Source: Chrysoporthe austroafricana | Taxonomy: Eukaryota; Ascomycota; Sordariomycetes; Diaporthales; Cryphonectriaceae | Reading direction: 5' to 3' | DNA length: 64,000 nt | Assembly (NCBI GenBank): GCA_001051155.2 | Contig: JYIP02000009.1 | Location: 682,001-746,000 of the forward strand | Part shown: positions 1 to 64,000 of the stretch, one piece after another | Layout: each line of letters begins with the position of its first letter | How positions within the stretch are numbered: position 1 is the stretch's first letter | Made by a program: the position numbers and the translations under genes | Notes under the pieces: model-generated | Database searches by the model: none | Seen by the model: the letters and a program-made list of their open reading frames with translations, nothing else | Told to the model about the DNA's origin: nothing

Positions 1-3000
1 CACCGCCCGCGTCCGAGGTGATATCCTTGTTGGCCTTTATTGAAGGGTCTAAGAGGAGGGACCTGCTAGTTTCGGGCGATGTTCATCTCGGAATTTGGTC
101 GACATGTCGGGGCGTCTTAGCACAATTTGGGGAGACTGCCGTAGCTCTTCTGACTTTCACTTGGGATATTTGCATTTTGGGACCTGCAGGATTCGCTATA
201 GGCTCGGTCACGTTGTCACTAGCTACTCTCGTTTAATGTGATGACACAACTTTACCAGCCGACTTTATGACTTCAGTTCCAGTACACTTGCCATTCTCGT
301 GATATACAAGATCTCCCAAAGGATGACTTCCACATGGCTTGACCATCAGTGGGCAGTACTAGCGGCGGTCAAAGCAGAGAATCTCATCACCAGCCTCTCA
401 CGGTGGCGTAGACCTAACTTCAGTCTAGAAATCTGATCAAACTTGAATTGGGATGATGGATCTCTACACGATGGAAGGTAGAGCGAACTGTCGCGCTCAG
501 TTGAGTGTCCACTGACCGCGACACAACGGGTCATGACGTTGACTGCGGAGTAGCTAGAAGACCATGCATCTGCCATTGTAACTATTATTAGTTATATTAG
601 TTTGTGCGATGTAGTACTCGATATCTACCGAGGAAAAGTGGGAATATGGCAAGGGTCGGCTGAGGACGCCGAGACGACGCTTCCCCGGCGCCACAACGTT
701 GGAAGCCACAGATTGGCTTACTTAGAATCATGTGTTACGAGTGTGTTTGTATATGATAGTCGAAACGATATATTGGTGGTCTACACAGCTATAGGACCTC
801 GCGGCTCAAGGTGAACAACCGGCCTACTGAAGTAGTAGTCATTCCTCGATGGTTACATCGGGATGCCTCCACCTATGGCGGCAACTATACCTTTTTCCCC
901 TCTTTAGCTTTGACAGCGCTAATCCTCAGGGTCTCAGGCACCGCTCGTCTGATCTACATACCCACAAGCAGACCTGGAGCTTTCAGCCCTGCATGCGACA
1001 TCAAATGCCCCGCTAACCTCGCCAATTTCAGAAGAAAAAGACGTAAAGGTGCACCTATTGAAGCCTTTCAAATCTGGTGCAGCGCAAGAACCAGATTCAG
1101 CGGCATGGAATACTAATTATTATGCAATGTCGCAAGGGGGCAAAAGGCACAGGCATCGTCGGATTCTCAAACTTGACAATGATGAGTATGGGTTGGATGG
1201 TTGCACTCACTACTGTTCCGAGGATACGTCTTTCGTAATGCCGGCGTATCAAGTCGAAGTCCCGAATGCGTACTACTTCAGCGCCAAATGCCGAGGGTCT
1301 AGTAATCCGCCTAGCGTGCAGCACACGGTGTAGGGTGTGATATAGACCGAACGATATGCTCAAAAAAGGCTGCCTACTGCCTATGCATAGTCAGCATGAG
1401 CTACTGCAATAGTCACGCCAGTATAGGTGGTATATTTACTTGTCCCGCTCGCCACGGCGCAGCCGTGGGCTGATGTCGAAGCCATTCGCGTCGGCCTAGA
1501 CCTGCGTCCCTAGAGCGATGGAAGAGGGTCAGGTCAGACGCGCTACTAGCTGGCGCTGTGCCCGCGCGACATAAATAGCGGCTGAAATAAGATCTTGGGG
1601 CCGCACAAGCGCCCAGTTGGAAAGAAGCTTCGAAAGGAGCGCGGCGCAGGCCGAAAGCGATGCCGTCCATCGATAGTTCGGCATTAGTTGGGGGCGGGAC
1701 TTTCAGCCGAGCTGGTTCTATGCGAGGGGCCGCACGGCAGCAAGACCTTGCTGTTTGTCTTGTAACCACCAAAATTTCAACCTCTGCAGACTTATTTGCT
1801 TCAGCCCGCTCCTCAATATGGTTACTATAGAAGCTTTTCTTCATCCTTGAGACCGCTTGACTATCACGACTATCGCATCACAACTCAAAACCAATCCGCA
1901 TCACATTGTGTTGTGTGCGCAAAAATCTGTCCCCGCATTCCCTCGTCAGCAAAACAGATAACGAATTTCACGGACTGCTGGACGTTTGCCCTCGAGTAAC
2001 ATAAGATTACCTCGTACCAGCGCCACGATCACTTGGATTCGCAGCAATGGTCACCAAAATCCTTTCCCATCCCGATGCAGTGCCCGCACCGCTACGCATC
2101 TGTCAGCAACGGGTTGATACAGCCTTTTGCGAGAAATATAATCGGACGACGACACCAGAGCAGCAGGCCCTGAGATGCCGCACTCTCGCGAGGCTGCCCG
2201 CGCAACCTGTTTTTGACCATACCCAAGGTTTCGTCCCGGAGAAGATACAGATGTCGAAAGCGTGCAAGTGTCAAAAAAGCCCGGTATCGCCATTCGCGTC
2301 CCCAGTATCATCCCCAAACAGCTTTTCCGGCAGCAGCAGGGCGGCATCGCTTGACTTTTCTGCTCTGTTCATGAAGTCACCTACCCTCCGCCACGGTCTC
2401 GAGAACTGTACGTGTAACGACGAGAAAGGATATCGACAGAGTCCGTTATACGGAGTCCGTCAACTTGTTCAAAAGCACGGGTATAGCACTGCCTCTGGCT
2501 TCACCTCCGTCTACTCTTGTTGAACTACAAGCAGTGCATTCTGGACAGAATGATAGACACTGCACGATTTTCACTACACATGACCGAAGGCTATAGGACG
2601 ACTTTGAGTAAAGAAAAGACCGATCAGAGATGTTTGGTGATGACTTTGCATAGGAGTTATTGGAGTGGTGGTCACATCAATGAAGACTTGAAGGGGATGT
2701 AACGACATGAGGAACATGTTTATTTTTAGCATACCAAGCATACACTACTAGTACATACGTGCACACATACCCACCAGAAAGATTTGCTGAGAACAAGCGT
2801 GCATTTGGTTTTGATTCTATTCACTAAGAGACAAAAAGTTGCTAAACCCAACTATGACTTTGTTTTCTGTCCGTGTTGCGGTATATTCAAAGTGGCTCGC
2901 AAGACAGGTATCAGCGGAGACGTGGTCACGCTTGGCTGGATGGCCACGGCGAGATACGGCGTGGTTCTCAGAAAGACGGAGAAGGCATGAGCTGCTGGCA

Positions 3001-3688
3001 TTGGAAAACACGTCCGCGGGACTCTCATCTCAACGGAGTCCACGGAGAAGTCCTGTTCGCTTCGATCTCTATACGGCAGGTAAAACCTGGGTCAGGACCC
3101 GTAGCTTTCAGAGGAGAGTCCCGGGCCCACATTAGCAATATCGAGGTAACGGAACGATCTCCGGAGAATTATCGACAATACTGCGGACCCTGCATGAGGA
3201 AGCCCACACCGGTCGTGGGAGCCGTTTCGTTATGTTCTGGGGGGGGGCCCGGCCCGTCGGCCGCCGCCGCCCATCGGGGCCGCCCACACCGCCCCGTCCT
3301 CTGACCTCTCCTCGCCTTCTGGCCGAGCGAAGCCTGATAACCAATCAGGGTATTAGCTTAGAGACGGCGGCACTCAACGGTTGTCACCGATCGGCCCCGT
3401 AAGTAAGCGTGCCCTGCAGTGCCAGGCGCGTGCGTGCGTCGTATCGCTGCATGCAGCTTAGTTTCACAGTCTACCATGGTACGCTCTAACGACCCTCTGG
3501 GTTAGGTAACCCCGAGCTAAGAACAGACATTATTCCCGTTGGCCGGGCTTGGGCGTATGCCTTTGCAGCATCAGCAACGACTGCTGAGCTTCTCACTACG
3601 CTCCGGCAGTCCGTTCGGCAAGAGATCAACGGCAAATACCTACTGAAAGCCATATACGAGCCTGATTGGGATAAACTGCTTTCCCGTC
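1..3688. other. Gene-poor left flank
   Basis: No recognisable protein domain, tRNA or clear transposon ORF is visible. The longest ATG-initiated frame (2047-2523) is listed separately. All other open frames are short, overlap on both strands and show no family motif. A GC-rich patch with G- and C-runs lies near 3240-3300. The stretch could be intergenic sequence or the decayed remnant of something no longer readable. Confidence 0.5.
2047..2523 (+). CDS. Possible small hypothetical protein (158 aa)
   Basis: An uninterrupted frame starts at an ATG in a reasonable context (GCAGCAATGG) and runs to TGA at 2521-2523. The product is Ser/Pro-rich in its middle third and has scattered cysteines. There is no signal peptide, membrane segment or family motif that I recognise. 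An overlapping 98-codon frame lies on the opposite strand, so this may be a chance ORF in a gene-poor region. Confidence 0.2.
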   Translation: MVTKILSHPDAVPAPLRICQQRVDTAFCEKYNRTTTPEQQALRCRTLARLPAQPVFDHTQGFVPEKIQMSKACKCQKSPVSPFASPVSSPNSFSGSSRAASLDFSALFMKSPTLRHGLENCTCNDEKGYRQSPLYGVRQLVQKHGYSTASGFTSVYSC

Positions 3689-5119
3689 ATGCATTGCGAG
3701 CAGAATCCTGATTCCGAGGCGGCAAAAGCCGGCCCGTGTATCGATGACTTCACCAATACCTTCGTTCTCTGCCCGGCATCGCAGTCAAATCAAGTACATC
3801 AAGTCCTGTCGGAGGTACCAAGGGCGCTGGACCCCGCTAGACAACGGCGGGTCCATCGGAAGTCTCGTACCGGTTGTCAGAGCTGCAAGAGGCGGCGGGT
3901 CAAGGTATGTAGACGGGTGCTCGGCTCCGCAGTCATCCTCACGAAGCTGATGGAAGCGGAACGGCAGTGCGATGAAGGAGACCCGTGTGAGAACTGCAAT
4001 AGAAGAGGAGACCGCTGTTTACGCCCAAGGCAAGGGAGCAAGAGAACCTCAAGCCCGGTCTCGGTCTCGACGCCGAAGCAGAGCATTCTCCCGAGCCCCA
4101 CGTCAACCTGGGCGGGTGTGAACCTGTTCGACCTGAGATTGTATCATCACTTCCAGACAAGCACGCGTCAGACGCTCGTGTTTGAATCTGCAGTTTGGGA
4201 GTATGTGTCTCAACTCTGCTTCGAGTTCGACTTTGTGATGGACGCCATTTTATGCGTTTCAGCACGTCACCTCGCCTTTCTGCGGCCAGATGACTCGACA
4301 TACCCGATCGCTGCGACCAAACACCTCTGTCGTGCATTGTCCAGGTTCCGCCTCGCGCTATCCGACGAGCTCATTGCCGTCCATCCTGACGCATTCATTG
4401 CGACCTCCAGTCTGCTGCAATTCGAGGTATGGGCCGAAACGGACTTTGTCGTCCCCAAGGATGGCAGAACATCATCATTCGATCCATCGAAGGACCACAT
4501 ATTCTCGTTTTGCTCCAGTTTGAAGGAGATGTTCCTCAAAAGTATTCCGCCTGCGGCCGTGCAAAAGTCGTCATTGATACCACATATCCAGCATAATGCT
4601 GTGAACACACTGGCAACACAGGTGCATTTGAGCAAGGACACGTTGGCCGAATACCAAAACCTCCTCTCTTACCAGCGTCCACTTACTTCACAGCTTCTCG
4701 ATATCACCTCGCCGCCTCTAGAGGGCGCGGGAAATGGCGTTGTGCGCCAAAGCCGCGATCCTAGTCCCAGGCAGCACCAGGCTCCTGATGAAGTCTACGG
4801 TGGATATTCACATGTTCTTGAACAGCTTTCGCTTATTCTCTCATTGCTGCCCAAGAATGGCCATCAAGGCCCTATTCCCACAGAACCAGCCTTGATGCAA
4901 AAGCTGATAAGACACATCCAGTCATTTCCAATACTATGTCGTGGCACCTTCGCGTCCATGATTGCTCAGGGCGACCCACACGCACTGATCTTGCTGTACC
5001 ACTTTTATCGAGCTGTGAGAAAACTGCTTCACCCGACAAAGCATTGGTGGGCTCACAAGAGGGCAATGGTATTGGAGCCAGCGTTAAAGCAATGGCTGCT
5101 CAGAGTCTGTGTTGTGTAA
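3689..5119 (+). CDS. Zn(II)2Cys6 transcription factor, UPC2-like
   Basis: Two exons, 3689-3904 and 3968-5119, give 455 aa. The 63-nt intron (GTATGT...CAG) is a multiple of three, so the unspliced frame stays open. Removing it restores a perfect zinc cluster, C-x2-C-x6-C-x5-C-x2-C-x6-C (CQSCKRRRVK then CDEGDP-CENC-NRRGDRC). Introns inside this cluster are common in fungal regulators. The cluster sits near residues 62-90. The remainder resembles the ligand/activation region of the sterol-uptake-control (UPC2-like, Fungal_trans_2) group: FDLRLYHHF, DAILCVSARHLA, IATSSLLQFEVW, and a Trp-rich end (HWWAHKRA). Inferred role: nuclear DNA-binding regulator. It opens the block containing the SDR-like, LamA-like, P450 and LamB-like genes and may control it, but no target is shown by sequence. 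The first ATG was taken; the N-terminal ~55 residues are uncertain. Confidence 0.85.
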   Translation: MHCEQNPDSEAAKAGPCIDDFTNTFVLCPASQSNQVHQVLSEVPRALDPARQRRVHRKSRTGCQSCKRRRVKVCRRVLGSAVILTKLMEAERQCDEGDPCENCNRRGDRCLRPRQGSKRTSSPVSVSTPKQSILPSPTSTWAGVNLFDLRLYHHFQTSTRQTLVFESAVWEYVSQLCFEFDFVMDAILCVSARHLAFLRPDDSTYPIAATKHLCRALSRFRLALSDELIAVHPDAFIATSSLLQFEVWAETDFVVPKDGRTSSFDPSKDHIFSFCSSLKEMFLKSIPPAAVQKSSLIPHIQHNAVNTLATQVHLSKDTLAEYQNLLSYQRPLTSQLLDITSPPLEGAGNGVVRQSRDPSPRQHQAPDEVYGGYSHVLEQLSLILSLLPKNGHQGPIPTEPALMQKLIRHIQSFPILCRGTFASMIAQGDPHALILLYHFYRAVRKLLHPTKHWWAHKRAMVLEPALKQWLLRVCVV

Positions 5120-5524
5120 ACAACAGACTGAAAAGAAGAAGGGGGGGGGGGAAGGCAGCACCCTTCTCGATGTAACCATGACGAGTACCAGTCTAGTAGA
5201 AACAGGCAGTATGTCAAGTGCGCTGTACTGTCTAACGCACTGTTTCTACTATACCTGGGAAGACATCCATAGCACAACGACGCCGCACGTGATAGGCTCC
5301 TGCATTATTTTTATGGCAATGTCATGGTTTCCGGGCGCCTTGCCCTTTTGAGCTCGTATCGCTCTGCTTGGCTTAGCGCAACTCTTGTAGGATGAAGCAA
5401 CGGTTAGTATCGTTCGGGCGCGACATGGCCTCCAGGGAATGATGAGTATAAAGGCAGCTGGGCTGTCCAGCCCTCTATGGTTGAGACCGGTTGTGCAACC
5501 CGGACTCGGAACATCTCATTCGCA
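5120..5524. other. Intergenic: G-run and TATA-bearing promoter
   Basis: A run of 11 G (5141-5151) lies just past the stop codon of the regulator. The rest is the promoter of the downstream SDR-like gene, with a TATAAAG element at 5447-5453. No ORF of note is present. Confidence 0.6.
5447..5453 (+). promoter_or_regulatory. TATA box of the SDR-like gene
   Basis: TATAAAG lies 72 nt before the chosen ATG at 5525, a normal distance for a fungal core promoter. It supports 5525 over the in-frame upstream start at 5477, which would leave almost no 5' leader. Confidence 0.5.
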
Positions 5525-6610
5525 ATGGTCGCTCTGTCTGAAGTCGTCGCGTCAAACAAGCGCATCGCCGCCACGTTCTCTGACCCACTGGTGGCAGTCT
5601 TCGTAGGAGGCACCAGTGGCGTAGGGGAATATACGGTAAAGGCTTTTGCCAGATACGTTCCTCGGCCCCGGGTCTACATCGTTGGGCGCTCTCAGGAGTC
5701 AGCCGAACGGATTATCAAGGAATGTCAAGATACAAACACGGATGGCACGTTCAAATTCATCAAGGCCGATATTAGCCTTCTGAAGAACATCGACGACGTG
5801 TGCCGCCAAATCAAGAGCAAGGAGCAAGCGATCAACCTCCTTTTTCAGACGCAAGGGACCATGGCGTTCTCAAAGAGTATGTTATGCGCCGCCCCCCTTC
5901 TCTTCTCTTCCTACCATCTCCCTGACAATATCAAAGCAACATCTGAGGGTCTCCCGCTCGCCTCCGGTACCCTCATGCATGGGCGTACACGCTTCATTCT
6001 CAACCTTCTTCCCCTGCTACAGAACGCAAAGACCCTCCGTCGCGTTGTCAGTGTTGCAGCCGCAACATGTGAGGGTCCCATCGACACCAACAACATCGCG
6101 GGCACCGGCTTCAGTCTACATCAGATGCGCGACCAGTCCGCATCCGTTCATACTTTGCTACTAGAAGAGGCGGCCCGGCGTGCGCCCGATGTCAGCTTCG
6201 TCCACACCGTTCCAGGCGTTGTCAAAAGCGGCATCATGCGAGATGTTGAGCCGACCCTCGGCTTGTCCATCATCATCGCCATTAGCAAGCTCCTGGCACC
6301 GCTCATCGAGACTTCGCCTGACGAGTGTGCTGAGCGACATGTGTTCTTTGCTACGACCTCCAGGTATCCAGCTCGACGCCAGGGTGCGGCTCTTGCCGGT
6401 GTATCGTTGGGTGGAAACATGGGTCCGGCTAGGGGAACTGACGGCCAGATAGGTAGTGGTACATATTCGGTCGACAACAAAGGCGAGAGCGCTTCGCCAA
6501 AGGTTGAGGAGCTGCTACGTCAGTTCAGGAGTGACGGTACCGCAGAGAAAGTATGGGAGTACATTCAAACGGACTACATGAGGATCACGGGTGCGGAAGT
6601 GGCTGCATAG
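5525..6610 (+). CDS. Short-chain dehydrogenase/reductase-like protein
   Basis: Exons 5525-5876 and 5937-6610 give 341 aa; the 60-nt intron (GTATGT...AAAG) is in phase and would otherwise be translated. The N-terminal Rossmann motif is clear: VAVFVGGTSGVGEYT, a TGxxxGxG variant near residues 23-37. It is followed by VYIVGRS at the second strand, which normally selects NADP(H). Further family landmarks are ADISLL, the QGT turn, TSEGLP, RFILNLLPLL and VHTVPGVVKSGI. The usual catalytic YxxxK is not seen: the matching place reads LMHGRTRF. The protein belongs to the divergent fungal SDRs found beside secondary-metabolism genes, so activity and substrate are uncertain. It lies on the strand opposite the LamA-like gene, tail to tail. 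Start chosen at an ATG in good context below a TATA box. Confidence 0.8.
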   Translation: MVALSEVVASNKRIAATFSDPLVAVFVGGTSGVGEYTVKAFARYVPRPRVYIVGRSQESAERIIKECQDTNTDGTFKFIKADISLLKNIDDVCRQIKSKEQAINLLFQTQGTMAFSKSMLCAAPLLFSSYHLPDNIKATSEGLPLASGTLMHGRTRFILNLLPLLQNAKTLRRVVSVAAATCEGPIDTNNIAGTGFSLHQMRDQSASVHTLLLEEAARRAPDVSFVHTVPGVVKSGIMRDVEPTLGLSIIIAISKLLAPLIETSPDECAERHVFFATTSRYPARRQGAALAGVSLGGNMGPARGTDGQIGSGTYSVDNKGESASPKVEELLRQFRSDGTAEKVWEYIQTDYMRITGAEVAA

Positions 6611-6740
6611 GCCTGTTGACTTGAGCACAGAGGTCTCTCCGGACACACCGGCATCTATATGGCTAGGATATGCGTGAATTTACCTTGTTCTGAGCAGAGA
6701 GGTCCCAATGAAATCATTTCCCTTCTTCTTCAACTGTTCT

Positions 6741-9700
6741 TCAATCGTTAGACGTCGCAGTCCTTACAAGAATCAATGGCTTTCCGCTCTGCACAATATC
6801 ATTTGGCGTGACCAAGACTTTCTCGATCTTAGATCCCTCCAGTTTGTCGTCCACTAGCACGTTGATCTCCATTTTCATGGCCTCCAGGATCGTAGCAACT
6901 TGCCCTTTTTGTAAAGTCTGCCCCTCCTCAACAAGGACCTTCCAAACATTGGCATTCACAGGCGCATCGATGTGCTCAATATTCGGGTCTACCTCAAGTG
7001 TTAGCTCGCATAGTCACACTGGTCGAAGACAGATTAGAAACGAAAAGAACGTCTTACCATCCAGTAGCTCCTGTATGGTGTCAACGGACACTCCGCGAGC
7101 CTTCCTCTCTGCATCCCATTTAGCGAGCAGCTCCTTCTCAAGGTTGACCATCTTCTCCTGATACTGCTTCTGCCTCTGTCTCATGGCTTTCGCTTCACTC
7201 TCCACTCGTTTTAACATCTCGTTGTGGACTCGCATGTCAAACGTCGTCTCCTTGACCTTGTAGTCGTATCTCCCACTTCTGAACAATGCCATCTGCCTGT
7301 CGTACTCCTCCTCGCTGACCTCTTCAAAGGTGATGACATCCATATCTTCAAACAGCCATGGCTTGTCCTGCGAGAAGCTCTTTTTGTAGCCCAGTGTATC
7401 GACCCCCGGTATCGTCATACCCGTCATCATGTATCCGCCTGGCGAGTCGACTGGATAGATCGCGAGACAGGACCCGCCCCACGATACCGTGCCCTCAGGA
7501 GTAAAGGTTCGGCTGGGGTTCATCTTGGGGGCGTTGAGTCTGTGTCGAGGGTCTGCAGGAAGGCATTCCGGGAGTGCCATGAAGAATCCCACGCCTACGC
7601 AGACAAATTCTGCCGTGAGCCACAACTTGCGGAAGTCTTCGACAGAAATGCCGTTGTTTTCGGCGACGAAACGAAACGTGTCGGGCAAATAGCTCGCATA
7701 CGGTCGTTGGTTCGCCATGTATCTCTCGATAGACTCTGTGAGCCGAGAGTGTGTGAAGGTCAAAGGTAGAATGAAAGTGCGGTTGGGCATGCTGATAGCG
7801 CTGAGATCGCCGAGGTCGTCCTCCAGGGAGACGAGATACCCCAGAAGCTGGGACTGGGGAACTACGAGCCCATTATAGTAGATCATCATGGAGTTCCCGA
7901 TGCACACAGTGTTGTAGATGCCCTCTCCGGTGGCTGAGAAGCGGATTGCACCTGTGCCAGCCTCGAGCTTGCGCTTCAGAGCTGTTGTACGGCATTTGTG
8001 GTTGATATCGAAGCTCCCGTGCCCATAGTCCACAAGAAGATAGTCGTCGCCGGCTTGAGAGTAAGAGACTCTTGGTCGACTTGCTGACTCTTCAAGCACC
8101 TTGAGAACAGCACGCTGAGGCGAGGAGGTACTTGGCGGTGTGGACAGACTTTCAAGTCCTTCGATCATATCAAGTTCTCCGGTGGAGAGACCTCGGGCGA
8201 TGTCTCCGATGAATGACTCGGTTTTCCGTCGGTATTCCAGTGCGGTCACAAGTGAGATAGGGTGGAATCTCACTTTGTTTCCTGCACGCAACTGACCCAG
8301 CTTCCAATAGTCCGCCTTCACCACAGTGAATGGCACAACAAATCCGCCGAAGTCAGGACAATCCATTGGGAATATGGCAGGCTCGTCACCAGTGAAATTG
8401 ATGCCCCCCATCGGATACCCGTACTCAATAACATTGCTGGGATGTGATCCGCCCTCTCCACCATCACTTCTCGCCCACTTTGGACGAGGGCCTATCAGGC
8501 GGATCCCGCCTCTAGCTGCGTTGTGTGAGACCTCCCATGCAGTGTCGTAAAACATGTCGATATCCTCAGGATCCAAGAATCCCTCGCAGTAAGGTCCATG
8601 CATGACCTGGATATCCCATTCTTCTGTATAAGGAGGAACGAGATGTGGAGGGATTTGCAGCGGCTTTGAGGTATGCGATTCGTCTGGAATATGGTCCGCG
8701 ATGCGCAAGAGATCTCCAGTACGTAGAGGCCGGCCTTGATACCCGCCCACCAGCGTCATAGGGACCGTGGCCTTCGAACCAAACCACTCAGCGACATTCA
8801 GAAAGCCCCCATATATCGCGAGGTATGCCCTGCATCCTTTATTCGAACGTGTCTTTCCGATAGTCAACCGCTGGCCTGCAGATATCTTTACTCTCTGCCA
8901 CTGGGGGAAATCCTTCCCATCCAGTACCACTGAAATTTCCGCCCCGGTCAAAGCCACGACCGCGTCACATAGGAACATCAGATCTGGGCCGGTCAGCGTA
9001 ATCTCGAGTCCTTCTTTGCCGGGTGCATTGCCAACCAAGGCATTAGCAAGCTGAAATGCCACGGGGTCCATGGGTCCACCATGGCCAAAGCCTCTTCCTA
9101 TCGTTGGACGTCCGGGATAGTCCTCGACTAGAGTATAAGAGCCCCCAGCTAATACATCGATGGCTGAAGGGCAGAAATTGAAATCTGACAGAAACTGGGT
9201 GATTGTGTTGCCTGATTGGAACCTAGGAGACTGTATGATAGCTAGGAGGAAGTCCAGATTCGTAGGTGGCCCGCAGACGTTAGATTGTGCAAGCAGAGTT
9301 TGCAGCTCCTCGACAGCTTGTGTTCTGTTTGGTGCATGCTGGATGATCTTTGCAAGCAAAGGATCTAAAGAGATCTACGGTCAGCCGGGGATCATGAAAC
9401 CCTCCTTGTGACGCCGTTCACTCACCGTAATTAGGGCTGATCGTCAAGCCAGCTCTCACCCAAGTGTCGATTCTAGTCCCGGGCAAGGTTTTCCACTCAA
9501 CTTTCTGGAGTAGTCCGGGAGATGGAGCAAAGTCTTTGACCGGATTCTCGGCGTATATTCTAACTTCAATAGCGTGGCCGCTCGGCTCTTTACACCGGTC
9601 TTCGAGATCCTTCATGGCTTCCGCAGCCAAACCACCTTTCCCAGCTAGCTGGGCGTCGGCTTGCCGAAGCATGAGCTCAACAAGGTCGACACTGTAGACC

Positions 9701-10692
9701 AACTCAGTGACACCGTGTTCGACTTGCAAGCGAGTGTTCATCTCGAGGAAGAAGAAATCGCCCGTATTGTCGTCGACTAAGAATTCTAATGTGCCCGCAC
9801 TAGCATATTTGACGGACTCTGCCAGCGACTTGGCAGCAGCGCAGAGGATGTGTCTCAGGTTCCCCTTCTTCTGCGCGATGAAAGGACTCGGGCACTCCTC
9901 AATGACCTTCTGATGTCGCCTCTGGATGCTGCATTCTCTCTCCCCTAGTGTGGCCACGTTCCCCTGGCCATTGCCGAACACTTGGACTTCAATGTGATGA
10001 GCCGCAGGGAAGTACTTTTCCAAGAACATACCTGCATTCTTGAATAGCGCTTCGCCTCGAGATTGGACGACCTGAAAGGCCTGCCTCAACTCTCCTTCGT
10101 CATTGCACGTCTGCAGGCCCATCCCGCCGCCTCCAGCCGTCGATTTCAACATAACTGGAAAACCAAGCTCCCGGGCCACTCCCAGTGCACTCTCAAGGTC
10201 GGCCAATAGACCTTGCGTGCCTGGCACGATGGGCAGGGCGGTCTTCACGGCCAGCTCACGGGCCGTGTGCTTGAGGCCGAACTGCTCGATGCTTTCAGGG
10301 CTGGGCCCCACGAAGGCTAGCCCGGCCGCCGCAACGGCGCGTGCAAAGTCGGCATTTTCGGACAGAAAACCGTAGCCCGGAATAATTGCCTGTGCGCCCG
10401 CCCCTCTGGCGATGCTGATGATCTGATCGCCATCCAGATACGCTCGCGCGGGGTCGCCGGAAAGCAGGTGGGACTCGTCCGCCTGAGCCACATGCTGAGA
10501 TGCGGAGTCTGGCTCGGTATAGATGGCTACGGTGCATATTTTAAGGTGTCTGGCAGCCTTCACATGAGCTCACTGTAGGCATAATGTATGAAATGGTCAC
10601 GAAGTGCGGCGTGTCGCGTACCTTGCTGTTTTGATTATGCGCACGGCGATCTCCCCACGGTTTGCGATGAGAAGAGTCTTGACTTTCTCCAT
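6741..10692 (-). CDS. lamA: LamA-like biotin-dependent carboxylase (BC-KipA-KipI-BCCP)
   Basis: Four exons on the minus strand (10692-10622, 10549-9426, 9364-7058, 6988-6741) give 1249 aa; introns are 72, 61 and 69 nt, all GT-AG. Domain order: biotin carboxylase, residues ~1-450 (LIANRGEIAVRII, Gly-rich ATP loop GGGGMG, EMNTRLQVEH); a KipA/PxpC-like (AHS2) domain ~470-780 (GFGHGGPMDPVAFQLANAL); a KipI/PxpB-like (AHS1) domain ~825-1045 (GFFMALPECLPADPRHRL); a charged helical linker; and a biotinyl carrier domain at ~1168-1249 with EAMKM, biotinylated Lys near 1206. This is the layout of urea carboxylase without the N-terminal allophanate hydrolase of yeast Dur1,2. A LamB/PxpA homologue lies 5.5 kb away, so I favour the LamA (lactam utilisation) assignment over urea carboxylase. 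Expected role: ATP- and bicarbonate-dependent activation of a cyclic amide. The substrate is not shown by sequence. Confidence 0.85.
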
Positions 10693-11060
10693 TCTTTGAA
10701 TCTGAGAGAATATGCGCAGCCGGTTCCGTGTAGCATATGAGGCCAGAGATGAATCTAAAGGTTGACAGGATCTCAGCAGACTAAGACGTCCACAGATCAG
10801 CGCTTTATCAGGCGTCGGTCTATTCTGCTGTTTGTTTTATCTACGTCTCCTCCGCCGAGACCTTAAGGTTTGGAATAAGCAGCAGGCCGGCAAGGGTTCA
10901 CGCTATCTGTAGCAATTTTCTGCCCTGACAGCTACATGGCTCCTGCGAACTATCTGATAAGGCGCCTCCTGCAGATCTCCGTATGTACCGAGGAGGTAGA
11001 TGATAGCATGAAGGCGGGGAAGCACTTGGCGATCCGGCAAACCTCCTTTCGCCCGTTGGG

Positions 11061-11123
<63 letters not shown>

Positions 11124-11439
11124 AAAGGAAAAGAAAGGAAGAAACTAGAAAGATCACTCGCTTGTCGAAAAACGGAGGAGTTTAATCAAATAAACAAAAT
11201 AGGAAAAAGAAATCTCTACGACAAGTCTTCGTGAGGAAACCATCGCATATAGTGCTTTTCGGAGAAGACCTCCAAGGTCACTTTCCCTGAATCTCAAGAT
11301 TGGAAAACTAGAAGCACGCGAGCCGCACCACAACCAAAAGGCGAGACGTAGTCTAATCCTCTTTTATGTACTTTCAATGTCTTCTCATTTATAGAATACC
11401 GTCGCTTCCTTCTTTATACAACCCAGTCAAGCCGCTAGA
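10693..11439. other. Intergenic between lamA-like and P450 genes
   Basis: It contains the 5' leader and promoter of the LamA-like gene, a very long A-tract (11066-11121) followed by purine-rich sequence, and the 3' flank of the P450 gene. No coding sequence is seen. Confidence 0.6.
11066..11121 (+). repeat. Poly(A) tract, 56 nt
   Basis: An uninterrupted run of 56 A is followed by AG-rich sequence. It lies between two minus-strand genes. It could be the tail of an old retroposed insertion or a slippage-expanded homopolymer; no tRNA-like or LINE-like body is recognisable before it. The exact length is prone to sequencing error. Confidence 0.8.
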
Positions 11440-13122
11440 TCAAATCTTCAACCTAACCTGCGCCAGCACGGGCTTTGCGCGCACCAACAACGGGCCCTTG
11501 ATCCACAGGGCGTAGGTCTTCTGTTTCGCCCAGTCCTTACTCTCCTCACAGAGCTCGAGGTCGTACTTGAAGAGCATCGTGGCAAGGATAAGTCGCATCT
11601 CACACTTTGCCATATTCTGCCCCAAGCAATTCCGAGGACCGAACCCGAACGGCTGGTGCGCGGTGACGGCGTCATCAGCGTATCTTGGATCTGTCCCCAG
11701 CCAACGCTCGGGAGCATAGCTTTCCGCATCCTTGAAGTTGGCCTCGGAGTGGTATGTCGACCAGTGGTGGACCGAGACTCGTGTGTCCGCCGGGATCCAA
11801 TTGCCACAGATCATCGCTCCTCCTGGTTGGACCAGCCGGGGGCTCCCAATCGGCACTGGTGGATAGATTCGGAGTGCTTCTTTGAGACCTATTATCGAAG
11901 CACAATCAGCAGCCTGATCTTGAAGATTGCTGGACTCGCATGGTTGCCCGACTCACATGCGTTTAGATATTTCAAGTTGGCGAGGTTGTCGAAGTTGATC
12001 TCCTCCAGGCTGCGGAAGCTGCTCCGGACTTCTTCGACCAGCATCTTGAATCGTACCTGGTCGCGCAGCAAGTAGTATATAGCGCCGCTCAGGAGAGTAG
12101 CTGCGATAGTCCTCCCGGTCAGCACATTTGGATAGAAGCGGTGCTTGAGATCCAGCAGTCTCCTCGGTGCTCTTACCAGTCGTTTCCGATCCAGCTAGCA
12201 TGAAAATCTCGGAGTTCGAGTGCATCTCGTCAAGCGTGAGGCCCTTGCCCTGTTCGACAGCCTCCATAACCAGATTCCACACATCAGGCTGGTCTGAGCC
12301 CAGCTCCAGGCGCTTGTCGACGCGTTCCGCTGAATGCCTGCAGTGAGCCACTCTTTGTTTGGTGACCCATTTCGGCTCGAACCGGGTGCAGATAGCATGC
12401 AGAATCGGATAATAACAGATGACCGACACGAAGGGCAACATGTGCAAACTGTCAAAGATCGCTCGAACCCAAGGGCTGTACTCGTTCTTTGCAAGAAGGT
12501 CGAGGTTCTGGCCGAAACAGAGCTCGGCCATCACATCGAATGTGGTGAAGTTGAGCAGTTGGGTCATCTCCACAGGCTTCTTGCCGTCATTGCCCACCTC
12601 CGCTATCTTGTACATCAGGAGATCGACATACTTCTTGAACAGGTGCTGCTGTTGCTTCAGCGCGCGCTCCGAGAATGCGGGTGCGAAAAGACGCCGATAA
12701 CGTGAGTGGGACTCTTGATCGGTCGTGAGTATGCTCTGGGTATCTTGGATCGATCAGCCAGGCCGCATCTTCGAGCCTCGCAGCGGATCAACAAGCAGGT
12801 TCTTACTATTCACAGGCTGGGGAAAGAACTCCTGTGCCTTCTCAGTAACCTTGGGGCCATGAACATCTTGCCATGCTTGTGCGGAGGCGTAGCTCAGGTC
12901 GGTTGGGCCGAATCTGACCACTGGTCCGTACTTGTCATGGAGGTCTTTCATCCACGGGACGTCATGGCCGCGGAAATATTCTGACCAATATGGAAGGCGA
13001 CTGAAAGCACACACCCTTGGCCCAGGAAAACCGGCGAGAGGGTGAAATGTCAGACAGTAAATCGCAGTAGCGATGTAATATACTGCTAACGCGGTGACAA
13101 ACAGGAGGATTGAGTCCAGCAT
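11440..13122 (-). CDS. Cytochrome P450 monooxygenase (CYP65-like)
   Basis: Four exons (13122-12807, 12743-12177, 12100-11957, 11888-11440) give 491 aa, a normal P450 length; introns of 63, 76 and 68 nt are GT-AG. Seen in order: an N-terminal membrane anchor (SILLFVTALAVYYIATAIY), the HPLAGFPGPR hinge, I-helix AGSETT, K-helix EALR (ExxR), YAPERW, and the haem loop FGFGPRNCLGQ with the axial Cys. All key residues are present. The look is that of the CYP65 family, which includes isotrichodermin C-15 hydroxylase and other secondary-metabolite hydroxylases. Role: ER-bound, NADPH-P450-reductase-dependent oxidation of an unknown substrate. The gene lies between the LamA- and LamB-like genes on the same strand, so it may act on the same compound. 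For the first intron the donor GTAAGA with the acceptor CCAAG restores both frame and the SILTTDQESHSRYRR motif. Confidence 0.88.
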
Positions 13123-16100
13123 GGCTCCGGGGCGACGAGGTGCTCTTCAAGGGCTTCCTTGGGGTGCCGAGAGATTCGAGGGCTTCCTGGGAGTAAGAAC
13201 TCGCAACGGTTGCATTTTGGGATAACCAAGAATCCGAATTAATGCTGTCACATCATAGAAAGCAGACGCAGTGATACTAATACTGCAATACCACCCAAAC
13301 TGTATGGTCTAAGCAGCTAGCCGAATGTGGGCATACTTCCTCGGGAATTGCTTGAAATTCTTACATCCCCTTGTTGCTTCATGCCGCCCCCACAGGATGC
13401 TCACCTCGGCGGTGGCGCCTAGCTGCACCATGTTTTACTAGCAGTACGACGTCGCAAGTCTACAGGGTCGGTGTGCTGTCGTATGGTATTGCGATTCTTC
13501 CCCACGAACTCCACTTGACCGTGGAATTGTGAGGATGATTCCTCGTATGAGAGCTTTTCTCGCGTGATAGTGGGTAAGCAGGAGCAGGCCATCGAAGGAG
13601 ATCTTCATCAATCTACTCTGAAATCTTATCCAGAGGCCACTCCACTTTCATGCATGCGTCCAGATGCGTAATATAGATGCTTGGGAGCTTGTATTACCTA
13701 ACGGAATGGCGAGCAGAGCTGGGCGATATAAACAAGTCGCATCAAGCGCTTACTGTTCAATCATCGACGAGTATTCCTTAGCAGTGTCTTACAAGTTTGA
13801 AATAAAATGCATTGCGTGGCTCACTCTACGGCTATCGCAGGTGGCTTGGGCCATTCGGCTCACTACTGTGGTAGTGGATTACATGGTATCATCGCCAGGC
13901 CACTCCAGATCCTTGGCTCGAAACTCTCACAGATATATGTACCACTCAAGCTCATGGAGAGTGTCCGGGTACCCCTGAGCTCTCGCATCGCTGTCCCCGG
14001 GACATTCGACTTATCAGCACATTCCAGCTCTTGCTACGGTAGCATTGTATGGGTGAGTTCGGACCAGCGTGCATGTCCCAAGATGCAAGGACGGTGGAGC
14101 TGTTACTCGTGCTCTGCTTACCTGGCGCCTGATCTTGCCGTTTCGAGCACTATGAGCAACCAACGGTAGCGTGCTTGCCTCGTGGACGGTCCCGGATTTA
14201 GAGTACCCTGGAATCCCAAGCACAACGTGGCATTTCCGAAGGTACGGTGTGCTGGGTACTGCGCGTTGGGACAGCGTATTGGAACTCTGCTAGGGTCTCC
14301 GCAATCCTGCGAGTCGACAAGAGGCCGAGTTGCCGAGGGGGGATTTTTCGTCCCGCGTTCTCAGACAGTTGTCTACGTCGGCACAGTCTGTGTAGGAACG
14401 GGAAAGTCGTTTTCTCCCCTCTCTGGGTAGGCTGCGTGGCGATTACTCAACTACAAATAATCCGTAATATCGCTGGTAATCAGGCAGAAATCAATCTGCT
14501 ATCGTTCCTGTAAACATGGGTATACCGACTATCAGAGTAGATCCTGCGATATGACACACTTACCCTTGGATCAACCAGCTAGAAGTGCTACCTTAACCTG
14601 TCCCGTCTGACAAAACTTGAGGATTCTCCCTGCGATGTCAGCTGCCTTCCTGTTCAAGGAATATGTGGGGCTGAAGACAGCATTGCCAATGAGCTGCAAC
14701 TACTTACTACCGTAGGAGCGGCGTAGTCTGGACCTTGCCACAGGTCTCGGACTTCGTCAGCCCAGACGGACTGGCCCAGGGGTGTGACGGTGTTTTGCGT
14801 TGCCCGCTTTCCCGGCACCCAATTTTTGTGTTTTCGGAGCTGAGCCTCGTCATGTTGCAAATAGTCCTGGACGCTTGAGGCTTGGACCAGCAAGAATCTA
14901 GTGATTCACAGAGGGTGAAATAGCGCCTTTTCAACCTCACCAGAACGCTGGTGCCCTTAGTTACTCTTCTTGCCTCTTCTCTAAGTTAGGTGGAGTAGAT
15001 CACTAAGCCAAACCATCCTCTTCTACCTCGTCTGAGTTAATTAATTAAGTGGAGCAGATCTCTATGCGGGGCTCTTGATTTCCAGTGGAGCCGCGCTCCG
15101 TTATGGTGTCGCCTATCAGTGTTGTCCCATTGCGGTATGATCCCAGAGAACTTGGATGCAGAAGACATTGCACGATCCCCGGAAGCTCTTAAAGGGAAAG
15201 TGATCCGTGTATAGGTATTGTGCGACTGTCAGGGCCGGCTGCGGCTTTCATTGAGCTGCTACCGTTATGCGGACGGGTAATTTGTAGCCGCAAGATCACA
15301 ATACTTCAGTGAAAGTCATGTAATTCGGTGCTTGGATCCGTTCTGGCTACTGAAGATCCTCAATCCGTCTGTACTGAGTTGGAGGGCACTTTCCCATGAC
15401 ACCCAAAATCGGTCTCGGGTTAGAATCGACGCAATGGTCAAGAACCAGCACACCTAACCAGTAAGTAGCGAACAAGCCACACGCGGTTCTATTGCACGCC
15501 ATGTGATTGGCCACGAACACAACCCACTGCATCTTTCTCCTGGCGCCCTCCACAGCATCAACCACCTCGAATCCCCAGTACATTAACAGTCGGGACTGAT
15601 TAGGACAAGGCCTAACTAGGTTACCTGGAGGAATGAGGGAAAGAGTCGTAACACGCGCAAGGACCATATATATTGGACAATGGCTGCTCATGCCCACTGC
15701 GCGTTGCCGGCGTGGACCACTCCATACAAGATCGTGTTGCATTTTACTGTACTTACTGTCCCCTCGCTGCGCTAGTCAGACTGTTGCAGAAGAGTTCTGA
15801 TGAAGCCTTTGCTATTCCGAATTATTAACAATCATCGCAATTCGATAGCATCAATTTTGGCGTGTACGGATAAGATTCCCCTTTTATGTTGTGAGATTGA
15901 TCTTTGCTACATTGCCCTAGTCTTCGCTTACACGTACTGTATATTGATATATGCTATATCCACCCCTTGGGGGTCCCTAACAAGAGAGTAATGCCGAATA
16001 TCCATCACCACCATTCAGATACAAGCTGTTTAATCCACAAGCAAGTCGACGGGGCGTCTCATCCACCACCGTTCCGATCTAGAACGAATTACAAGTACTG

Positions 16101-16149
16101 GTACCTATATTCGACTGGCTAAGTGCTAACTATCAGACAAGCCGAAATC
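13123..16149. other. 3-kb gene-free spacer
   Basis: Only short frames without family motifs occur. A TATAAA near 13727 has no gene after it. The hexamer-rich stretch 14990-15070 holds two imperfect copies of GTGGAG(T/C)AGATC. The longest ATG frame (15347-15742, minus strand, 131 codons) shows no recognisable domain. The spacer separates the LamB-like gene from the P450 within the cluster. Confidence 0.5.
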
Positions 16150-16994
16150 TCACGGCAGGCCATTCGCACGGTTATACTCATCCACAACCTCCCTCGTGGC
16201 CTTCACAATCTCTAGACAACCGGGTGAGTCAGAGTGGCAGCACACCGAGACTTGGTACTCTTGCGTGGGCAGCGTGACTCTCTCACCCGTGACCGCGGTG
16301 ACTGTCGACGTCTCGATCTGCTGGCGAACGTGCCTCCGCACCTCCTCGAGGTCCCACGGCTTCTTCTTGCGATCGATGACCAGCGTCCCGTCCGCGCGGT
16401 ACCTGACGTCCCCGTAGAACTCGGCGACGAAGTCCAGCCCCAGCTCCTTGGCGACCTGCTCCTGGAACGTGCCCGCCAGCCCGAAGACCTTCATCGGCCG
16501 CCCGCCGGCGCCCCTGAACCTGGCAATGCCGACCATGACGGCCCGGCACACCTCGACGTCCCGGCACATCATCCCGTAGAGGATCCCGTGCGGCTTCACG
16601 TGGTGCAGCTCGAGGCCCTCGGCGTCGAGGAAGCCCTTCAGCGCACCCACCTGGTAGATCACGTTGGCGGTGTGCTCCTCCGGGTCGAGCTTCATCTCGC
16701 GCCTGCCGAAGCCGAGGATGTCCGGGAGGCCGGGGTGCGCACCGATCTTGACGCCGTGCTGTTTGCAGAGCAGGATAGACTCGTGCATCTTCAGTGGGTC
16801 ACTGCGGTCCACGAGTCAGTGTCCGAGAGGCGAGTTCCGTGGATTCAGGGAGGAATTGCTCACCCGGCATGAAATCCACAGGCAATATTAGCATGGTCGA
16901 TGAGGGGGATAAGTTCCTCGTCGGGACCGCACTTGAAGTTACCATAGCCCTCGCCTAGGTCGACGTTAATGAAGGCTGCACGCTTGGGGGCCAT
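16150..16994 (-). CDS. lamB: LamB/YcsF family protein (PxpA-like)
   Basis: Two exons (16994-16864 and 16801-16150) joined across a 62-nt GT-AG intron give 260 aa, the usual family length. Landmarks: [12 protein letters not shown] at the first strand, [13 protein letters not shown] spanning the splice junction, [22 protein letters not shown] and a terminal [10 protein letters not shown]. These include the His and Asp residues that make up the predicted metal/active site. The family is named after A. nidulans LamB (lactam utilisation). In bacteria the homologue PxpA is a subunit of the ATP-dependent 5-oxoprolinase PxpABC, whose PxpB/PxpC parts match the KipI/KipA domains of the LamA-like protein in this window. 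Inferred role: cytosolic partner of that carboxylase in lactam ring opening. Start chosen at MAPKRAAF, close before the conserved strand. Confidence 0.88.
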
Positions 16995-18284
16995 TGCATC
17001 TGCGGCGCTGTTCGGTTGCTGCTGTGGATGGTCAAGTCACTCAAATCAAGTGTGCGTAGCCCTGGTAATGCTCCTGTTCTTCGTCAGTCATCAGGACCCA
17101 GATTATACACCACGAATTGCTGTTTCACCCGCTCACGGCCACTTGCACATACCTCGATCGTAATATAACACCGCTGTTGGATGATTTTGCAGGGATACCG
17201 CCTGATGGAGGATACTTGCGGTGAACCTCTTCTTTAGTTAGGTACTGTGGAACGGTGCACATTGATGTCATGATAAGGTTGACCCCGCCTCGTGTTAGTA
17301 TACCAATTATTTGGATCTCGACGTACGCCGGCAAATAGCTTATCTCATCGGGAAAAAATGAATACGGACGCTCCATCTAATAGAGAGGTTCACGAGATTG
17401 TCTCATCAGCCCGTTTCCTGGGCATTATATCGCACAGGTTTGTCGGATAATTACTAGGCGGAGGTTCCAGGCTTTCGGAATGAAATTGGGTGTAATTAAT
17501 ATATAGCATACGCCTTGCGAGGCAATGCCAGCTCCAAATAGCTATGCAAAGCATTTTTCAAGGTCCATCCGTATCAGATGCATTCCCACCCGTGCTCGAA
17601 GTTAGTAGATAATTAAGTATGGCTGTCGTGCTACCGCATACATTATTTGGGGAGCCCCCACCAATAGCCACGTTAAAGATTTTTTGATTTTTTTTTTTTA
17701 AAAAAAAAGAAAGACTTTTAAATCGCCTCGTCACGCTTAGCCGTAGCGACGCTAGTCGATAAAACCTACCAGTACGGGATGCTGCCGAGGCACTACCTCA
17801 ACGGCCTCGAGGTACATACCTATGCGGTCGATCTCGATGGCGTCCACGAGACCGAGCTGCCCTTGCAAGCTGTGGTACCCAATATGCCGCCGTCCATAAG
17901 CGCTAGGGTGGCGATGCAGAAAGATTGTGGCGCATGACTTCTCTCAAGAGATGTCAGAAAGCCGAATTGGTTCATCAACAGGCCAGGAAACTCCGTCCCT
18001 CCGAAGAAGACCAGGATTGCAAATTCCACCAGCCAACCAAATACCCTTCGCAATGTGTCATATAGTCATAAATGCCTTCCCTTCCACGAGATCCGATATT
18101 GTCACCCTATAGTGCCCCGTACATCACCTGTCGTTGAAGACTTTTCGTGGCACGCCCGTGGATGATCGAAAGCTTGCTCGTTCCAGAACACCAACGCTTT
18201 CCCGTGTTTGTAGCCAGCCCGTCATAGATTTGTGGTCAAGTATAGAAAGTTGGTTCTTTAATCGCTCTTTTGCTTCAGCAGCGA
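16995..18284. other. Intergenic: lamB promoter side and regulator 3' flank
   Basis: No gene is seen. A T-run followed directly by an A-run lies at 17688-17708. Short frames on both strands lack motifs. Confidence 0.55.
17688..17708. repeat. T12/A9 homopolymer junction
   Basis: A run of T is followed immediately by a run of A, forming a self-complementary AT tract. Probably low-complexity spacer, possibly nucleosome-excluding. Confidence 0.5.
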
Positions 18285-20163
18285 CTAGATGAACCAGGGC
18301 GCGGCGGTATCGAAGTTCATCAACTCCCACCACCTGAGCGGCTTGACCCTGTCCACATCCGCATGAAGGTCCTGCTGCTTCCAATAGTTCTCGATCAGAG
18401 CCCTCAGCACGAACACATTTCCGATCTTCCGGTCCTCATCCATCCGGTCCAGAGCCCGCATGATCTTGATCCTCTGCTGGTCCGTCTGCGACTCGCACGC
18501 CACCACGAACAGCGGCCAGGGACTCGTGCAGATCTCCAGGCCGGCAAGCACATCGAACGCTAGATCTAGCCAGGTGGCCTGCCTGGCGGCGTCGGTGCTA
18601 GGGCAGATGACTCGCAAGTACAGGATGGCGGCGATGCGATACAGTTCGGCAGTGAGCCGGATCTTGGTCTGCTCCTTGACTGACTGCTGCGCGTGGTCCG
18701 GAGGGAGTGACTGCTTGAGCCGGACGAGGCGGTCCTGTAGGCCCTGGCATGTCCACATCACAGAGGGAAATTCGGGCCGCAGGTATTCCTCGGAGGATTT
18801 GCGAGCCGCGATGGAACGCAGCTGGTTGATGTGATGGACAATCTCCATGATCTCGATGGAGCAGCCGAGTGAGCCGATTATCTAGGTGATGTGATGAGCA
18901 GGTGAAAATGAGAGGGGATCAGGAAGACTTACGACGCTCTTGTCGAGCTCACTGCCTCTGATCAGCTCAAGTGACGCAGTGCCCTCGTATTGATGCTTGT
19001 GTGGCTGGCTGAAGGCACCGAGGATTTCCTACTGCGTGTTAAAAGCTTATTGCGGAGCCCAAGCGCTTTATCCTAATCTTCTTGAGGCGCCAAGACGGAC
19101 CGTCAAAGTGGATGAAAGGGCTACTTGCGTGATATAAAAACCAGGTGTTCAGGAAGTTATAGTCCAGGGGCCCCCCTTTCTTGTCGGCGTACCGGTGCAG
19201 CAGACTCCTGGAACCGTTCAGATGTAGATGCCAGTTGCCTTCGGCCTCATCGAAGACCTTTTCACTATCAGTCTTACAGATGCAAAAGCATATCTGGGGC
19301 AAAACGGCTTACATTGTACACGCACAACATCATGGACGCAGCGATCTGAGGCTCAATCTGTCCGTCGAGGATGGATTCGCTCTCTAGTGAGTGGGATAGC
19401 AGTTTGAGCGCGTTTGTCTTGTAAGGCAGAGCAGCGCCAGAGCCGTATCGGTGAAAGGCAGAAAGAGCGAGGATAGCATTCAGAAGACCTTTCGTGGCGT
19501 GGCTATTGCCGGCCATTGCCATGGGGAGTATTTCTTGCCGAAACCCATTGTTGGCATCGATGGTAGAGATCATGCCGGCAATTCTCTCTGTGTCTCCAGG
19601 GAGGTCAGACTCTGTCACGGGCAGAGGAACGACGCAGCTCACAATATAGGAGCAGGCCCGGCTCCTGTCCCTGAAGCTCGGGGACAAGGGCGAGACTCTG
19701 CTGCGGCCGGGTGTTGGGGTTGCGGTAGAGAGACAGGGACGCGAGGTCCCCGCGGTTCTGCTCGATATCATCGAATGAGATGTTGAGGAACTGTTGGCCA
19801 TAGTGAAAGCCCAATGAGTGGTCATGTTCCGGGTCGATGTGGGCCGGCAGTCTGGATATTCTCCTACGCCCATCTGGTATATCAGGCCATGCAAGCCTTA
19901 TCCCATACCCAAGGCATTCTCGACCTGTTCGTGTACAGTTGTTGCAAACAGGAAGACCCTTATCACAACCAATTTTCCGTCCTGTATGCGGGCGACCGAG
20001 GGCGTTAGTAAGAACCCATGCGGGAAGCAGGTGAGACGGGCCAGCAATCTTTGGAGGCCCATCGTAGCCAGGGGCGTGGGGACGGGAGCGTAATATGATG
20101 AGATGCATATAGTTACTTACCCTTGCATGTCCAGCAGCCTTGGGCGGCCTGGCTGGCCGTCAT
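18285..20163 (-). CDS. Zn(II)2Cys6 transcription factor (Fungal_trans_2 type)
   Basis: Six exons (20163-20121, 19981-19643, 19593-19313, 19257-19129, 19028-18933, 18881-18285) give 494 aa. The N-terminal cluster is complete once the 139-nt first intron is removed: GCWTCKGRKIGCDKG then CNNCTRTGREC, i.e. C-x2-C-x6-C-x6-C-x2-C-x6-C at residues ~10-37. The regulatory domain follows: STIDANNGFRQEILPMAM, LNAILALSAFHRYG, AASMMLCVYN, WFLYHEILGAF. The second intron is only 49 nt, with a CTGAC branch site. The fourth intron fits only as GC-AG (CAC/GCAAGT...TAG), which rebuilds the conserved WFLYHEILGAF. All exon phases agree. It is the last gene of the LamA/P450/LamB block on the same strand and a good candidate for its local regulator. 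Introns were placed by eye; exons 3-5 carry most uncertainty. Confidence 0.82.
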
Positions 20164-22776
20164 CCTCCAATATGTCTGTCCAGAACTCCGAAGCCAGGTG
20201 AGAAGCGCCGTACATAAACTTAGGTAGAGCGAAGCGGGGAGCCACGTCGATGTATGTATCTGCCCGGCGACGGTTCGTAGGGGCCCGGAGTTTGGTCCAG
20301 ATTAGGGGCGCGGCGCACTGGGTGTGATTCCGAGGTGCTGGGGGGCCGCATTTCCCACGAGACCGAGCGGTCCGTCCTCCAAGAGGGCTTCACTTTGTCG
20401 CCTGTCGGTTTGGTGCTTGAAGTCCAAGGCCGGCGAGATCCTTCTAGACTCGCGATATTGAGATATTATGTTAGCTTCCGTCGAGGGCTGTGTCATCTAC
20501 GGGGTAGTCGTCGAGGTTGGGTCGGAAGTAATTCCTAGCCTCGATCTCGCCCGCTGCCGCTAGGTAGGCATGCGCAGGTGGGCGGAAAGAAACTTCCACG
20601 GGCCTAGGCTGCGACCTTGTACTCATGCCATAGTTCTGCAGTTTGTATGTACGTAGCTGGCCAGACTTCGGAATCAGGTCCGCCCTGAACAGACGCATGA
20701 GCAGCTGGCAAAAGCGGGGGTGGCAGCACCTCAGCTCCGGGAGTGGCTGCACTGTACGTCCTGCTGCACGACGTACAGCAGGACGTGGGATGCAGAAGTA
20801 CTCCCTGTTAATCAACGTGCTGGTCTCGCTGTCGGCCTACCTAGGTCTTCGGTAGCGGAACTACCACCGTCAACCTTGCCAGATACTATCTGCTAATGTA
20901 TACTGGCACGCTGGTAATCAGCCGTGCCGCACCACACATACCGGTCAATCTCCCCTGCAGTAATTATACCGAAATAGTCAAGCACCTCGCCCGAAGCCGG
21001 CGGAATTGGGCGTCTTTCAAAATACGTCCGTACGTACGCATCACAGACCTGCGCATTTCTCACTCCATAGGCATCATGAGACGGAGTCCTGCTGAAGACA
21101 CGAAGCCCAAATACATACAGAGAGGAGGCTTTCGGATCTTCAGCGACAGACTCGCAGCAATTTCGTTCTCTTGGTGGGCTCCAACTACGAGATACCGCAG
21201 CTGCAATTCAGGTACCTATTTAATTAAATACAGTTGCTCAGCCGCCAACAGCCGGGCTGGGATCAGTGCTGACCAACATATCTAGATATGACCACACATC
21301 GTCGTCGACGATCGATACACCTTTGCGACCGCGTGCCACGATCCCTGCTCCTCGAGCGCCGTACGGCGCGGCGCCTCCGCGACTGGTGGGCAATAATATA
21401 GACAGGGATACAAAGGTGGCATCCTATACCTCCTGCTGGGAGTTGTCCACAGGACGTGCCCTACTAGACTGCGTCCTAGTTCAAACTGCACTGCTTTTTG
21501 GTCAGGACGGCGGGGGCTTCCAGGCCGTCTGCTTGCGATGGGGCTGGGTTACGGCCTCCAGGATGAAGCGCCGATGGCTCCAGCAGCCCTAGCCCGTTGT
21601 ATAGTTGCTCTGTGATGAGAATGAGCAATCAGTCGGGGATCTGAGCGCCGTGGGTGTCAGTTCTGACCAAGGCAGTGCGAGAGGCGGCGCGGCAAGCAGC
21701 GAACACCTGATTGCGACGACACTGAGTGCCTCTTCGGCTGTGGGGATGGGGACAATACCACTCAGCTGCGGACAAGAAGCCCAGCTACATCCGCGGCCGG
21801 TGTGGGCGCCGGCCGCAGCAGAGCTCATCCGTCTTTCTACACCAGCATCGGCCCAAGCAGACTACAACTGTCTTCCTGTCCATCCCAAATCATCCCTCTC
21901 GTCACCGCCGCCACGGGAGAAGAGCCCAGACTACACGACCGACCCTCTACCACACCGTCACACTTACGTCCGGCGCTGCGATGGGTGCGAGCCAGAGACC
22001 GCCATCCTCAGCTCGCCGGCGCAGGCGATCTTCGAGTCCACGCAGACTGCCTCCATCGCCCGTCAACCCGCGAGTACAAGTATGTGCGGTGGAGACGGCA
22101 GCGTGACGACGCGGATTGTCGCAATGGCCTTTGAGGCAGTCATGATCCGCTCGAGAGTGGCGTGACTGAAATCGTGGAGGACAGGATCGTGAGGACAGTG
22201 CTGCGCAGGCAGGCGCCGAGACACCGGTGGACATGCGTGCGGTCGATGTGCAGGAATTCTGGCCACGACAGGGCTGGTAATTAGCAAGAGGCCGGGAACG
22301 GAACTGAGGTGAAGACGGTAAGAGATCTGGGTGTGCTTGTCTTAATGCCCCCCTCACTGTAGCTGTCTGGGAGAGAGAAGCTTGTGGTGCGCTCCTTATG
22401 CCGTGATTGGAGGCTTGGCGCATGGCGATGGGTTTCTGCAGCATGCGGTGGCGGGTCCTTGCTAGCAAAGAGCAGTCTTCAGCATAGCCCAGCAAGATGT
22501 TCCCAAACTGCAGTTCGAAACCTCACCTTTATATTTCAAGACTAGAAATCATGAGGTCACGGTTAGGGATCCACGTGATCCTGGACCGAGGCATCGAACC
22601 CGCCGGCTTCCTCGCCGATATGCCCTTGGCGTCATGCCCCGAGACCGGCATGCGGATACCCTCGGGTGTGGAAAGAGGAGTCGCTCTCCTCTGCTGCTGG
22701 AGAACATGGCAGCCGTCTTTTTGCCCTTCTACATGCTGCATTGGCTCTCGTCGGGACCAATTGACCACTCGCCAAC
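20164..22776. other. Gene-free stretch with a perfect hairpin
   Basis: No recognisable gene. Overlapping frames of 182-186 codons on both strands at 21605-22495 lack motifs and look like chance ORFs in GC-rich sequence. An 11-bp perfect inverted repeat lies at 20756-20786. Confidence 0.5.
20756..20786. repeat. 11-bp perfect inverted repeat
   Basis: ACGTCCTGCTG at 20756-20766 is repeated in reverse complement at 20776-20786 with a 9-nt loop. It lies about 590 nt upstream of the start codon of the second Zn2Cys6 regulator, so it could be a dimeric-factor site or a hairpin; function unknown. Confidence 0.8.
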
Positions 22777-24214
22777 ATGTACAGGACGGCCCTCTCGAGA
22801 TGTGCGCGGCTGACTGCACCAGCACTGCAGGCCGGCGCCCGCCGAAGCTACGCAGCCTCCGCCTCCGCGCCGCCGTTTGACTGGCAAGACCCTCTCAACG
22901 CGAAGAACCTCCTCACGGAGGAGGAGCTGGCGGTAGCCGAGACGGCGGAGAAGTACTGCCAGGAGCAGCTGCTCCCAAGAGTCCTTCGTACGCGCCCCCG
23001 ACCCACACCGCGCCGCTCCTCCTCATCCGCGGCGCCCCCCCTCCCGTGTTGGACGGTCTGCTAACCCACGGCCTGTGCGTATTATAGAGGCCTACCGCGA
23101 CGAGAACTACGACCGCAAGATCCTGTCCGAGATGGGCGCCCTCGGTCTCCTCGGCGCGACCCTCGACGGGTACGGCTGCGCGGGCGCCTCGACGGTGGCG
23201 GGCGGGCTGATCACGAAGGCCGTCGAGCGCGTCGACAGCGGGTACCGGTCGGGCATGTCGGTGCAGTCGTCGCTCGTCATGGGAGGGATACACGAGTTCG
23301 GAACTGAGGAGCAGAAGGAGAAGTTCCTGCCCGGCATGGCCAAGGGCGAGGTGCTGAGCGCGTTTGGGCTGACGGAGCCGAACCACGGCTCCGACCCGGG
23401 CGCGATGGAGACGACCGCGCGGCCGCACCCGAGCAAGGAGGGCTACTACCTGCTGAGCGGCAGCAAGACATGGATCACGAACAGCCCGATCGCGGACGTG
23501 CTGATGGTGTGGGCTCGGCTCGCCGAGACGGGCAAGATACGCGGGTTCCTGGTAGAGAGGTCGCGGTGCCCGCCCGGCACACTCGAGACGCCGCCGATCA
23601 AGAACAAGAACGGCCTGCGCGCGAGCATCACGGGCATGATCCAGATGGACGACGTGCCGGTGCCCAGGGAGATGATGTTCCCGCACGTCGAGGGCCTCCG
23701 GGGCCCGTTCTCGTGTCTCAACAGCGCGCGCTACGGCATCGCGATGGGCACGATCGGGGCGCTGGAGGACTGCATCGCGAGAGCGAGGACGTACGCGCTC
23801 GAGAGGAAGCAGTTTAAAGGGAACCCGATCGCCAAGTACCAGCTGGTGCAGAAGAAGCTCGCGGATGCGGCGACGGACGCGGCGTACGGCATGCTGGCGG
23901 CGGTCCAGGTGGGGCGGCTGAAGGACGAGGGCAAGGCGACGCCCGAGATGATCAGCATGGTGAAGAGGCAGAACTGCGACCGCGCGCTGCAGGGCGCGAG
24001 AACGCTGCAGGAGGTGTTCGGGGGCAACGCGGTCAGCGACGAGTACGGGGTGGGGAGGCATGTGGCGAATCTATTTGTGACGCAGACCTACGAGGGGCAG
24101 AGTGACATTCACAGTAAGTCAGAGGGCTATTCTCGTCAGGGTTCGTGTGGCTGACTCTCCTGCGCAGGCTTGATACTTGGAAGGGCCATCACCGGCATCC
24201 AGGCGTTCGTTTAG
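22777..24214 (+). CDS. Glutaryl-CoA dehydrogenase, mitochondrial
   Basis: Three exons (22777-22987, 23088-24113, 24168-24214) give 427 aa; introns are 100 and 54 nt. The N-terminus is an Arg-rich presequence ([17 protein letters not shown]...RRSYA), as expected for the mitochondrial matrix. The mature part starts [17 protein letters not shown], which is typical of glutaryl-CoA dehydrogenase. Further marks: [14 protein letters not shown] (substrate-binding Arg), [21 protein letters not shown], and [19 protein letters not shown], where the Glu is the catalytic base. Reaction: FAD-dependent dehydrogenation and decarboxylation of glutaryl-CoA to crotonyl-CoA, in lysine, hydroxylysine and tryptophan breakdown, passing electrons to ETF. 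The last exon carries only the C-terminal 15 residues. It lies 2.6 kb from the lactam-type block; a metabolic link is only a guess. Confidence 0.93.
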
Positions 24215-24772
24215 GCTCGAGGCTCCCGTCGACGGCCGCATCCGCACCCGCACCCGCCAGGCCTGTTGCCTAGAGGCGTGAGCCGTGTCACGGTCAGCTC
24301 ATCCGTGCTGGTGTTCGTTGTACATATACCGGCCAGCCACAGCAGAGCGAGGTGAAGCCAGAGCTGGCCTGCACGAGAAACACACCACCCGTGCCACAAG
24401 CGGCACGCCGTACAACATATAGATATCGTCTGCCGAGATCTATCTTAAGCAGATGTGCAGTCTCGCTCCCCGCCCCCTCTCCCAGGCCATTGCCGTCCCC
24501 GATCACGACGGCGCCACAGTCGGATGTAGCCGGCAGCCCCTTTCCGCGGCGGTCCCGGCCTCACGGCCTTGTCCACGGTTTATCCCTGAACCCCCTACTT
24601 TAGCGCAGTCTATCTGGCGGAAAAGTTGATCGACGTCATGAATCAAGAGCGATAGACTTTGTGACTTTGAGCCTGGAGAAAAGTCTACCGGCAGGAGTGA
24701 GGAGTGATGAGTGACGGTGAATGTAGTCGGGATCCATCAGTCGCCCCTCCAGGCAGGAGTTGCTGTGGGTAT

Positions 24773-24808
24773 ATGAGGCCAGGCATGAGGCCAGGCGTGA
24801 GGCCAGGC
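24773..24808. repeat. 12-bp tandem repeat, 3 copies
   Basis: Three head-to-tail copies of (A/G)TGAGGCCAGGC. Probably a microsatellite-like expansion in intergenic DNA. Confidence 0.8.
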
Positions 24809-25184
24809 GCCCAACACACTAATACAGCCATGTAGCTTTCCGACGCTGCTTGTATGCCCAAATACCACCGCCCTGTTTAAGCAAGGAGGGGCAGGCACGT
24901 AGCAGGGCAGGTGGCCTCGGCTGGTTGGGCTGCGGGCTGGGCGGCAATCGCCTGGGACAACAAGCGGGCTTTTAGGCCTTCACTGGTGACTGGCCATCCC
25001 ATCAGCCGTCTGCCTCAGTGCGCACAGGACGTGCCGCGTAGGGCAGGCTGCAAGTGGGCAGGCATCCCTTTGTTCCGCACCCTGTGCTGTCCACCGCCCC
25101 GCCCTGCCCCCCACACCTGGGCCAAGTGACTGATCAGTGCAGCGAGGGCAGGGCACCAAGGCACCAGGGCACCAGCACGCACAG

Positions 25185-25251
25185 CACGGCACGGCACGGC
25201 AGCAGCGCTCGCTGGCTGGCTGGCGGGCTGGCTGGCTGGCTGGCGAGCGGG
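25185..25251. repeat. GGCAC and GGCT simple repeats
   Basis: A short GGCAC array is followed by an array of GGCT units interrupted by GGCG. Low-complexity sequence in the region before the E2 gene. Confidence 0.7.
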
Positions 25252-25835
25252 CTTGCAGTGAATGGCTGGGGTGCCACCACCTTCCTTGCGCTTCCAAGGT
25301 TTTCATGCCACCTCCAGCAGCGCCGACGAACTTCTTCCACTTGCCAACCTTCTTTCAAATCTCATCATCAGCCGTCAACCACCCACGCCCAGTCACTCTC
25401 CTCATCTGCCCTGCGGGAGGACAAGACACAACTCCGCGCAGACAAACCCACGATACCAAAACTGTACGTCTGTCTCACTGATAACAACACTCACGCACGG
25501 CCCCTATCAGTCACCTGCAGCCTGCACCCTACCCAAAACGGACCTGCCTCGCCTCCTTCGCCCTGTGTCCCTACCCGTGAATCACCTCTGACCTGTCGCT
25601 GTTGACTGTTCACTCCACTGCCTTCCGTGTGATTCCATCCAGCTTGGGCTGACGCGAGCTAAACCTCCCATCGTGCAGCAGCCTCGCCCGAAGACCAATC
25701 TTTTCTCCCTTCTCCTACGACTCGACCCGCGACCGCCCGCCACCAGACCGCAGCGATCCGAAACCGCATCAACGTCAATCTCCGACGCCTCTTTGTGTCT
25801 TTCGACATATACCAACCCCCTCAACAACCCACAAA

Positions 25836-26897
<1,062 letters not shown>

Positions 26898-29800
26898 CCC
26901 TTGGTTGACCCTGATGGGTTGCCAGGGGTGGCTAGATGGTTGGATGGATACGGATTTCTGTCAGGCAGGACCGCGGGGACGAGGCGGGCAAGCTTTAGAT
27001 GCCGAGGTTATCCGACGGACGAACACCCCTACCGGGGCGTCGAGCTTTTCACTCGCCGAGGTTTCCTACAGATTTCTTACGACTGGCTTTACTATGGCGT
27101 TGCATTCCTCACGAATTGCACATCTCGGGTCGCGGACATCGTTTGGTTGTGACGAACTGGGTTTCACTTTTCTCTGACGACAACAGAACTCATCATGACA
27201 TCGGAGAAGGGCGGCTACGTGCATTGCAGATAGTCAGACAGCATGAGGAATCGACGTGAACATTACAATCAAGGATTTGGGCCAGAAATTCAGTGTGAAT
27301 GGGGCTTAATATGCAGCCCAGGATAAGTAACGAGGGTGATGATCAGGTACTAGTCTCTTCTTTCCTGAATATCTATACGCGGCTCGTGATTCTTTTGCTC
27401 ATCAACCAGCGTTGATAACATTCCATCCACACGGAGCGCCTGTCACCAAAGCGCGACTCGTAAACCACGCAACATGCCAGATCTATATCCGAAGCGCATT
27501 ATTAGTAGAGCACTACTGTTGGGAAAATGGGGCTATGGGAGGTGAGCGGGGGGAAGAGCATCAACAGCAAGGTAATCGGGCGCGAGGCACCAGCAGGCGC
27601 GGGGGATCCACACGGGAGAGGCCTCGACGCCGACGAGGCCTCGTCAGCACAGGAGGATCATTGAAGAAACGGCTGATCGAAGGGAAATGGCTGCTTCGGA
27701 AAGGCTAGTTGCGCACCAGGCCTCCAGGCGCACGAGAAGAGCAGGGACAAATCACGCTGTGGTCCCAGGATCTGGTCTAGGAGTGGAGGAGCTTCGTCCG
27801 GAAGCGTCTTGTCGATAGCAGCCGCTCACTCACTGGCGGCTTGGCTTCCGAACCAACGCGGGAGTAGGGAGTTCTTGTCAGGCATCGATTGGCTAGAAGC
27901 AAGCTCCCAGGCTCTGGCAGGAAAGGTCTATCGCAAGACTACTTGCTCTCGAGAACCGTTCCAAGAGGCATAGAACTCAGGGGTGCCCCATTCGAGACTA
28001 CGAGCGCCAACCTGTCAAGTGACAAGGCAACCTCTCGAAGCGCTAGGATGGTCTTGCAGTATTCAATCCTACCTGTCAGGCCGGGTGATTAAGAGCCCAA
28101 CCGCAACGACGCACAGCACGGGAATGGCATCGGGCAGTCTGTTGCTGATGCCCGAAGCCCTAGTGTGATCGCGGCAGCCCGGAGGTTCAAGGCAGCCTTG
28201 AGATGGAAGCATACACATATTGGAGACGGGTGTCCTCCCTCGGGCGCCCCCCCCCCCGGGGAACATGATTGTAGTACTACACCGGCCAGGCTCGTGGTAT
28301 AAGCGGGCTGGTGACCTGACCCTGGTGGTGATAACAACCTCAGCCGTCGACTCTTGCGCCATCTCAGAACGTTCAGGTCTGAGACGGGGGGAGAACGACG
28401 ACATCGGGCAGTGTCCACGTCTTCCCAATATCGTTCAGGATGTTCCGCAGCAGTACGCCATGACGATGTTCACCTTGATACATAGCCGGAACTTTAGCAA
28501 CACGTCTTGCACCCTGCAGTATTGAGGCATGTACCCTCCATATACTAATAAACCGCGAGATAGACCCACGATTCTAATCTAGGGCAAGAGATGTGTGCTC
28601 AATCATGTTGTCAGAATGCAAACCTGAACATAATCTTTCTATATTGTCTATCCTGAGCCTACACCTTTCAAGTCAGGGAGTGCATACAGCAAGTTAGGCT
28701 TTTCAGCGCAGTGGAAAGCCCCTGCTAGCGCCTGCGGGTGCCGGACTGACGGGTTGCAGATCCGTCTTCGGGCTCTCATGAGGCTGAAGCCCCAGGATCT
28801 GCAGCGCGCTTCGTCCGTCTCGCCTCTTCCCCGGGATATCACCCATGCATCACGACTCTCCGAGCCATCAGGCTGCAGCCTCACAGAACCTAGTTATACC
28901 AAAGCGGGTTTAATCACTGTGTCTAACTGTTGTTCGTCGCGGAACACGCCAAAAAAAAAAAAAAAAAAAGCCTGAAGCGGCAACTTCCGAGGAAGTTGGC
29001 CTTGATATTTGTTAAAGTATACTGCCAAGGCGAGGCCTGGACGGCTACGAAAGCCGTTGCCAGGAGACTCAGCGGTCAGGAAACGGTCAAGTCTTTTCTG
29101 TGACAGCATCCGAGTATCCCAAGACTCGTGATCTACGGCACATTGAATGAATATAAAGTGGAAATAGACTGTATTCAGCCCGCCGCTTCTTGTCCATCAT
29201 CGTCACTCGCATGAGTCCTTCTCGTCCCTGATCTTAGGTATCCAGCCAGCTATGTCTTTCGTACGAGCTTTGTGGAGTCTTTACAATATTTTGAACAATC
29301 TTGTTGTAACCTGAAGTGCCATGATTCCGGGATATTTCCCCTATAACGTCCAATGAAGTATATCATGCCATGAGCCATCACCCTCCGCCCTGGTGCATCT
29401 GACGCTCAACTTCGAATAACCGCCGTGGTCGTCATGCCAGTGGGCAACGATCTCAGATGGTCCACATAAACGAGCTTCTAGACTAATTAGTGCGACGCAC
29501 CACGAAGCCGCATCCCTCAGACCCTTAAGAACAGAGCATTTTGAATCAAGTCACCGCCCTTCGAGGTGATCAGCACGATTAGGTACAGTGCGGCCTGGTG
29601 ACGCTCTGGGTGATCTGCACTGTCCTGACAGCATGCGAAGGTTGGGCGAGAGAGACAGACACTTCGTTCACAAACAAGTCTGGTTTGCGTCATCTAGCCG
29701 CGCCGATTAGCTCTTGCAACCGCTGGCAGGCTGCTTTTCAGACACGGCCTCGCACTCTCACGATGCCAGCTGGCAACTCTTTTCCCCAGATAACATTTTG

Positions 29801-29909
29801 ATTTTTACAGTCTCAGCTCTCCCCGAGAGACGGCACAGGTTGATTGTGACGCTGACAACATCCCATCTCACCCCACACTCTCATCCGCGCAACCCGACTC
29901 CTCACAGCC
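26898..29909. other. 3-kb intergenic stretch with possible SINE
   Basis: No protein gene recognised. A C-run lies near 28248-28257. A tRNA-like head followed by a poly(A) run (about 28695-28969) is listed separately. Frames on both strands are short and motif-free. Confidence 0.5.
28695..28969 (+). mobile_element. Possible SINE-like retroposon
   Basis: An A-box-like stretch (CAGCGCAGTGGAAAGCC, about 28704-28720) and a B-box-like stretch (GGGTTGCAGATCC, 28751-28763, in a small GACGG/CCGTC stem) are spaced as in a tRNA gene. They are followed by about 190 nt of unrelated sequence and end in 19 A (28951-28969). This is the layout of a tRNA-derived SINE. I could not find a convincing target-site duplication, and the tRNA arms are degenerate. 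Confidence 0.3.
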
Positions 29910-30635
29910 ATGGCCTCAGTCCGCGCCGTGAAGGCGCTCACCTGGGGCACCATCGGCGCAAACCTCTACGTCTTCGGCAGGTGGCACGTCATGGCGGCCG
30001 ACCCCAAGGTCGCGAAGGAACCCCGGTCGCCAGCCTACCTTGAGGCGCAGGCGCGGCACCAGAGGTACATGGTTGACCACTTCACGCTGTCGCGGCGCAA
30101 CATCGACGAGGGCCGCTGGTACACGGCGCTCACGTCCGCCTTCAGCCACCGGAGCCTGCTCCACCTGGCCGTCAACATGTTCATGGTCAACGAGGCCGGC
30201 AAGATCGCGAGCTACGTCGGGCTCGGCCCCTGGCGCCTGGGCGCCCTCGCGCTCGGCTCCGCGCTGGGCGGCTCCGCCGGCTCGCTGTACGACAGCACCC
30301 GGCGCGTGCGCGCCGGCGAGCCCGACGTCCCCGGGCTGGGCGCGTCCGGCATGGTCCAGGGGATGCTGGTGGCGACGATGCTGGCCGCACCGTGGCTGCC
30401 GATGCGCGTCATGTTCATCCCCGTCGACATCTCGTACCGGACTGTGGTTGTGGGCTTCATCGCTTGGGACATGTACCAGCTGTACGAGGAGAGGACGTCG
30501 GGGCACAGGAGGGAGAGCTGGGCGGGCTCGGGTTCGTACATCGGGTATGCGGCGCATCTGGGGGGCGCCGCGTTCGGGACGGTCTTCTACCTGCTGGCCA
30601 TGCGGAGGGGTCGGCGGCTGCCGCCTAGGTTTTGA
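29910..30635 (+). CDS. Rhomboid-family intramembrane serine protease
   Basis: Single exon, 241 aa. Rhomboid landmarks: WYTALTSAFSH, then HLAVN (His85 and Asn89, oxyanion side chains), GLGASG with the nucleophile Ser146, and YAAHLGGAAFG with the catalytic His216. Several hydrophobic helices lie between them, so the dyad is complete and an active protease is expected. The N-terminus (MASVRAVKALTWGTIGANLYVF) is short and basic-hydrophobic. The FSH...H...N-M spacing recalls the mitochondrial PARL/Pcp1 branch, but location cannot be settled from sequence. Role: cleaves transmembrane substrates within the bilayer. It stands alone with long flanks and converges with the dehydratase gene downstream. 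Confidence 0.88.
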   Translation: MASVRAVKALTWGTIGANLYVFGRWHVMAADPKVAKEPRSPAYLEAQARHQRYMVDHFTLSRRNIDEGRWYTALTSAFSHRSLLHLAVNMFMVNEAGKIASYVGLGPWRLGALALGSALGGSAGSLYDSTRRVRAGEPDVPGLGASGMVQGMLVATMLAAPWLPMRVMFIPVDISYRTVVVGFIAWDMYQLYEERTSGHRRESWAGSGSYIGYAAHLGGAAFGTVFYLLAMRRGRRLPPRF

Positions 30636-31021
30636 TGATCTGAGCTGGGTTGGGGGCTTGATACAGGGCGGGTGGCGTTACTTTTCATTTTGATGACGAC
30701 GGTTCATCTTCAGCATGCAATGGGCGTTCCGAGAGATACCAGTGGTCCTTTTACAGGCCTACATGCGAGACCACAGCATGATCGTTCAAGGCGAGGCGTG
30801 TCGATTACGGTCAGAGCAGTTAGGGGCGGGCTTTATGAGCGAAGACGATACCGGCCTTGGACTATAGTCTCTGGGGCAAGAGCAAATTATGAATTATGGT
30901 ACGTGTCTAGGTTTGAGTTCACCTCTCAAAGAAAATTTTTGTGCCTGCGCGGGCGTTCAATTCTGAAGTAGGCCGTTCCCTTCCGCTGTCGTCCCCTTTT
31001 GTGAGTCAGCCACTCTCAAGA
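30636..31021. other. Convergent intergenic spacer
   Basis: The 3' flanks of the rhomboid gene (+) and of the dehydratase gene (-). No gene or clear repeat. Confidence 0.7.
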
Positions 31022-33100
31022 TCAATGATTGTCCCTGGGGACAGGGTTTCTCTGCGCGATCCGCTGAAAATGCACAGCCCGCTTCATCACCATGCCCTCG
31101 CTCAATCCACCGACCTCCCGACGGAAGATGTCCTGCCAGGGCGTCTGGCTCGGCGGGACCTGGTACCCGCCCGCAGCCTCGAGCACCTCACGCCGCTCCT
31201 TGAGCTCCTCCTCCGGCAGCATGATATCGACGCGCCTCTTGTCCAGGTCAACCCTGACCCGGTCTCCATCCTTCAAAAGCGCCAGGTTGCCCCCATCCGC
31301 GGCCTCGGGCGTCGCGTTGAGGATGCTCGGCGACCCGGACGTCCCCGACTGGCGGCCGTCGCCGATGCAGGGCAGGTCCCGCACGCCCTTCTTCAGCAGC
31401 CTCGCGGGCGCGTGGCGGTTGACGACCTCCGCGGCGCCCGGGTAGCCCAGGGGCCCGACGCCCCGCATCACGAGGATCGTCCGGCAGTCGATGTCGGCGT
31501 CCTCGATGCGGTCGTTGTAGTCCTCCGGACCGTCAAACACCGCGACCTTGCACTCGAAGGCGTTTGGGTCGTCGGGGTCCAAGAGGAACCGCTTGCGGAA
31601 CTCGGAGGAGATGACCGACGTCTTCATGATGGCCGAGTCGAAGAGCGTGCCGGTCAGGTGGAGGAATCCGGCGTTCTCCTTGATGGGGCGGCTGAACGGC
31701 TTGATCGTCCGCCGGTCCCAGGTAAGCTCACCGCGCACATTGTCGGCCATGGTCTTCCTGTTGCATGTGATAGCCTCCGGGTGTGGCAGTCTTCCCGCCT
31801 CGAGCAGCTCGGCCATGACCGCGGGTAGACCACCGGCACGGTAGTAGTCCTCGCTGAGCATCTCGCCGGCCGGCTGCATGTTCAGCAGCAGCGGGATCGA
31901 GAACCCGATTCGGTCCCAGTCATCCAGATCCAACGGTACACCAGCGTGTTTTGCGATGGCGCAGAGATGAATCGGCGCATTAGTGCTGCCCCCAATGGCC
32001 GTGTTGGCCACAATCGCATTCTCGAACGCGCCACGAGTCATGATGTCGCAGGGTCTCAGATCCTCGTGTACCATCCCAACAATGCGCTCACCGGTCTGGT
32101 AAGCAACCTGAGACCGTTCCCGGTATGGGGCGGGTATGGCGGCGGAACCGGGCAGAGCCATTCCCAAGGCCTCGGCCAGGGCATTCATGGTCGACGCGGT
32201 GCCCATAGTATTGCAGTGACCGGGGCTGGGGGTGCCGCTGGCAACCATGTTGAGAACCTCCTCGTCGCTGATGCGGCCCGCGGCGTGCTGCTCTCGAGCG
32301 TGCCAGACAACCGTGCCGGAGCCGACCCTTTCCCCGTTCAGCCACCCATTCAGCATGGGCCCGACGTTCAGGCATATGGCCGGAATGTTGACCGTGGCGG
32401 CCGCCATCAGACACGCCGGAGTCGTCTTGTCACAGCCGGTGAGAAGGACGATGCCGTCGAAGGGGTAGGCGTGCATGAGCTCGACGAGTCCAAGGTAGGC
32501 GAGGTTCCGGTCCAGGGTCGCCGTCGGTCGTCTTGTGCTCTCTTGAATGGGGTGCATGGGAAACTCGAAGGCAATCCCGCCCGCCGAACGGATGCCTTCA
32601 CGAACTCGCTTCGCCAGTTCGATGTGGTGTCGGTTGCACTATAGATATACGTTAGAGCCATCCAGACGAGTACAATATAAAGTGCCGAGATTGAATACGC
32701 GCCAGGCCCATTGCGCCGCGGTCTTCACGGCGGCAAAGGCACAGGTACAACACCATCAAAGGGTCAAGGTCTCTCTTACAGGTGTGAGGTCAGATCCAGA
32801 CTGCGCGATGCCGATGATTGGCTTATCCGACATAAGCTCCTCGCGCGTCAGCCCATAGTTGAGATATCTCTCGACATAGAGCGCGGTCATGCCCGGGTCC
32901 TCCTTTCGGTTGAACCAGTTCGAGGATCGCAGCTTTGGTTTCGGTTTGGGCGCCAGCTCGCCGCGGATCTTAGCCATCGTCTCCTCGAGCTGCTTCGCCC
33001 TGGCCCGAACTTTAATCAGTTCCGCCTCATAGTCCTCGATGTCGACAACTCGGTCGCCGCAGTCATTGGTGCAGTCTCCGCAGGCTGACTCGCAGTTCAT
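31022..33100 (-). CDS. IlvD/Edd-family dehydratase (sugar-acid dehydratase type)
   Basis: Two exons (33100-32780 and 32638-31022) across a 141-nt GT-AG intron give 645 aa. Landmarks: [35 protein letters not shown] (spliced junction), [48 protein letters not shown] and [13 protein letters not shown]. The cysteines in TGCDKTTPA and GHCNTMG are the expected Fe-S ligands. The [18 protein letters not shown] start is typical of the pentonate/hexonate dehydratase branch (for example L-arabonate or D-xylonate dehydratase) rather than valine-pathway Ilv3, and I see no mitochondrial presequence. Reaction: dehydration of an aldonic acid to a 2-keto-3-deoxy acid. An upstream in-frame ATG at 33298 would add 66 low-complexity residues. 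I chose [10 protein letters not shown] because its charged/Cys-rich lead-in matches relatives as I remember them. Confidence 0.88.
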
Positions 33101-35611
33101 GTTGGCTCGTTGCTTGGGGTTGAGTCGTGTCGAAGTTCCCCTTTTGGTCTGGGTCGTGGAAATTGGAGATGGTATTGCTTTTATCGTTTTCCTTCTCTTT
33201 CCAGGTCGTTCACTCTCTTGTGCTAGCATGTGATCCGTCGTGGGCAAGCTGCGCGTCACTTCATCACAGCTACTCCCTTCACAAGCGTGACTACTCATAC
33301 TCGCGGGTGACGGAGACTTTAGTTCCAAGAGGCGGCCCGTAATTCGTCATAGGTGACCTTCGGCCCATAATTTGGTGATGGAATGCCCAAAAATAAATAT
33401 TCAGCGCGTGCCGGAGCACCTCGGCGGCAGGTGAGTGAAATAACAATTTTTCGTCGCCCATATTTCAGCAGTATACCTGCAAGTCATATAGAGTCCGAGG
33501 AGAAACCTTTCACCTCAGTCCGCCAAACCGTATCTCCGGTCGCGGGCGCCCGGACCCTCACATTACTGTGTCTGAGGTGTCATTAGTGGGTCGATTCATG
33601 CAGGTACAGTATCGGTCAACTAAGTGGCTGGAATCTCGTTGGCAGTTCAGTAGTGCTATCTACAACAGACAGACGATATCACGGTCAAGGCTGACCACAT
33701 CCGGATCCTGGCCGGAGACTCACGCCCTGCATATGTTATTTCCGTTGATATGTCGTGCCTCAGCAAAATCCCGTACCTTCACCTCAGACAATGAACGCCC
33801 ACTCTCCTGGAATACTGTCCATGTACCGAGCGGATTACCCAGATTTTGGAATAGTGGGCTGGGAAGATATGCCCGCGGAACTTTCCGACGAACTTCCCAC
33901 ATGAGCCATCCGGATTAAAGAGCCATCTGGCTGAGAGCCTTTTCTTCCACCCGGGATGGGAGCTTACTCAGAATCCCTATGTTGATATGTGACAAGTAAG
34001 TAAGACCATTATGGCATGTTGATATCAACTGCATACGCCCAGACATGAGGGAAGACGGAGTTCACCTCCCGCTCGTTGCGTAGATAGCAGAAATGACCCA
34101 TTTCTCGCGAAATGAGGAACATGGTGAGCGGGAAGGGAGGGAAGGGAAGAATAGCAGACCTGAGACCACGGAAAATAAAGTTGATGGGGCTAAAGATCTG
34201 TGCCTACCTAGTATAGTACAATCAAAGGCTAGCATGGACGCAGGGCACTTTGATAAGGCCCAGAAAATAAAGTGGATTGGGTGCAAAAGATAGCCGCCTG
34301 TGGGCCATCTGAGGCCATACATAATACTGGTAATCCTGTGGCAAAATCTTTCTGCGTGAATTTCTGTATATGCGAAGCTTGCAGGTGCGCAATAACAACC
34401 TTGGAAGTGGCGGCGAGAAATATCCCATAGACCGTAGTTCCTCAAGAATCAGGCTAGGAAAGACATCAGGATGACAGGTTTTTTTGGTGCCAGACGTTGA
34501 GTACCGAACATACATTAACAGGCTGACTGTGACCGCAGAGAATCATCTCTACTAATATTGCTAAGGCCGTGACAAACGGATTTGCGCGCCATCGTGGCGA
34601 CTCTCGACAACCGGTATATTGACATCGGCCTTCAAAGACACAGAAGACCACTGGGGACCTCAATATTCCAGCATCAGTTTTCGAATCCCTAAGTTCGTAC
34701 TAGAGTGGAAGATCGCTACGCATGCTGCATTTCTTGGCGGCATCCGTGTTCAACCGCCACCGTAGACACTCCGGGTCGTATTGCTCAGACAATAAAGTAT
34801 CTCGCTATAGTCGTTCATGACAGAAGATACTACAACCTGGATTCGGCTCTTTTTCCTTGGGTTGTTCCCTCATCACTGAAAAGTCGCCGACTACAATGCC
34901 GCCGTGCAGGATACCACCCCACCATGGGCACCAGAAGTATAGAGTATCGTTAGATTCTACTGTCCCGGAATTACCGGCCAGAGGCACTCGACGACTAGAA
35001 AACGAAGTGAAATACACTGCATGCTTCTTGGAGCATACGAGTCTTCACACATTCACCGAAAATCATTTATGCTCTTGATCGAGGTGACTAGAGAGCCTGT
35101 GAATACATGGGATCGTAACTTCATCTCAATGTCTGCACTTCTATCTGGGCGAAGCCTGAGTGAATGACTTGCAACAGGCCGGAGCATTCGGAGAGAGGTC
35201 TTCTCGGTTTTAAGTGACTAATTCATCTTTATCAAACTCTGTAAGATCGTCGCGGACTTGTCTGTGGTCTCCCTGTAGAGAAGTGCCATCTCGCCCGCTG
35301 TCTGGGAAGATTCACTTCCAGTTGGACAGTCACGCTGGAGAGCCTTTTCACACCACTCGATCTCGCTAAAGCCCGATCTCCATCGAAGAGGAGTGGTCCC
35401 CCAATCATATGCATGCCGTCCACTGAGAAGCCCCAATCTGCAGCTTTACATCATTTTCACGTTCACCCCAAACGCCTCCTCCGAATGGACCCCGTCATGA
35501 GGACCCGAGAAATGCCCAAATCCCTCCTTTGCGCCATATCATGCTCCTTCCATGCCTCAGCTCCATTCCTTTTTTTTTATTCTTCTTTTCCATGTTTGCA
35601 TCTGCCCTGAA
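33101..35611. other. 2.5-kb gene-free stretch
   Basis: The first ~200 nt are 5' flank of the dehydratase gene. Beyond that only short frames lacking motifs are seen on either strand, for example 34062-34445 minus. No tRNA or clear repeat. Confidence 0.5.
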
Positions 35612-35890
35612 TCAACCACAAAAGCTGTCAAGGCATTTTATCAACACCACGATTCCGCAGCAGTACAGACAGCATTCACCGCATCCGCGGCCGTCGCGTC
35701 CACCTCTGAGGTCGGGGGACTCATCCCCGGGCGACTGTTGCTGCATTCGTAGTGGCTCCTGCTTGCGGTATGCTGCTTTGTCGTCGGACGGGCTGTTTCG
35801 TCGCGGCGCGTCGTCTTCGGGTGTGAAAGCCAGTGGACGCTGGGGGATGTAGCCCGCGGCGGGTGGTGTCAGTATCGTCGACAGGTCCAT
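35612..35890 (-). CDS. Small protein with Cys-rich hydrophobic tail (CYSTM-like)
   Basis: From the ATG at 35890 the frame gives 92 aa. The body is Pro/Ser/charged and probably disordered (SPGDESPDLRGGRDGRG). The C-terminus is GCGECCLYCCGIVVLIKCLD followed by SFCG: seven cysteines around a short hydrophobic stretch. This resembles CYSTM-type tails, cysteine-rich modules at the C-termini of small eukaryotic membrane-associated stress proteins that are often palmitoylated. A TATATA element lies about 140 nt upstream. The frame extends 58 codons further upstream, but that part overlaps the likely promoter. The gene is small and unassigned; coding status rests on the unusual tail. Confidence 0.55.
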   Translation of the reverse strand: MDLSTILTPPAAGYIPQRPLAFTPEDDAPRRNSPSDDKAAYRKQEPLRMQQQSPGDESPDLRGGRDGRGCGECCLYCCGIVVLIKCLDSFCG

Positions 35891-36418
35891 TTCGTATGCG
35901 GATGTGTGAAAGTGCGTGTATGTGCGTGCGTGTGTGGCAGGTTTTATAGGTCGTCGAAAGGCTTCAAGCGCAGCGAAGAGGGGCTCCTGAGCATTAAATG
36001 ATATGGAGACATAGACTCGGGGATCGATGTATATAAGAAATGTGGAGACCTTATGGTTGAGCAAGACGGGGAAATTTTTAGACGGAGCAGAGGGTCATGC
36101 GTGCATGTGCGTGAATCAGCAGCAAACTCCCCAATCCCGATTTAGAAACTGAGGGAACGGGAGGAACTGGAAGAGGGCGGCCAAGTCTTACGGCCTGACG
36201 GGGCGTGGAACGCTGTTGATGTCACGTCCCTCATCAATCGGGCGTGGCGGTACGTGGGATTCTTACTCCGCCGTACCATGTAAAGATCTCACCATGGGGT
36301 CCTTGCTTTGAACTTGGTTTGATAGGCTGCTCTGGCGATGCAAACAAAGCTCATCCGAAGTCCCTGAGCCGAATACCTCTTGTATCCGGATCAAGGGGGA
36401 AGAGGAGAGACGACATCC
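35891..36418. other. Intergenic spacer
   Basis: Promoter side of the small Cys-tail gene and 3' flank of the acidic-protein gene, both on the minus strand. GT-rich low complexity near 35905-35935; nothing else seen. Confidence 0.6.
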
Positions 36419-37870
36419 TCAAGCATCCTCGTCTTCTTCCTCTGACGTTTCGCCTTCAGTTTCTTGTTCTGTCTCTTCCTCTTCATCTTCTGCCTGGTCC
36501 TCATCAGCCTCGCCTTCTTCACCCTGATCTAGTCCTCCCTCGTCCTTCGACGCTTCGTCTTCCGACTCCTCGCATTCCGACTCTTCGTCTTCCGATTCCT
36601 CTTCCCCGCTTTCCAAATTGTCGCCGGCCTTCGAATCGACGGTCTTGAGGATCTCCATCAGCGTTGCCTCGGGTAGTTTCTGCTCTCGTGCCTCCCTGAT
36701 GAGTTTCTTCATGTCCTTCACCCACTGACCCCTCTGCTCCCGCCGCAACTTATCCGCGTCGCTGAACGTGATCGGCGCCATGGCCTTCTTAAAGTTTTTC
36801 AGCAGTGCGCCGAACCAGTGCTCCCTGAGGTTCCTGCCAAGCTCGCTCGTGTCCGTGACGACAGCCCCCACGATCTGCCTCATCGCGACGAGGGCGTTCC
36901 TCCGCGTCCCATACGAGACGCGGTCTCCCTTCATCTCCTTGATAAGCTGCTTCTGCATCCACTTCAGGTTGTCCCGCACGTCCACTGCCTTGTTGTACCA
37001 GAAAGACGCCTCCTTCCTCAGCGAGGCGCGCGAGTACTTGGGGGCGCGGTTCGGGTCCTTCTCCTGCTCGTACCTGCCCGTCCACCCGAGCTCCTCCTCC
37101 GCTTTGCGGACGAGGTGCGTGAAGTCCTTGTCCTGCTCGGGCGTGACCACCGTAGCCGCGAGCGTCTTCGCCCTCCTCTCGCGCGACCTCACGGCCCTGG
37201 CCTCCTTCTCTGCTCTCCGCGTGGCAGCGAGCTCGGCCCGCTCCTTCTGCTTCTCCTTGTCGACGGCCGCCTTGGGCCTGGCCGGCCCGGAGGGCTGTCC
37301 GCTGCTGCTATGTGCCGCAGGGCTGGCATCGCCCGTGAGGTCTATGGGCTGAAAGCGCCCCGACACGCCGGCCTCGGCGGCGGCAGCCTGGGTCGCGGAC
37401 GCGGCGTCGGTGTACTCCCTGGCGCGTTCGTGCTGGGTCGCAAGGCGCTGGCGTGCAAGCCGCGCGAACCTGTCGAGCATCTGCCCGACGTCCGCATGAG
37501 CGGCAGCGGAGTAGGCCAGGATGGCGTAGAGGTCGTGAGGGGTCTGGCTTGTCGGGTCGAGGATCTCAAGGGCCTCGTGTAGAGACATGGTCATATTCTC
37601 GGGGTGGGACATGGGGCCCCATCCTGGGGGCACAGATGACAGAGGCTGCGGCGGTGATTCCATCACAGCTTCTGGGACTGCCGATACGACCACCGGTGAG
37701 AATTCATCGAGAGGCTGTGGTACATGTTGTTGTTGATGCAGGCCTTGAGGCTGTGACTGCGAAGGGGTATGGAGAAGTGAGTGAGCCCCGTTCGGGAGAT
37801 GACAGTGAGATTGCGATGAGGACCCCGCGTCTATCCGCGGCCGCTTGCTTGGGCTTAAAATCGATGCCAT
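36419..37870 (-). CDS. Hypothetical nuclear-type protein with acidic tail
   Basis: Single exon, 483 aa; not recognised as a named family. The N-terminus has a basic patch (SKRPR), then about 100 Gln/Pro/Ser-rich residues. A helical stretch at ~95-160 (MTMSLHEALEILDP, AILAYSAAAHADVGQML) is followed by a Lys/Arg/Glu-rich coiled segment (EKQKERAELAATRRAEKEA). A better-structured middle part at ~245-410 (EEELGWTGRYEQEKDPNRAP, NLREHWFGALLKNFKKAM) precedes a C-terminal run of about 65 mostly Glu/Asp residues. The acidic tail and basic patches suggest a nuclear, chromatin- or histone-binding protein; this is inference only. The Glu/Asp codons form an imperfect DNA repeat (36420-36610). Confidence 0.75.
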   Translation of the reverse strand: MASILSPSKRPRIDAGSSSQSHCHLPNGAHSLLHTPSQSQPQGLHQQQHVPQPLDEFSPVVVSAVPEAVMESPPQPLSSVPPGWGPMSHPENMTMSLHEALEILDPTSQTPHDLYAILAYSAAAHADVGQMLDRFARLARQRLATQHERAREYTDAASATQAAAAEAGVSGRFQPIDLTGDASPAAHSSSGQPSGPARPKAAVDKEKQKERAELAATRRAEKEARAVRSRERRAKTLAATVVTPEQDKDFTHLVRKAEEELGWTGRYEQEKDPNRAPKYSRASLRKEASFWYNKAVDVRDNLKWMQKQLIKEMKGDRVSYGTRRNALVAMRQIVGAVVTDTSELGRNLREHWFGALLKNFKKAMAPITFSDADKLRREQRGQWVKDMKKLIREAREQKLPEATLMEILKTVDSKAGDNLESGEEESEDEESECEESEDEASKDEGGLDQGEEGEADEDQAEDEEEETEQETEGETSEEEDEDA

Positions 37871-38872
37871 GACATAGATCGCTCAAGCCTCTGTGAGGGT
37901 GAAAATGGTGAATCGCCAACCTGGATGTCTAAATGACTTAGACCAGGGCCTTGCGGCATATGCTTGCAAACACAAGGCGAATTTGCAAAGGGGCTGTCGT
38001 TGAGACGGGGTGGACGGTTGCTCGGTTTAGCTGCCGTGGTCTGTGCTCGGATCGGCGAAAACGGCGGAGGGCAGCCCTTTATCTCATCCCCAAGACCAAA
38101 AGCTGCAGCTGTCGAGAGGACCAAACTGGCAACCGAAGCGATACACCTGATCGGAAATCCCACCCACCTCAATCATCGTATCCTCGACCCTCCAAGTTTG
38201 TCCTGAACATTGTCTCAAAAAAGCAAACTCTCGAGCTGAGCAGGCTGTGCAAGAGTCAAAACACCGACTGTAACGGAGTCAGGTAAGAGCCAGCTGGCAC
38301 GCCTTGTTTGGCACGACTTGTTGGGCACGACTTAAGCTTATTTTTATCCTTGTAGCGGACGAGTATACGAGTTCCCTTCTAGCTGCGCGACGTGCCATAC
38401 GCGGAAGGCGGATGAGAAGGGGGGTCTTTACCAGCAGTTGCTCAGCGATGAGACCAGGGACCAGCCCGCCAAGATGTACGGCAACGGTCTGTCCTGAAAA
38501 AGATTAGATCAATGAGATAATTGAATCATTTCAGCTCGATACTTGCATGGCTTGGCGTCAAGTCTGCGAACATCTCGTTTTCCCAACCTTCCACCATGCA
38601 GCAAGCCACAGGATCCGTATTCCTGAAGTTATTTGCCCAGAACCGTGAGTCCGCCTAAGTTCAATGATCACGAAGCCAGCCCACCATCGAGAATTCTCAC
38701 TTGACGAGACCAAAGTCTTCATGCCAGAACGCCGTTTCCAATGAACAACCCGAGCCGTGTCCGATAGCCCAGGAACCCCCCCTTCTCCCCGACCCGGGGA
38801 AACCGGAACGCCTATACCAGCCCATTACAGAACGCCATCACACATTCTATGTGTCCTTCTCGTTTCCGTCTC
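37871..38872. other. Intergenic spacer with 14-bp repeat
   Basis: 5' flank of the acidic-protein gene, then a short tandem repeat (38296-38333) and the 3' flank of the cysteine-rich gene. No further gene seen. Confidence 0.55.
38296..38333. repeat. 14-bp tandem repeat, about 2.7 copies
   Basis: GGCACG(C/A)CTTGTT(T/G) occurs twice, followed by a partial third copy (GGCACGACTT). Intergenic; no known role. Confidence 0.75.
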
Positions 38873-39175
38873 TTAACATTGCATGTCGCAATCGCACGAA
38901 TCACACTGGCAATTGTCGCAGCCCAAGCAACAGTTGTCGCAACCCAAGCAGCAGCCGCCACAGTCACACGGGTCGCACGCAGCACAGTCCAGACTGCAAC
39001 CTGGACAGCACCAGGCAGTATCCATGCCCCCGCCCATTCCGGCTGAGTAGCCCATCACATTGGGTCTCATCGGGTATTCCATCCCGGGTGACGGACTTGG
39101 TTGGGTTTCGACAGAGTTCGCGAGGTCAGGGCTCGAGGCGCCCCCGCCGCCGAATCCGAGATATTGCAGAAACAT
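38873..39175 (-). CDS. Cysteine-rich, metallothionein-like small protein
   Basis: Single exon, 100 aa. The first half is Gly/Pro/Met-rich (MFLQYLGFGGGGASS, MGYSAGMGGG). The last ~46 residues hold 18 cysteines in C-C, C-x-C and C-x2-C spacings, for example CDPCDCGGCC, CLGCDNC twice, CQCDSCDC. There is no signal peptide or long hydrophobic segment. Cys-Asp-rich arrays like this bind soft metals (Zn, Cu, Cd) in metallothioneins; a membrane-linked cysteine-rich role cannot be excluded. The two CCLGCDN units come from a 21-bp tandem duplication (about 38916-38957), so the array has grown by repeat expansion. I do not recognise it as a described metallothionein. Confidence 0.65.
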   Translation of the reverse strand: MFLQYLGFGGGGASSPDLANSVETQPSPSPGMEYPMRPNVMGYSAGMGGGMDTAWCCPGCSLDCAACDPCDCGGCCLGCDNCCLGCDNCQCDSCDCDMQC

Positions 39176-42119
39176 CGCGCAGAGGGGATTATTGATAATG
39201 CGTGATGTATTAGATAGTCGTAGTAATTGGATTTGAAGTTATCTCTCGGATTGGATTTGTTTGTTTTGTTTTGATTCCCAGAATTGAAAGACCCTCCAGT
39301 GCAGGAAGACACATCGAGCTGGCAGCAATAATTACGACGAATATGACGGTTCTCGCATTCGAACTTAGAAAGCCGGAATAGGGACAACACAGTCATCTAA
39401 AGGCTCTCGCTACTATTTGAACCCTCTGCGCTCCCACTCAATGGGACACCCGTCCGTGTGTACCAGGCGCAGAGTGTGGGAGCCCCCCTTTTTCTGGCCG
39501 GAAAAATTGGCCCAGGTATAAGCGGGAAGGAGTCTGCACCGCCGCATCTGGATCAAATTGGTCCCGACTGAGCCCCCATAGTGGACCAAAACGGAAATCA
39601 GGACGGGGCCCAGCGAAATTTAAGCGCCTAGTCATCACCGACGAAACGTGGCGAAGGTTAAAACCCAGCCCTATAGAGGATCTAATCTCGTTGATATTCC
39701 TTGTCTAGCTGGCTGTTGAGACTATTTTGACTACCCCGGCCCGGGCCGCGACGCAGACGTGCCAGGCTGCCAGTTGTGCCAGGCACACTATGTAAATTGC
39801 TGGAATAAAATTATCGCGGATGCGCGACACCAACTCACACAATTTAACGGATCTAATGGGAAATGGACAGAGAGCGCCTAGGTAGCGAGCATTGGTCAAC
39901 TCGCGTCGAGTCAGTCGAAATATCCAGAGACCGGAAAGTTAAATGTAGGTAAATAGACAGAAGAATTGTTATGTGGCGAAGCAAGGCATATCGGCGTGTA
40001 ATTAATTAATCATCTCTGCCTCTACATACGCTGGCTGACCACCTCGCAGTACAGGATCGTAACCACCCACCACCGTAAACCTCGCAAGAACGCTGCTCAC
40101 ACGCGCACTCTTGATATGCAAAAAACCCAAACCACTCCCCTTGTCACCCCAGACTTACCAACCATCCAACGTATGAACGCTTCAGGCGTGTCTCAACCCT
40201 GCTTTAATTAATGGGGAAATCTGGTGAAGGCGGGGGATGAGCCATGTATACTCCATCATTGCAACGTCCGATCCCTGGAGTGCGACTTTACCTCGTCAAG
40301 CCGACAGATAAAGCAGCATGAGTGGGACCTTTGTGCCCATCTGCCGCCGAGGGCCCGCAACAGCTGTAGATGCGTTGGACTTCAGAGGCGCCCAGAGCGC
40401 TCGTACGTATCAGTCTCAGAGGTCGGGTTCTTCCTCGGAAATCTGTCTTACCCATCCAGCATGCAGATGCGAGCCTGACTCTGCCTCGCAGCTGGACCCC
40501 GAGCTCCACCAGACTACGGTACTATGCTTACTGAGTCTAATCGCCTCTCCCCACATAACTTGTCATTTAGCACAAGATGATCCGAGGCTTGACTGCGGGA
40601 CCTTTGTGGAGTCTGACTCGTTGAATCGGTAGGACAGAATGCTTTGAGCGGGATATGCCCTTGCGTTTACCAAAACGAGAGCATCAAAGGCCTTGCCGCC
40701 GGCCTTCGCTACAACAATCCGAGGACCCATCCAGAAGCGGCCATCAAGACCACAGGAATGAGCCGCGGGGGCCGAGGAACACAATGATTCTGCCTCTCAG
40801 ATCGAATAAGCCTGGCTGCGGAAGACATGACGTCTCTTCGTGAACCTACATAAGTACATTGACGATGCTGCTGGCCTTCAACAGTACCTCTAGAAGCTCA
40901 GTCCTCCGGAGACCACCGATGTTCGTCTAACGATTCGTCTAATAGTGTCACATACATTCGCCTTGTGGAGGTAGCAAGTTCAGCATCATATCAGGACGCC
41001 GTGCTACCTCAACTTCGACCACCCTTCTCTCTTGCAAAGACCCAGAAACTATCTTAATCTAGGGATCATTGGCGACTTTGTCTCCGCCATTATACGCTGC
41101 AGAGCTTCAACTAGAAACTAACATAGCTAGGTATCGTATGCAGGTCGCTGGAGTAGGCCTAGACAACAGTGCTGTCGAGCCCACCTCCAGTGCGCCTCTG
41201 ACTCCCGGCACATACCACCCGCAAAACCGGTGTGAGGCTTCTGAGTCAATGGAACGCATGGCAGACCCCCTAAGGAGGAGATGCCCTCGGGTCTCGCACT
41301 TGATGGTAGCTTCGTGACCAGTAGTTGTAAATGACATATCACATCTTGTCTCCCGTCATCTTGAACTGCCTCGAACACCTCGCGTTCTGCCTCGCTTCCT
41401 GCTAGGCGCCAACTCAATCCCTAGTTCGATCAGGGATCGTGATCTCATCTGACAATCGGTGGCCCAGAACTCTCGTCATAGTCATCAGAAGGACCCTCGA
41501 ATGTGCTAGGAGGTACAAGGCATCGAAATGACCACGTTTGTCATTGGTCACACATGCCACTCGATACTAAGCGGCTATTGTTCTCCATGCTTTGATACCA
41601 GTGATCATGAGATGTCCATCGGTTGGATATCCGGTCCCCTGCAGAGAACCGCTATATGTCATCTGTAGCACAAGAGATTGTTGATAAGAGATTACAAGGT
41701 CACGAACAGATGCTAATTACCTACGATCCAGACCATTCTTTGCTTTCGACGGGGATCTACAGTTGGTCCGCATTGAGAGCAAAGAGTGGAGCGAGAGTTT
41801 AACATTGGGACCGGTAGCATTGCTGTCACATTGCGACCCTGTCTAAAGTGTACAGTAGGGAGATACCGAGAAGCCTCAGCGTAAAGTCCCTGAAACTTGT
41901 TGTCATCTCAGCCTTAGTTGACAATCCGGACGCATTCGCATTTTCACCACCAGAGAATATAGCCACATCTTCGCTTAGGATTCAGTCACCGCCACCCAGC
42001 TGATAACACGACTTAATCTCCACCTAATGAACAGCATTCAACTACTTTTCTCTTGCTGAGAGGTCGACTGATGATCTCAGGTACCCTTGATTCTCCTGAT
42101 AGTGCCTTCTCGGCCTGTG
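39176..42119. other. 3-kb gene-free stretch
   Basis: It begins with the 5' flank of the cysteine-rich gene. Only short overlapping frames without motifs follow (40224-40632 and 41069-41417 are the longest clusters). TTAATTAA-type AT motifs recur at about 40001-40008 and 40204-40211. No gene, tRNA or transposon recognised. Confidence 0.5.
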
Positions 42120-44320
42120 TCAAATGCCACAGCCCGTCCCTCCTCGAAGCCTTTCGTTCCACCGAACACGGCTCGCTAACGGTGCTTCGTCACCGGCCAG
42201 GTCGGCTAGATTGAGCCGCTTATCCTTGTACAGACCCGGGTAGCTTGAGGAAGCCTTCAGACAGGGGCGGAATTCGAAACCTATATTGAGCTCTTCGGGG
42301 CTATTGGGCATTTTAGGCTCGTGATACTTGCTTGGTGGATTTGCGAACTCGACGCGCAAGCCCGGAGCCTTGGTACGCCGAGCTGCAGCGTTACCTTGAA
42401 ATATCTTGGATGGTTCTTCTTGTATGGGGCGATCTTGCTCAAAGGCTTGGTCAACCGGGCCAACCAAAGATTGAGGTACAGTTTCTTCAGTTTCCGGGGC
42501 AATCACGACATCTGTGCTTGTACGGCTAGCTAGCAGAGACAGTACCTTGCCAGTTCCATATCCTAGGTCAGAGGGTGTCCGTCCAAGTGCTGAATTGAAA
42601 CCTGACAGAGAGCCATCCTCGTCAGACACCTCGGGAATGCCTTCAGGCGTGAAGATCTCTGATAGACGACTGCTTGTTTTCCTCCGGCGATACTTTCTTA
42701 GGGCATGAAGTGCGCCTGTTATGTTGTCTGGTATGTTGTCTGATGGAGTACTCACCCCAGAAATAGGAGAGTTCAATGGTGTACCCAGGACACGTCGAGG
42801 AGTCATCGGTGTCTTGCTGGTGGTTGCCAACCTTGTCTTTGGTGTACCAACAATGTTCTCGCTTGAGACTAGGGGCTGCTCCGCCGGCGCATCCAAAGAA
42901 ACTGTACCTGGTGATTTCCCGCTGATAGTGGTTCCGAGCATCGAGTTGGATGCCGTCAGCACATCCGATGCTGCTTCAACTCGGTTCGCCAACTTGTCAA
43001 TTCCCGTGGCGGCAACCATCAAACTGAAGATATCTAAGGGTTCAACCGTACTCCGGCTCGGATCAACTCGCACTTGGCTGGGAGGAATAGCTTCCTTGCC
43101 AGAGTCAGGCGTATTGAAAAGTGGGCTTGATTCAGCAGAGGACCTGTATACGGGCGAGTGACGAGCACTTCGCCGCCTTTGTCGAGAGACTATAGAATCG
43201 CATGGCGTGTCGTGATGCGACGAACGGCTTTGGCTGTGGAGTTTTCGCGATATTCTGGAATTGCCAAGATGAAGGTTGGATCGATCCTCGAGTGGGGAAC
43301 TTCTGCATGAACATCGAGACTAGATGGCATATTAGTCTCATATTCTTCATCCTTACAAGACGTGATGAGAATAAGAGGATAGCGAGCGTCAGACGAAGCC
43401 AGATAATCACAGAAATAACTAACCCTAGACGCCGCCCGGGCTCGGGAGAAGACCCGATCTGGCTCGAGATCAGGGAACAGCACTCCCGAGCATTGAGATG
43501 AATCTTTGTGATGAGAATTCGTCCACGCGCCCAGTATTTCGGACGACATACTAGCTACAACATCCCCGTCTTTGGCCTGTGGCTGTTTCGCGCAGGAGAC
43601 TTCCGAAGTGTGCAGTCGCCTGCTTCGTCTGCTACCGCTCGACTTCCACTTGTCTTGACGCAGTGCTTCATCAATCGATTTAAGTCTTCGATCCAGCTCC
43701 TCTGATCCACAATACTCATGAGACGACCATGGTGTAGTTTGCGCAGAGCAAGTTCTCGCAAGGCGGCGTGAAGACACATCAGACGCTCGACCTGTGTGAC
43801 CATCAATGTCACCCTTTAGAGGTAGTCGGGTCCCGTGCGAATATGAGGGGGATTTGGCGAGATGGTCCGTTAAGGGATCGCTGCTGTGGATAGCCAGGCT
43901 CAGAGTCGAGACCATGTGCAGCGTGAGATCCGGCAGGCCGTGGCTACCCCCACGGTAGAGATCGACTGAGTGGTGGTTCTCTGAGAGTATGTGCTTAGAT
44001 GGAACAGTCATGCAGCCTCGTAAAAGCTGTATTGCTGCAAGACTAGCTAGTAGAGCGGCGTCGTCACTGTTGTCTCGGGGAGGCATCTGGGATTCCGACT
44101 TAGTGCGACGAGCAGGGTGTTGATGGCGACCATACAGAGGTGGCTCATTTCCAAAGCCATCCGATCTACGTAACGGCTGTCCACTGTGCCGATGGCAGTT
44201 TTGGTCATCGTTCCGCGGAGGGAAGGGCATGTCAACGATGGATGATCCTTGGTAGGAACAAACGGAGGCGGAAGATCCCTGGTCACAATTCGAGTCCATC
44301 CGTTGTAGGAGAGACGCCAT
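42120..44320 (-). CDS. Hypothetical Ser/Thr-Pro-rich protein
   Basis: Two exons (44320-43424 and 43319-42120) joined across a 104-nt intron give 698 aa. The donor is GTTAGT, the acceptor CTAG, and GACTAAT is a good branch site; phases agree and the second-exon frame stays open up to the acceptor. No domain is recognised. The protein is mostly disordered, rich in Ser, Arg, His and Pro. It has Arg/Ser stretches (SRQRRRSARHSPVY) and a cluster of SP/TP sites (TSKTPMTPRRVLGTPLNSPI) typical of proline-directed kinase targets. A more ordered hydrophobic segment follows the start (DDAALLASLAAIQLLRG), and the last 60 residues look conserved in style (GFEFRPCLKASSSYPGLYKD). Possible role: cell-cycle-phosphorylated scaffold or regulator, purely inferred. 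The ATG at 44320 was chosen because the upstream extension is hydrophobic, unlike the rest. Confidence 0.6.
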
Positions 44321-44725
44321 TGTATCGGATGGTGACGACCTTAAGGGTATGGATTGCTGCGTAGGTTTATTACCGTAGAAATAGTGAATTATCACTGTAT
44401 GTTGTATGAAGTAAGGTTGAGGATCAAACCAGGTGCAGGGTATTGTTGGTGAAGCGAAAAGAAACACAAAGAGCACAGGCATCGTGGATTGTTCTCATGG
44501 TCACTAGGACTCGATCCTTCCTCGATCGACCCTACAACGGTGTTACATGTTGCCAACTCCCGTGCTCTTTCCCGGTTCAGACTCCAGGACACATGGCTGT
44601 CGGATGCCGTGGCATCAAACCTCAAAGCTGCATAGCAGTAAACAAAGCGCCGGCCCACGGCATTGATATGATCCAAATCGTAAGAGTATAATCTATCATA
44701 TATATACCCGCGACGACCATCTCAG
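44321..44725. other. Intergenic spacer
   Basis: 5' flank of the Ser/Pro-rich gene and 3' flank of the acyl-CoA dehydrogenase fusion gene, both on the minus strand. Nothing else seen. Confidence 0.6.
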
Positions 44726-46603
44726 CTACAGTTTCATCCCACCCAACAACTTCGCCACCCTCATGCTCTGCCTCATACTCAGGTCCAGCATGATCTCCTC
44801 GCTGCCGCCGGGAATCGCATACGCCCTGACGTCCCGGTATAACCTCTCGATCTTGGCGCCCTGGCCGCCCCTCGAGTAGCTCAGCCCGCCAAAGATCTGG
44901 CTCGCCTCCCTTGCGCAGAACTCAAAGGTGACCGTAGACTGCGCCTTGAGCCCCGCGATCGGGCCGCCCAGCCGCAGCATGGCCTCCGTCTCGCCCATCT
45001 TCTCGCACTGGTAGATGAGGTTCTCAAGCCAGTTGTAGGACGCCTCGATCTGCCGCGCCATGTGGGCCAGCTTCATGCGGATCACGGGGTGCTCGATGAG
45101 CTTCTTGCCGAAGGTGCGCCGCTTGTTGGCGTACTTCACCGACTCTTCGAAGCAGACGCGGGAGAACCGCAGGCATTGGATGATGATACCCATGCGCTCG
45201 TGGTTGAAGTTGGTCATGATGACTATAGCTCTCGTCAGCAGGACGGTCCATGGGGGCGTGAAGTTGTGGGGGATGTACGTACCTCTGAAACCCTGGTTCT
45301 CCTTGCCCAGCAGGTTCTCGACAGGCACCTTGACATCCTCAAAGGTAATATACGTGGTGCCGCTGGACCACACACCCTGGCAGTCCATCCTCCTGGTCGA
45401 GACACCGCCATGCTCCCTCTCGATGAGCAACAAGCTCACACCATTCATGCCCGGACCACCAGTCCGCACCGCAGTGGTAAAGTAATCGCACCAGATACCA
45501 TTGGTAATCCACTTCTTCTCGCCGTTGACGATGTAATGCTTTCCATCCTCACTCAGCTTAGCCTCGCATGTCAGGTTGGCGACATCGGAACCAGCATCCG
45601 GCTCCGTGATGGCCAGGCAGATCCTCTTGTCACCATTGAGTATGCCGGGGAGGATCCTGTCCTTCAGGCTCTTCTTGCCAAACTTGACCAGCGGGGGGCA
45701 GCCGATGCCGAAGCCTCCGATGACGTTCCAGACGAAACCTCCCGAGCCGACGCGGGAGATCTCATCCGTGATCAGCATCTCGTGGAACAGGTCCCACTGC
45801 TCGGGCGGGACGGACTTGATCGTGTTGGAGACGTAGTCCTTCTGGTATGCAGTACCCAAGAGGCCGGCGAGGTAGCCCCGTCGGCCCATCTCCTTGTACA
45901 CCGCGGCCGGCACCTCCTTTTTCTCGTCCCACTCAGTGACGTTGGGTTCGATCTCGTTCTCGACCCATTCGCGAACCTCGGCGCGGAGTGCGGCGTGGGA
46001 CTCGTTGAAGTAGGGGGAGTGGAACTACAGCAGGCACTACCATCAGCATTGTGCTCCTTTGGCCAGGGCTACAGGCACCAAATCTTGTTGAGGAGAGCGG
46101 AGCAAACATACACCTTGATACCAATTTGGATCGGAGAAGGGGATCTGCTCGCCAAAGGGCTCCAGCGCCTCTGCCTCCTCCTTTCCCTTGGGAGTGGCGG
46201 GCGTCTTGGCAGGTGCCTTCTTGGGCGCAGCGACGGGCGTGGGCTCCGCGGCGGGCTTGGCCTCGACCTTGGCCTTGGACTCGAGACTGCCGATCTGCAG
46301 CTGGCCTTTGTACTTCTTCAAGATGCCCTCGTTGTGGTATTTCCAGAACTGCTTCGAGGCGTCCTTGCCGGCCACCCTCTGCAGGATCTTCTTGCCACCT
46401 GTTCCGGGGAAGGAGAACGGTCAGAGACAGGACACAAATGGAGGGGCCAGGACAGCTGGGATGAGTGGTGGATTAGCCTGCTGCTTACCTGGGTGGTCAT
46501 CCTGGAACTTGGTCAGGTCGTAGACATCCTCGTCCACGATGATCCAGAGGGAATCAGGCTTGTTATGTGACGAGACGTCGTTTGTGCTAAACGTCTTGGA
46601 CAT
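44726..46603 (-). CDS. Cytochrome b5-acyl-CoA dehydrogenase fusion
   Basis: Four exons (46603-46489, 46398-46112, 46024-45283, 45228-44726) give 548 aa; introns are 90, 87 and 54 nt. Residues ~1-85 form a cytochrome b5 domain: LWIIVDEDVYDLTKFQDDHP, then GGKKILQ, with the two haem histidines in DDHPGG and KYHNEG. An Ala/Pro/Lys linker (AAEPTPVAAPKKAPAKTPAT) follows. From ~135 on it is an acyl-CoA dehydrogenase: AITEPDAGSDVANL, GEKKWITNG, TNFNHERMG, RRTFGKKLIEHPV, QIFGGLSYSRGGQGAKIERL and the end PGGSEEIMLDLSMRQ. The GGSEEI segment is where some ACADs carry their catalytic Glu. No mitochondrial presequence or PTS1 is seen (end GGMKL). Role: FAD-dependent dehydrogenation of an acyl-CoA, with the fused b5 probably passing electrons. 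Such fusions occur in fungi; the substrate is unknown. Confidence 0.92.
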
Positions 46604-48124
46604 GGTGGGCGATACTATGATATACACTCTAATGCCGATGTGTCTAAAGTCCGTTGAACCCAAGATCAGGATGAAGGGAAAATGGAAAGAGGAAAAGTGT
46701 CTCTATCTTCACGACAGTAAGGAAGGCGGGTAAAAAGTAAGCATCAGATTTCTATAAAGCTGAAGGTAGGGCAGGCGGCTGAAAGCGACGGACAATCACA
46801 TGCTTATAGATGACGAGAGCGTCAGAGACAGAGGGCACGGGGACAAACCCCTGGTACTTTTCTTCCCCCACGACTACTGTATGACCGACCCACCGCATGG
46901 AACCGAGCAACAACAATCTGGGGTTCCGTGGGGAAGACGAGCACCCGCAGCCGGCAGTGCCAGTATGCTTAGCCGCCTCCTTCTGGAGCTGCTCTAGCGT
47001 CGTCTGATGCACCGAATCTTCATCTCGCAGTACAATTTGCAAGAGGTCATGTGGTGGCCCTGGGAGGTACCGAGAAGAAGGGTATGAGGCATTGGCATGT
47101 GATGATGCCGTTGAATCTGTGCGCCCCCTGGACGAGCTGATGTCATCGAGGTCTGCGACCAATCATCGTCGTGATGATTCCAGCCCAGGCCACATGAGGC
47201 AGATGCCGAGGCTCTTTGTCCTTGGGAAATGAGACCACGCTCGGCGTCCGGCCGGTTCTCTTTGTCACAGGCAATGCCCGGGATTGCCCACCAATGCTTG
47301 ACGGTGATGGCTTCCAAAATCGTCAGGTAGGAAACTCGTTCGGGAGAAGTGGATCATCCTCGGGGCCACATTACAGAGATGCAACGCGATGTGGCAGGGT
47401 GACTGTCCCAGACGAAGTGAAATTCTGTCAGTGTCAGTCTACCTTGAAAGCAGACAAATCTCCCACTTTGTCGAGAGAAGGCCTCCGGATATATTTTAAC
47501 AGGGAGGATGATTCCGATGAAGATGCACCCTCTCAGATGTCGTTCATGCAACATCCAGGATACTTGTTGCTCACGGTTCAATTGTTGTCTCTCGATACCC
47601 ATGAACCCAATACACTGTAGGCTTGTCTGGTAGCACATATCCAACTCCAGATGTAATCATGCGTGCAGGAGGACAGTAGAGCTTGCATGAAAATCAAGAT
47701 GATTGAGCGCCAGGAAAACTCTCCGTAGTCGAGTTGAGGCTGTCCCAGAGCTCATGCCGTCGGCCGTCGAGGCATGTGCGGCACGATAGCGAGATGGCCG
47801 CCGTGATCTCGCAACGGTCTACCGACCTTGACGGCTAGAAACAAGATTGCCGTATTGAAAACGAGCCCGGTAGCCTCTCTTCTATTTCAGCTATATCCAG
47901 CTGTTCCGTTCTGGCGGTGGCTCGTGGATCATATCTGCAGCAGAATTATCGCGATATTGCCTCGCCCGAATCTCTCTCCCTTTGCCGTGACCCTATTTTG
48001 CCCCGTGAACTCCGTAGCAACGCCATTGCTCCTCGGGACTGTCCCTCGGTATCAGTGTAAAATTGCAAAGCAGCCAATGTCAAATAGAAGTTCCACAACA
48101 CCCAAAGGACAAAGCGCAATATGA
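46604..48124. other. Intergenic stretch
   Basis: 5' flank of the b5-ACAD gene and 3' flank of FEN1. A 136-codon open frame on the minus strand (46752-47162) has no ATG near its beginning and no motif. No gene supported. Confidence 0.55.
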
Positions 48125-49482
48125 TCAGGCAGTGCCTCGGGGCTTCGCTTTGGCTTTCGCCTTCTCCTTCTTCTCCTCCTTCCGCTTCTTCTTCGCCTCC
48201 TCGTTCTTCTCTTCTAGCTTTCGCTTGTGCGCCTTCTGTTCCTCCTCAGTCTTAGGAATCGGCTTGAAGAAACCCTCCAGGCGGCTCTGCTGCGAGCTCT
48301 TGAGATTCTTCTCCAATCTTGTCGCGCCCGCCCGGACACGGTCCTCGGAGAACCCCTTCTCGTTGACCAGGAATTGCACAAGGCCGTCAATGTCAGGCTT
48401 GTCCCACTTGAAGTCGCACATAGAGTCGTCGGCAGGTCGGACATCAGGCTCGAAGAACAAGTCGCGCGCGTCGAGGTATGGCCAGTCATCAGGCAGGGCA
48501 TACTTTCCCTTCTTGTCGTTTTTGATGAACTCGACGACCTTCTCAAGACTACCGTGCTCGCGGATCAGTTTCAAAGCGGTGTGGGCTCCGACCTTAGGGA
48601 TTGGGTCGAGATAATCGCAGCCAAGCAGGATGCAGAGGTCGACAAACTGCAAAAGGCAGAAGTCAGCGGGTCTGTCGTTCAGTGACAGCACACAGAGTCG
48701 TTGCAATGGCATACCTGCTTGCGCTCCATATTGAGGCCATCTAGAACCTTGTCTAGGTGAATCTCCTGGATGGGCTCCTTGCGCTGCTCGCTGAATGTAA
48801 GATGCCGCAGCAGAATGGGCGTGTTGAAGCAGAGGGTATCCATATCCTCACTAGCCGCAGCGTAAACCTTGCCAGCCCGTGCTAGAACGGCACACTGGGC
48901 CTCGGCCTCGGTAGGAGCGACTAGGTATGGTATACCCATGAGCTTCAGCAGGCGCTGGCACTCGGCGTTATGCTCCTTTGTGACGCGCACCGTCCGTCGC
49001 GAGAATTTCTCCACATCCTCAGCTGTGCCCGTCTCTTTGGCCTCCTCCAGGCCCTCGGTAGCCTCCTGCTTGCGCTGGTATCGGCGGGCGAGCTCGCCGG
49101 ACTTGAGCTTGGGAGGGGAGCCGTCGAAGACGTAGAGGGGCTTGATTCCGTTGTCGACCATACGCAGAGTACGGTAGAACATACCCATCAGGTGGGAGGT
49201 GGTCTCGCCGGACTCGTTCATGAGCTGCTGGCCATCGGATCGGACTGCAATGAGGAAGGAGTAGATGCTCATGGAACTACGAGAAGGTCAGTAGCAGCAG
49301 GGCTCGGGGCTGAAAAAGTAGACATACGCATCCTAAAGGCCATCAGCATACACATCAGCTAACTTGCGAATTTGCGAACTCACAATGGCAACTTTGCGAC
49401 CGAATTGGTTCTTGATCTCACCCTCCTTGATCGCGTCTGGCGCCTCCTCCTTGATGATGGAGAAGAGTTGTTTGATGCCCAT
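48125..49482 (-). CDS. fen1: Flap endonuclease 1 (FEN1/Rad27)
   Basis: Four exons (49482-49384, 49332-49328, 49276-48715, 48646-48125) give 395 aa, the family length. The second exon is a 5-nt microexon (GATGC) between two introns of 51 nt each, with CTGAT and CTGAC branch sites. It supplies Asp34, a metal-binding catalytic residue, and most of Ala35, rebuilding [20 protein letters not shown]. Other marks: [15 protein letters not shown] (N domain), [14 protein letters not shown] and AASEDMDTL (XPG-I acidic residues), [14 protein letters not shown] (helix-hairpin-helix), a PCNA-binding PIP box QSRLEGFF and a Lys-rich nuclear-targeting tail. Role: nuclear 5' flap cleavage in Okazaki fragment maturation and long-patch base excision repair. 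Skipping the microexon breaks the frame, so it must be used. Confidence 0.96.
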
Positions 49483-50684
49483 TTTGGCGATCGAATGGCC
49501 GCACTCGTGTCTGATCGGATCGGTTGATCTCCTTCTCCAGTTGCGAAGGCTCTGCGCTTGTAGGCAGATTAAGAGGCTGAGAGGGGATGGTGCTGCCTGG
49601 AGGTTTGGTTGGTGATGTCACTAAACTTTCTCCAAACTGACGCGCTGAGAAAGAAGGCGCGACGCGCCTCGCTGCAGCATTGAAAGGCAGGGGTCACCTT
49701 TCAGTGGGGTCACCTTCAGGAACTTTGACTTCTACCAAACCACACCCCACCTCCCCCCTCCTTATTTTTTCCTTTTATATACATATAAATAATAGACTTA
49801 AATGCGTAAACCCAAAGGAATATAACTTAAGTCCATACACAAATTCGCCCCACCTTCTTACAGTATACTAACTACAGTATCGTGTATATGAGTTCGTCTT
49901 ACCAAGCCCTTTCCTAGAGTGCTCCTTTAGATACCTAGGTAGTCAGTGATCTTGCGGCGGTAGGGTGCTAGTCCGAAAGGACTTTCGTATACTTCAGCGT
50001 GCAGTTTCGCACTGTAAAAATGGAAAAGTGTGCTGTGGCCCGCCTATCTTGTTCTTGATGAGCTTAGAGTCGACGGGCCAGCCAGAACGTAGGCCCTTGC
50101 GAGTATTCCAGGACGTTGGTATTATAGCGGAAAGGAGATGAATGAGGCGTGTTCTTTGTGATCGTGTGCCCAATGTTTGGCTAAGGGTGTAGATCTTGGG
50201 AAATGAATGGATTTCGTCAAGCACAGATGGGACATCCCGGTCAGGAACGCTGTTTTGTAAGTTTCTCCTTTGTACAGAACATGCAAATTCATGCTTAATC
50301 GGCATTCGCTTTATGTATACAGCTACTGTCAGTCAATGAAGTTGTCCGGCAGTTTCGGTGCCTGTGTGAGTAGGCTCAAACAAAGTGGTCTGGCACGATG
50401 ACGACTCTAATGCAAGCAGCAAGGGGAAATAGCAAAGAAGGCGGTCTCTCTGTGACTTAGGTTTCTGGAAAATGTCTCTTGAACGCTTCCTGACGCAACG
50501 AGAACCTCCCTTTATGTACTTGTGTCTGTACCGAAAGGCTTGATGGATTGCCACTCAATAACAGACCTTATGTTCATGTGTATAGACCTCTTTCGTGGTC
50601 TATTGGTAGTGGGAAATAATTAAATGTAATTAATATAGAGCGTTGGCAAGTAGAAAGTCATAGGGGATGTAATGAGTGTAAGAT

Positions 50685-50720
50685 TTCCTGCTTCCTGCTT
50701 CCTGCTGCCTGCTGCTCGCA
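50685..50720. repeat. TTCCTGC microsatellite
   Basis: Two exact copies and a third near copy of TTCCTGC, merging into CCTGCTG units. Low-complexity intergenic DNA. Confidence 0.7.
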
Positions 50721-51265
50721 GTCACACAGCCTCTTCCCACGTTGCGAATGTTCAACCTTGTCAATATTGATATTTGGATTCGGCTGCTGCACTTCGATGC
50801 CTCGAGGTCCAGGCCATTAGGACGCAAGGTCTCTCGTACGACTCGTCACTACAACTTGGACTGATCCTATCTTCCACGGCGGTCTCATCGCCTCAACGCA
50901 TCACCAAGCCTAGTGGTGCCTGAGACGCGCACTTTCGGGCCGCCCCTACTGGGCTGGATCAGGGCTGATGGATGTTCATTAGGATCGGAAAACTAATTTG
51001 GGTTGCTAATCTACGTCAACGATATCCATCACCTGGCGTTGTCTATTCCAGTGAAACTCAGGGAAGTGGAATGTACCATGACTGAAAATAGACAGTCCTA
51101 CCAAGTTAGTGATGGATACCAATGCGGGCTGACTCAAGCCTGCGAGGCGGGTGCTTGTGCAGAGCTGCCACGCTGTTGGGGAACCCCAAATCTTACCCAA
51201 CCGAGGGGTGGACACGATCCCAGGGAGAAAATTGAAGCCCAAAAAAGTTATGGAAAAAATAAAAC

Positions 51266-51270
51266 AAAAA
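51266..51270 (-). terminator. Pol III T-run terminator of tRNA-Glu
   Basis: On the minus strand the tRNA is followed at once by TTTTT, then TTTT and a further T6 (51254-51259), the standard RNA polymerase III stop. Confidence 0.8.
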
Positions 51271-51376
51271 CTCCGATACGGGGAATCGAACCCCGGGCGC
51301 CGCGGGAAAGCACGTCGTCACCTGTGAAGTAAACGATCATGAAAACGCGGAATGTTGGCCACTACACCATATCGGA
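51271..51376 (-). tRNA. tRNA-Glu (UUC) with intron
   Basis: The minus strand folds as a full tRNA: acceptor stem TCCGATA/TATCGGA with discriminator G, D arm around AGTGGCCA, anticodon stem CCGCG/CGCGG, and T arm CGGGG-TTCGATT-CCCCG. The loop TTTTCA-C carries anticodon TTC, hence Glu. A 34-nt intron (51306-51339) sits at the usual place, just 3' of position 37. The mature RNA is 72 nt. Boxes A and B are good matches, and a T-run follows the 3' end. Confidence 0.95.
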
Positions 51377-52533
51377 TGTGCAGTTGAGATGTGGAGCTGC
51401 ACTGTAGCTTATATCGCCGAGCCTATCCGACAGCCGAAGCGCTCCCGGCGAGGTGTAGTGTCTGCCTCATTGCCGTCAGTCCTTGAACTCCAACAAAGAG
51501 CACTTCTTGCACGTCGGCACTGGCGCAAGCGACATGGTCCGTTGATTGTCTTAGAGAGGTTTGGTTTGACGAGGCGTGCAGCGGTTCTGAGTCACCTTCA
51601 CCTTGGAAGTCGAGCAGCCCGACCCCATGGCTGGTCCAATGTCGGCAGCTATGTCAATGCGTCCCCTGTGGGCACAAGGTCATCAACTACATACCAGCAT
51701 GCTTGTCCCAGCTTATCATATGGCCTGTCAAGTTGCCATGGCTTTCCGAGATGTGATGAAAGGCACAAGGAGACAGCGGTCTGGACAGCAAGAGTCCAGT
51801 GGCCCAAGACTGGATTCTACCCCAAGGAAACCAGCTCTTTGATGTAGGAGACAAACCGGTGAGCGATGAGCCCGGAAATTTGTAGGTAGGCAAAGCTATA
51901 TCAGCCGCAAGAGATACTTCGCTGTGTCTTGCAAGTTGCCTGGGGACGAGAGCTGGCTCTGACAGCGCAGAAGCGCGGGTCAGAGACGGGAGGGAGAGGG
52001 CGGATATCCGGTGACACTTAAAGAATTTGAATTACATAAGAAGATGAGAGCCATGCATAGAGCTTGAAAAGAGGTCACGCTAGACTGAGACCTAATGATG
52101 TATATTCTCTGTAAGATGGGAAGGAGCGACTTAGATGGAAGGGCACCAGTCATATGCTGCAGTCTACACCGTACGGCTGGTCGTTGCTTTCGTCTTGTCA
52201 ACTATTACTGCCCCCAAAAGCACCCAGACCGGATCAGCCGAGACGGAACAACATCTGCAGGTACGGAGATCTGGTTTCGAGTACGCTTTGCGGCTTCTAC
52301 GGGATACTGCGGATCAGAGTTAGAAGAGATAGTGATACTGACAACAAGGGGCCAAGGTGATTTCGTCTCACGACGGCAATCTCTGTTTCTCATGTGCTCA
52401 TGATCATCTTTTTTTGGGCCCCTCAGAGTGAGCCTCATCTAATGCATAGTTTACAGTTGCAGCGTCACTCTCATCTGTGACACCGTTATCTTGATGTCCA
52501 CCGCCAAAATCCCCCATCCCCCTATGTATCTCC
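51377..52533. other. Intergenic stretch after the tRNA gene
   Basis: A 152-codon plus-strand ATG frame (51389-51847), beginning 13 nt from the tRNA 5' end, has no recognisable domain and is overlapped by other frames. The rest is 3' flank of the Rpn9 gene. No gene supported. Confidence 0.5.
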
Positions 52534-53787
52534 TTACGCGGCCCACACATCCTGGCCCGTCTTCTCAATCCAGTTGCCCAGCTGGTTGACGCTGCTATCC
52601 CACTCCGCCAACCGCAGGCGCATGCTATCGATCTGCTTGAAGTCCAGTACCTTGGGCTGCACCCAGTTGATGTTCGCCACCTCATCCACCTGGTCGACCG
52701 TTCCCCTCAGCAGACCCAGACTCAGCGCCTTCATCACGAGGTGCTCGATCTCGTGGGGCTTGACTTTTGTCTCCTGCTCGATCGTCGCGAACGACATGGC
52801 GCGCTCATGGGGTGGCCGGCGGAAGACGGCCTCGGTCAGAGCCGCCAGGTAGATCTTCTCCCGCAGCTTATCCTTATGTTGGGAGAGCAGGGCGTCGGAG
52901 TCGATACTGCCAGAGAGCATGTCGTATCTCGTCAGGTCGCCGGCGTTGAAGATGAAGAGCAGGTCCCGCAGCCACTGGTCCTTCTTGTCGTTCAGTGCGT
53001 CCAGGATAGGGTGTAGAAGCAGCTCGCCGAAGTTGTAGATGCTTGTCGATACCAGCGCCGAGGTCGCCAAATCGTACGCCCGTTTGCGCCGCTCGGCATC
53101 GTCCAGGCTCTTGATGTCGATGCATGCGAGGTAGAGCAGGGCATTGCGGTAGTAGGACGCGAAGTCTTGCTTGAGGTAGTAGTAGTCGGCGTTGACCTTG
53201 TAGAATGTGGCATGGACGACCGTCTCGACCGAGTCAAACACGTCCAGCTTCTTCTCGGCTTTATCGAGGTCCTTCCGCGCATCATCGAGCTTGCCGAGAT
53301 CCAGCTTCACGTTTGCCACAGCGACAGTCGCGTAGACATAGGCATTTCTTGAGTTCGGGTCCTCCTCCTCGTCTGCATCCTTCTTGTTCTTCTTCTTCTC
53401 CTGCTCGGGGTCGACCTTCCCTGCCACAAGCTCCACGAAAGCGAGGCGTTCCTGGAGATCTGTACGATGTTAGCATGCGATCCGAGGCGGTGGGCGACAG
53501 TGATGCCAGTGCCCACCTTGGCATTGTGTTGCAGCCTTCAGCGCGAGGTCGACGAGCTTGAGCTGGTTGATCTTGTCGGCAAACTGGAGGATGAATTTGT
53601 TGTAGATGGCGATGCGGAAGGGGCCGCTGTCGGGATGGTTGAAAATGGTGATGAGGGTCTCTGTCAGCTCGTGCCATAACTTCTGCTCCCAGAGATCTTG
53701 TAGGCGTAAAGTGTCGGCCTGGAGGGGCTCGGAGACCTGTGAGAAGACCTCCTGCAGGAAGACCTGCGTGGCCTCGTCGGGTTGCAT
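52534..53787 (-). CDS. rpn9: 26S proteasome regulatory subunit Rpn9 (PSMD13)
   Basis: Two exons (53787-53517 and 53459-52534) across a 57-nt GT-AG intron give 398 aa, close to yeast Rpn9. It opens with an alpha-helical repeat region (LWEQKLWHELTETLITIFNH, KINQLKLVDLALKAA). A charged Lys/Glu insert (EQEKKKNKKDADEEEDPNSR) follows, then further TPR-like helices (DARKDLDKAEKKLDVFD, FYKVNADYYYLKQDFASYYR) and a C-terminal PCI winged-helix domain (FRRPPHERAMSFATIEQETK, EIEHLVMKALSLGLLRGTVD). Role: a non-ATPase lid subunit of the 19S regulatory particle that helps place Rpn10 and the lid; cytosol and nucleus. The gene is divergent from the complex I gene, sharing 521 nt. Confidence 0.95.
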
Positions 53788-54308
53788 GTTGCCGTCTGTG
53801 GTGGGCGTAGGCTCGTGAAGACGGGTTGGCTCGGCGGTCGGGCAGTGGAGAGAAGAACGACGGTTTTCCTCAGACTTGGCGACTGATGGGTATGTGGCGT
53901 CTCTCTGGCTGATTGGTTCTGGAAGTATGGTCTTCGCGAGGGTGAGGTGAGGCAGAAGAGCAGTGGGCGATCGAGGGTCTGCAGTTGGCAGCTGTTGATG
54001 TTCGGAGGTCGACGCGGCTGGGGTGCAGCCTGGTTGAGAGCTCCATGCATGCGCTCAGTTGCTGGATCCGTGAGTACCCAGTACGGCAGCTCCCCCAGCT
54101 TATGTCAGCACCCCTCCGTCCAGGTGCCAGGGTTAGATGGCCCGAGCGTTCTTCGGCCGGCACTGCTTGGCCTGCTTGGGAATTGGTTGCGTCTGGTTGG
54201 AGCTCTCGAGCCTGGAAGTTCAAGCCGTCGCTTCAACCACCTACTGACGACGGGACACAGTCCACTGATCACGACCACTGCCTTCTTGCGATCCGAAGCC
54301 CAGCAAGG
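53788..54308. promoter_or_regulatory. Shared divergent promoter, rpn9 / complex I 40 kDa
   Basis: The 521 nt between two divergent start codons must carry both promoters. No TATA box is obvious in either direction, as is common for housekeeping genes. No ORF with support. Confidence 0.6.
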
Positions 54309-55772
54309 ATGGCTTCCCTACCGAAGGCCCTGCGGTCGTCCTCCAGAACCGCCCAGAAAGCCCTCCAGCAGAGGTCGATATCAGATGTCGCAATTACCCG
54401 CACGGGCAAGCCCATTCTCCGGGTTCAGGGTGGAAGGTCAGTTGTGCCCGGCCTGCTTATGAGAAAGGCTCATTGACTGATGGCTTGCGGAACAGGTCAT
54501 CACTTGGCGGTACGGACGCGCGACGATTTGCAATGACGAGCGAATGAATCTCTGATCCCGAACTACAGGTCACACCGCGACGGTATTCGGCGCGACGGGA
54601 CAGCTTGGACGATACATTGTGAATAGATTGGGTATGCTGGGTCTTCCTGCCAGTGAGATCGGGGATGCTGACGGACTATGTGTATAGCTCGGGTAGGATG
54701 CCAGGTTGTTGTGCCATACAGGGAGGAGATGGGCAAGCGGCACCTGAAGGTGACCGGTGATCTGGGCAGGGTGGCCTTCATCGTGCGTACTGGACCTGCG
54801 CGGCCACAAAAGCTCGGATGCTCACCATCTGCTAGGAATACGACCTGCGAAACACGGAGTCGATCGAGGAGGCTGTCAGGCATTCAGACATCGTCTACAA
54901 CTTGGTGGGCCGGACATACCCAACAAAGTACGTCTCATGCGTCGCGGCAAGGGAGATGAGAGCTCAGTGCTAAATATGATCCAGGAACTTCTCCTTGGAG
55001 GATGTCCATGTTGATGGTACAGCCCGGATTGCCGAGGCAGTGGCCAAGTACGATGTGGACCGTTTCGTTCACGTCTCCTCGTACAACGCCGACCCTAACT
55101 CTCCTGCTTCTTTCTTCGCAACAAAGGGCCGTGGTGAGCAGGTCGCCCGGGATATCTACCCCGAGACGACCATCGTGCGACCTGCACCCCTGTTCGGATT
55201 CGAGGACAACCTGCTGCTGAAACTTGCTGGTCTCACGAACCTCTTCACCTCGAACAACATGCAGGAGAGGTACCGGCCGGTGCATGTAAGTCAGCAAAGC
55301 CCCAGAAGAGTGTAGAACCGTCGCTGATTCTGTCTAGTCCATTGATGTCGGCCATGCCCTCGAGCTGATGCTCTACGATGACACCACCGCCGCGCAGACC
55401 TATGAGCTGTACGGACCCAAGGAGTACTCCACAGCTGAGATCGCAGAGATGGTCGACAGGGAAATCTTCGCCAAGCGGCGGCACATCAACGTCCCCCGTC
55501 AGATCCTCGAACCCGTCGCTAAGCTGCTGAACCAGGTGCTCTGGTGGCCGATGCTGTCGGCGGAGCAGGTTCAGATGGAACACATCGACCAGGTGATTGA
55601 CGAGAAGGCCAAGACGTTCAAGGACCTCGGAATCGAGCCCGGTGATATCAGCAAGTTCACATACCACTATGTGCAAGGTTTCCGCAGCGGCGCGTTCTAC
55701 GATCTGCCGCCGGCGAGTGAGAAAGAGAAGAGGGAGGAGAGAAAGTATCTGCATGTTCTGGATGACCAATAG
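54309..55772 (+). CDS. nuo-40: Complex I 40 kDa subunit (NDUFA9 homologue)
   Basis: Seven exons (54309-54436, 54496-54509, 54569-54631, 54688-54782, 54836-54927, 54985-55285, 55338-55772) give 375 aa, which I recall as the Neurospora nuo-40 precursor length. Introns are 52-59 nt. The second exon is a 14-nt microexon encoding part of RSSLGGHTATV. The N-terminus is a mitochondrial presequence (MASLPKALRSSSRTAQKALQ). Next come the dinucleotide fold (TVFGATGQLGRYIVNRLA), VVVPYREE, EYDLRNTESIEEAV, DIVYNLVGRTYPTKNFSLED, FVHVSSYNAD, KGRGEQVARDIYPETTIVRP and YRPVHSIDVGHAL. This is an atypical SDR fold that binds NADPH structurally. Role: accessory subunit of NADH:ubiquinone oxidoreductase at the matrix-membrane arm junction. 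Confidence 0.96.
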
Positions 55773-56154
55773 AAGAAGAAAAGGACAGAAAAAAAGCCAA
55801 CAAGCAGGGTCTGGTCGGTGAGCATCGGAAGACGAGCAATTGTAAATATATAACTAGATTTTATTGCGTCTTCAATTCAAAAGAATTGCAATGAAGTATC
55901 GAGAATACGCCGTGAGATATGTTGCGATGCCGTTGCTGGGCGGTAGAAACCAGTGACGAAAGTTGGCCCTGCGGAGAGACCGCTTCGACTCCGGCGCCAT
56001 TGACCTGAATTTTCAGACACTGAAGATAATGCACTATAAACAACCCAACCAGAAGGCCCACTCCAACGCAGTGAGAACAACCTCATACTGAGCAGCCTCA
56101 CCGGAGATTACAATATAAGTCTCTTGGGGCCCCAACAGTAAAATTCAGCTCAAG
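55773..56154. other. Intergenic spacer
   Basis: 3' flank of the complex I gene and promoter of the methyltransferase gene, same strand. No ORF or repeat of note. Confidence 0.65.
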
Positions 56155-57310
56155 ATGGCTGACTCGGATGACGAACCCATGTTGGCACTCAACCCCCCCC
56201 CCAAAAACCACCCCCCACGCAACACACAAGACACAAGACGCTGACCCCACCATCCTATCACCAAAGAACCCTCTCATCGCACGCCCTCGATGCGCTCAAG
56301 GAGTTCTACACCGAGCGCGACGAGCGCGCCAAGCGGTTCGAGCAGCTCAAGGCCGAGGCTGAGGACAGGGCGGCGGGCGGCGCCGGAGCCGGCGCGGACG
56401 GCACGGCGGCGCTGAAGTACCCGCTTTCCATGGAGACCTTTGGCGAGGATTGGAATGAGAGCCAGTTCTGGGTGAGTCTATGCAGTTGTGGTTGGATGGG
56501 GAGAGGGGGAGGGAACGTCCCGGGGGGGATTTTGATATTGGAAAGTTGGCGGTTGTTTATGATTTGCCTACTAATGGCGGCGTGGCGGTAGTACTCTGAC
56601 GAGACGGCAACCCTCCTCGCGCGCCAGCTCCTCGACGGCGCCACTGCGGAGACCAAGATCGCCGTCGTGAGCGCGCCGAGCGTGTTCGTGGCGCTCAAGA
56701 ACATCCTGGTAGGAACACTCTTTCCGTCTCCAGTGGTACGAAGGGCCCGGAAGAAGCTGACAGTGGGGAATGAAGGCATCGCAGCCCCCCGAGGCGCCGA
56801 GGCCATCCCTCACCCTGCTGGAGCACGACCACCGCTTCGGCGTGTTCCCGGAGTTTGTCTTCTACGACTTCATGCAGCCCGTGAAGCTGCCCGGTACGTC
56901 TCTCACACCTCAACCCCCAACCCCCCACGGGCCCCTTCTTTTCGGGCGCCCTAGATCCATCCACCTGTGACCGTGCTGACCAGGCACGACAAGCCGACCT
57001 GAGAGGTGCCGTGGACCGCCTCATAGTTGACCCGCCTTTCCTGTCCGAGGACTGCCAGACGAAGGCGGCCCTGACGGTCCGGTGGATGGCCAGGGCCGCG
57101 TCCCCGGCGACCAGGCTCGTCCTGTGCACGGGGGAGCGCATGGAAAGCCTCGTGATGAGGCTCTACAGGGCCTTTGGGCTGCGGACGACGACGTACGAGC
57201 CCGTGCACGCAAGAGGCCTGAGTAATGAGTTCTACTGCTACGGCAACTTCGAGTGCGGGGAGTGGAAGTTCAGGGCGGGCGAGGCCGGTGGCGTGGAGGA
57301 GGACCGATAG
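56155..57310 (+). CDS. efm5: Efm5-type protein-lysine N-methyltransferase
   Basis: Five exons (56155-56180, 56267-56471, 56592-56708, 56776-56893, 56994-57310) give 260 aa. It starts MADSDDEPITLSSHALDALK, matching the acidic start and LS-HAL-AL of the family. Then come EDWNESQFWYSDETA, LLARQLLDGA (SAM-fold start), IAVVSAPSVFVALKN, EHDHRFGVFPEFVFYDF and the signature DPPF (LIVDPPFLSEDCQTKAA), ending in GLSNEFYCYGNFE. Yeast Efm5 (human EEF1AKMT1/N6AMT2) methylates a lysine of elongation factor eEF1A, although the DPPF motif recalls DNA adenine methyltransferases. Exon 1 is 26 nt and its donor is the weak GTTGGC, before a C-rich intron. The fourth exon could also start at 56785 (CAG acceptor), removing three residues. 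Location: cytosol. Confidence 0.9.
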
Positions 57311-57708
57311 CTATCCCTTGGGTGATCGATCGGCCCCTGATGTAAAGACGAGGCAGGATTCTCGGGGGAGCCAGTATCCCCTTCACCAAGAAAGAACACT
57401 GTCAGTATCACGCATGATGACGAGTCACGACGGTGCGCAATTCGAAGAAAATAACCTCAATTAATGACACCGCTTCCACTCAACGCCTACCAATAATGCT
57501 ACCCGGGAGCCCACCGGCCCGGATTATTTTATCTTGCCCACGAAAACAGATAGATGCCGTACGCCCCCCTCCTCCTTTTGGTCTTCGGCTGCCAATGCAT
57601 GCATAGGTCCCTCGACCATTACGGCCACCTTCACAATTGTCCAAGAAAGAACGCCCGGGGAATATGAATGCTTAGATCTCAACCAGTCTCCTTCTTCGAC
57701 CTGGCTTC
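57311..57708. other. Convergent intergenic spacer
   Basis: 3' flanks of the Efm5-type gene (+) and the Ubp8-like gene (-). No gene seen. Confidence 0.65.
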
Positions 57709-59635
57709 CTAAGCCAGCGTCCGTACGATATAGAAGAGAAGATAGGCCTTGGCTCCTAGCACGTCAGACTTGGATGCCAGCTCGACTCGGTGGTCGTTGA
57801 AGGTGAACCACTGCTCTTGTGTCAGCCCTCCGTGTTGCGTTGGTGGCGATACATCAGGAACGAACTCACCTGGTCGCCAACCCGGCAGTACGAGATGTAG
57901 TGGCCGGTGTCGATCTCACCCACATGGACGACGACACTCATGAGATCATACGTACATGACCTCGAGAGCTCGTACTGCTCCTTCGCGTCTGCCGACCTCG
58001 CTCGGTTTGTGTATGGCAACATGCTCAACGACAGCGGGAATTGTACTTGCGTATCGATCTTAGCAGCAGACTTGTCTCGCGTGCCGTTCCTGAACTCAAA
58101 CCGCTGTGATGTGGTCAGCTATTGGTCATCGATGCCCCTGGAAGGCCCGCCGCTGCTCCCGCTTCTCGCAGTGACAGAAGATGGGATAGAGGGCGGGGTG
58201 CTCATGCATACCTTCAACTGAATAGATAAGACATTAGGCAGCCGCTTGATGCTGGTATGCCGACGTGCCTGCTGCGGGCCATTGCAGTTGTTGCATCGGT
58301 ACTCGCACTTGTCGGACTTGACGTACTCCTCCTCCAGACACTCCTGCAGCGTAAGAGATGTCTTCTGGCTTGCCTTCTTCCCTCTCTTCTGTGCCAGGTT
58401 CTCCAGGCCCACGCTGAGATCCAGGAACGACTGCACCTGGTTCGTCACGCCGCCGCAGTTCTGGCAGGTGGTCGTCGTCTGGAGCTTGCCGTAATACGTC
58501 TGGTGCATGATGCAGTTGCAGCTGTGCTCGCTGCCGATCTCTGGCTTCTTCCCGTCGCCGTTGCGCTCGTGTAGCTCCTCGGCGATGAACTGGAAGAACT
58601 CATGCGCGTCCTGCTCCTTGGTGGTCACAAGGTTCTCGAAGGCCTTGTTCTCGGAGATCCAAAAGCTCGACAGGATATTAGCCGCCGTGTAGCCGTTGGT
58701 CACCTCAGTGCCCCAGAAGTCTTGGAACATGTCATCCATCGCACAGCTCAAGCAGTTCTGCACCTCGCAGGAATTGCTGGAATGGCCATCACTGAGGTAG
58801 AAGTTCCTCAGTATGGGGTTGTGCAGGAAGCTCTGGAGGATGACGTTCTGGTAGCAGGTCGCACCTGCGTTGTAGATGCCCCGGAGACCATCCGCCCGGC
58901 ATGAAGGCATCATGGTGTTGGCGCTGATGATCTTGGGGTCCTCCTTGATGGCTTCTGCGAGCAGCTCATCGTATTTTCTCTTGCGGCCTGCGATGTGTCA
59001 GTCCGGCCGTGTGACAGCTGTGCGAGCCCGACAGGACGGTGAGGGGCCACGGTGGTACGGGGGCGAGCAGAGGTAAAGCATACTGGAAAACGTGCCCGTC
59101 CCAATCTTGCGATTCCTGAGATCCTCAAGGGTGGGATCCCAGACGAAGTCATCACACATGTGGCAGAAGAGTGAGCCCGTCTTGGAGTCGACAACTGGTC
59201 GGAGATGTTAGCCATGAAGTCCTAGCCGCGCTGGTACGCATCCTCGACTCACAGAAGCGATGTGACTTTTTGTCTCCATGCCTGCCAACATCGTCGTGGC
59301 TCATAACGATAGGACACTGCAGGCAGAGGAAGTTGGAGGTCAAGGACGCGGAGATGACGCTGTCCTTGACGCCCTTGCGGACCTGTGGGATGATGGGCAC
59401 ATTGTCATAAATCTGGCGCAGGATGGCCTTGTAGTGCTGGATGCAGGTGTTTGTGGTCTCCTGGCCCTGGCTCAGCAGCTGTTGCACATGTTCTGTATGC
59501 TGTGTTAGCATGGCCACATGTGAGAGGCATCGGGCTGGGCAAGACCGTACGACAGCCGAACATTGGTGTCCCTGGGACAGGCGAGTTGACCTTGACGTTC
59601 TTGGGCGAGGCCGGCGTGTGTGGGCGAGCCGCCAT
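57709..59635 (-). CDS. ubp8: Ubiquitin-specific protease, Ubp8/USP22-like
   Basis: Six exons (59635-59551, 59492-59253, 59194-59084, 58987-58212, 58103-57870, 57810-57709) give 515 aa; introns are 58-108 nt. The N-terminal part (~55-125) is a zinc-finger UBP domain: LCLQCPIV, GRHGDKKSHRFFVDSKTG, LFCHMCDDFVWDP. The catalytic domain follows: Cys box RGIYNAGATCYQNVILQSF (Cys190), TTKEQDAHEFFQFIAEEL, zinc-binding CQNC and CEYRCNNC pairs, and the His box TGHYISYCRVGDQWFTFND (His472, with Asn487/Asp488). It ends in AKAYLLFYIVRTLA. ZnF-UBP plus USP is the layout of yeast Ubp8/human USP22, the histone H2B deubiquitinase of the SAGA coactivator; nuclear. I favour Ubp8 for length and layout. The Cys box (NAGATC) is slightly off consensus but keeps Cys. 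Confidence 0.9.
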
Positions 59636-61192
59636 GTTGGGTGCCCGGTTGTCTCCTCCTAGTGACTAAACAATATGCGTATCCAAGCTCTTGTGACAGG
59701 CTGCAGCTTTTGCCCTCCTCCGTCGGTACGGTGCCTTGAGGGCGGACTGGAGAACGAGTGCGAAGGGCCGGCCGGGGGACAACGGGCTGTTCACCCAATT
59801 GATCTTCGATTGCGCCCGGCCCGCGTGAACCTCAGGGCTGACACAAGAGGCCTGGCTCTTTCGCAGTGGCCGGAGGACTGTACGACGCCTCTGATTCCCC
59901 GCTTCGACGGCTCAGATCGGTCGTGTATCGCAAGTCGGGCGCAGGTGGGCTCGTCTCGCTGGGGGCGGGGGGGGAGGGCACGGGTGGTCTCGTCCTTGTC
60001 GCGCAGGCGATGGGCGGCGCCAAAGGGGGAACCCGGGAAGGCTGCGAACTGACAATCAAACGGCAACACGCACAAAGTCAGCACGCTCTCCTAGACCGCC
60101 CCCGTCACGTTGCTGCTTGCTCCTGGGGACAACTCACCAAGCCAGAGGGGTCCGGGGACGACGTCTCGGATGACGGAGGCTCGAGGATCTTGATAATGCT
60201 ATGTCTTGAACTCTTTTCGAGACGATCCCTGGGGCGCACTTTTGAGACCTAACTCCAGGGCAATCCGCGGGCAGGCGAGGTAAATTGCGATAAGAAGCTT
60301 ATCGTGCCCTGTACGGGACCGGGGTGAGCCAACCTTGCACGCTATGACAAGGGCAGCCTCTCCAGGCACGCTGTAGTGAGTACTAAGTAGTATGCGAGTA
60401 TCACCGCAGTAAGCGATCTCACAGGCAGCAGGCGTCCCGTTCGCCCTAAGGTTTAGCGTCTGCTCGTAGCGGGCGCACGGCGTGCACGGGTCGCCAGGGC
60501 CTCTTGCTCACGGCCCGGGGCGGCAGGCTTCTTCGGCGCGACACGACACACTGAGGGCCTGCCTGTGACGCCGCCGTAGGAGAATAAGCTCGCTCGACGG
60601 TCCACACTGCCAGGTGCACTCAAAACCGAGCGACCTAATCAGTGCCGTCTATATATAAGAGAGACGTGTCCTCAGGATCCTATAGTACAGCCTATTGAGG
60701 CATAGACGGGCCCAGACAAAGGTCGCTTTGAAGGATCTTCGCCAGACTAACCTCCTCTCGGATCTGCAGATTGAGTTTATAGATGCCCTCACGCTGGATA
60801 ATCACCATCCCCTTGCAGTCCAGATGTGAACGGTGGAAGAGCCTCCACGATACTCTTGTTTCCGCTACTCCTCGCCCGTGCCCTCTCCATCCTCCCGGTG
60901 ACCGCTTAGCGGCCTGCTAGAAACAGACTAGATGAATCCTAATCGAGGTTCCAAGGACTCTTATTCACAGCCTGTCTTGTCGGGGGGAGGGGCGGGTGCA
61001 CCCGTATCCCACCCTAACCCTTTAGACCGCACTCGCAGTTTGGGGCAGGCAGAGGCCGCTATCTCATCCGGCACCTCGATGGCGACGACACACTTACCTC
61101 GGCTGTCCCGCTGCACCCATAGCGAGCGAGACTCACCTCTCCTTCGAGAGTAACACCTACTATCGAGCGCCATCCCCTCATCTCGCCCGTGG
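59636..61192. other. Intergenic region between divergent genes
   Basis: Promoter side of the Ubp8-like gene, then GC-rich sequence with a G-run near 59967-59975 and no supported gene. A 128-codon frame (59866-60252) lacks motifs. The last part is the promoter of the LACTB2-like gene. Confidence 0.55.
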
Positions 61193-62074
61193 ATGCGCAT
61201 CACACCTTCCCTCCACCACCCACTCAGAATGGCCCTTCAACTCGTCCCCCTTCCGGAGGTAGAGCGCCTCTCCCCGGTCTGCATCCGCCTGCTCGGCGGG
61301 AACCCCTCCAAGTTTACCCTGCAGGGTACGAACACCTATCTCATCGGCCGGGGCCCCAGGCGGCTGCTCATCGACACGGGCGAGGGGCGGCCCAGCTGGA
61401 AGGCCGCCCTGCAGCGGACGCTGGCCGAGGAGAAGGCGAGCGTGAGCGCGGCGCTGCTCACGCACTGGCATGGAGACCACGTCGGAGGGGTCAAGGACCT
61501 GCTGGGCCTGGAGGCAGCGGCGGAGGTCTACAAGCACCAGCCCGGCGAGGGCCAGATAGACATCAGGGACGGCCAGCGCTTCGAGGTCGAGGGCGCTACA
61601 CTGACCGCGCATCACACGCCCGGGCACACGGTCGACCATATGGTCTTCGTCCTCGAGGAGGAAGACGCCATGCTTACCGGCGATAACGTGCTGGGCCAGG
61701 GTACGGGCGTGTTTGAGGACCTGGCGGCTTACATTTCAAGTCTAGAGAAGATGGGGCCGCTGTTCAAGGGGAGAGCATATCCCGGTCACGGGCCGGTGAT
61801 CGACGACGGGCCGGGCAAGATTCGGGAGTACATCCAGCACCGGCAACAGCGGGAGGAGCAGATCACGCAAACGCTGAGGTCTGTGAACGAGACGGTCGGG
61901 CGGGCGGCGTGGGAGCCGATGGAGCTGGTGAAGGTGATTTATGCCGATGTCCCGGAGAACCTGCATATCCCGGCCCGGGGAGGCGTGGTGCACGTGCTGC
62001 AGAAGCTGGAGAGGGAAGGGAGGGCGCATGAGGAGGATGGCCGGTGGGTGTTGAGAGATCGGCCAGCCCTATAG
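61193..62074 (+). CDS. Metallo-beta-lactamase-fold hydrolase, LACTB2-like
   Basis: Single exon, 293 aa from the first ATG (61193), or 281 aa from the second (61229), which reads MALQLVPLPEVERLSP and fits relatives better. MBL-fold motifs: TLQGTNTYLIG, LLIDTGEG, the metal site THWHGDHVGG (HxHxDH), HHTPGHTVDHM, LTGDNVLGQGTGVFED and YPGHGPVIDDGPGKI. All zinc ligands expected for the family are present. Two lineages share this layout: LACTB2, a mitochondrial single-strand endoribonuclease, and the atrochrysone carboxyl-ACP thioesterases of fungal polyketide clusters. With no polyketide synthase nearby, the LACTB2-like housekeeping role is more likely. The C-terminal winged-helix-like part (NLHIPARGGVVHVLQKLERE) also fits LACTB2. 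No clear targeting peptide is visible. Confidence 0.88.
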   Translation: MRITPSLHHPLRMALQLVPLPEVERLSPVCIRLLGGNPSKFTLQGTNTYLIGRGPRRLLIDTGEGRPSWKAALQRTLAEEKASVSAALLTHWHGDHVGGVKDLLGLEAAAEVYKHQPGEGQIDIRDGQRFEVEGATLTAHHTPGHTVDHMVFVLEEEDAMLTGDNVLGQGTGVFEDLAAYISSLEKMGPLFKGRAYPGHGPVIDDGPGKIREYIQHRQQREEQITQTLRSVNETVGRAAWEPMELVKVIYADVPENLHIPARGGVVHVLQKLEREGRAHEEDGRWVLRDRPAL

Positions 62075-64000
62075 CACTGGAATTATGAGCCACGCGATAA
62101 GATCCAGACATCGTGTGGGCGCGGCTAGAAAGGCCGCCCAAGCGAAGGTCAATGCCCACCCACCGTTCGCAAGGCTGAGTGACGTCATCTGATTATACAG
62201 CCGCCGCCCAATGTGCAAAGTCCAGAGGCCGGGCTGAGGCCGGGCTAGGCTGGGTATACGGACGTACTATGGTAGAGATCGTTTGTTAGACATCTTCCTC
62301 TCCATGCCATCTCGGGCAAGGCTGGATCAGGCGTTCAGAGCAGTCTAGGCCCCGTCGCGCCCAACGAGGTACGCATTCATGCGTACCGTTTGACGGATAA
62401 TACCGGGCGTCATCCTCCGCCCGAGCGCCGGCAACTTCGGGCAACGTCAAAGTTGACGCCAGCTGTGGCTTTGTCGAGGAGTCCAGCTGCTTCTAAAGGC
62501 GTGCTGGCAGGCATGTGGGAGGCACCGGCAGTGACTAATTGCGAAGTCGTGTCCCCTTTGTTGCGGAAAAGGAAAAAGGCGGAAACGGTGAGCAGTAGCG
62601 CGTACTCAGTAAGCCACCACTGGCCACCAACCATCTGCACAATCCTGCAGGCGGTCCCGTGTGCGACCCATGAGCATACATACTAGCATAGTATGTCTTG
62701 CTAGCTCAGCCGCTGGGCAGTGGCTTACTAGGTGGGTATAATATGCTGTCGGCGGGAAAAGCGGATACGAGCCTGTCGACGGAGCCGGGTTCACGGTGAG
62801 TCCCGGCGGAAAGACCTGCAAAAGAGCTTGTGGTCCTCAAAATTTATATTTTGGTGATAGCAAAACACACAAGGATGGGGTTTGAGAATGCATCCTACGC
62901 ATAATTTGTGACAACCCAAATTTGTTCACCGGTCAACCCCTCATGTTGTGCGGTAACCACGCACGTTCCCAAGGTGTGAAATACAGGGATTTGATGCAGC
63001 AGTTGAAGCAGGCGGCAGGCTGCTGATAGTAAAAAAAGAAAAACAATACTCATTCCCGCCAAATTCCCGCTACTCTGCGACCTTGCGAGAAGCGAGTTCG
63101 GAGGTTTCGTGGCTTCCGCAAAGACCGAAGATGACGGTGTGACAAGGTTGGAAATCTGACAGGCAGTGGATCGTCATGCAGTGGTGGGGACGTGGAACTC
63201 TGCGAGGTAAGCGCGCAGAAGCGAAACGCGGGTGAACAAGAGGGGATCCCAGGAGTTCTGCCCGGAAAGTTCGGACCAAATTCTGACCTCTCATGCATCA
63301 TCGTTGATTCATCAGTGGCAGCGATGGGCTTACAGTACCCAGCGCGCACGGTAGCACAGGGCAGGGAAGAAGCAGGCGTCGTACGAACTTTGCACGTCGC
63401 CTGCAGCTCCTGGCCCCACAAGGAGCTGCAAACGTTGATGTGGGAGCGTTCCCGGCGACCCGGTATCGACTGGTCGGCGCACGCAAAAGCGGGGGGGCAG
63501 GACTGGAGCGCCTTGCAGGAACGCCCGGCCTTGTCTTTCCCATAGTAACGAACCGATTGTGCCCTCGGGATCCCGATGCCAATACCTGGGGGTCAGGGTG
63601 TCATCCACGTCCCTCTTGGCGATGCGTGGGCGGCCAGGTCTGCCACTCCGTACGCTCATCGCATCAGCAGAGGCTCGGCCACTTTGGACGTTGACGCCCT
63701 AGGTGGAGACCATGCGATCAGTCTTGGCTGGCCATGGATTTTCTGCCCGGGAACTATGAAATCGCCGTGCGCATCCTAACTGATGTTCTGGGGATTCTCG
63801 ACGGCTGGGCCCACGTGAGGTTGTCGATCGGCCCCAGCATCAAGCGTCAAGCGGATGAGCGTGGTTAGCTCCAGCGACCCTTCAGCCTTAGCTCTTACCA
63901 GTAGCGCCACTTGCTGTGAGTTGAGGCTCCGTAAGTGCCGGCAGATCCTGACACTGTGTGCAAGTGCTCGCCGGGGTGACGTAGCCGCGATGCTATATCG
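62075..64000. other. Gene-free right end
   Basis: 3' flank of the LACTB2-like gene, then sequence with only short overlapping frames (longest 123 codons at 63050-63421 minus) and no motif. An AT-richer patch lies near 62840-62890. No gene, tRNA or repeat supported. Confidence 0.5.

What the first reader, a model, noticed from the sequence alone, without database searches (positions are those of the whole stretch)
3689..20163. Candidate lactam/pyroglutamate utilisation cluster built on LamA and LamB homologues
Seen: a BC-KipA-KipI-BCCP protein and a LamB/YcsF protein lie 5.5 kb apart on one strand, with a P450 between them and flanked by an SDR-like gene and two Zn2Cys6 regulators. Known: A. 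nidulans lamA/lamB are needed for lactam (2-pyrrolidinone) use, and bacterial pxpABC encode an ATP-dependent 5-oxoprolinase often next to biotin carboxylase genes. Inference: this is an expanded lam locus in which a P450 and SDR act on the same lactam-like compound and local regulators replace or add to the global control of the classical locus. I know of no description of a lam locus with these extra genes.
Basis: partly seen in the sequence, partly recalled or inferred. Interest (0 to 1): 0.78.

Follow-up and report, generated by a model that had tools for sequence, protein, structure and literature searches.

The report
Ordinary fungal lactam-use gene pair
The stretch holds a fungus's pair of genes for opening lactam rings, a known kind of nitrogen-scavenging system; the oxidase, dehydrogenase-like and regulator genes beside it look more like neighbours than parts of an enlarged pathway.

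Summary
The genes are really there and look intact. LamA (1249 aa) and LamB (260 aa) are the only matches found in the genome for CT_A_B, CT_C_D and LamB_YcsF. They lie on one strand with a P450 between them; an SDR-like gene and two Zn2Cys6 regulators flank them.

The core reading, a lactam-utilisation (lam) locus, is supported. The expanded pathway is not. P450 relatives and LamB lie on contigs of different length in 7 of 7 organisms named in both lists. Regulator TF2 shares a contig length with LamB in 1 of 9, and has close relatives in Diaporthales species with no LamB named among the 120 listed rows. The SDR-like protein lacks YxxxK. No promoter motif ties the lam genes to the P450. SDR and TF1 linkage was not tested, and the contig method had no positive control.

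A LamB plus 'urea carboxylase' segment with other extra genes is in print for Trichoderma (PMC8675399, passages). This genome has urease and no AH_C domain, so a urea role for LamA is unlikely. Verdict: a rearranged but ordinary lam locus, probably of one of the Diaporthales.

The parts
6741..10692 (-). LamA: biotin carboxylase - CT_A_B - CT_C_D - biotin carrier, 1249 aa, 4 exons (10692-10622, 10549-9426, 9364-7058, 6988-6741)
   Evidence: model; domains; TIGR02712 1271.8 bits (cut-off 1303.85); one search aligned over residues 4-1238 to 3va7 (KLLA0E08119p); EAMKM biotin site at 1203
16150..16994 (-). LamB/YcsF (PxpA-like), 260 aa, 2 exons (16994-16864, 16801-16150)
   Evidence: NF003814 243.1 bits (cut-off 226); one search match to 2dfa over residues 9-252; tree
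11440..13122 (-). Cytochrome P450, 491 aa, 4 exons, haem motif FGFGPRNCLG; probably a bystander between LamB and LamA
   Evidence: best hit 87% to Cryphonectria parasitica; contig lengths differ from LamB's in 7 of 7 organisms
18285..20163 (-). TF2: Zn2Cys6 plus Fungal_trans_2 regulator, 494 aa, 6 exons (one GC-AG intron)
   Evidence: relatives at 69-74% in 8 named Diaporthales rows (P0241-P0248; order checked for six genera)
5477..6610 (+). SDR-like protein, 357 aa, 2 exons; Pfam adh_short matched over residues 39-130 only; no YxxxK motif
3689..5119 (+). TF1: Zn2Cys6 regulator, 455 aa, 2 exons
   Evidence: Zn_clus 27.8 bits; Fungal_trans_2 17.8 bits, below the cut-off of 21
13123..16149 (.). 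3 kb between the P450 and LamB with no recognised gene, found once in the genome
   Evidence: 0 families in the 4 ORFs of 100 aa or more that lie there; bases 13130-16140 found once

Best explanation
This is the genome's single lam locus: LamA and LamB together form an ATP- and biotin-dependent lactamase that opens lactams such as 2-pyrrolidinone to omega-amino acids for nitrogen. Proposed steps, inferred from domains and relatives: the biotin carboxylase part of LamA uses ATP and bicarbonate to carboxylate biotin on its own carrier domain; the carboxyltransferase part passes the carboxyl group to the lactam amide nitrogen, as urea carboxylase does to urea; LamB, a hydrolase of the PxpA family (metal-dependent as recalled), opens the activated ring; the carbamate loses CO2 and GABA goes to GABA transaminase, encoded elsewhere. 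The P450, the SDR-like gene and the two Zn2Cys6 regulators are most likely neighbours without a conserved role in this pathway.
For: Domains, motifs and reading frames complete. One gene for each lam family. GABA transaminase over its cut-off at C17. No AH_C (allophanate hydrolase C-terminal) match in the genome, urease present, so urea is an unlikely substrate. Five loci with Hydantoinase_B, the eukaryotic-type 5-oxoprolinase or hydantoinase family as recalled, so 5-oxoproline could be handled elsewhere. P450 and LamB contig lengths differ in 7 of 7 organisms, TF2 and LamB agree in 1 of 9. No 9-mer common to the LamA, LamB and P450 promoters, none between LamA and P450. Published: AmdR controls lamA and lamB in A. 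nidulans (PMC8016842, passages).
Against: Six intact genes of typical cluster kinds in 16.5 kb is denser than uniform scatter. TF2 and LamB share a 3,096,806-base contig length in Xylariales sp. PMI_506. The chemistry of LamA and LamB was not tested; the substrate is inferred. LamA scores just under the urea carboxylase cut-off, so sequence alone does not exclude urea. In the bacterial set 21 of 24 CT loci had no LamB relative within the fetched flanks. The contig comparison has no positive control.
Confidence: 0.8

Rival explanations
1. Expanded lam pathway: the P450 hydroxylates a larger or aromatic lactam, the SDR-like protein acts on the product, LamA and LamB open the ring, and TF1 or TF2 switches the set on.
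For: All six genes intact and close. The P450 lies between LamB and LamA on their strand. Density above uniform expectation. TF2 shares LamB's contig length in Xylariales sp. PMI_506.
Against: P450 and LamB contig lengths differ in 7 of 7 organisms; TF2 and LamB agree in 1 of 9; TF2 has close relatives in Diaporthales with no LamB among the listed rows; SDR-like protein without YxxxK; no promoter motif shared by lam genes and P450.
Confidence: 0.08
2. TF2 alone is a true local regulator of the lam pair, while P450, SDR-like gene and TF1 are bystanders.
For: TF2 is next to LamB here (1,290 bases apart) and shares a contig length with LamB in Xylariales sp. PMI_506.
Against: Contig lengths differ in 8 of 9 organisms; TF2 relatives at 69-74% in Diaporthales for which no LamB is named in the LamB list.
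Confidence: 0.1
3. LamA is a urea carboxylase and the locus serves urea use, as was left open for the like segment in Trichoderma.
For: TIGR02712 1271.8 bits, close to the cut-off of 1303.85; best PDB matches are a yeast protein and a urea amidolyase (3va7, 5i8i); PMC8675399 and PMC3073912 call such proteins urea carboxylase.
Against: No AH_C match in the genome and a urease present; paired with LamB, which urea use does not need.
Confidence: 0.04
4. LamA and LamB are a 5-oxoprolinase like bacterial PxpABC.
For: LamB passes 1 of 5 listed PxpA models (NF003814).
Against: LamA falls far below the PxpB and PxpC cut-offs (28.4 of 145.55 and 128.1 of 500 bits), and LamB below the other 4 PxpA models; five Hydantoinase_B loci elsewhere in the genome.
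Confidence: 0.06

Closest known systems
Aspergillus nidulans lamA-lamB locus (Katz and Hynes 1989; paper not held; details recalled)
   Same: Same two proteins. The A. nidulans amidase-free 'urea carboxylase' is 1,241 aa (PMC3073912, passage) against 1249 aa here; that it is LamA is recalled.
   Different: Divergent transcription in A. nidulans is recalled; here both genes run the same way with a P450 between. AmdR control (PMC8016842, passage) was not tested here.
Trichoderma 'urea carboxylase' plus LamB segment (PMC8675399, passages)
   Same: A urea-carboxylase-type gene and LamB together with extra genes and a regulator, adjacent in several lineages.
   Different: Extra genes there are an NADPH dehydrogenase, an MFS transporter and a Cys2His2 factor; no P450, SDR or Zn2Cys6 gene is named for that segment in the passage.
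Bacterial PxpABC 5-oxoprolinase
   Same: LamB is PxpA-like; the CT domains are related to PxpB and PxpC.
   Different: LamA adds biotin carboxylase and biotin carrier in one chain and fails the PxpB and PxpC cut-offs.
Yeast urea amidolyase (3va7, 5i8i)
   Same: Biotin carboxylase, CT and carrier parts aligned over residues 4-1238 of LamA.
   Different: No amidase part in LamA, and no AH_C match elsewhere in the genome.

Membership tests
Fungal lam locus | LamA with biotin carboxylase, carboxyltransferase and biotin carrier domains | tested here: met
Fungal lam locus | LamB/YcsF protein close by | tested here: met
   5,457 bases from LamA
Fungal lam locus | Adjacent, divergently transcribed pair as in A. 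nidulans (recalled) | tested here: not met
   same strand, P450 between; an arrangement, not a defining chemistry
Fungal lam locus | Needed for growth on 2-pyrrolidinone; AmdR control | not testable with these tools
   needs mutants and expression data
   0 of 7 organisms share a contig length; by eye, no positive control
   1 of 9 organisms share a contig length
Urea carboxylase / urea amidolyase | Passes the curated urea carboxylase model | tested here: not met
   1271.8 of 1303.85 bits
Urea carboxylase / urea amidolyase | Allophanate hydrolase available | tested here: not met
   0 AH_C matches in the genome; an amidase without AH_C was not searched for
PxpABC 5-oxoprolinase | PxpA, PxpB and PxpC models passed | tested here: not met
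   1 of 5 PxpA models passed; PxpB and PxpC models not

The most novel reading that the evidence does not exclude
In this lineage (probably Diaporthales) the lam pair has recruited a P450, an SDR-like protein and its own Zn2Cys6 regulator into a pathway that oxidises and then opens a substituted, perhaps plant-derived, lactam.
Probability: 0.07. Interest if true: 0.5.

Novelty: new member of a known kind. Interest (0 to 1): 0.17.

Why it matters
The locus fits the view that the short, amidase-free 'urea carboxylase' of many fungi is LamA, a lactam carboxylase paired with LamB, not a urea enzyme: here urease is present and the AH_C domain is missing. That would correct an annotation found in print, including the segment in Trichoderma that was left open as a urea cluster. 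The extra genes themselves add little unless co-expression is shown.

Tried and rejected
Considered and rejected: LamA as urea carboxylase; the lam pair as the cell's 5-oxoprolinase; a hidden or decayed gene in the 3 kb gap (0 families in 4 ORFs; found once); a common regulator site in the promoters. One search examined 24 motif types (HGATAR, CCAAT, SYGGRG, CGG-N0..20-CCG) in upstream stretches of 357 to 1000 bases against 200 first-order Markov samples; types with no hit were not printed. HGATAR, CCAAT and SYGGRG showed no excess (p 0.225, 0.43, 0.295). CGGN16CCG (p 0.025; 1 of 5 at LamA, 4 at TF1 and TF2) and CGGN8CCG (p 0.045; all 4 at TF1 and TF2) were nominally high, as expected among 24 tests. 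LamB and P450 upstream regions share six 9-mers, fewer than expected (15.4). The 12-mers shared by LamA and LamB upstream regions are A or T runs with at most one G or C.

Led nowhere: eight answered literature searches, of which long results were seen only as the top 15 or 20 rows; two searches listed the Trichoderma paper. PMC10512309 and PMC5610705 hold no lamA or lamB by word search. PMC13274462 and PMC8453981 (passages) gave nothing on LamA.

Limits: no fungal genome with gene order was available, so linkage rests on organism names and the longest_contig column of the hit lists, read by eye. Only the best 120 rows of each search are listed; rows without an organism name (sources lgn, jgi) were dropped from the counts. 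'No LamB' for a species means none among the 120 listed. In 3 of the 7 P450-LamB organisms both names carry a strain label (Ilyonectria sp. MPI-CAGE-AT-0026, Xylariales sp. PMI_506, Xylariaceae sp. FL0016). For the other four different assemblies cannot be excluded; for Apiospora marii the P450 rows bear two tag prefixes. Of the 9 TF2-LamB organisms the Ilyonectria strain name is cut off, and most TF2 relatives there are only 43-55% identical. LamA was not searched, so there is no positive control.

Full report
What is there. The window is part of a 48.15 Mb genome in 22 contigs, at C22:682001-746000. Six genes in 3689-20163 were modelled by hand with GT-AG introns, one GC-AG, and no internal stops. 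LamA (10692-6741, minus) has the six expected Pfam domains, including the biotin carrier in the last exon, and the motifs GGGGMG, EMNTRLQVEH and EAMKM. LamB (16994-16150, minus) matches the solved structure 2dfa over residues 9-252 of 260. The P450 (13122-11440, minus) has AGSETT, EALR and the haem motif FGFGPRNCLG. The SDR-like gene (5477-6610, plus) matches adh_short over residues 39-130, has only weak PDB matches (best E 4e-5) and no YxxxK. TF1 and TF2 carry Zn2Cys6 domains; TF2 also has Fungal_trans_2.

Copy number. LamB_YcsF, CT_A_B and CT_C_D each matched one gene in the genome (LamB as two exons). So this is the only lam locus found, and no urea amidolyase with CT domains was found elsewhere. 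The P450 belongs to a large family: 107 exon-level matches, the window's own exons included, from 87 scored of 198 candidates. The SDR-like protein has 13 matches, two of them itself. Zn_clus gave 149 matches from 150 scored of 219 candidates; the window's two regulators, whose zinc domains are split by introns, are not among them, so this undercounts.

Who the fungus is. The nearest named relative of the P450 is Cryphonectria parasitica EP155 (87%). TF2's nearest named relatives are Discula, Cytospora, Diaporthe, Gnomoniopsis, Coniella and Cryphonectria at 69-74%, all Diaporthales. A tree of 40 LamB rows, 39 of the 120 listed hits plus the window's, puts the window's LamB in a 12-row set (support 100/97) whose other 11 rows have no names and are mostly partial. 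Apiospora joins next (83/58, weak), then Phaeoacremonium (97/97). This fits ordinary descent and shows no sign of a recent transfer.

Does the neighbourhood hold together elsewhere? The hit lists for LamB, P450 and TF2, 120 rows each, give organism and contig length. Seven organisms are in both the LamB and P450 lists and in none do the lengths agree: Ilyonectria sp. MPI-CAGE-AT-0026, Xylariales sp. PMI_506, Apiospora marii, Xylariaceae sp. FL0016, Paraphaeosphaeria sporulosa, Periconia digitata and Dendryphion nanum. Nine are in both the LamB and TF2 lists: Xylariales sp. PMI_506 (agrees, 3,096,806), Xylariaceae sp. FL0016, Thozetella sp. PMI_491, Dactylonectria estremocensis, an Ilyonectria strain, Stylonectria norvegica, Pseudomassariella vexata, Talaromyces marneffei and Byssothecium circinans (all differ). 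Twenty-six are in both the P450 and TF2 lists and 4 agree: Cryphonectria parasitica (3,950,794), Apiospora aurea, Apiospora hydei and Clonostachys chloroleuca. In the last two the tags are about 1,600 and 6,000 numbers apart (PG997_003245 and PG997_004862; V2G26_005025 and V2G26_011117), so an agreement does not mean closeness. C. parasitica has both a P450 and a TF2 relative with no LamB among the 120 listed rows, weak evidence that these genes do not depend on LamB. All this was read by eye, without a positive control.

Regulation. Upstream regions of the six genes showed no excess of HGATAR, CCAAT or SYGGRG. No CGG-CCG spacing occurs upstream of the P450 among those printed, so none is shared with the lam genes, and no 9-mer is common to LamA, LamB and P450. 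LamA and LamB upstream regions share only A- or T-run words at 12 bases. AmdR, the A. nidulans activator of lamA and lamB (PMC8016842, passages), was not looked for.

How it most likely works. LamA aligns over its length with a yeast urea-amidolyase chain and scores just below the curated urea carboxylase model. The genome has urease and no AH_C match, so carboxylated urea would have no evident onward route. In 3 of 24 bacterial loci with a CT match a LamB relative lies directly before the LamA-like biotin carboxylase (L033, L036, L042); the other 21 have none in the fetched flanks, and a fourth LamB relative, in L051, has no CT match. Together with the A. nidulans genetics this favours N-carboxylation of a lactam by LamA and ring opening by LamB. 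Shown: domains, motifs, copy number, pairing here. Inferred: substrate, order of steps, product. GABA transaminase is present on another contig. Five Hydantoinase_B loci make a 5-oxoproline role less likely.

What is in print. A Trichoderma paper (PMC8675399, passages) describes an inserted 5-6 gene segment with a 'urea carboxylase', LamB, an NADPH dehydrogenase, an MFS transporter and a Cys2His2 factor, adjacent also in four further species, and says that whether it is a urea utilisation cluster is not known. PMC3073912 (abstract and passages) reports the amidase-free enzyme in many but not all Pezizomycotina, with repeated loss; the word lactam does not occur in its main text. In eight answered searches (top rows only) I saw no lam locus with a P450 and SDR; the library lacks most subscription journals.

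Judgement. Observation confirmed; lam core supported; expanded pathway not supported, with SDR and TF1 untested. The genes are closer than a uniform scatter predicts, which keeps a small probability on the novel reading.

Noticed in passing
22937-24154 (+): Acyl-CoA dehydrogenase (Pfam), glutaryl-CoA-dehydrogenase-like by eye, 2.8 kb past TF2; glutaryl-CoA would lie downstream of delta-valerolactam (recalled), but the gene may simply belong to the next, housekeeping stretch.
   Followed up: partly
11066-11121: A run of 56 A (T on the minus strand) in the LamA upstream region, possibly a length-variable tract.
   Followed up: no
G000 genome: No AH_C match and only one CT_A_B gene, whereas PMC3073912 (passage) reports urea amidolyase in the Sordariomycetes it examined except Neurospora crassa and close relatives.
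   Followed up: partly
26361-26897, 29856-30635, 31022-32638, 44726-46024, 48679-49287, 52534-53469, 58119-58997, 61154-62074: Eight ORFs further on match E2 enzyme, rhomboid, dihydroxy-acid dehydratase, a second acyl-CoA dehydrogenase, XPG-type nuclease, PSD13/Rpn9, ubiquitin hydrolase and a metallo-beta-lactamase-fold protein; the right part of the window looks mostly housekeeping.
   Followed up: partly
L007:1949-3460 (C22:663949-665460): Amino acid permease (AA_permease) about 20 kb left of TF1, with an MFS gene beside it.
   Followed up: no
   Followed up: no
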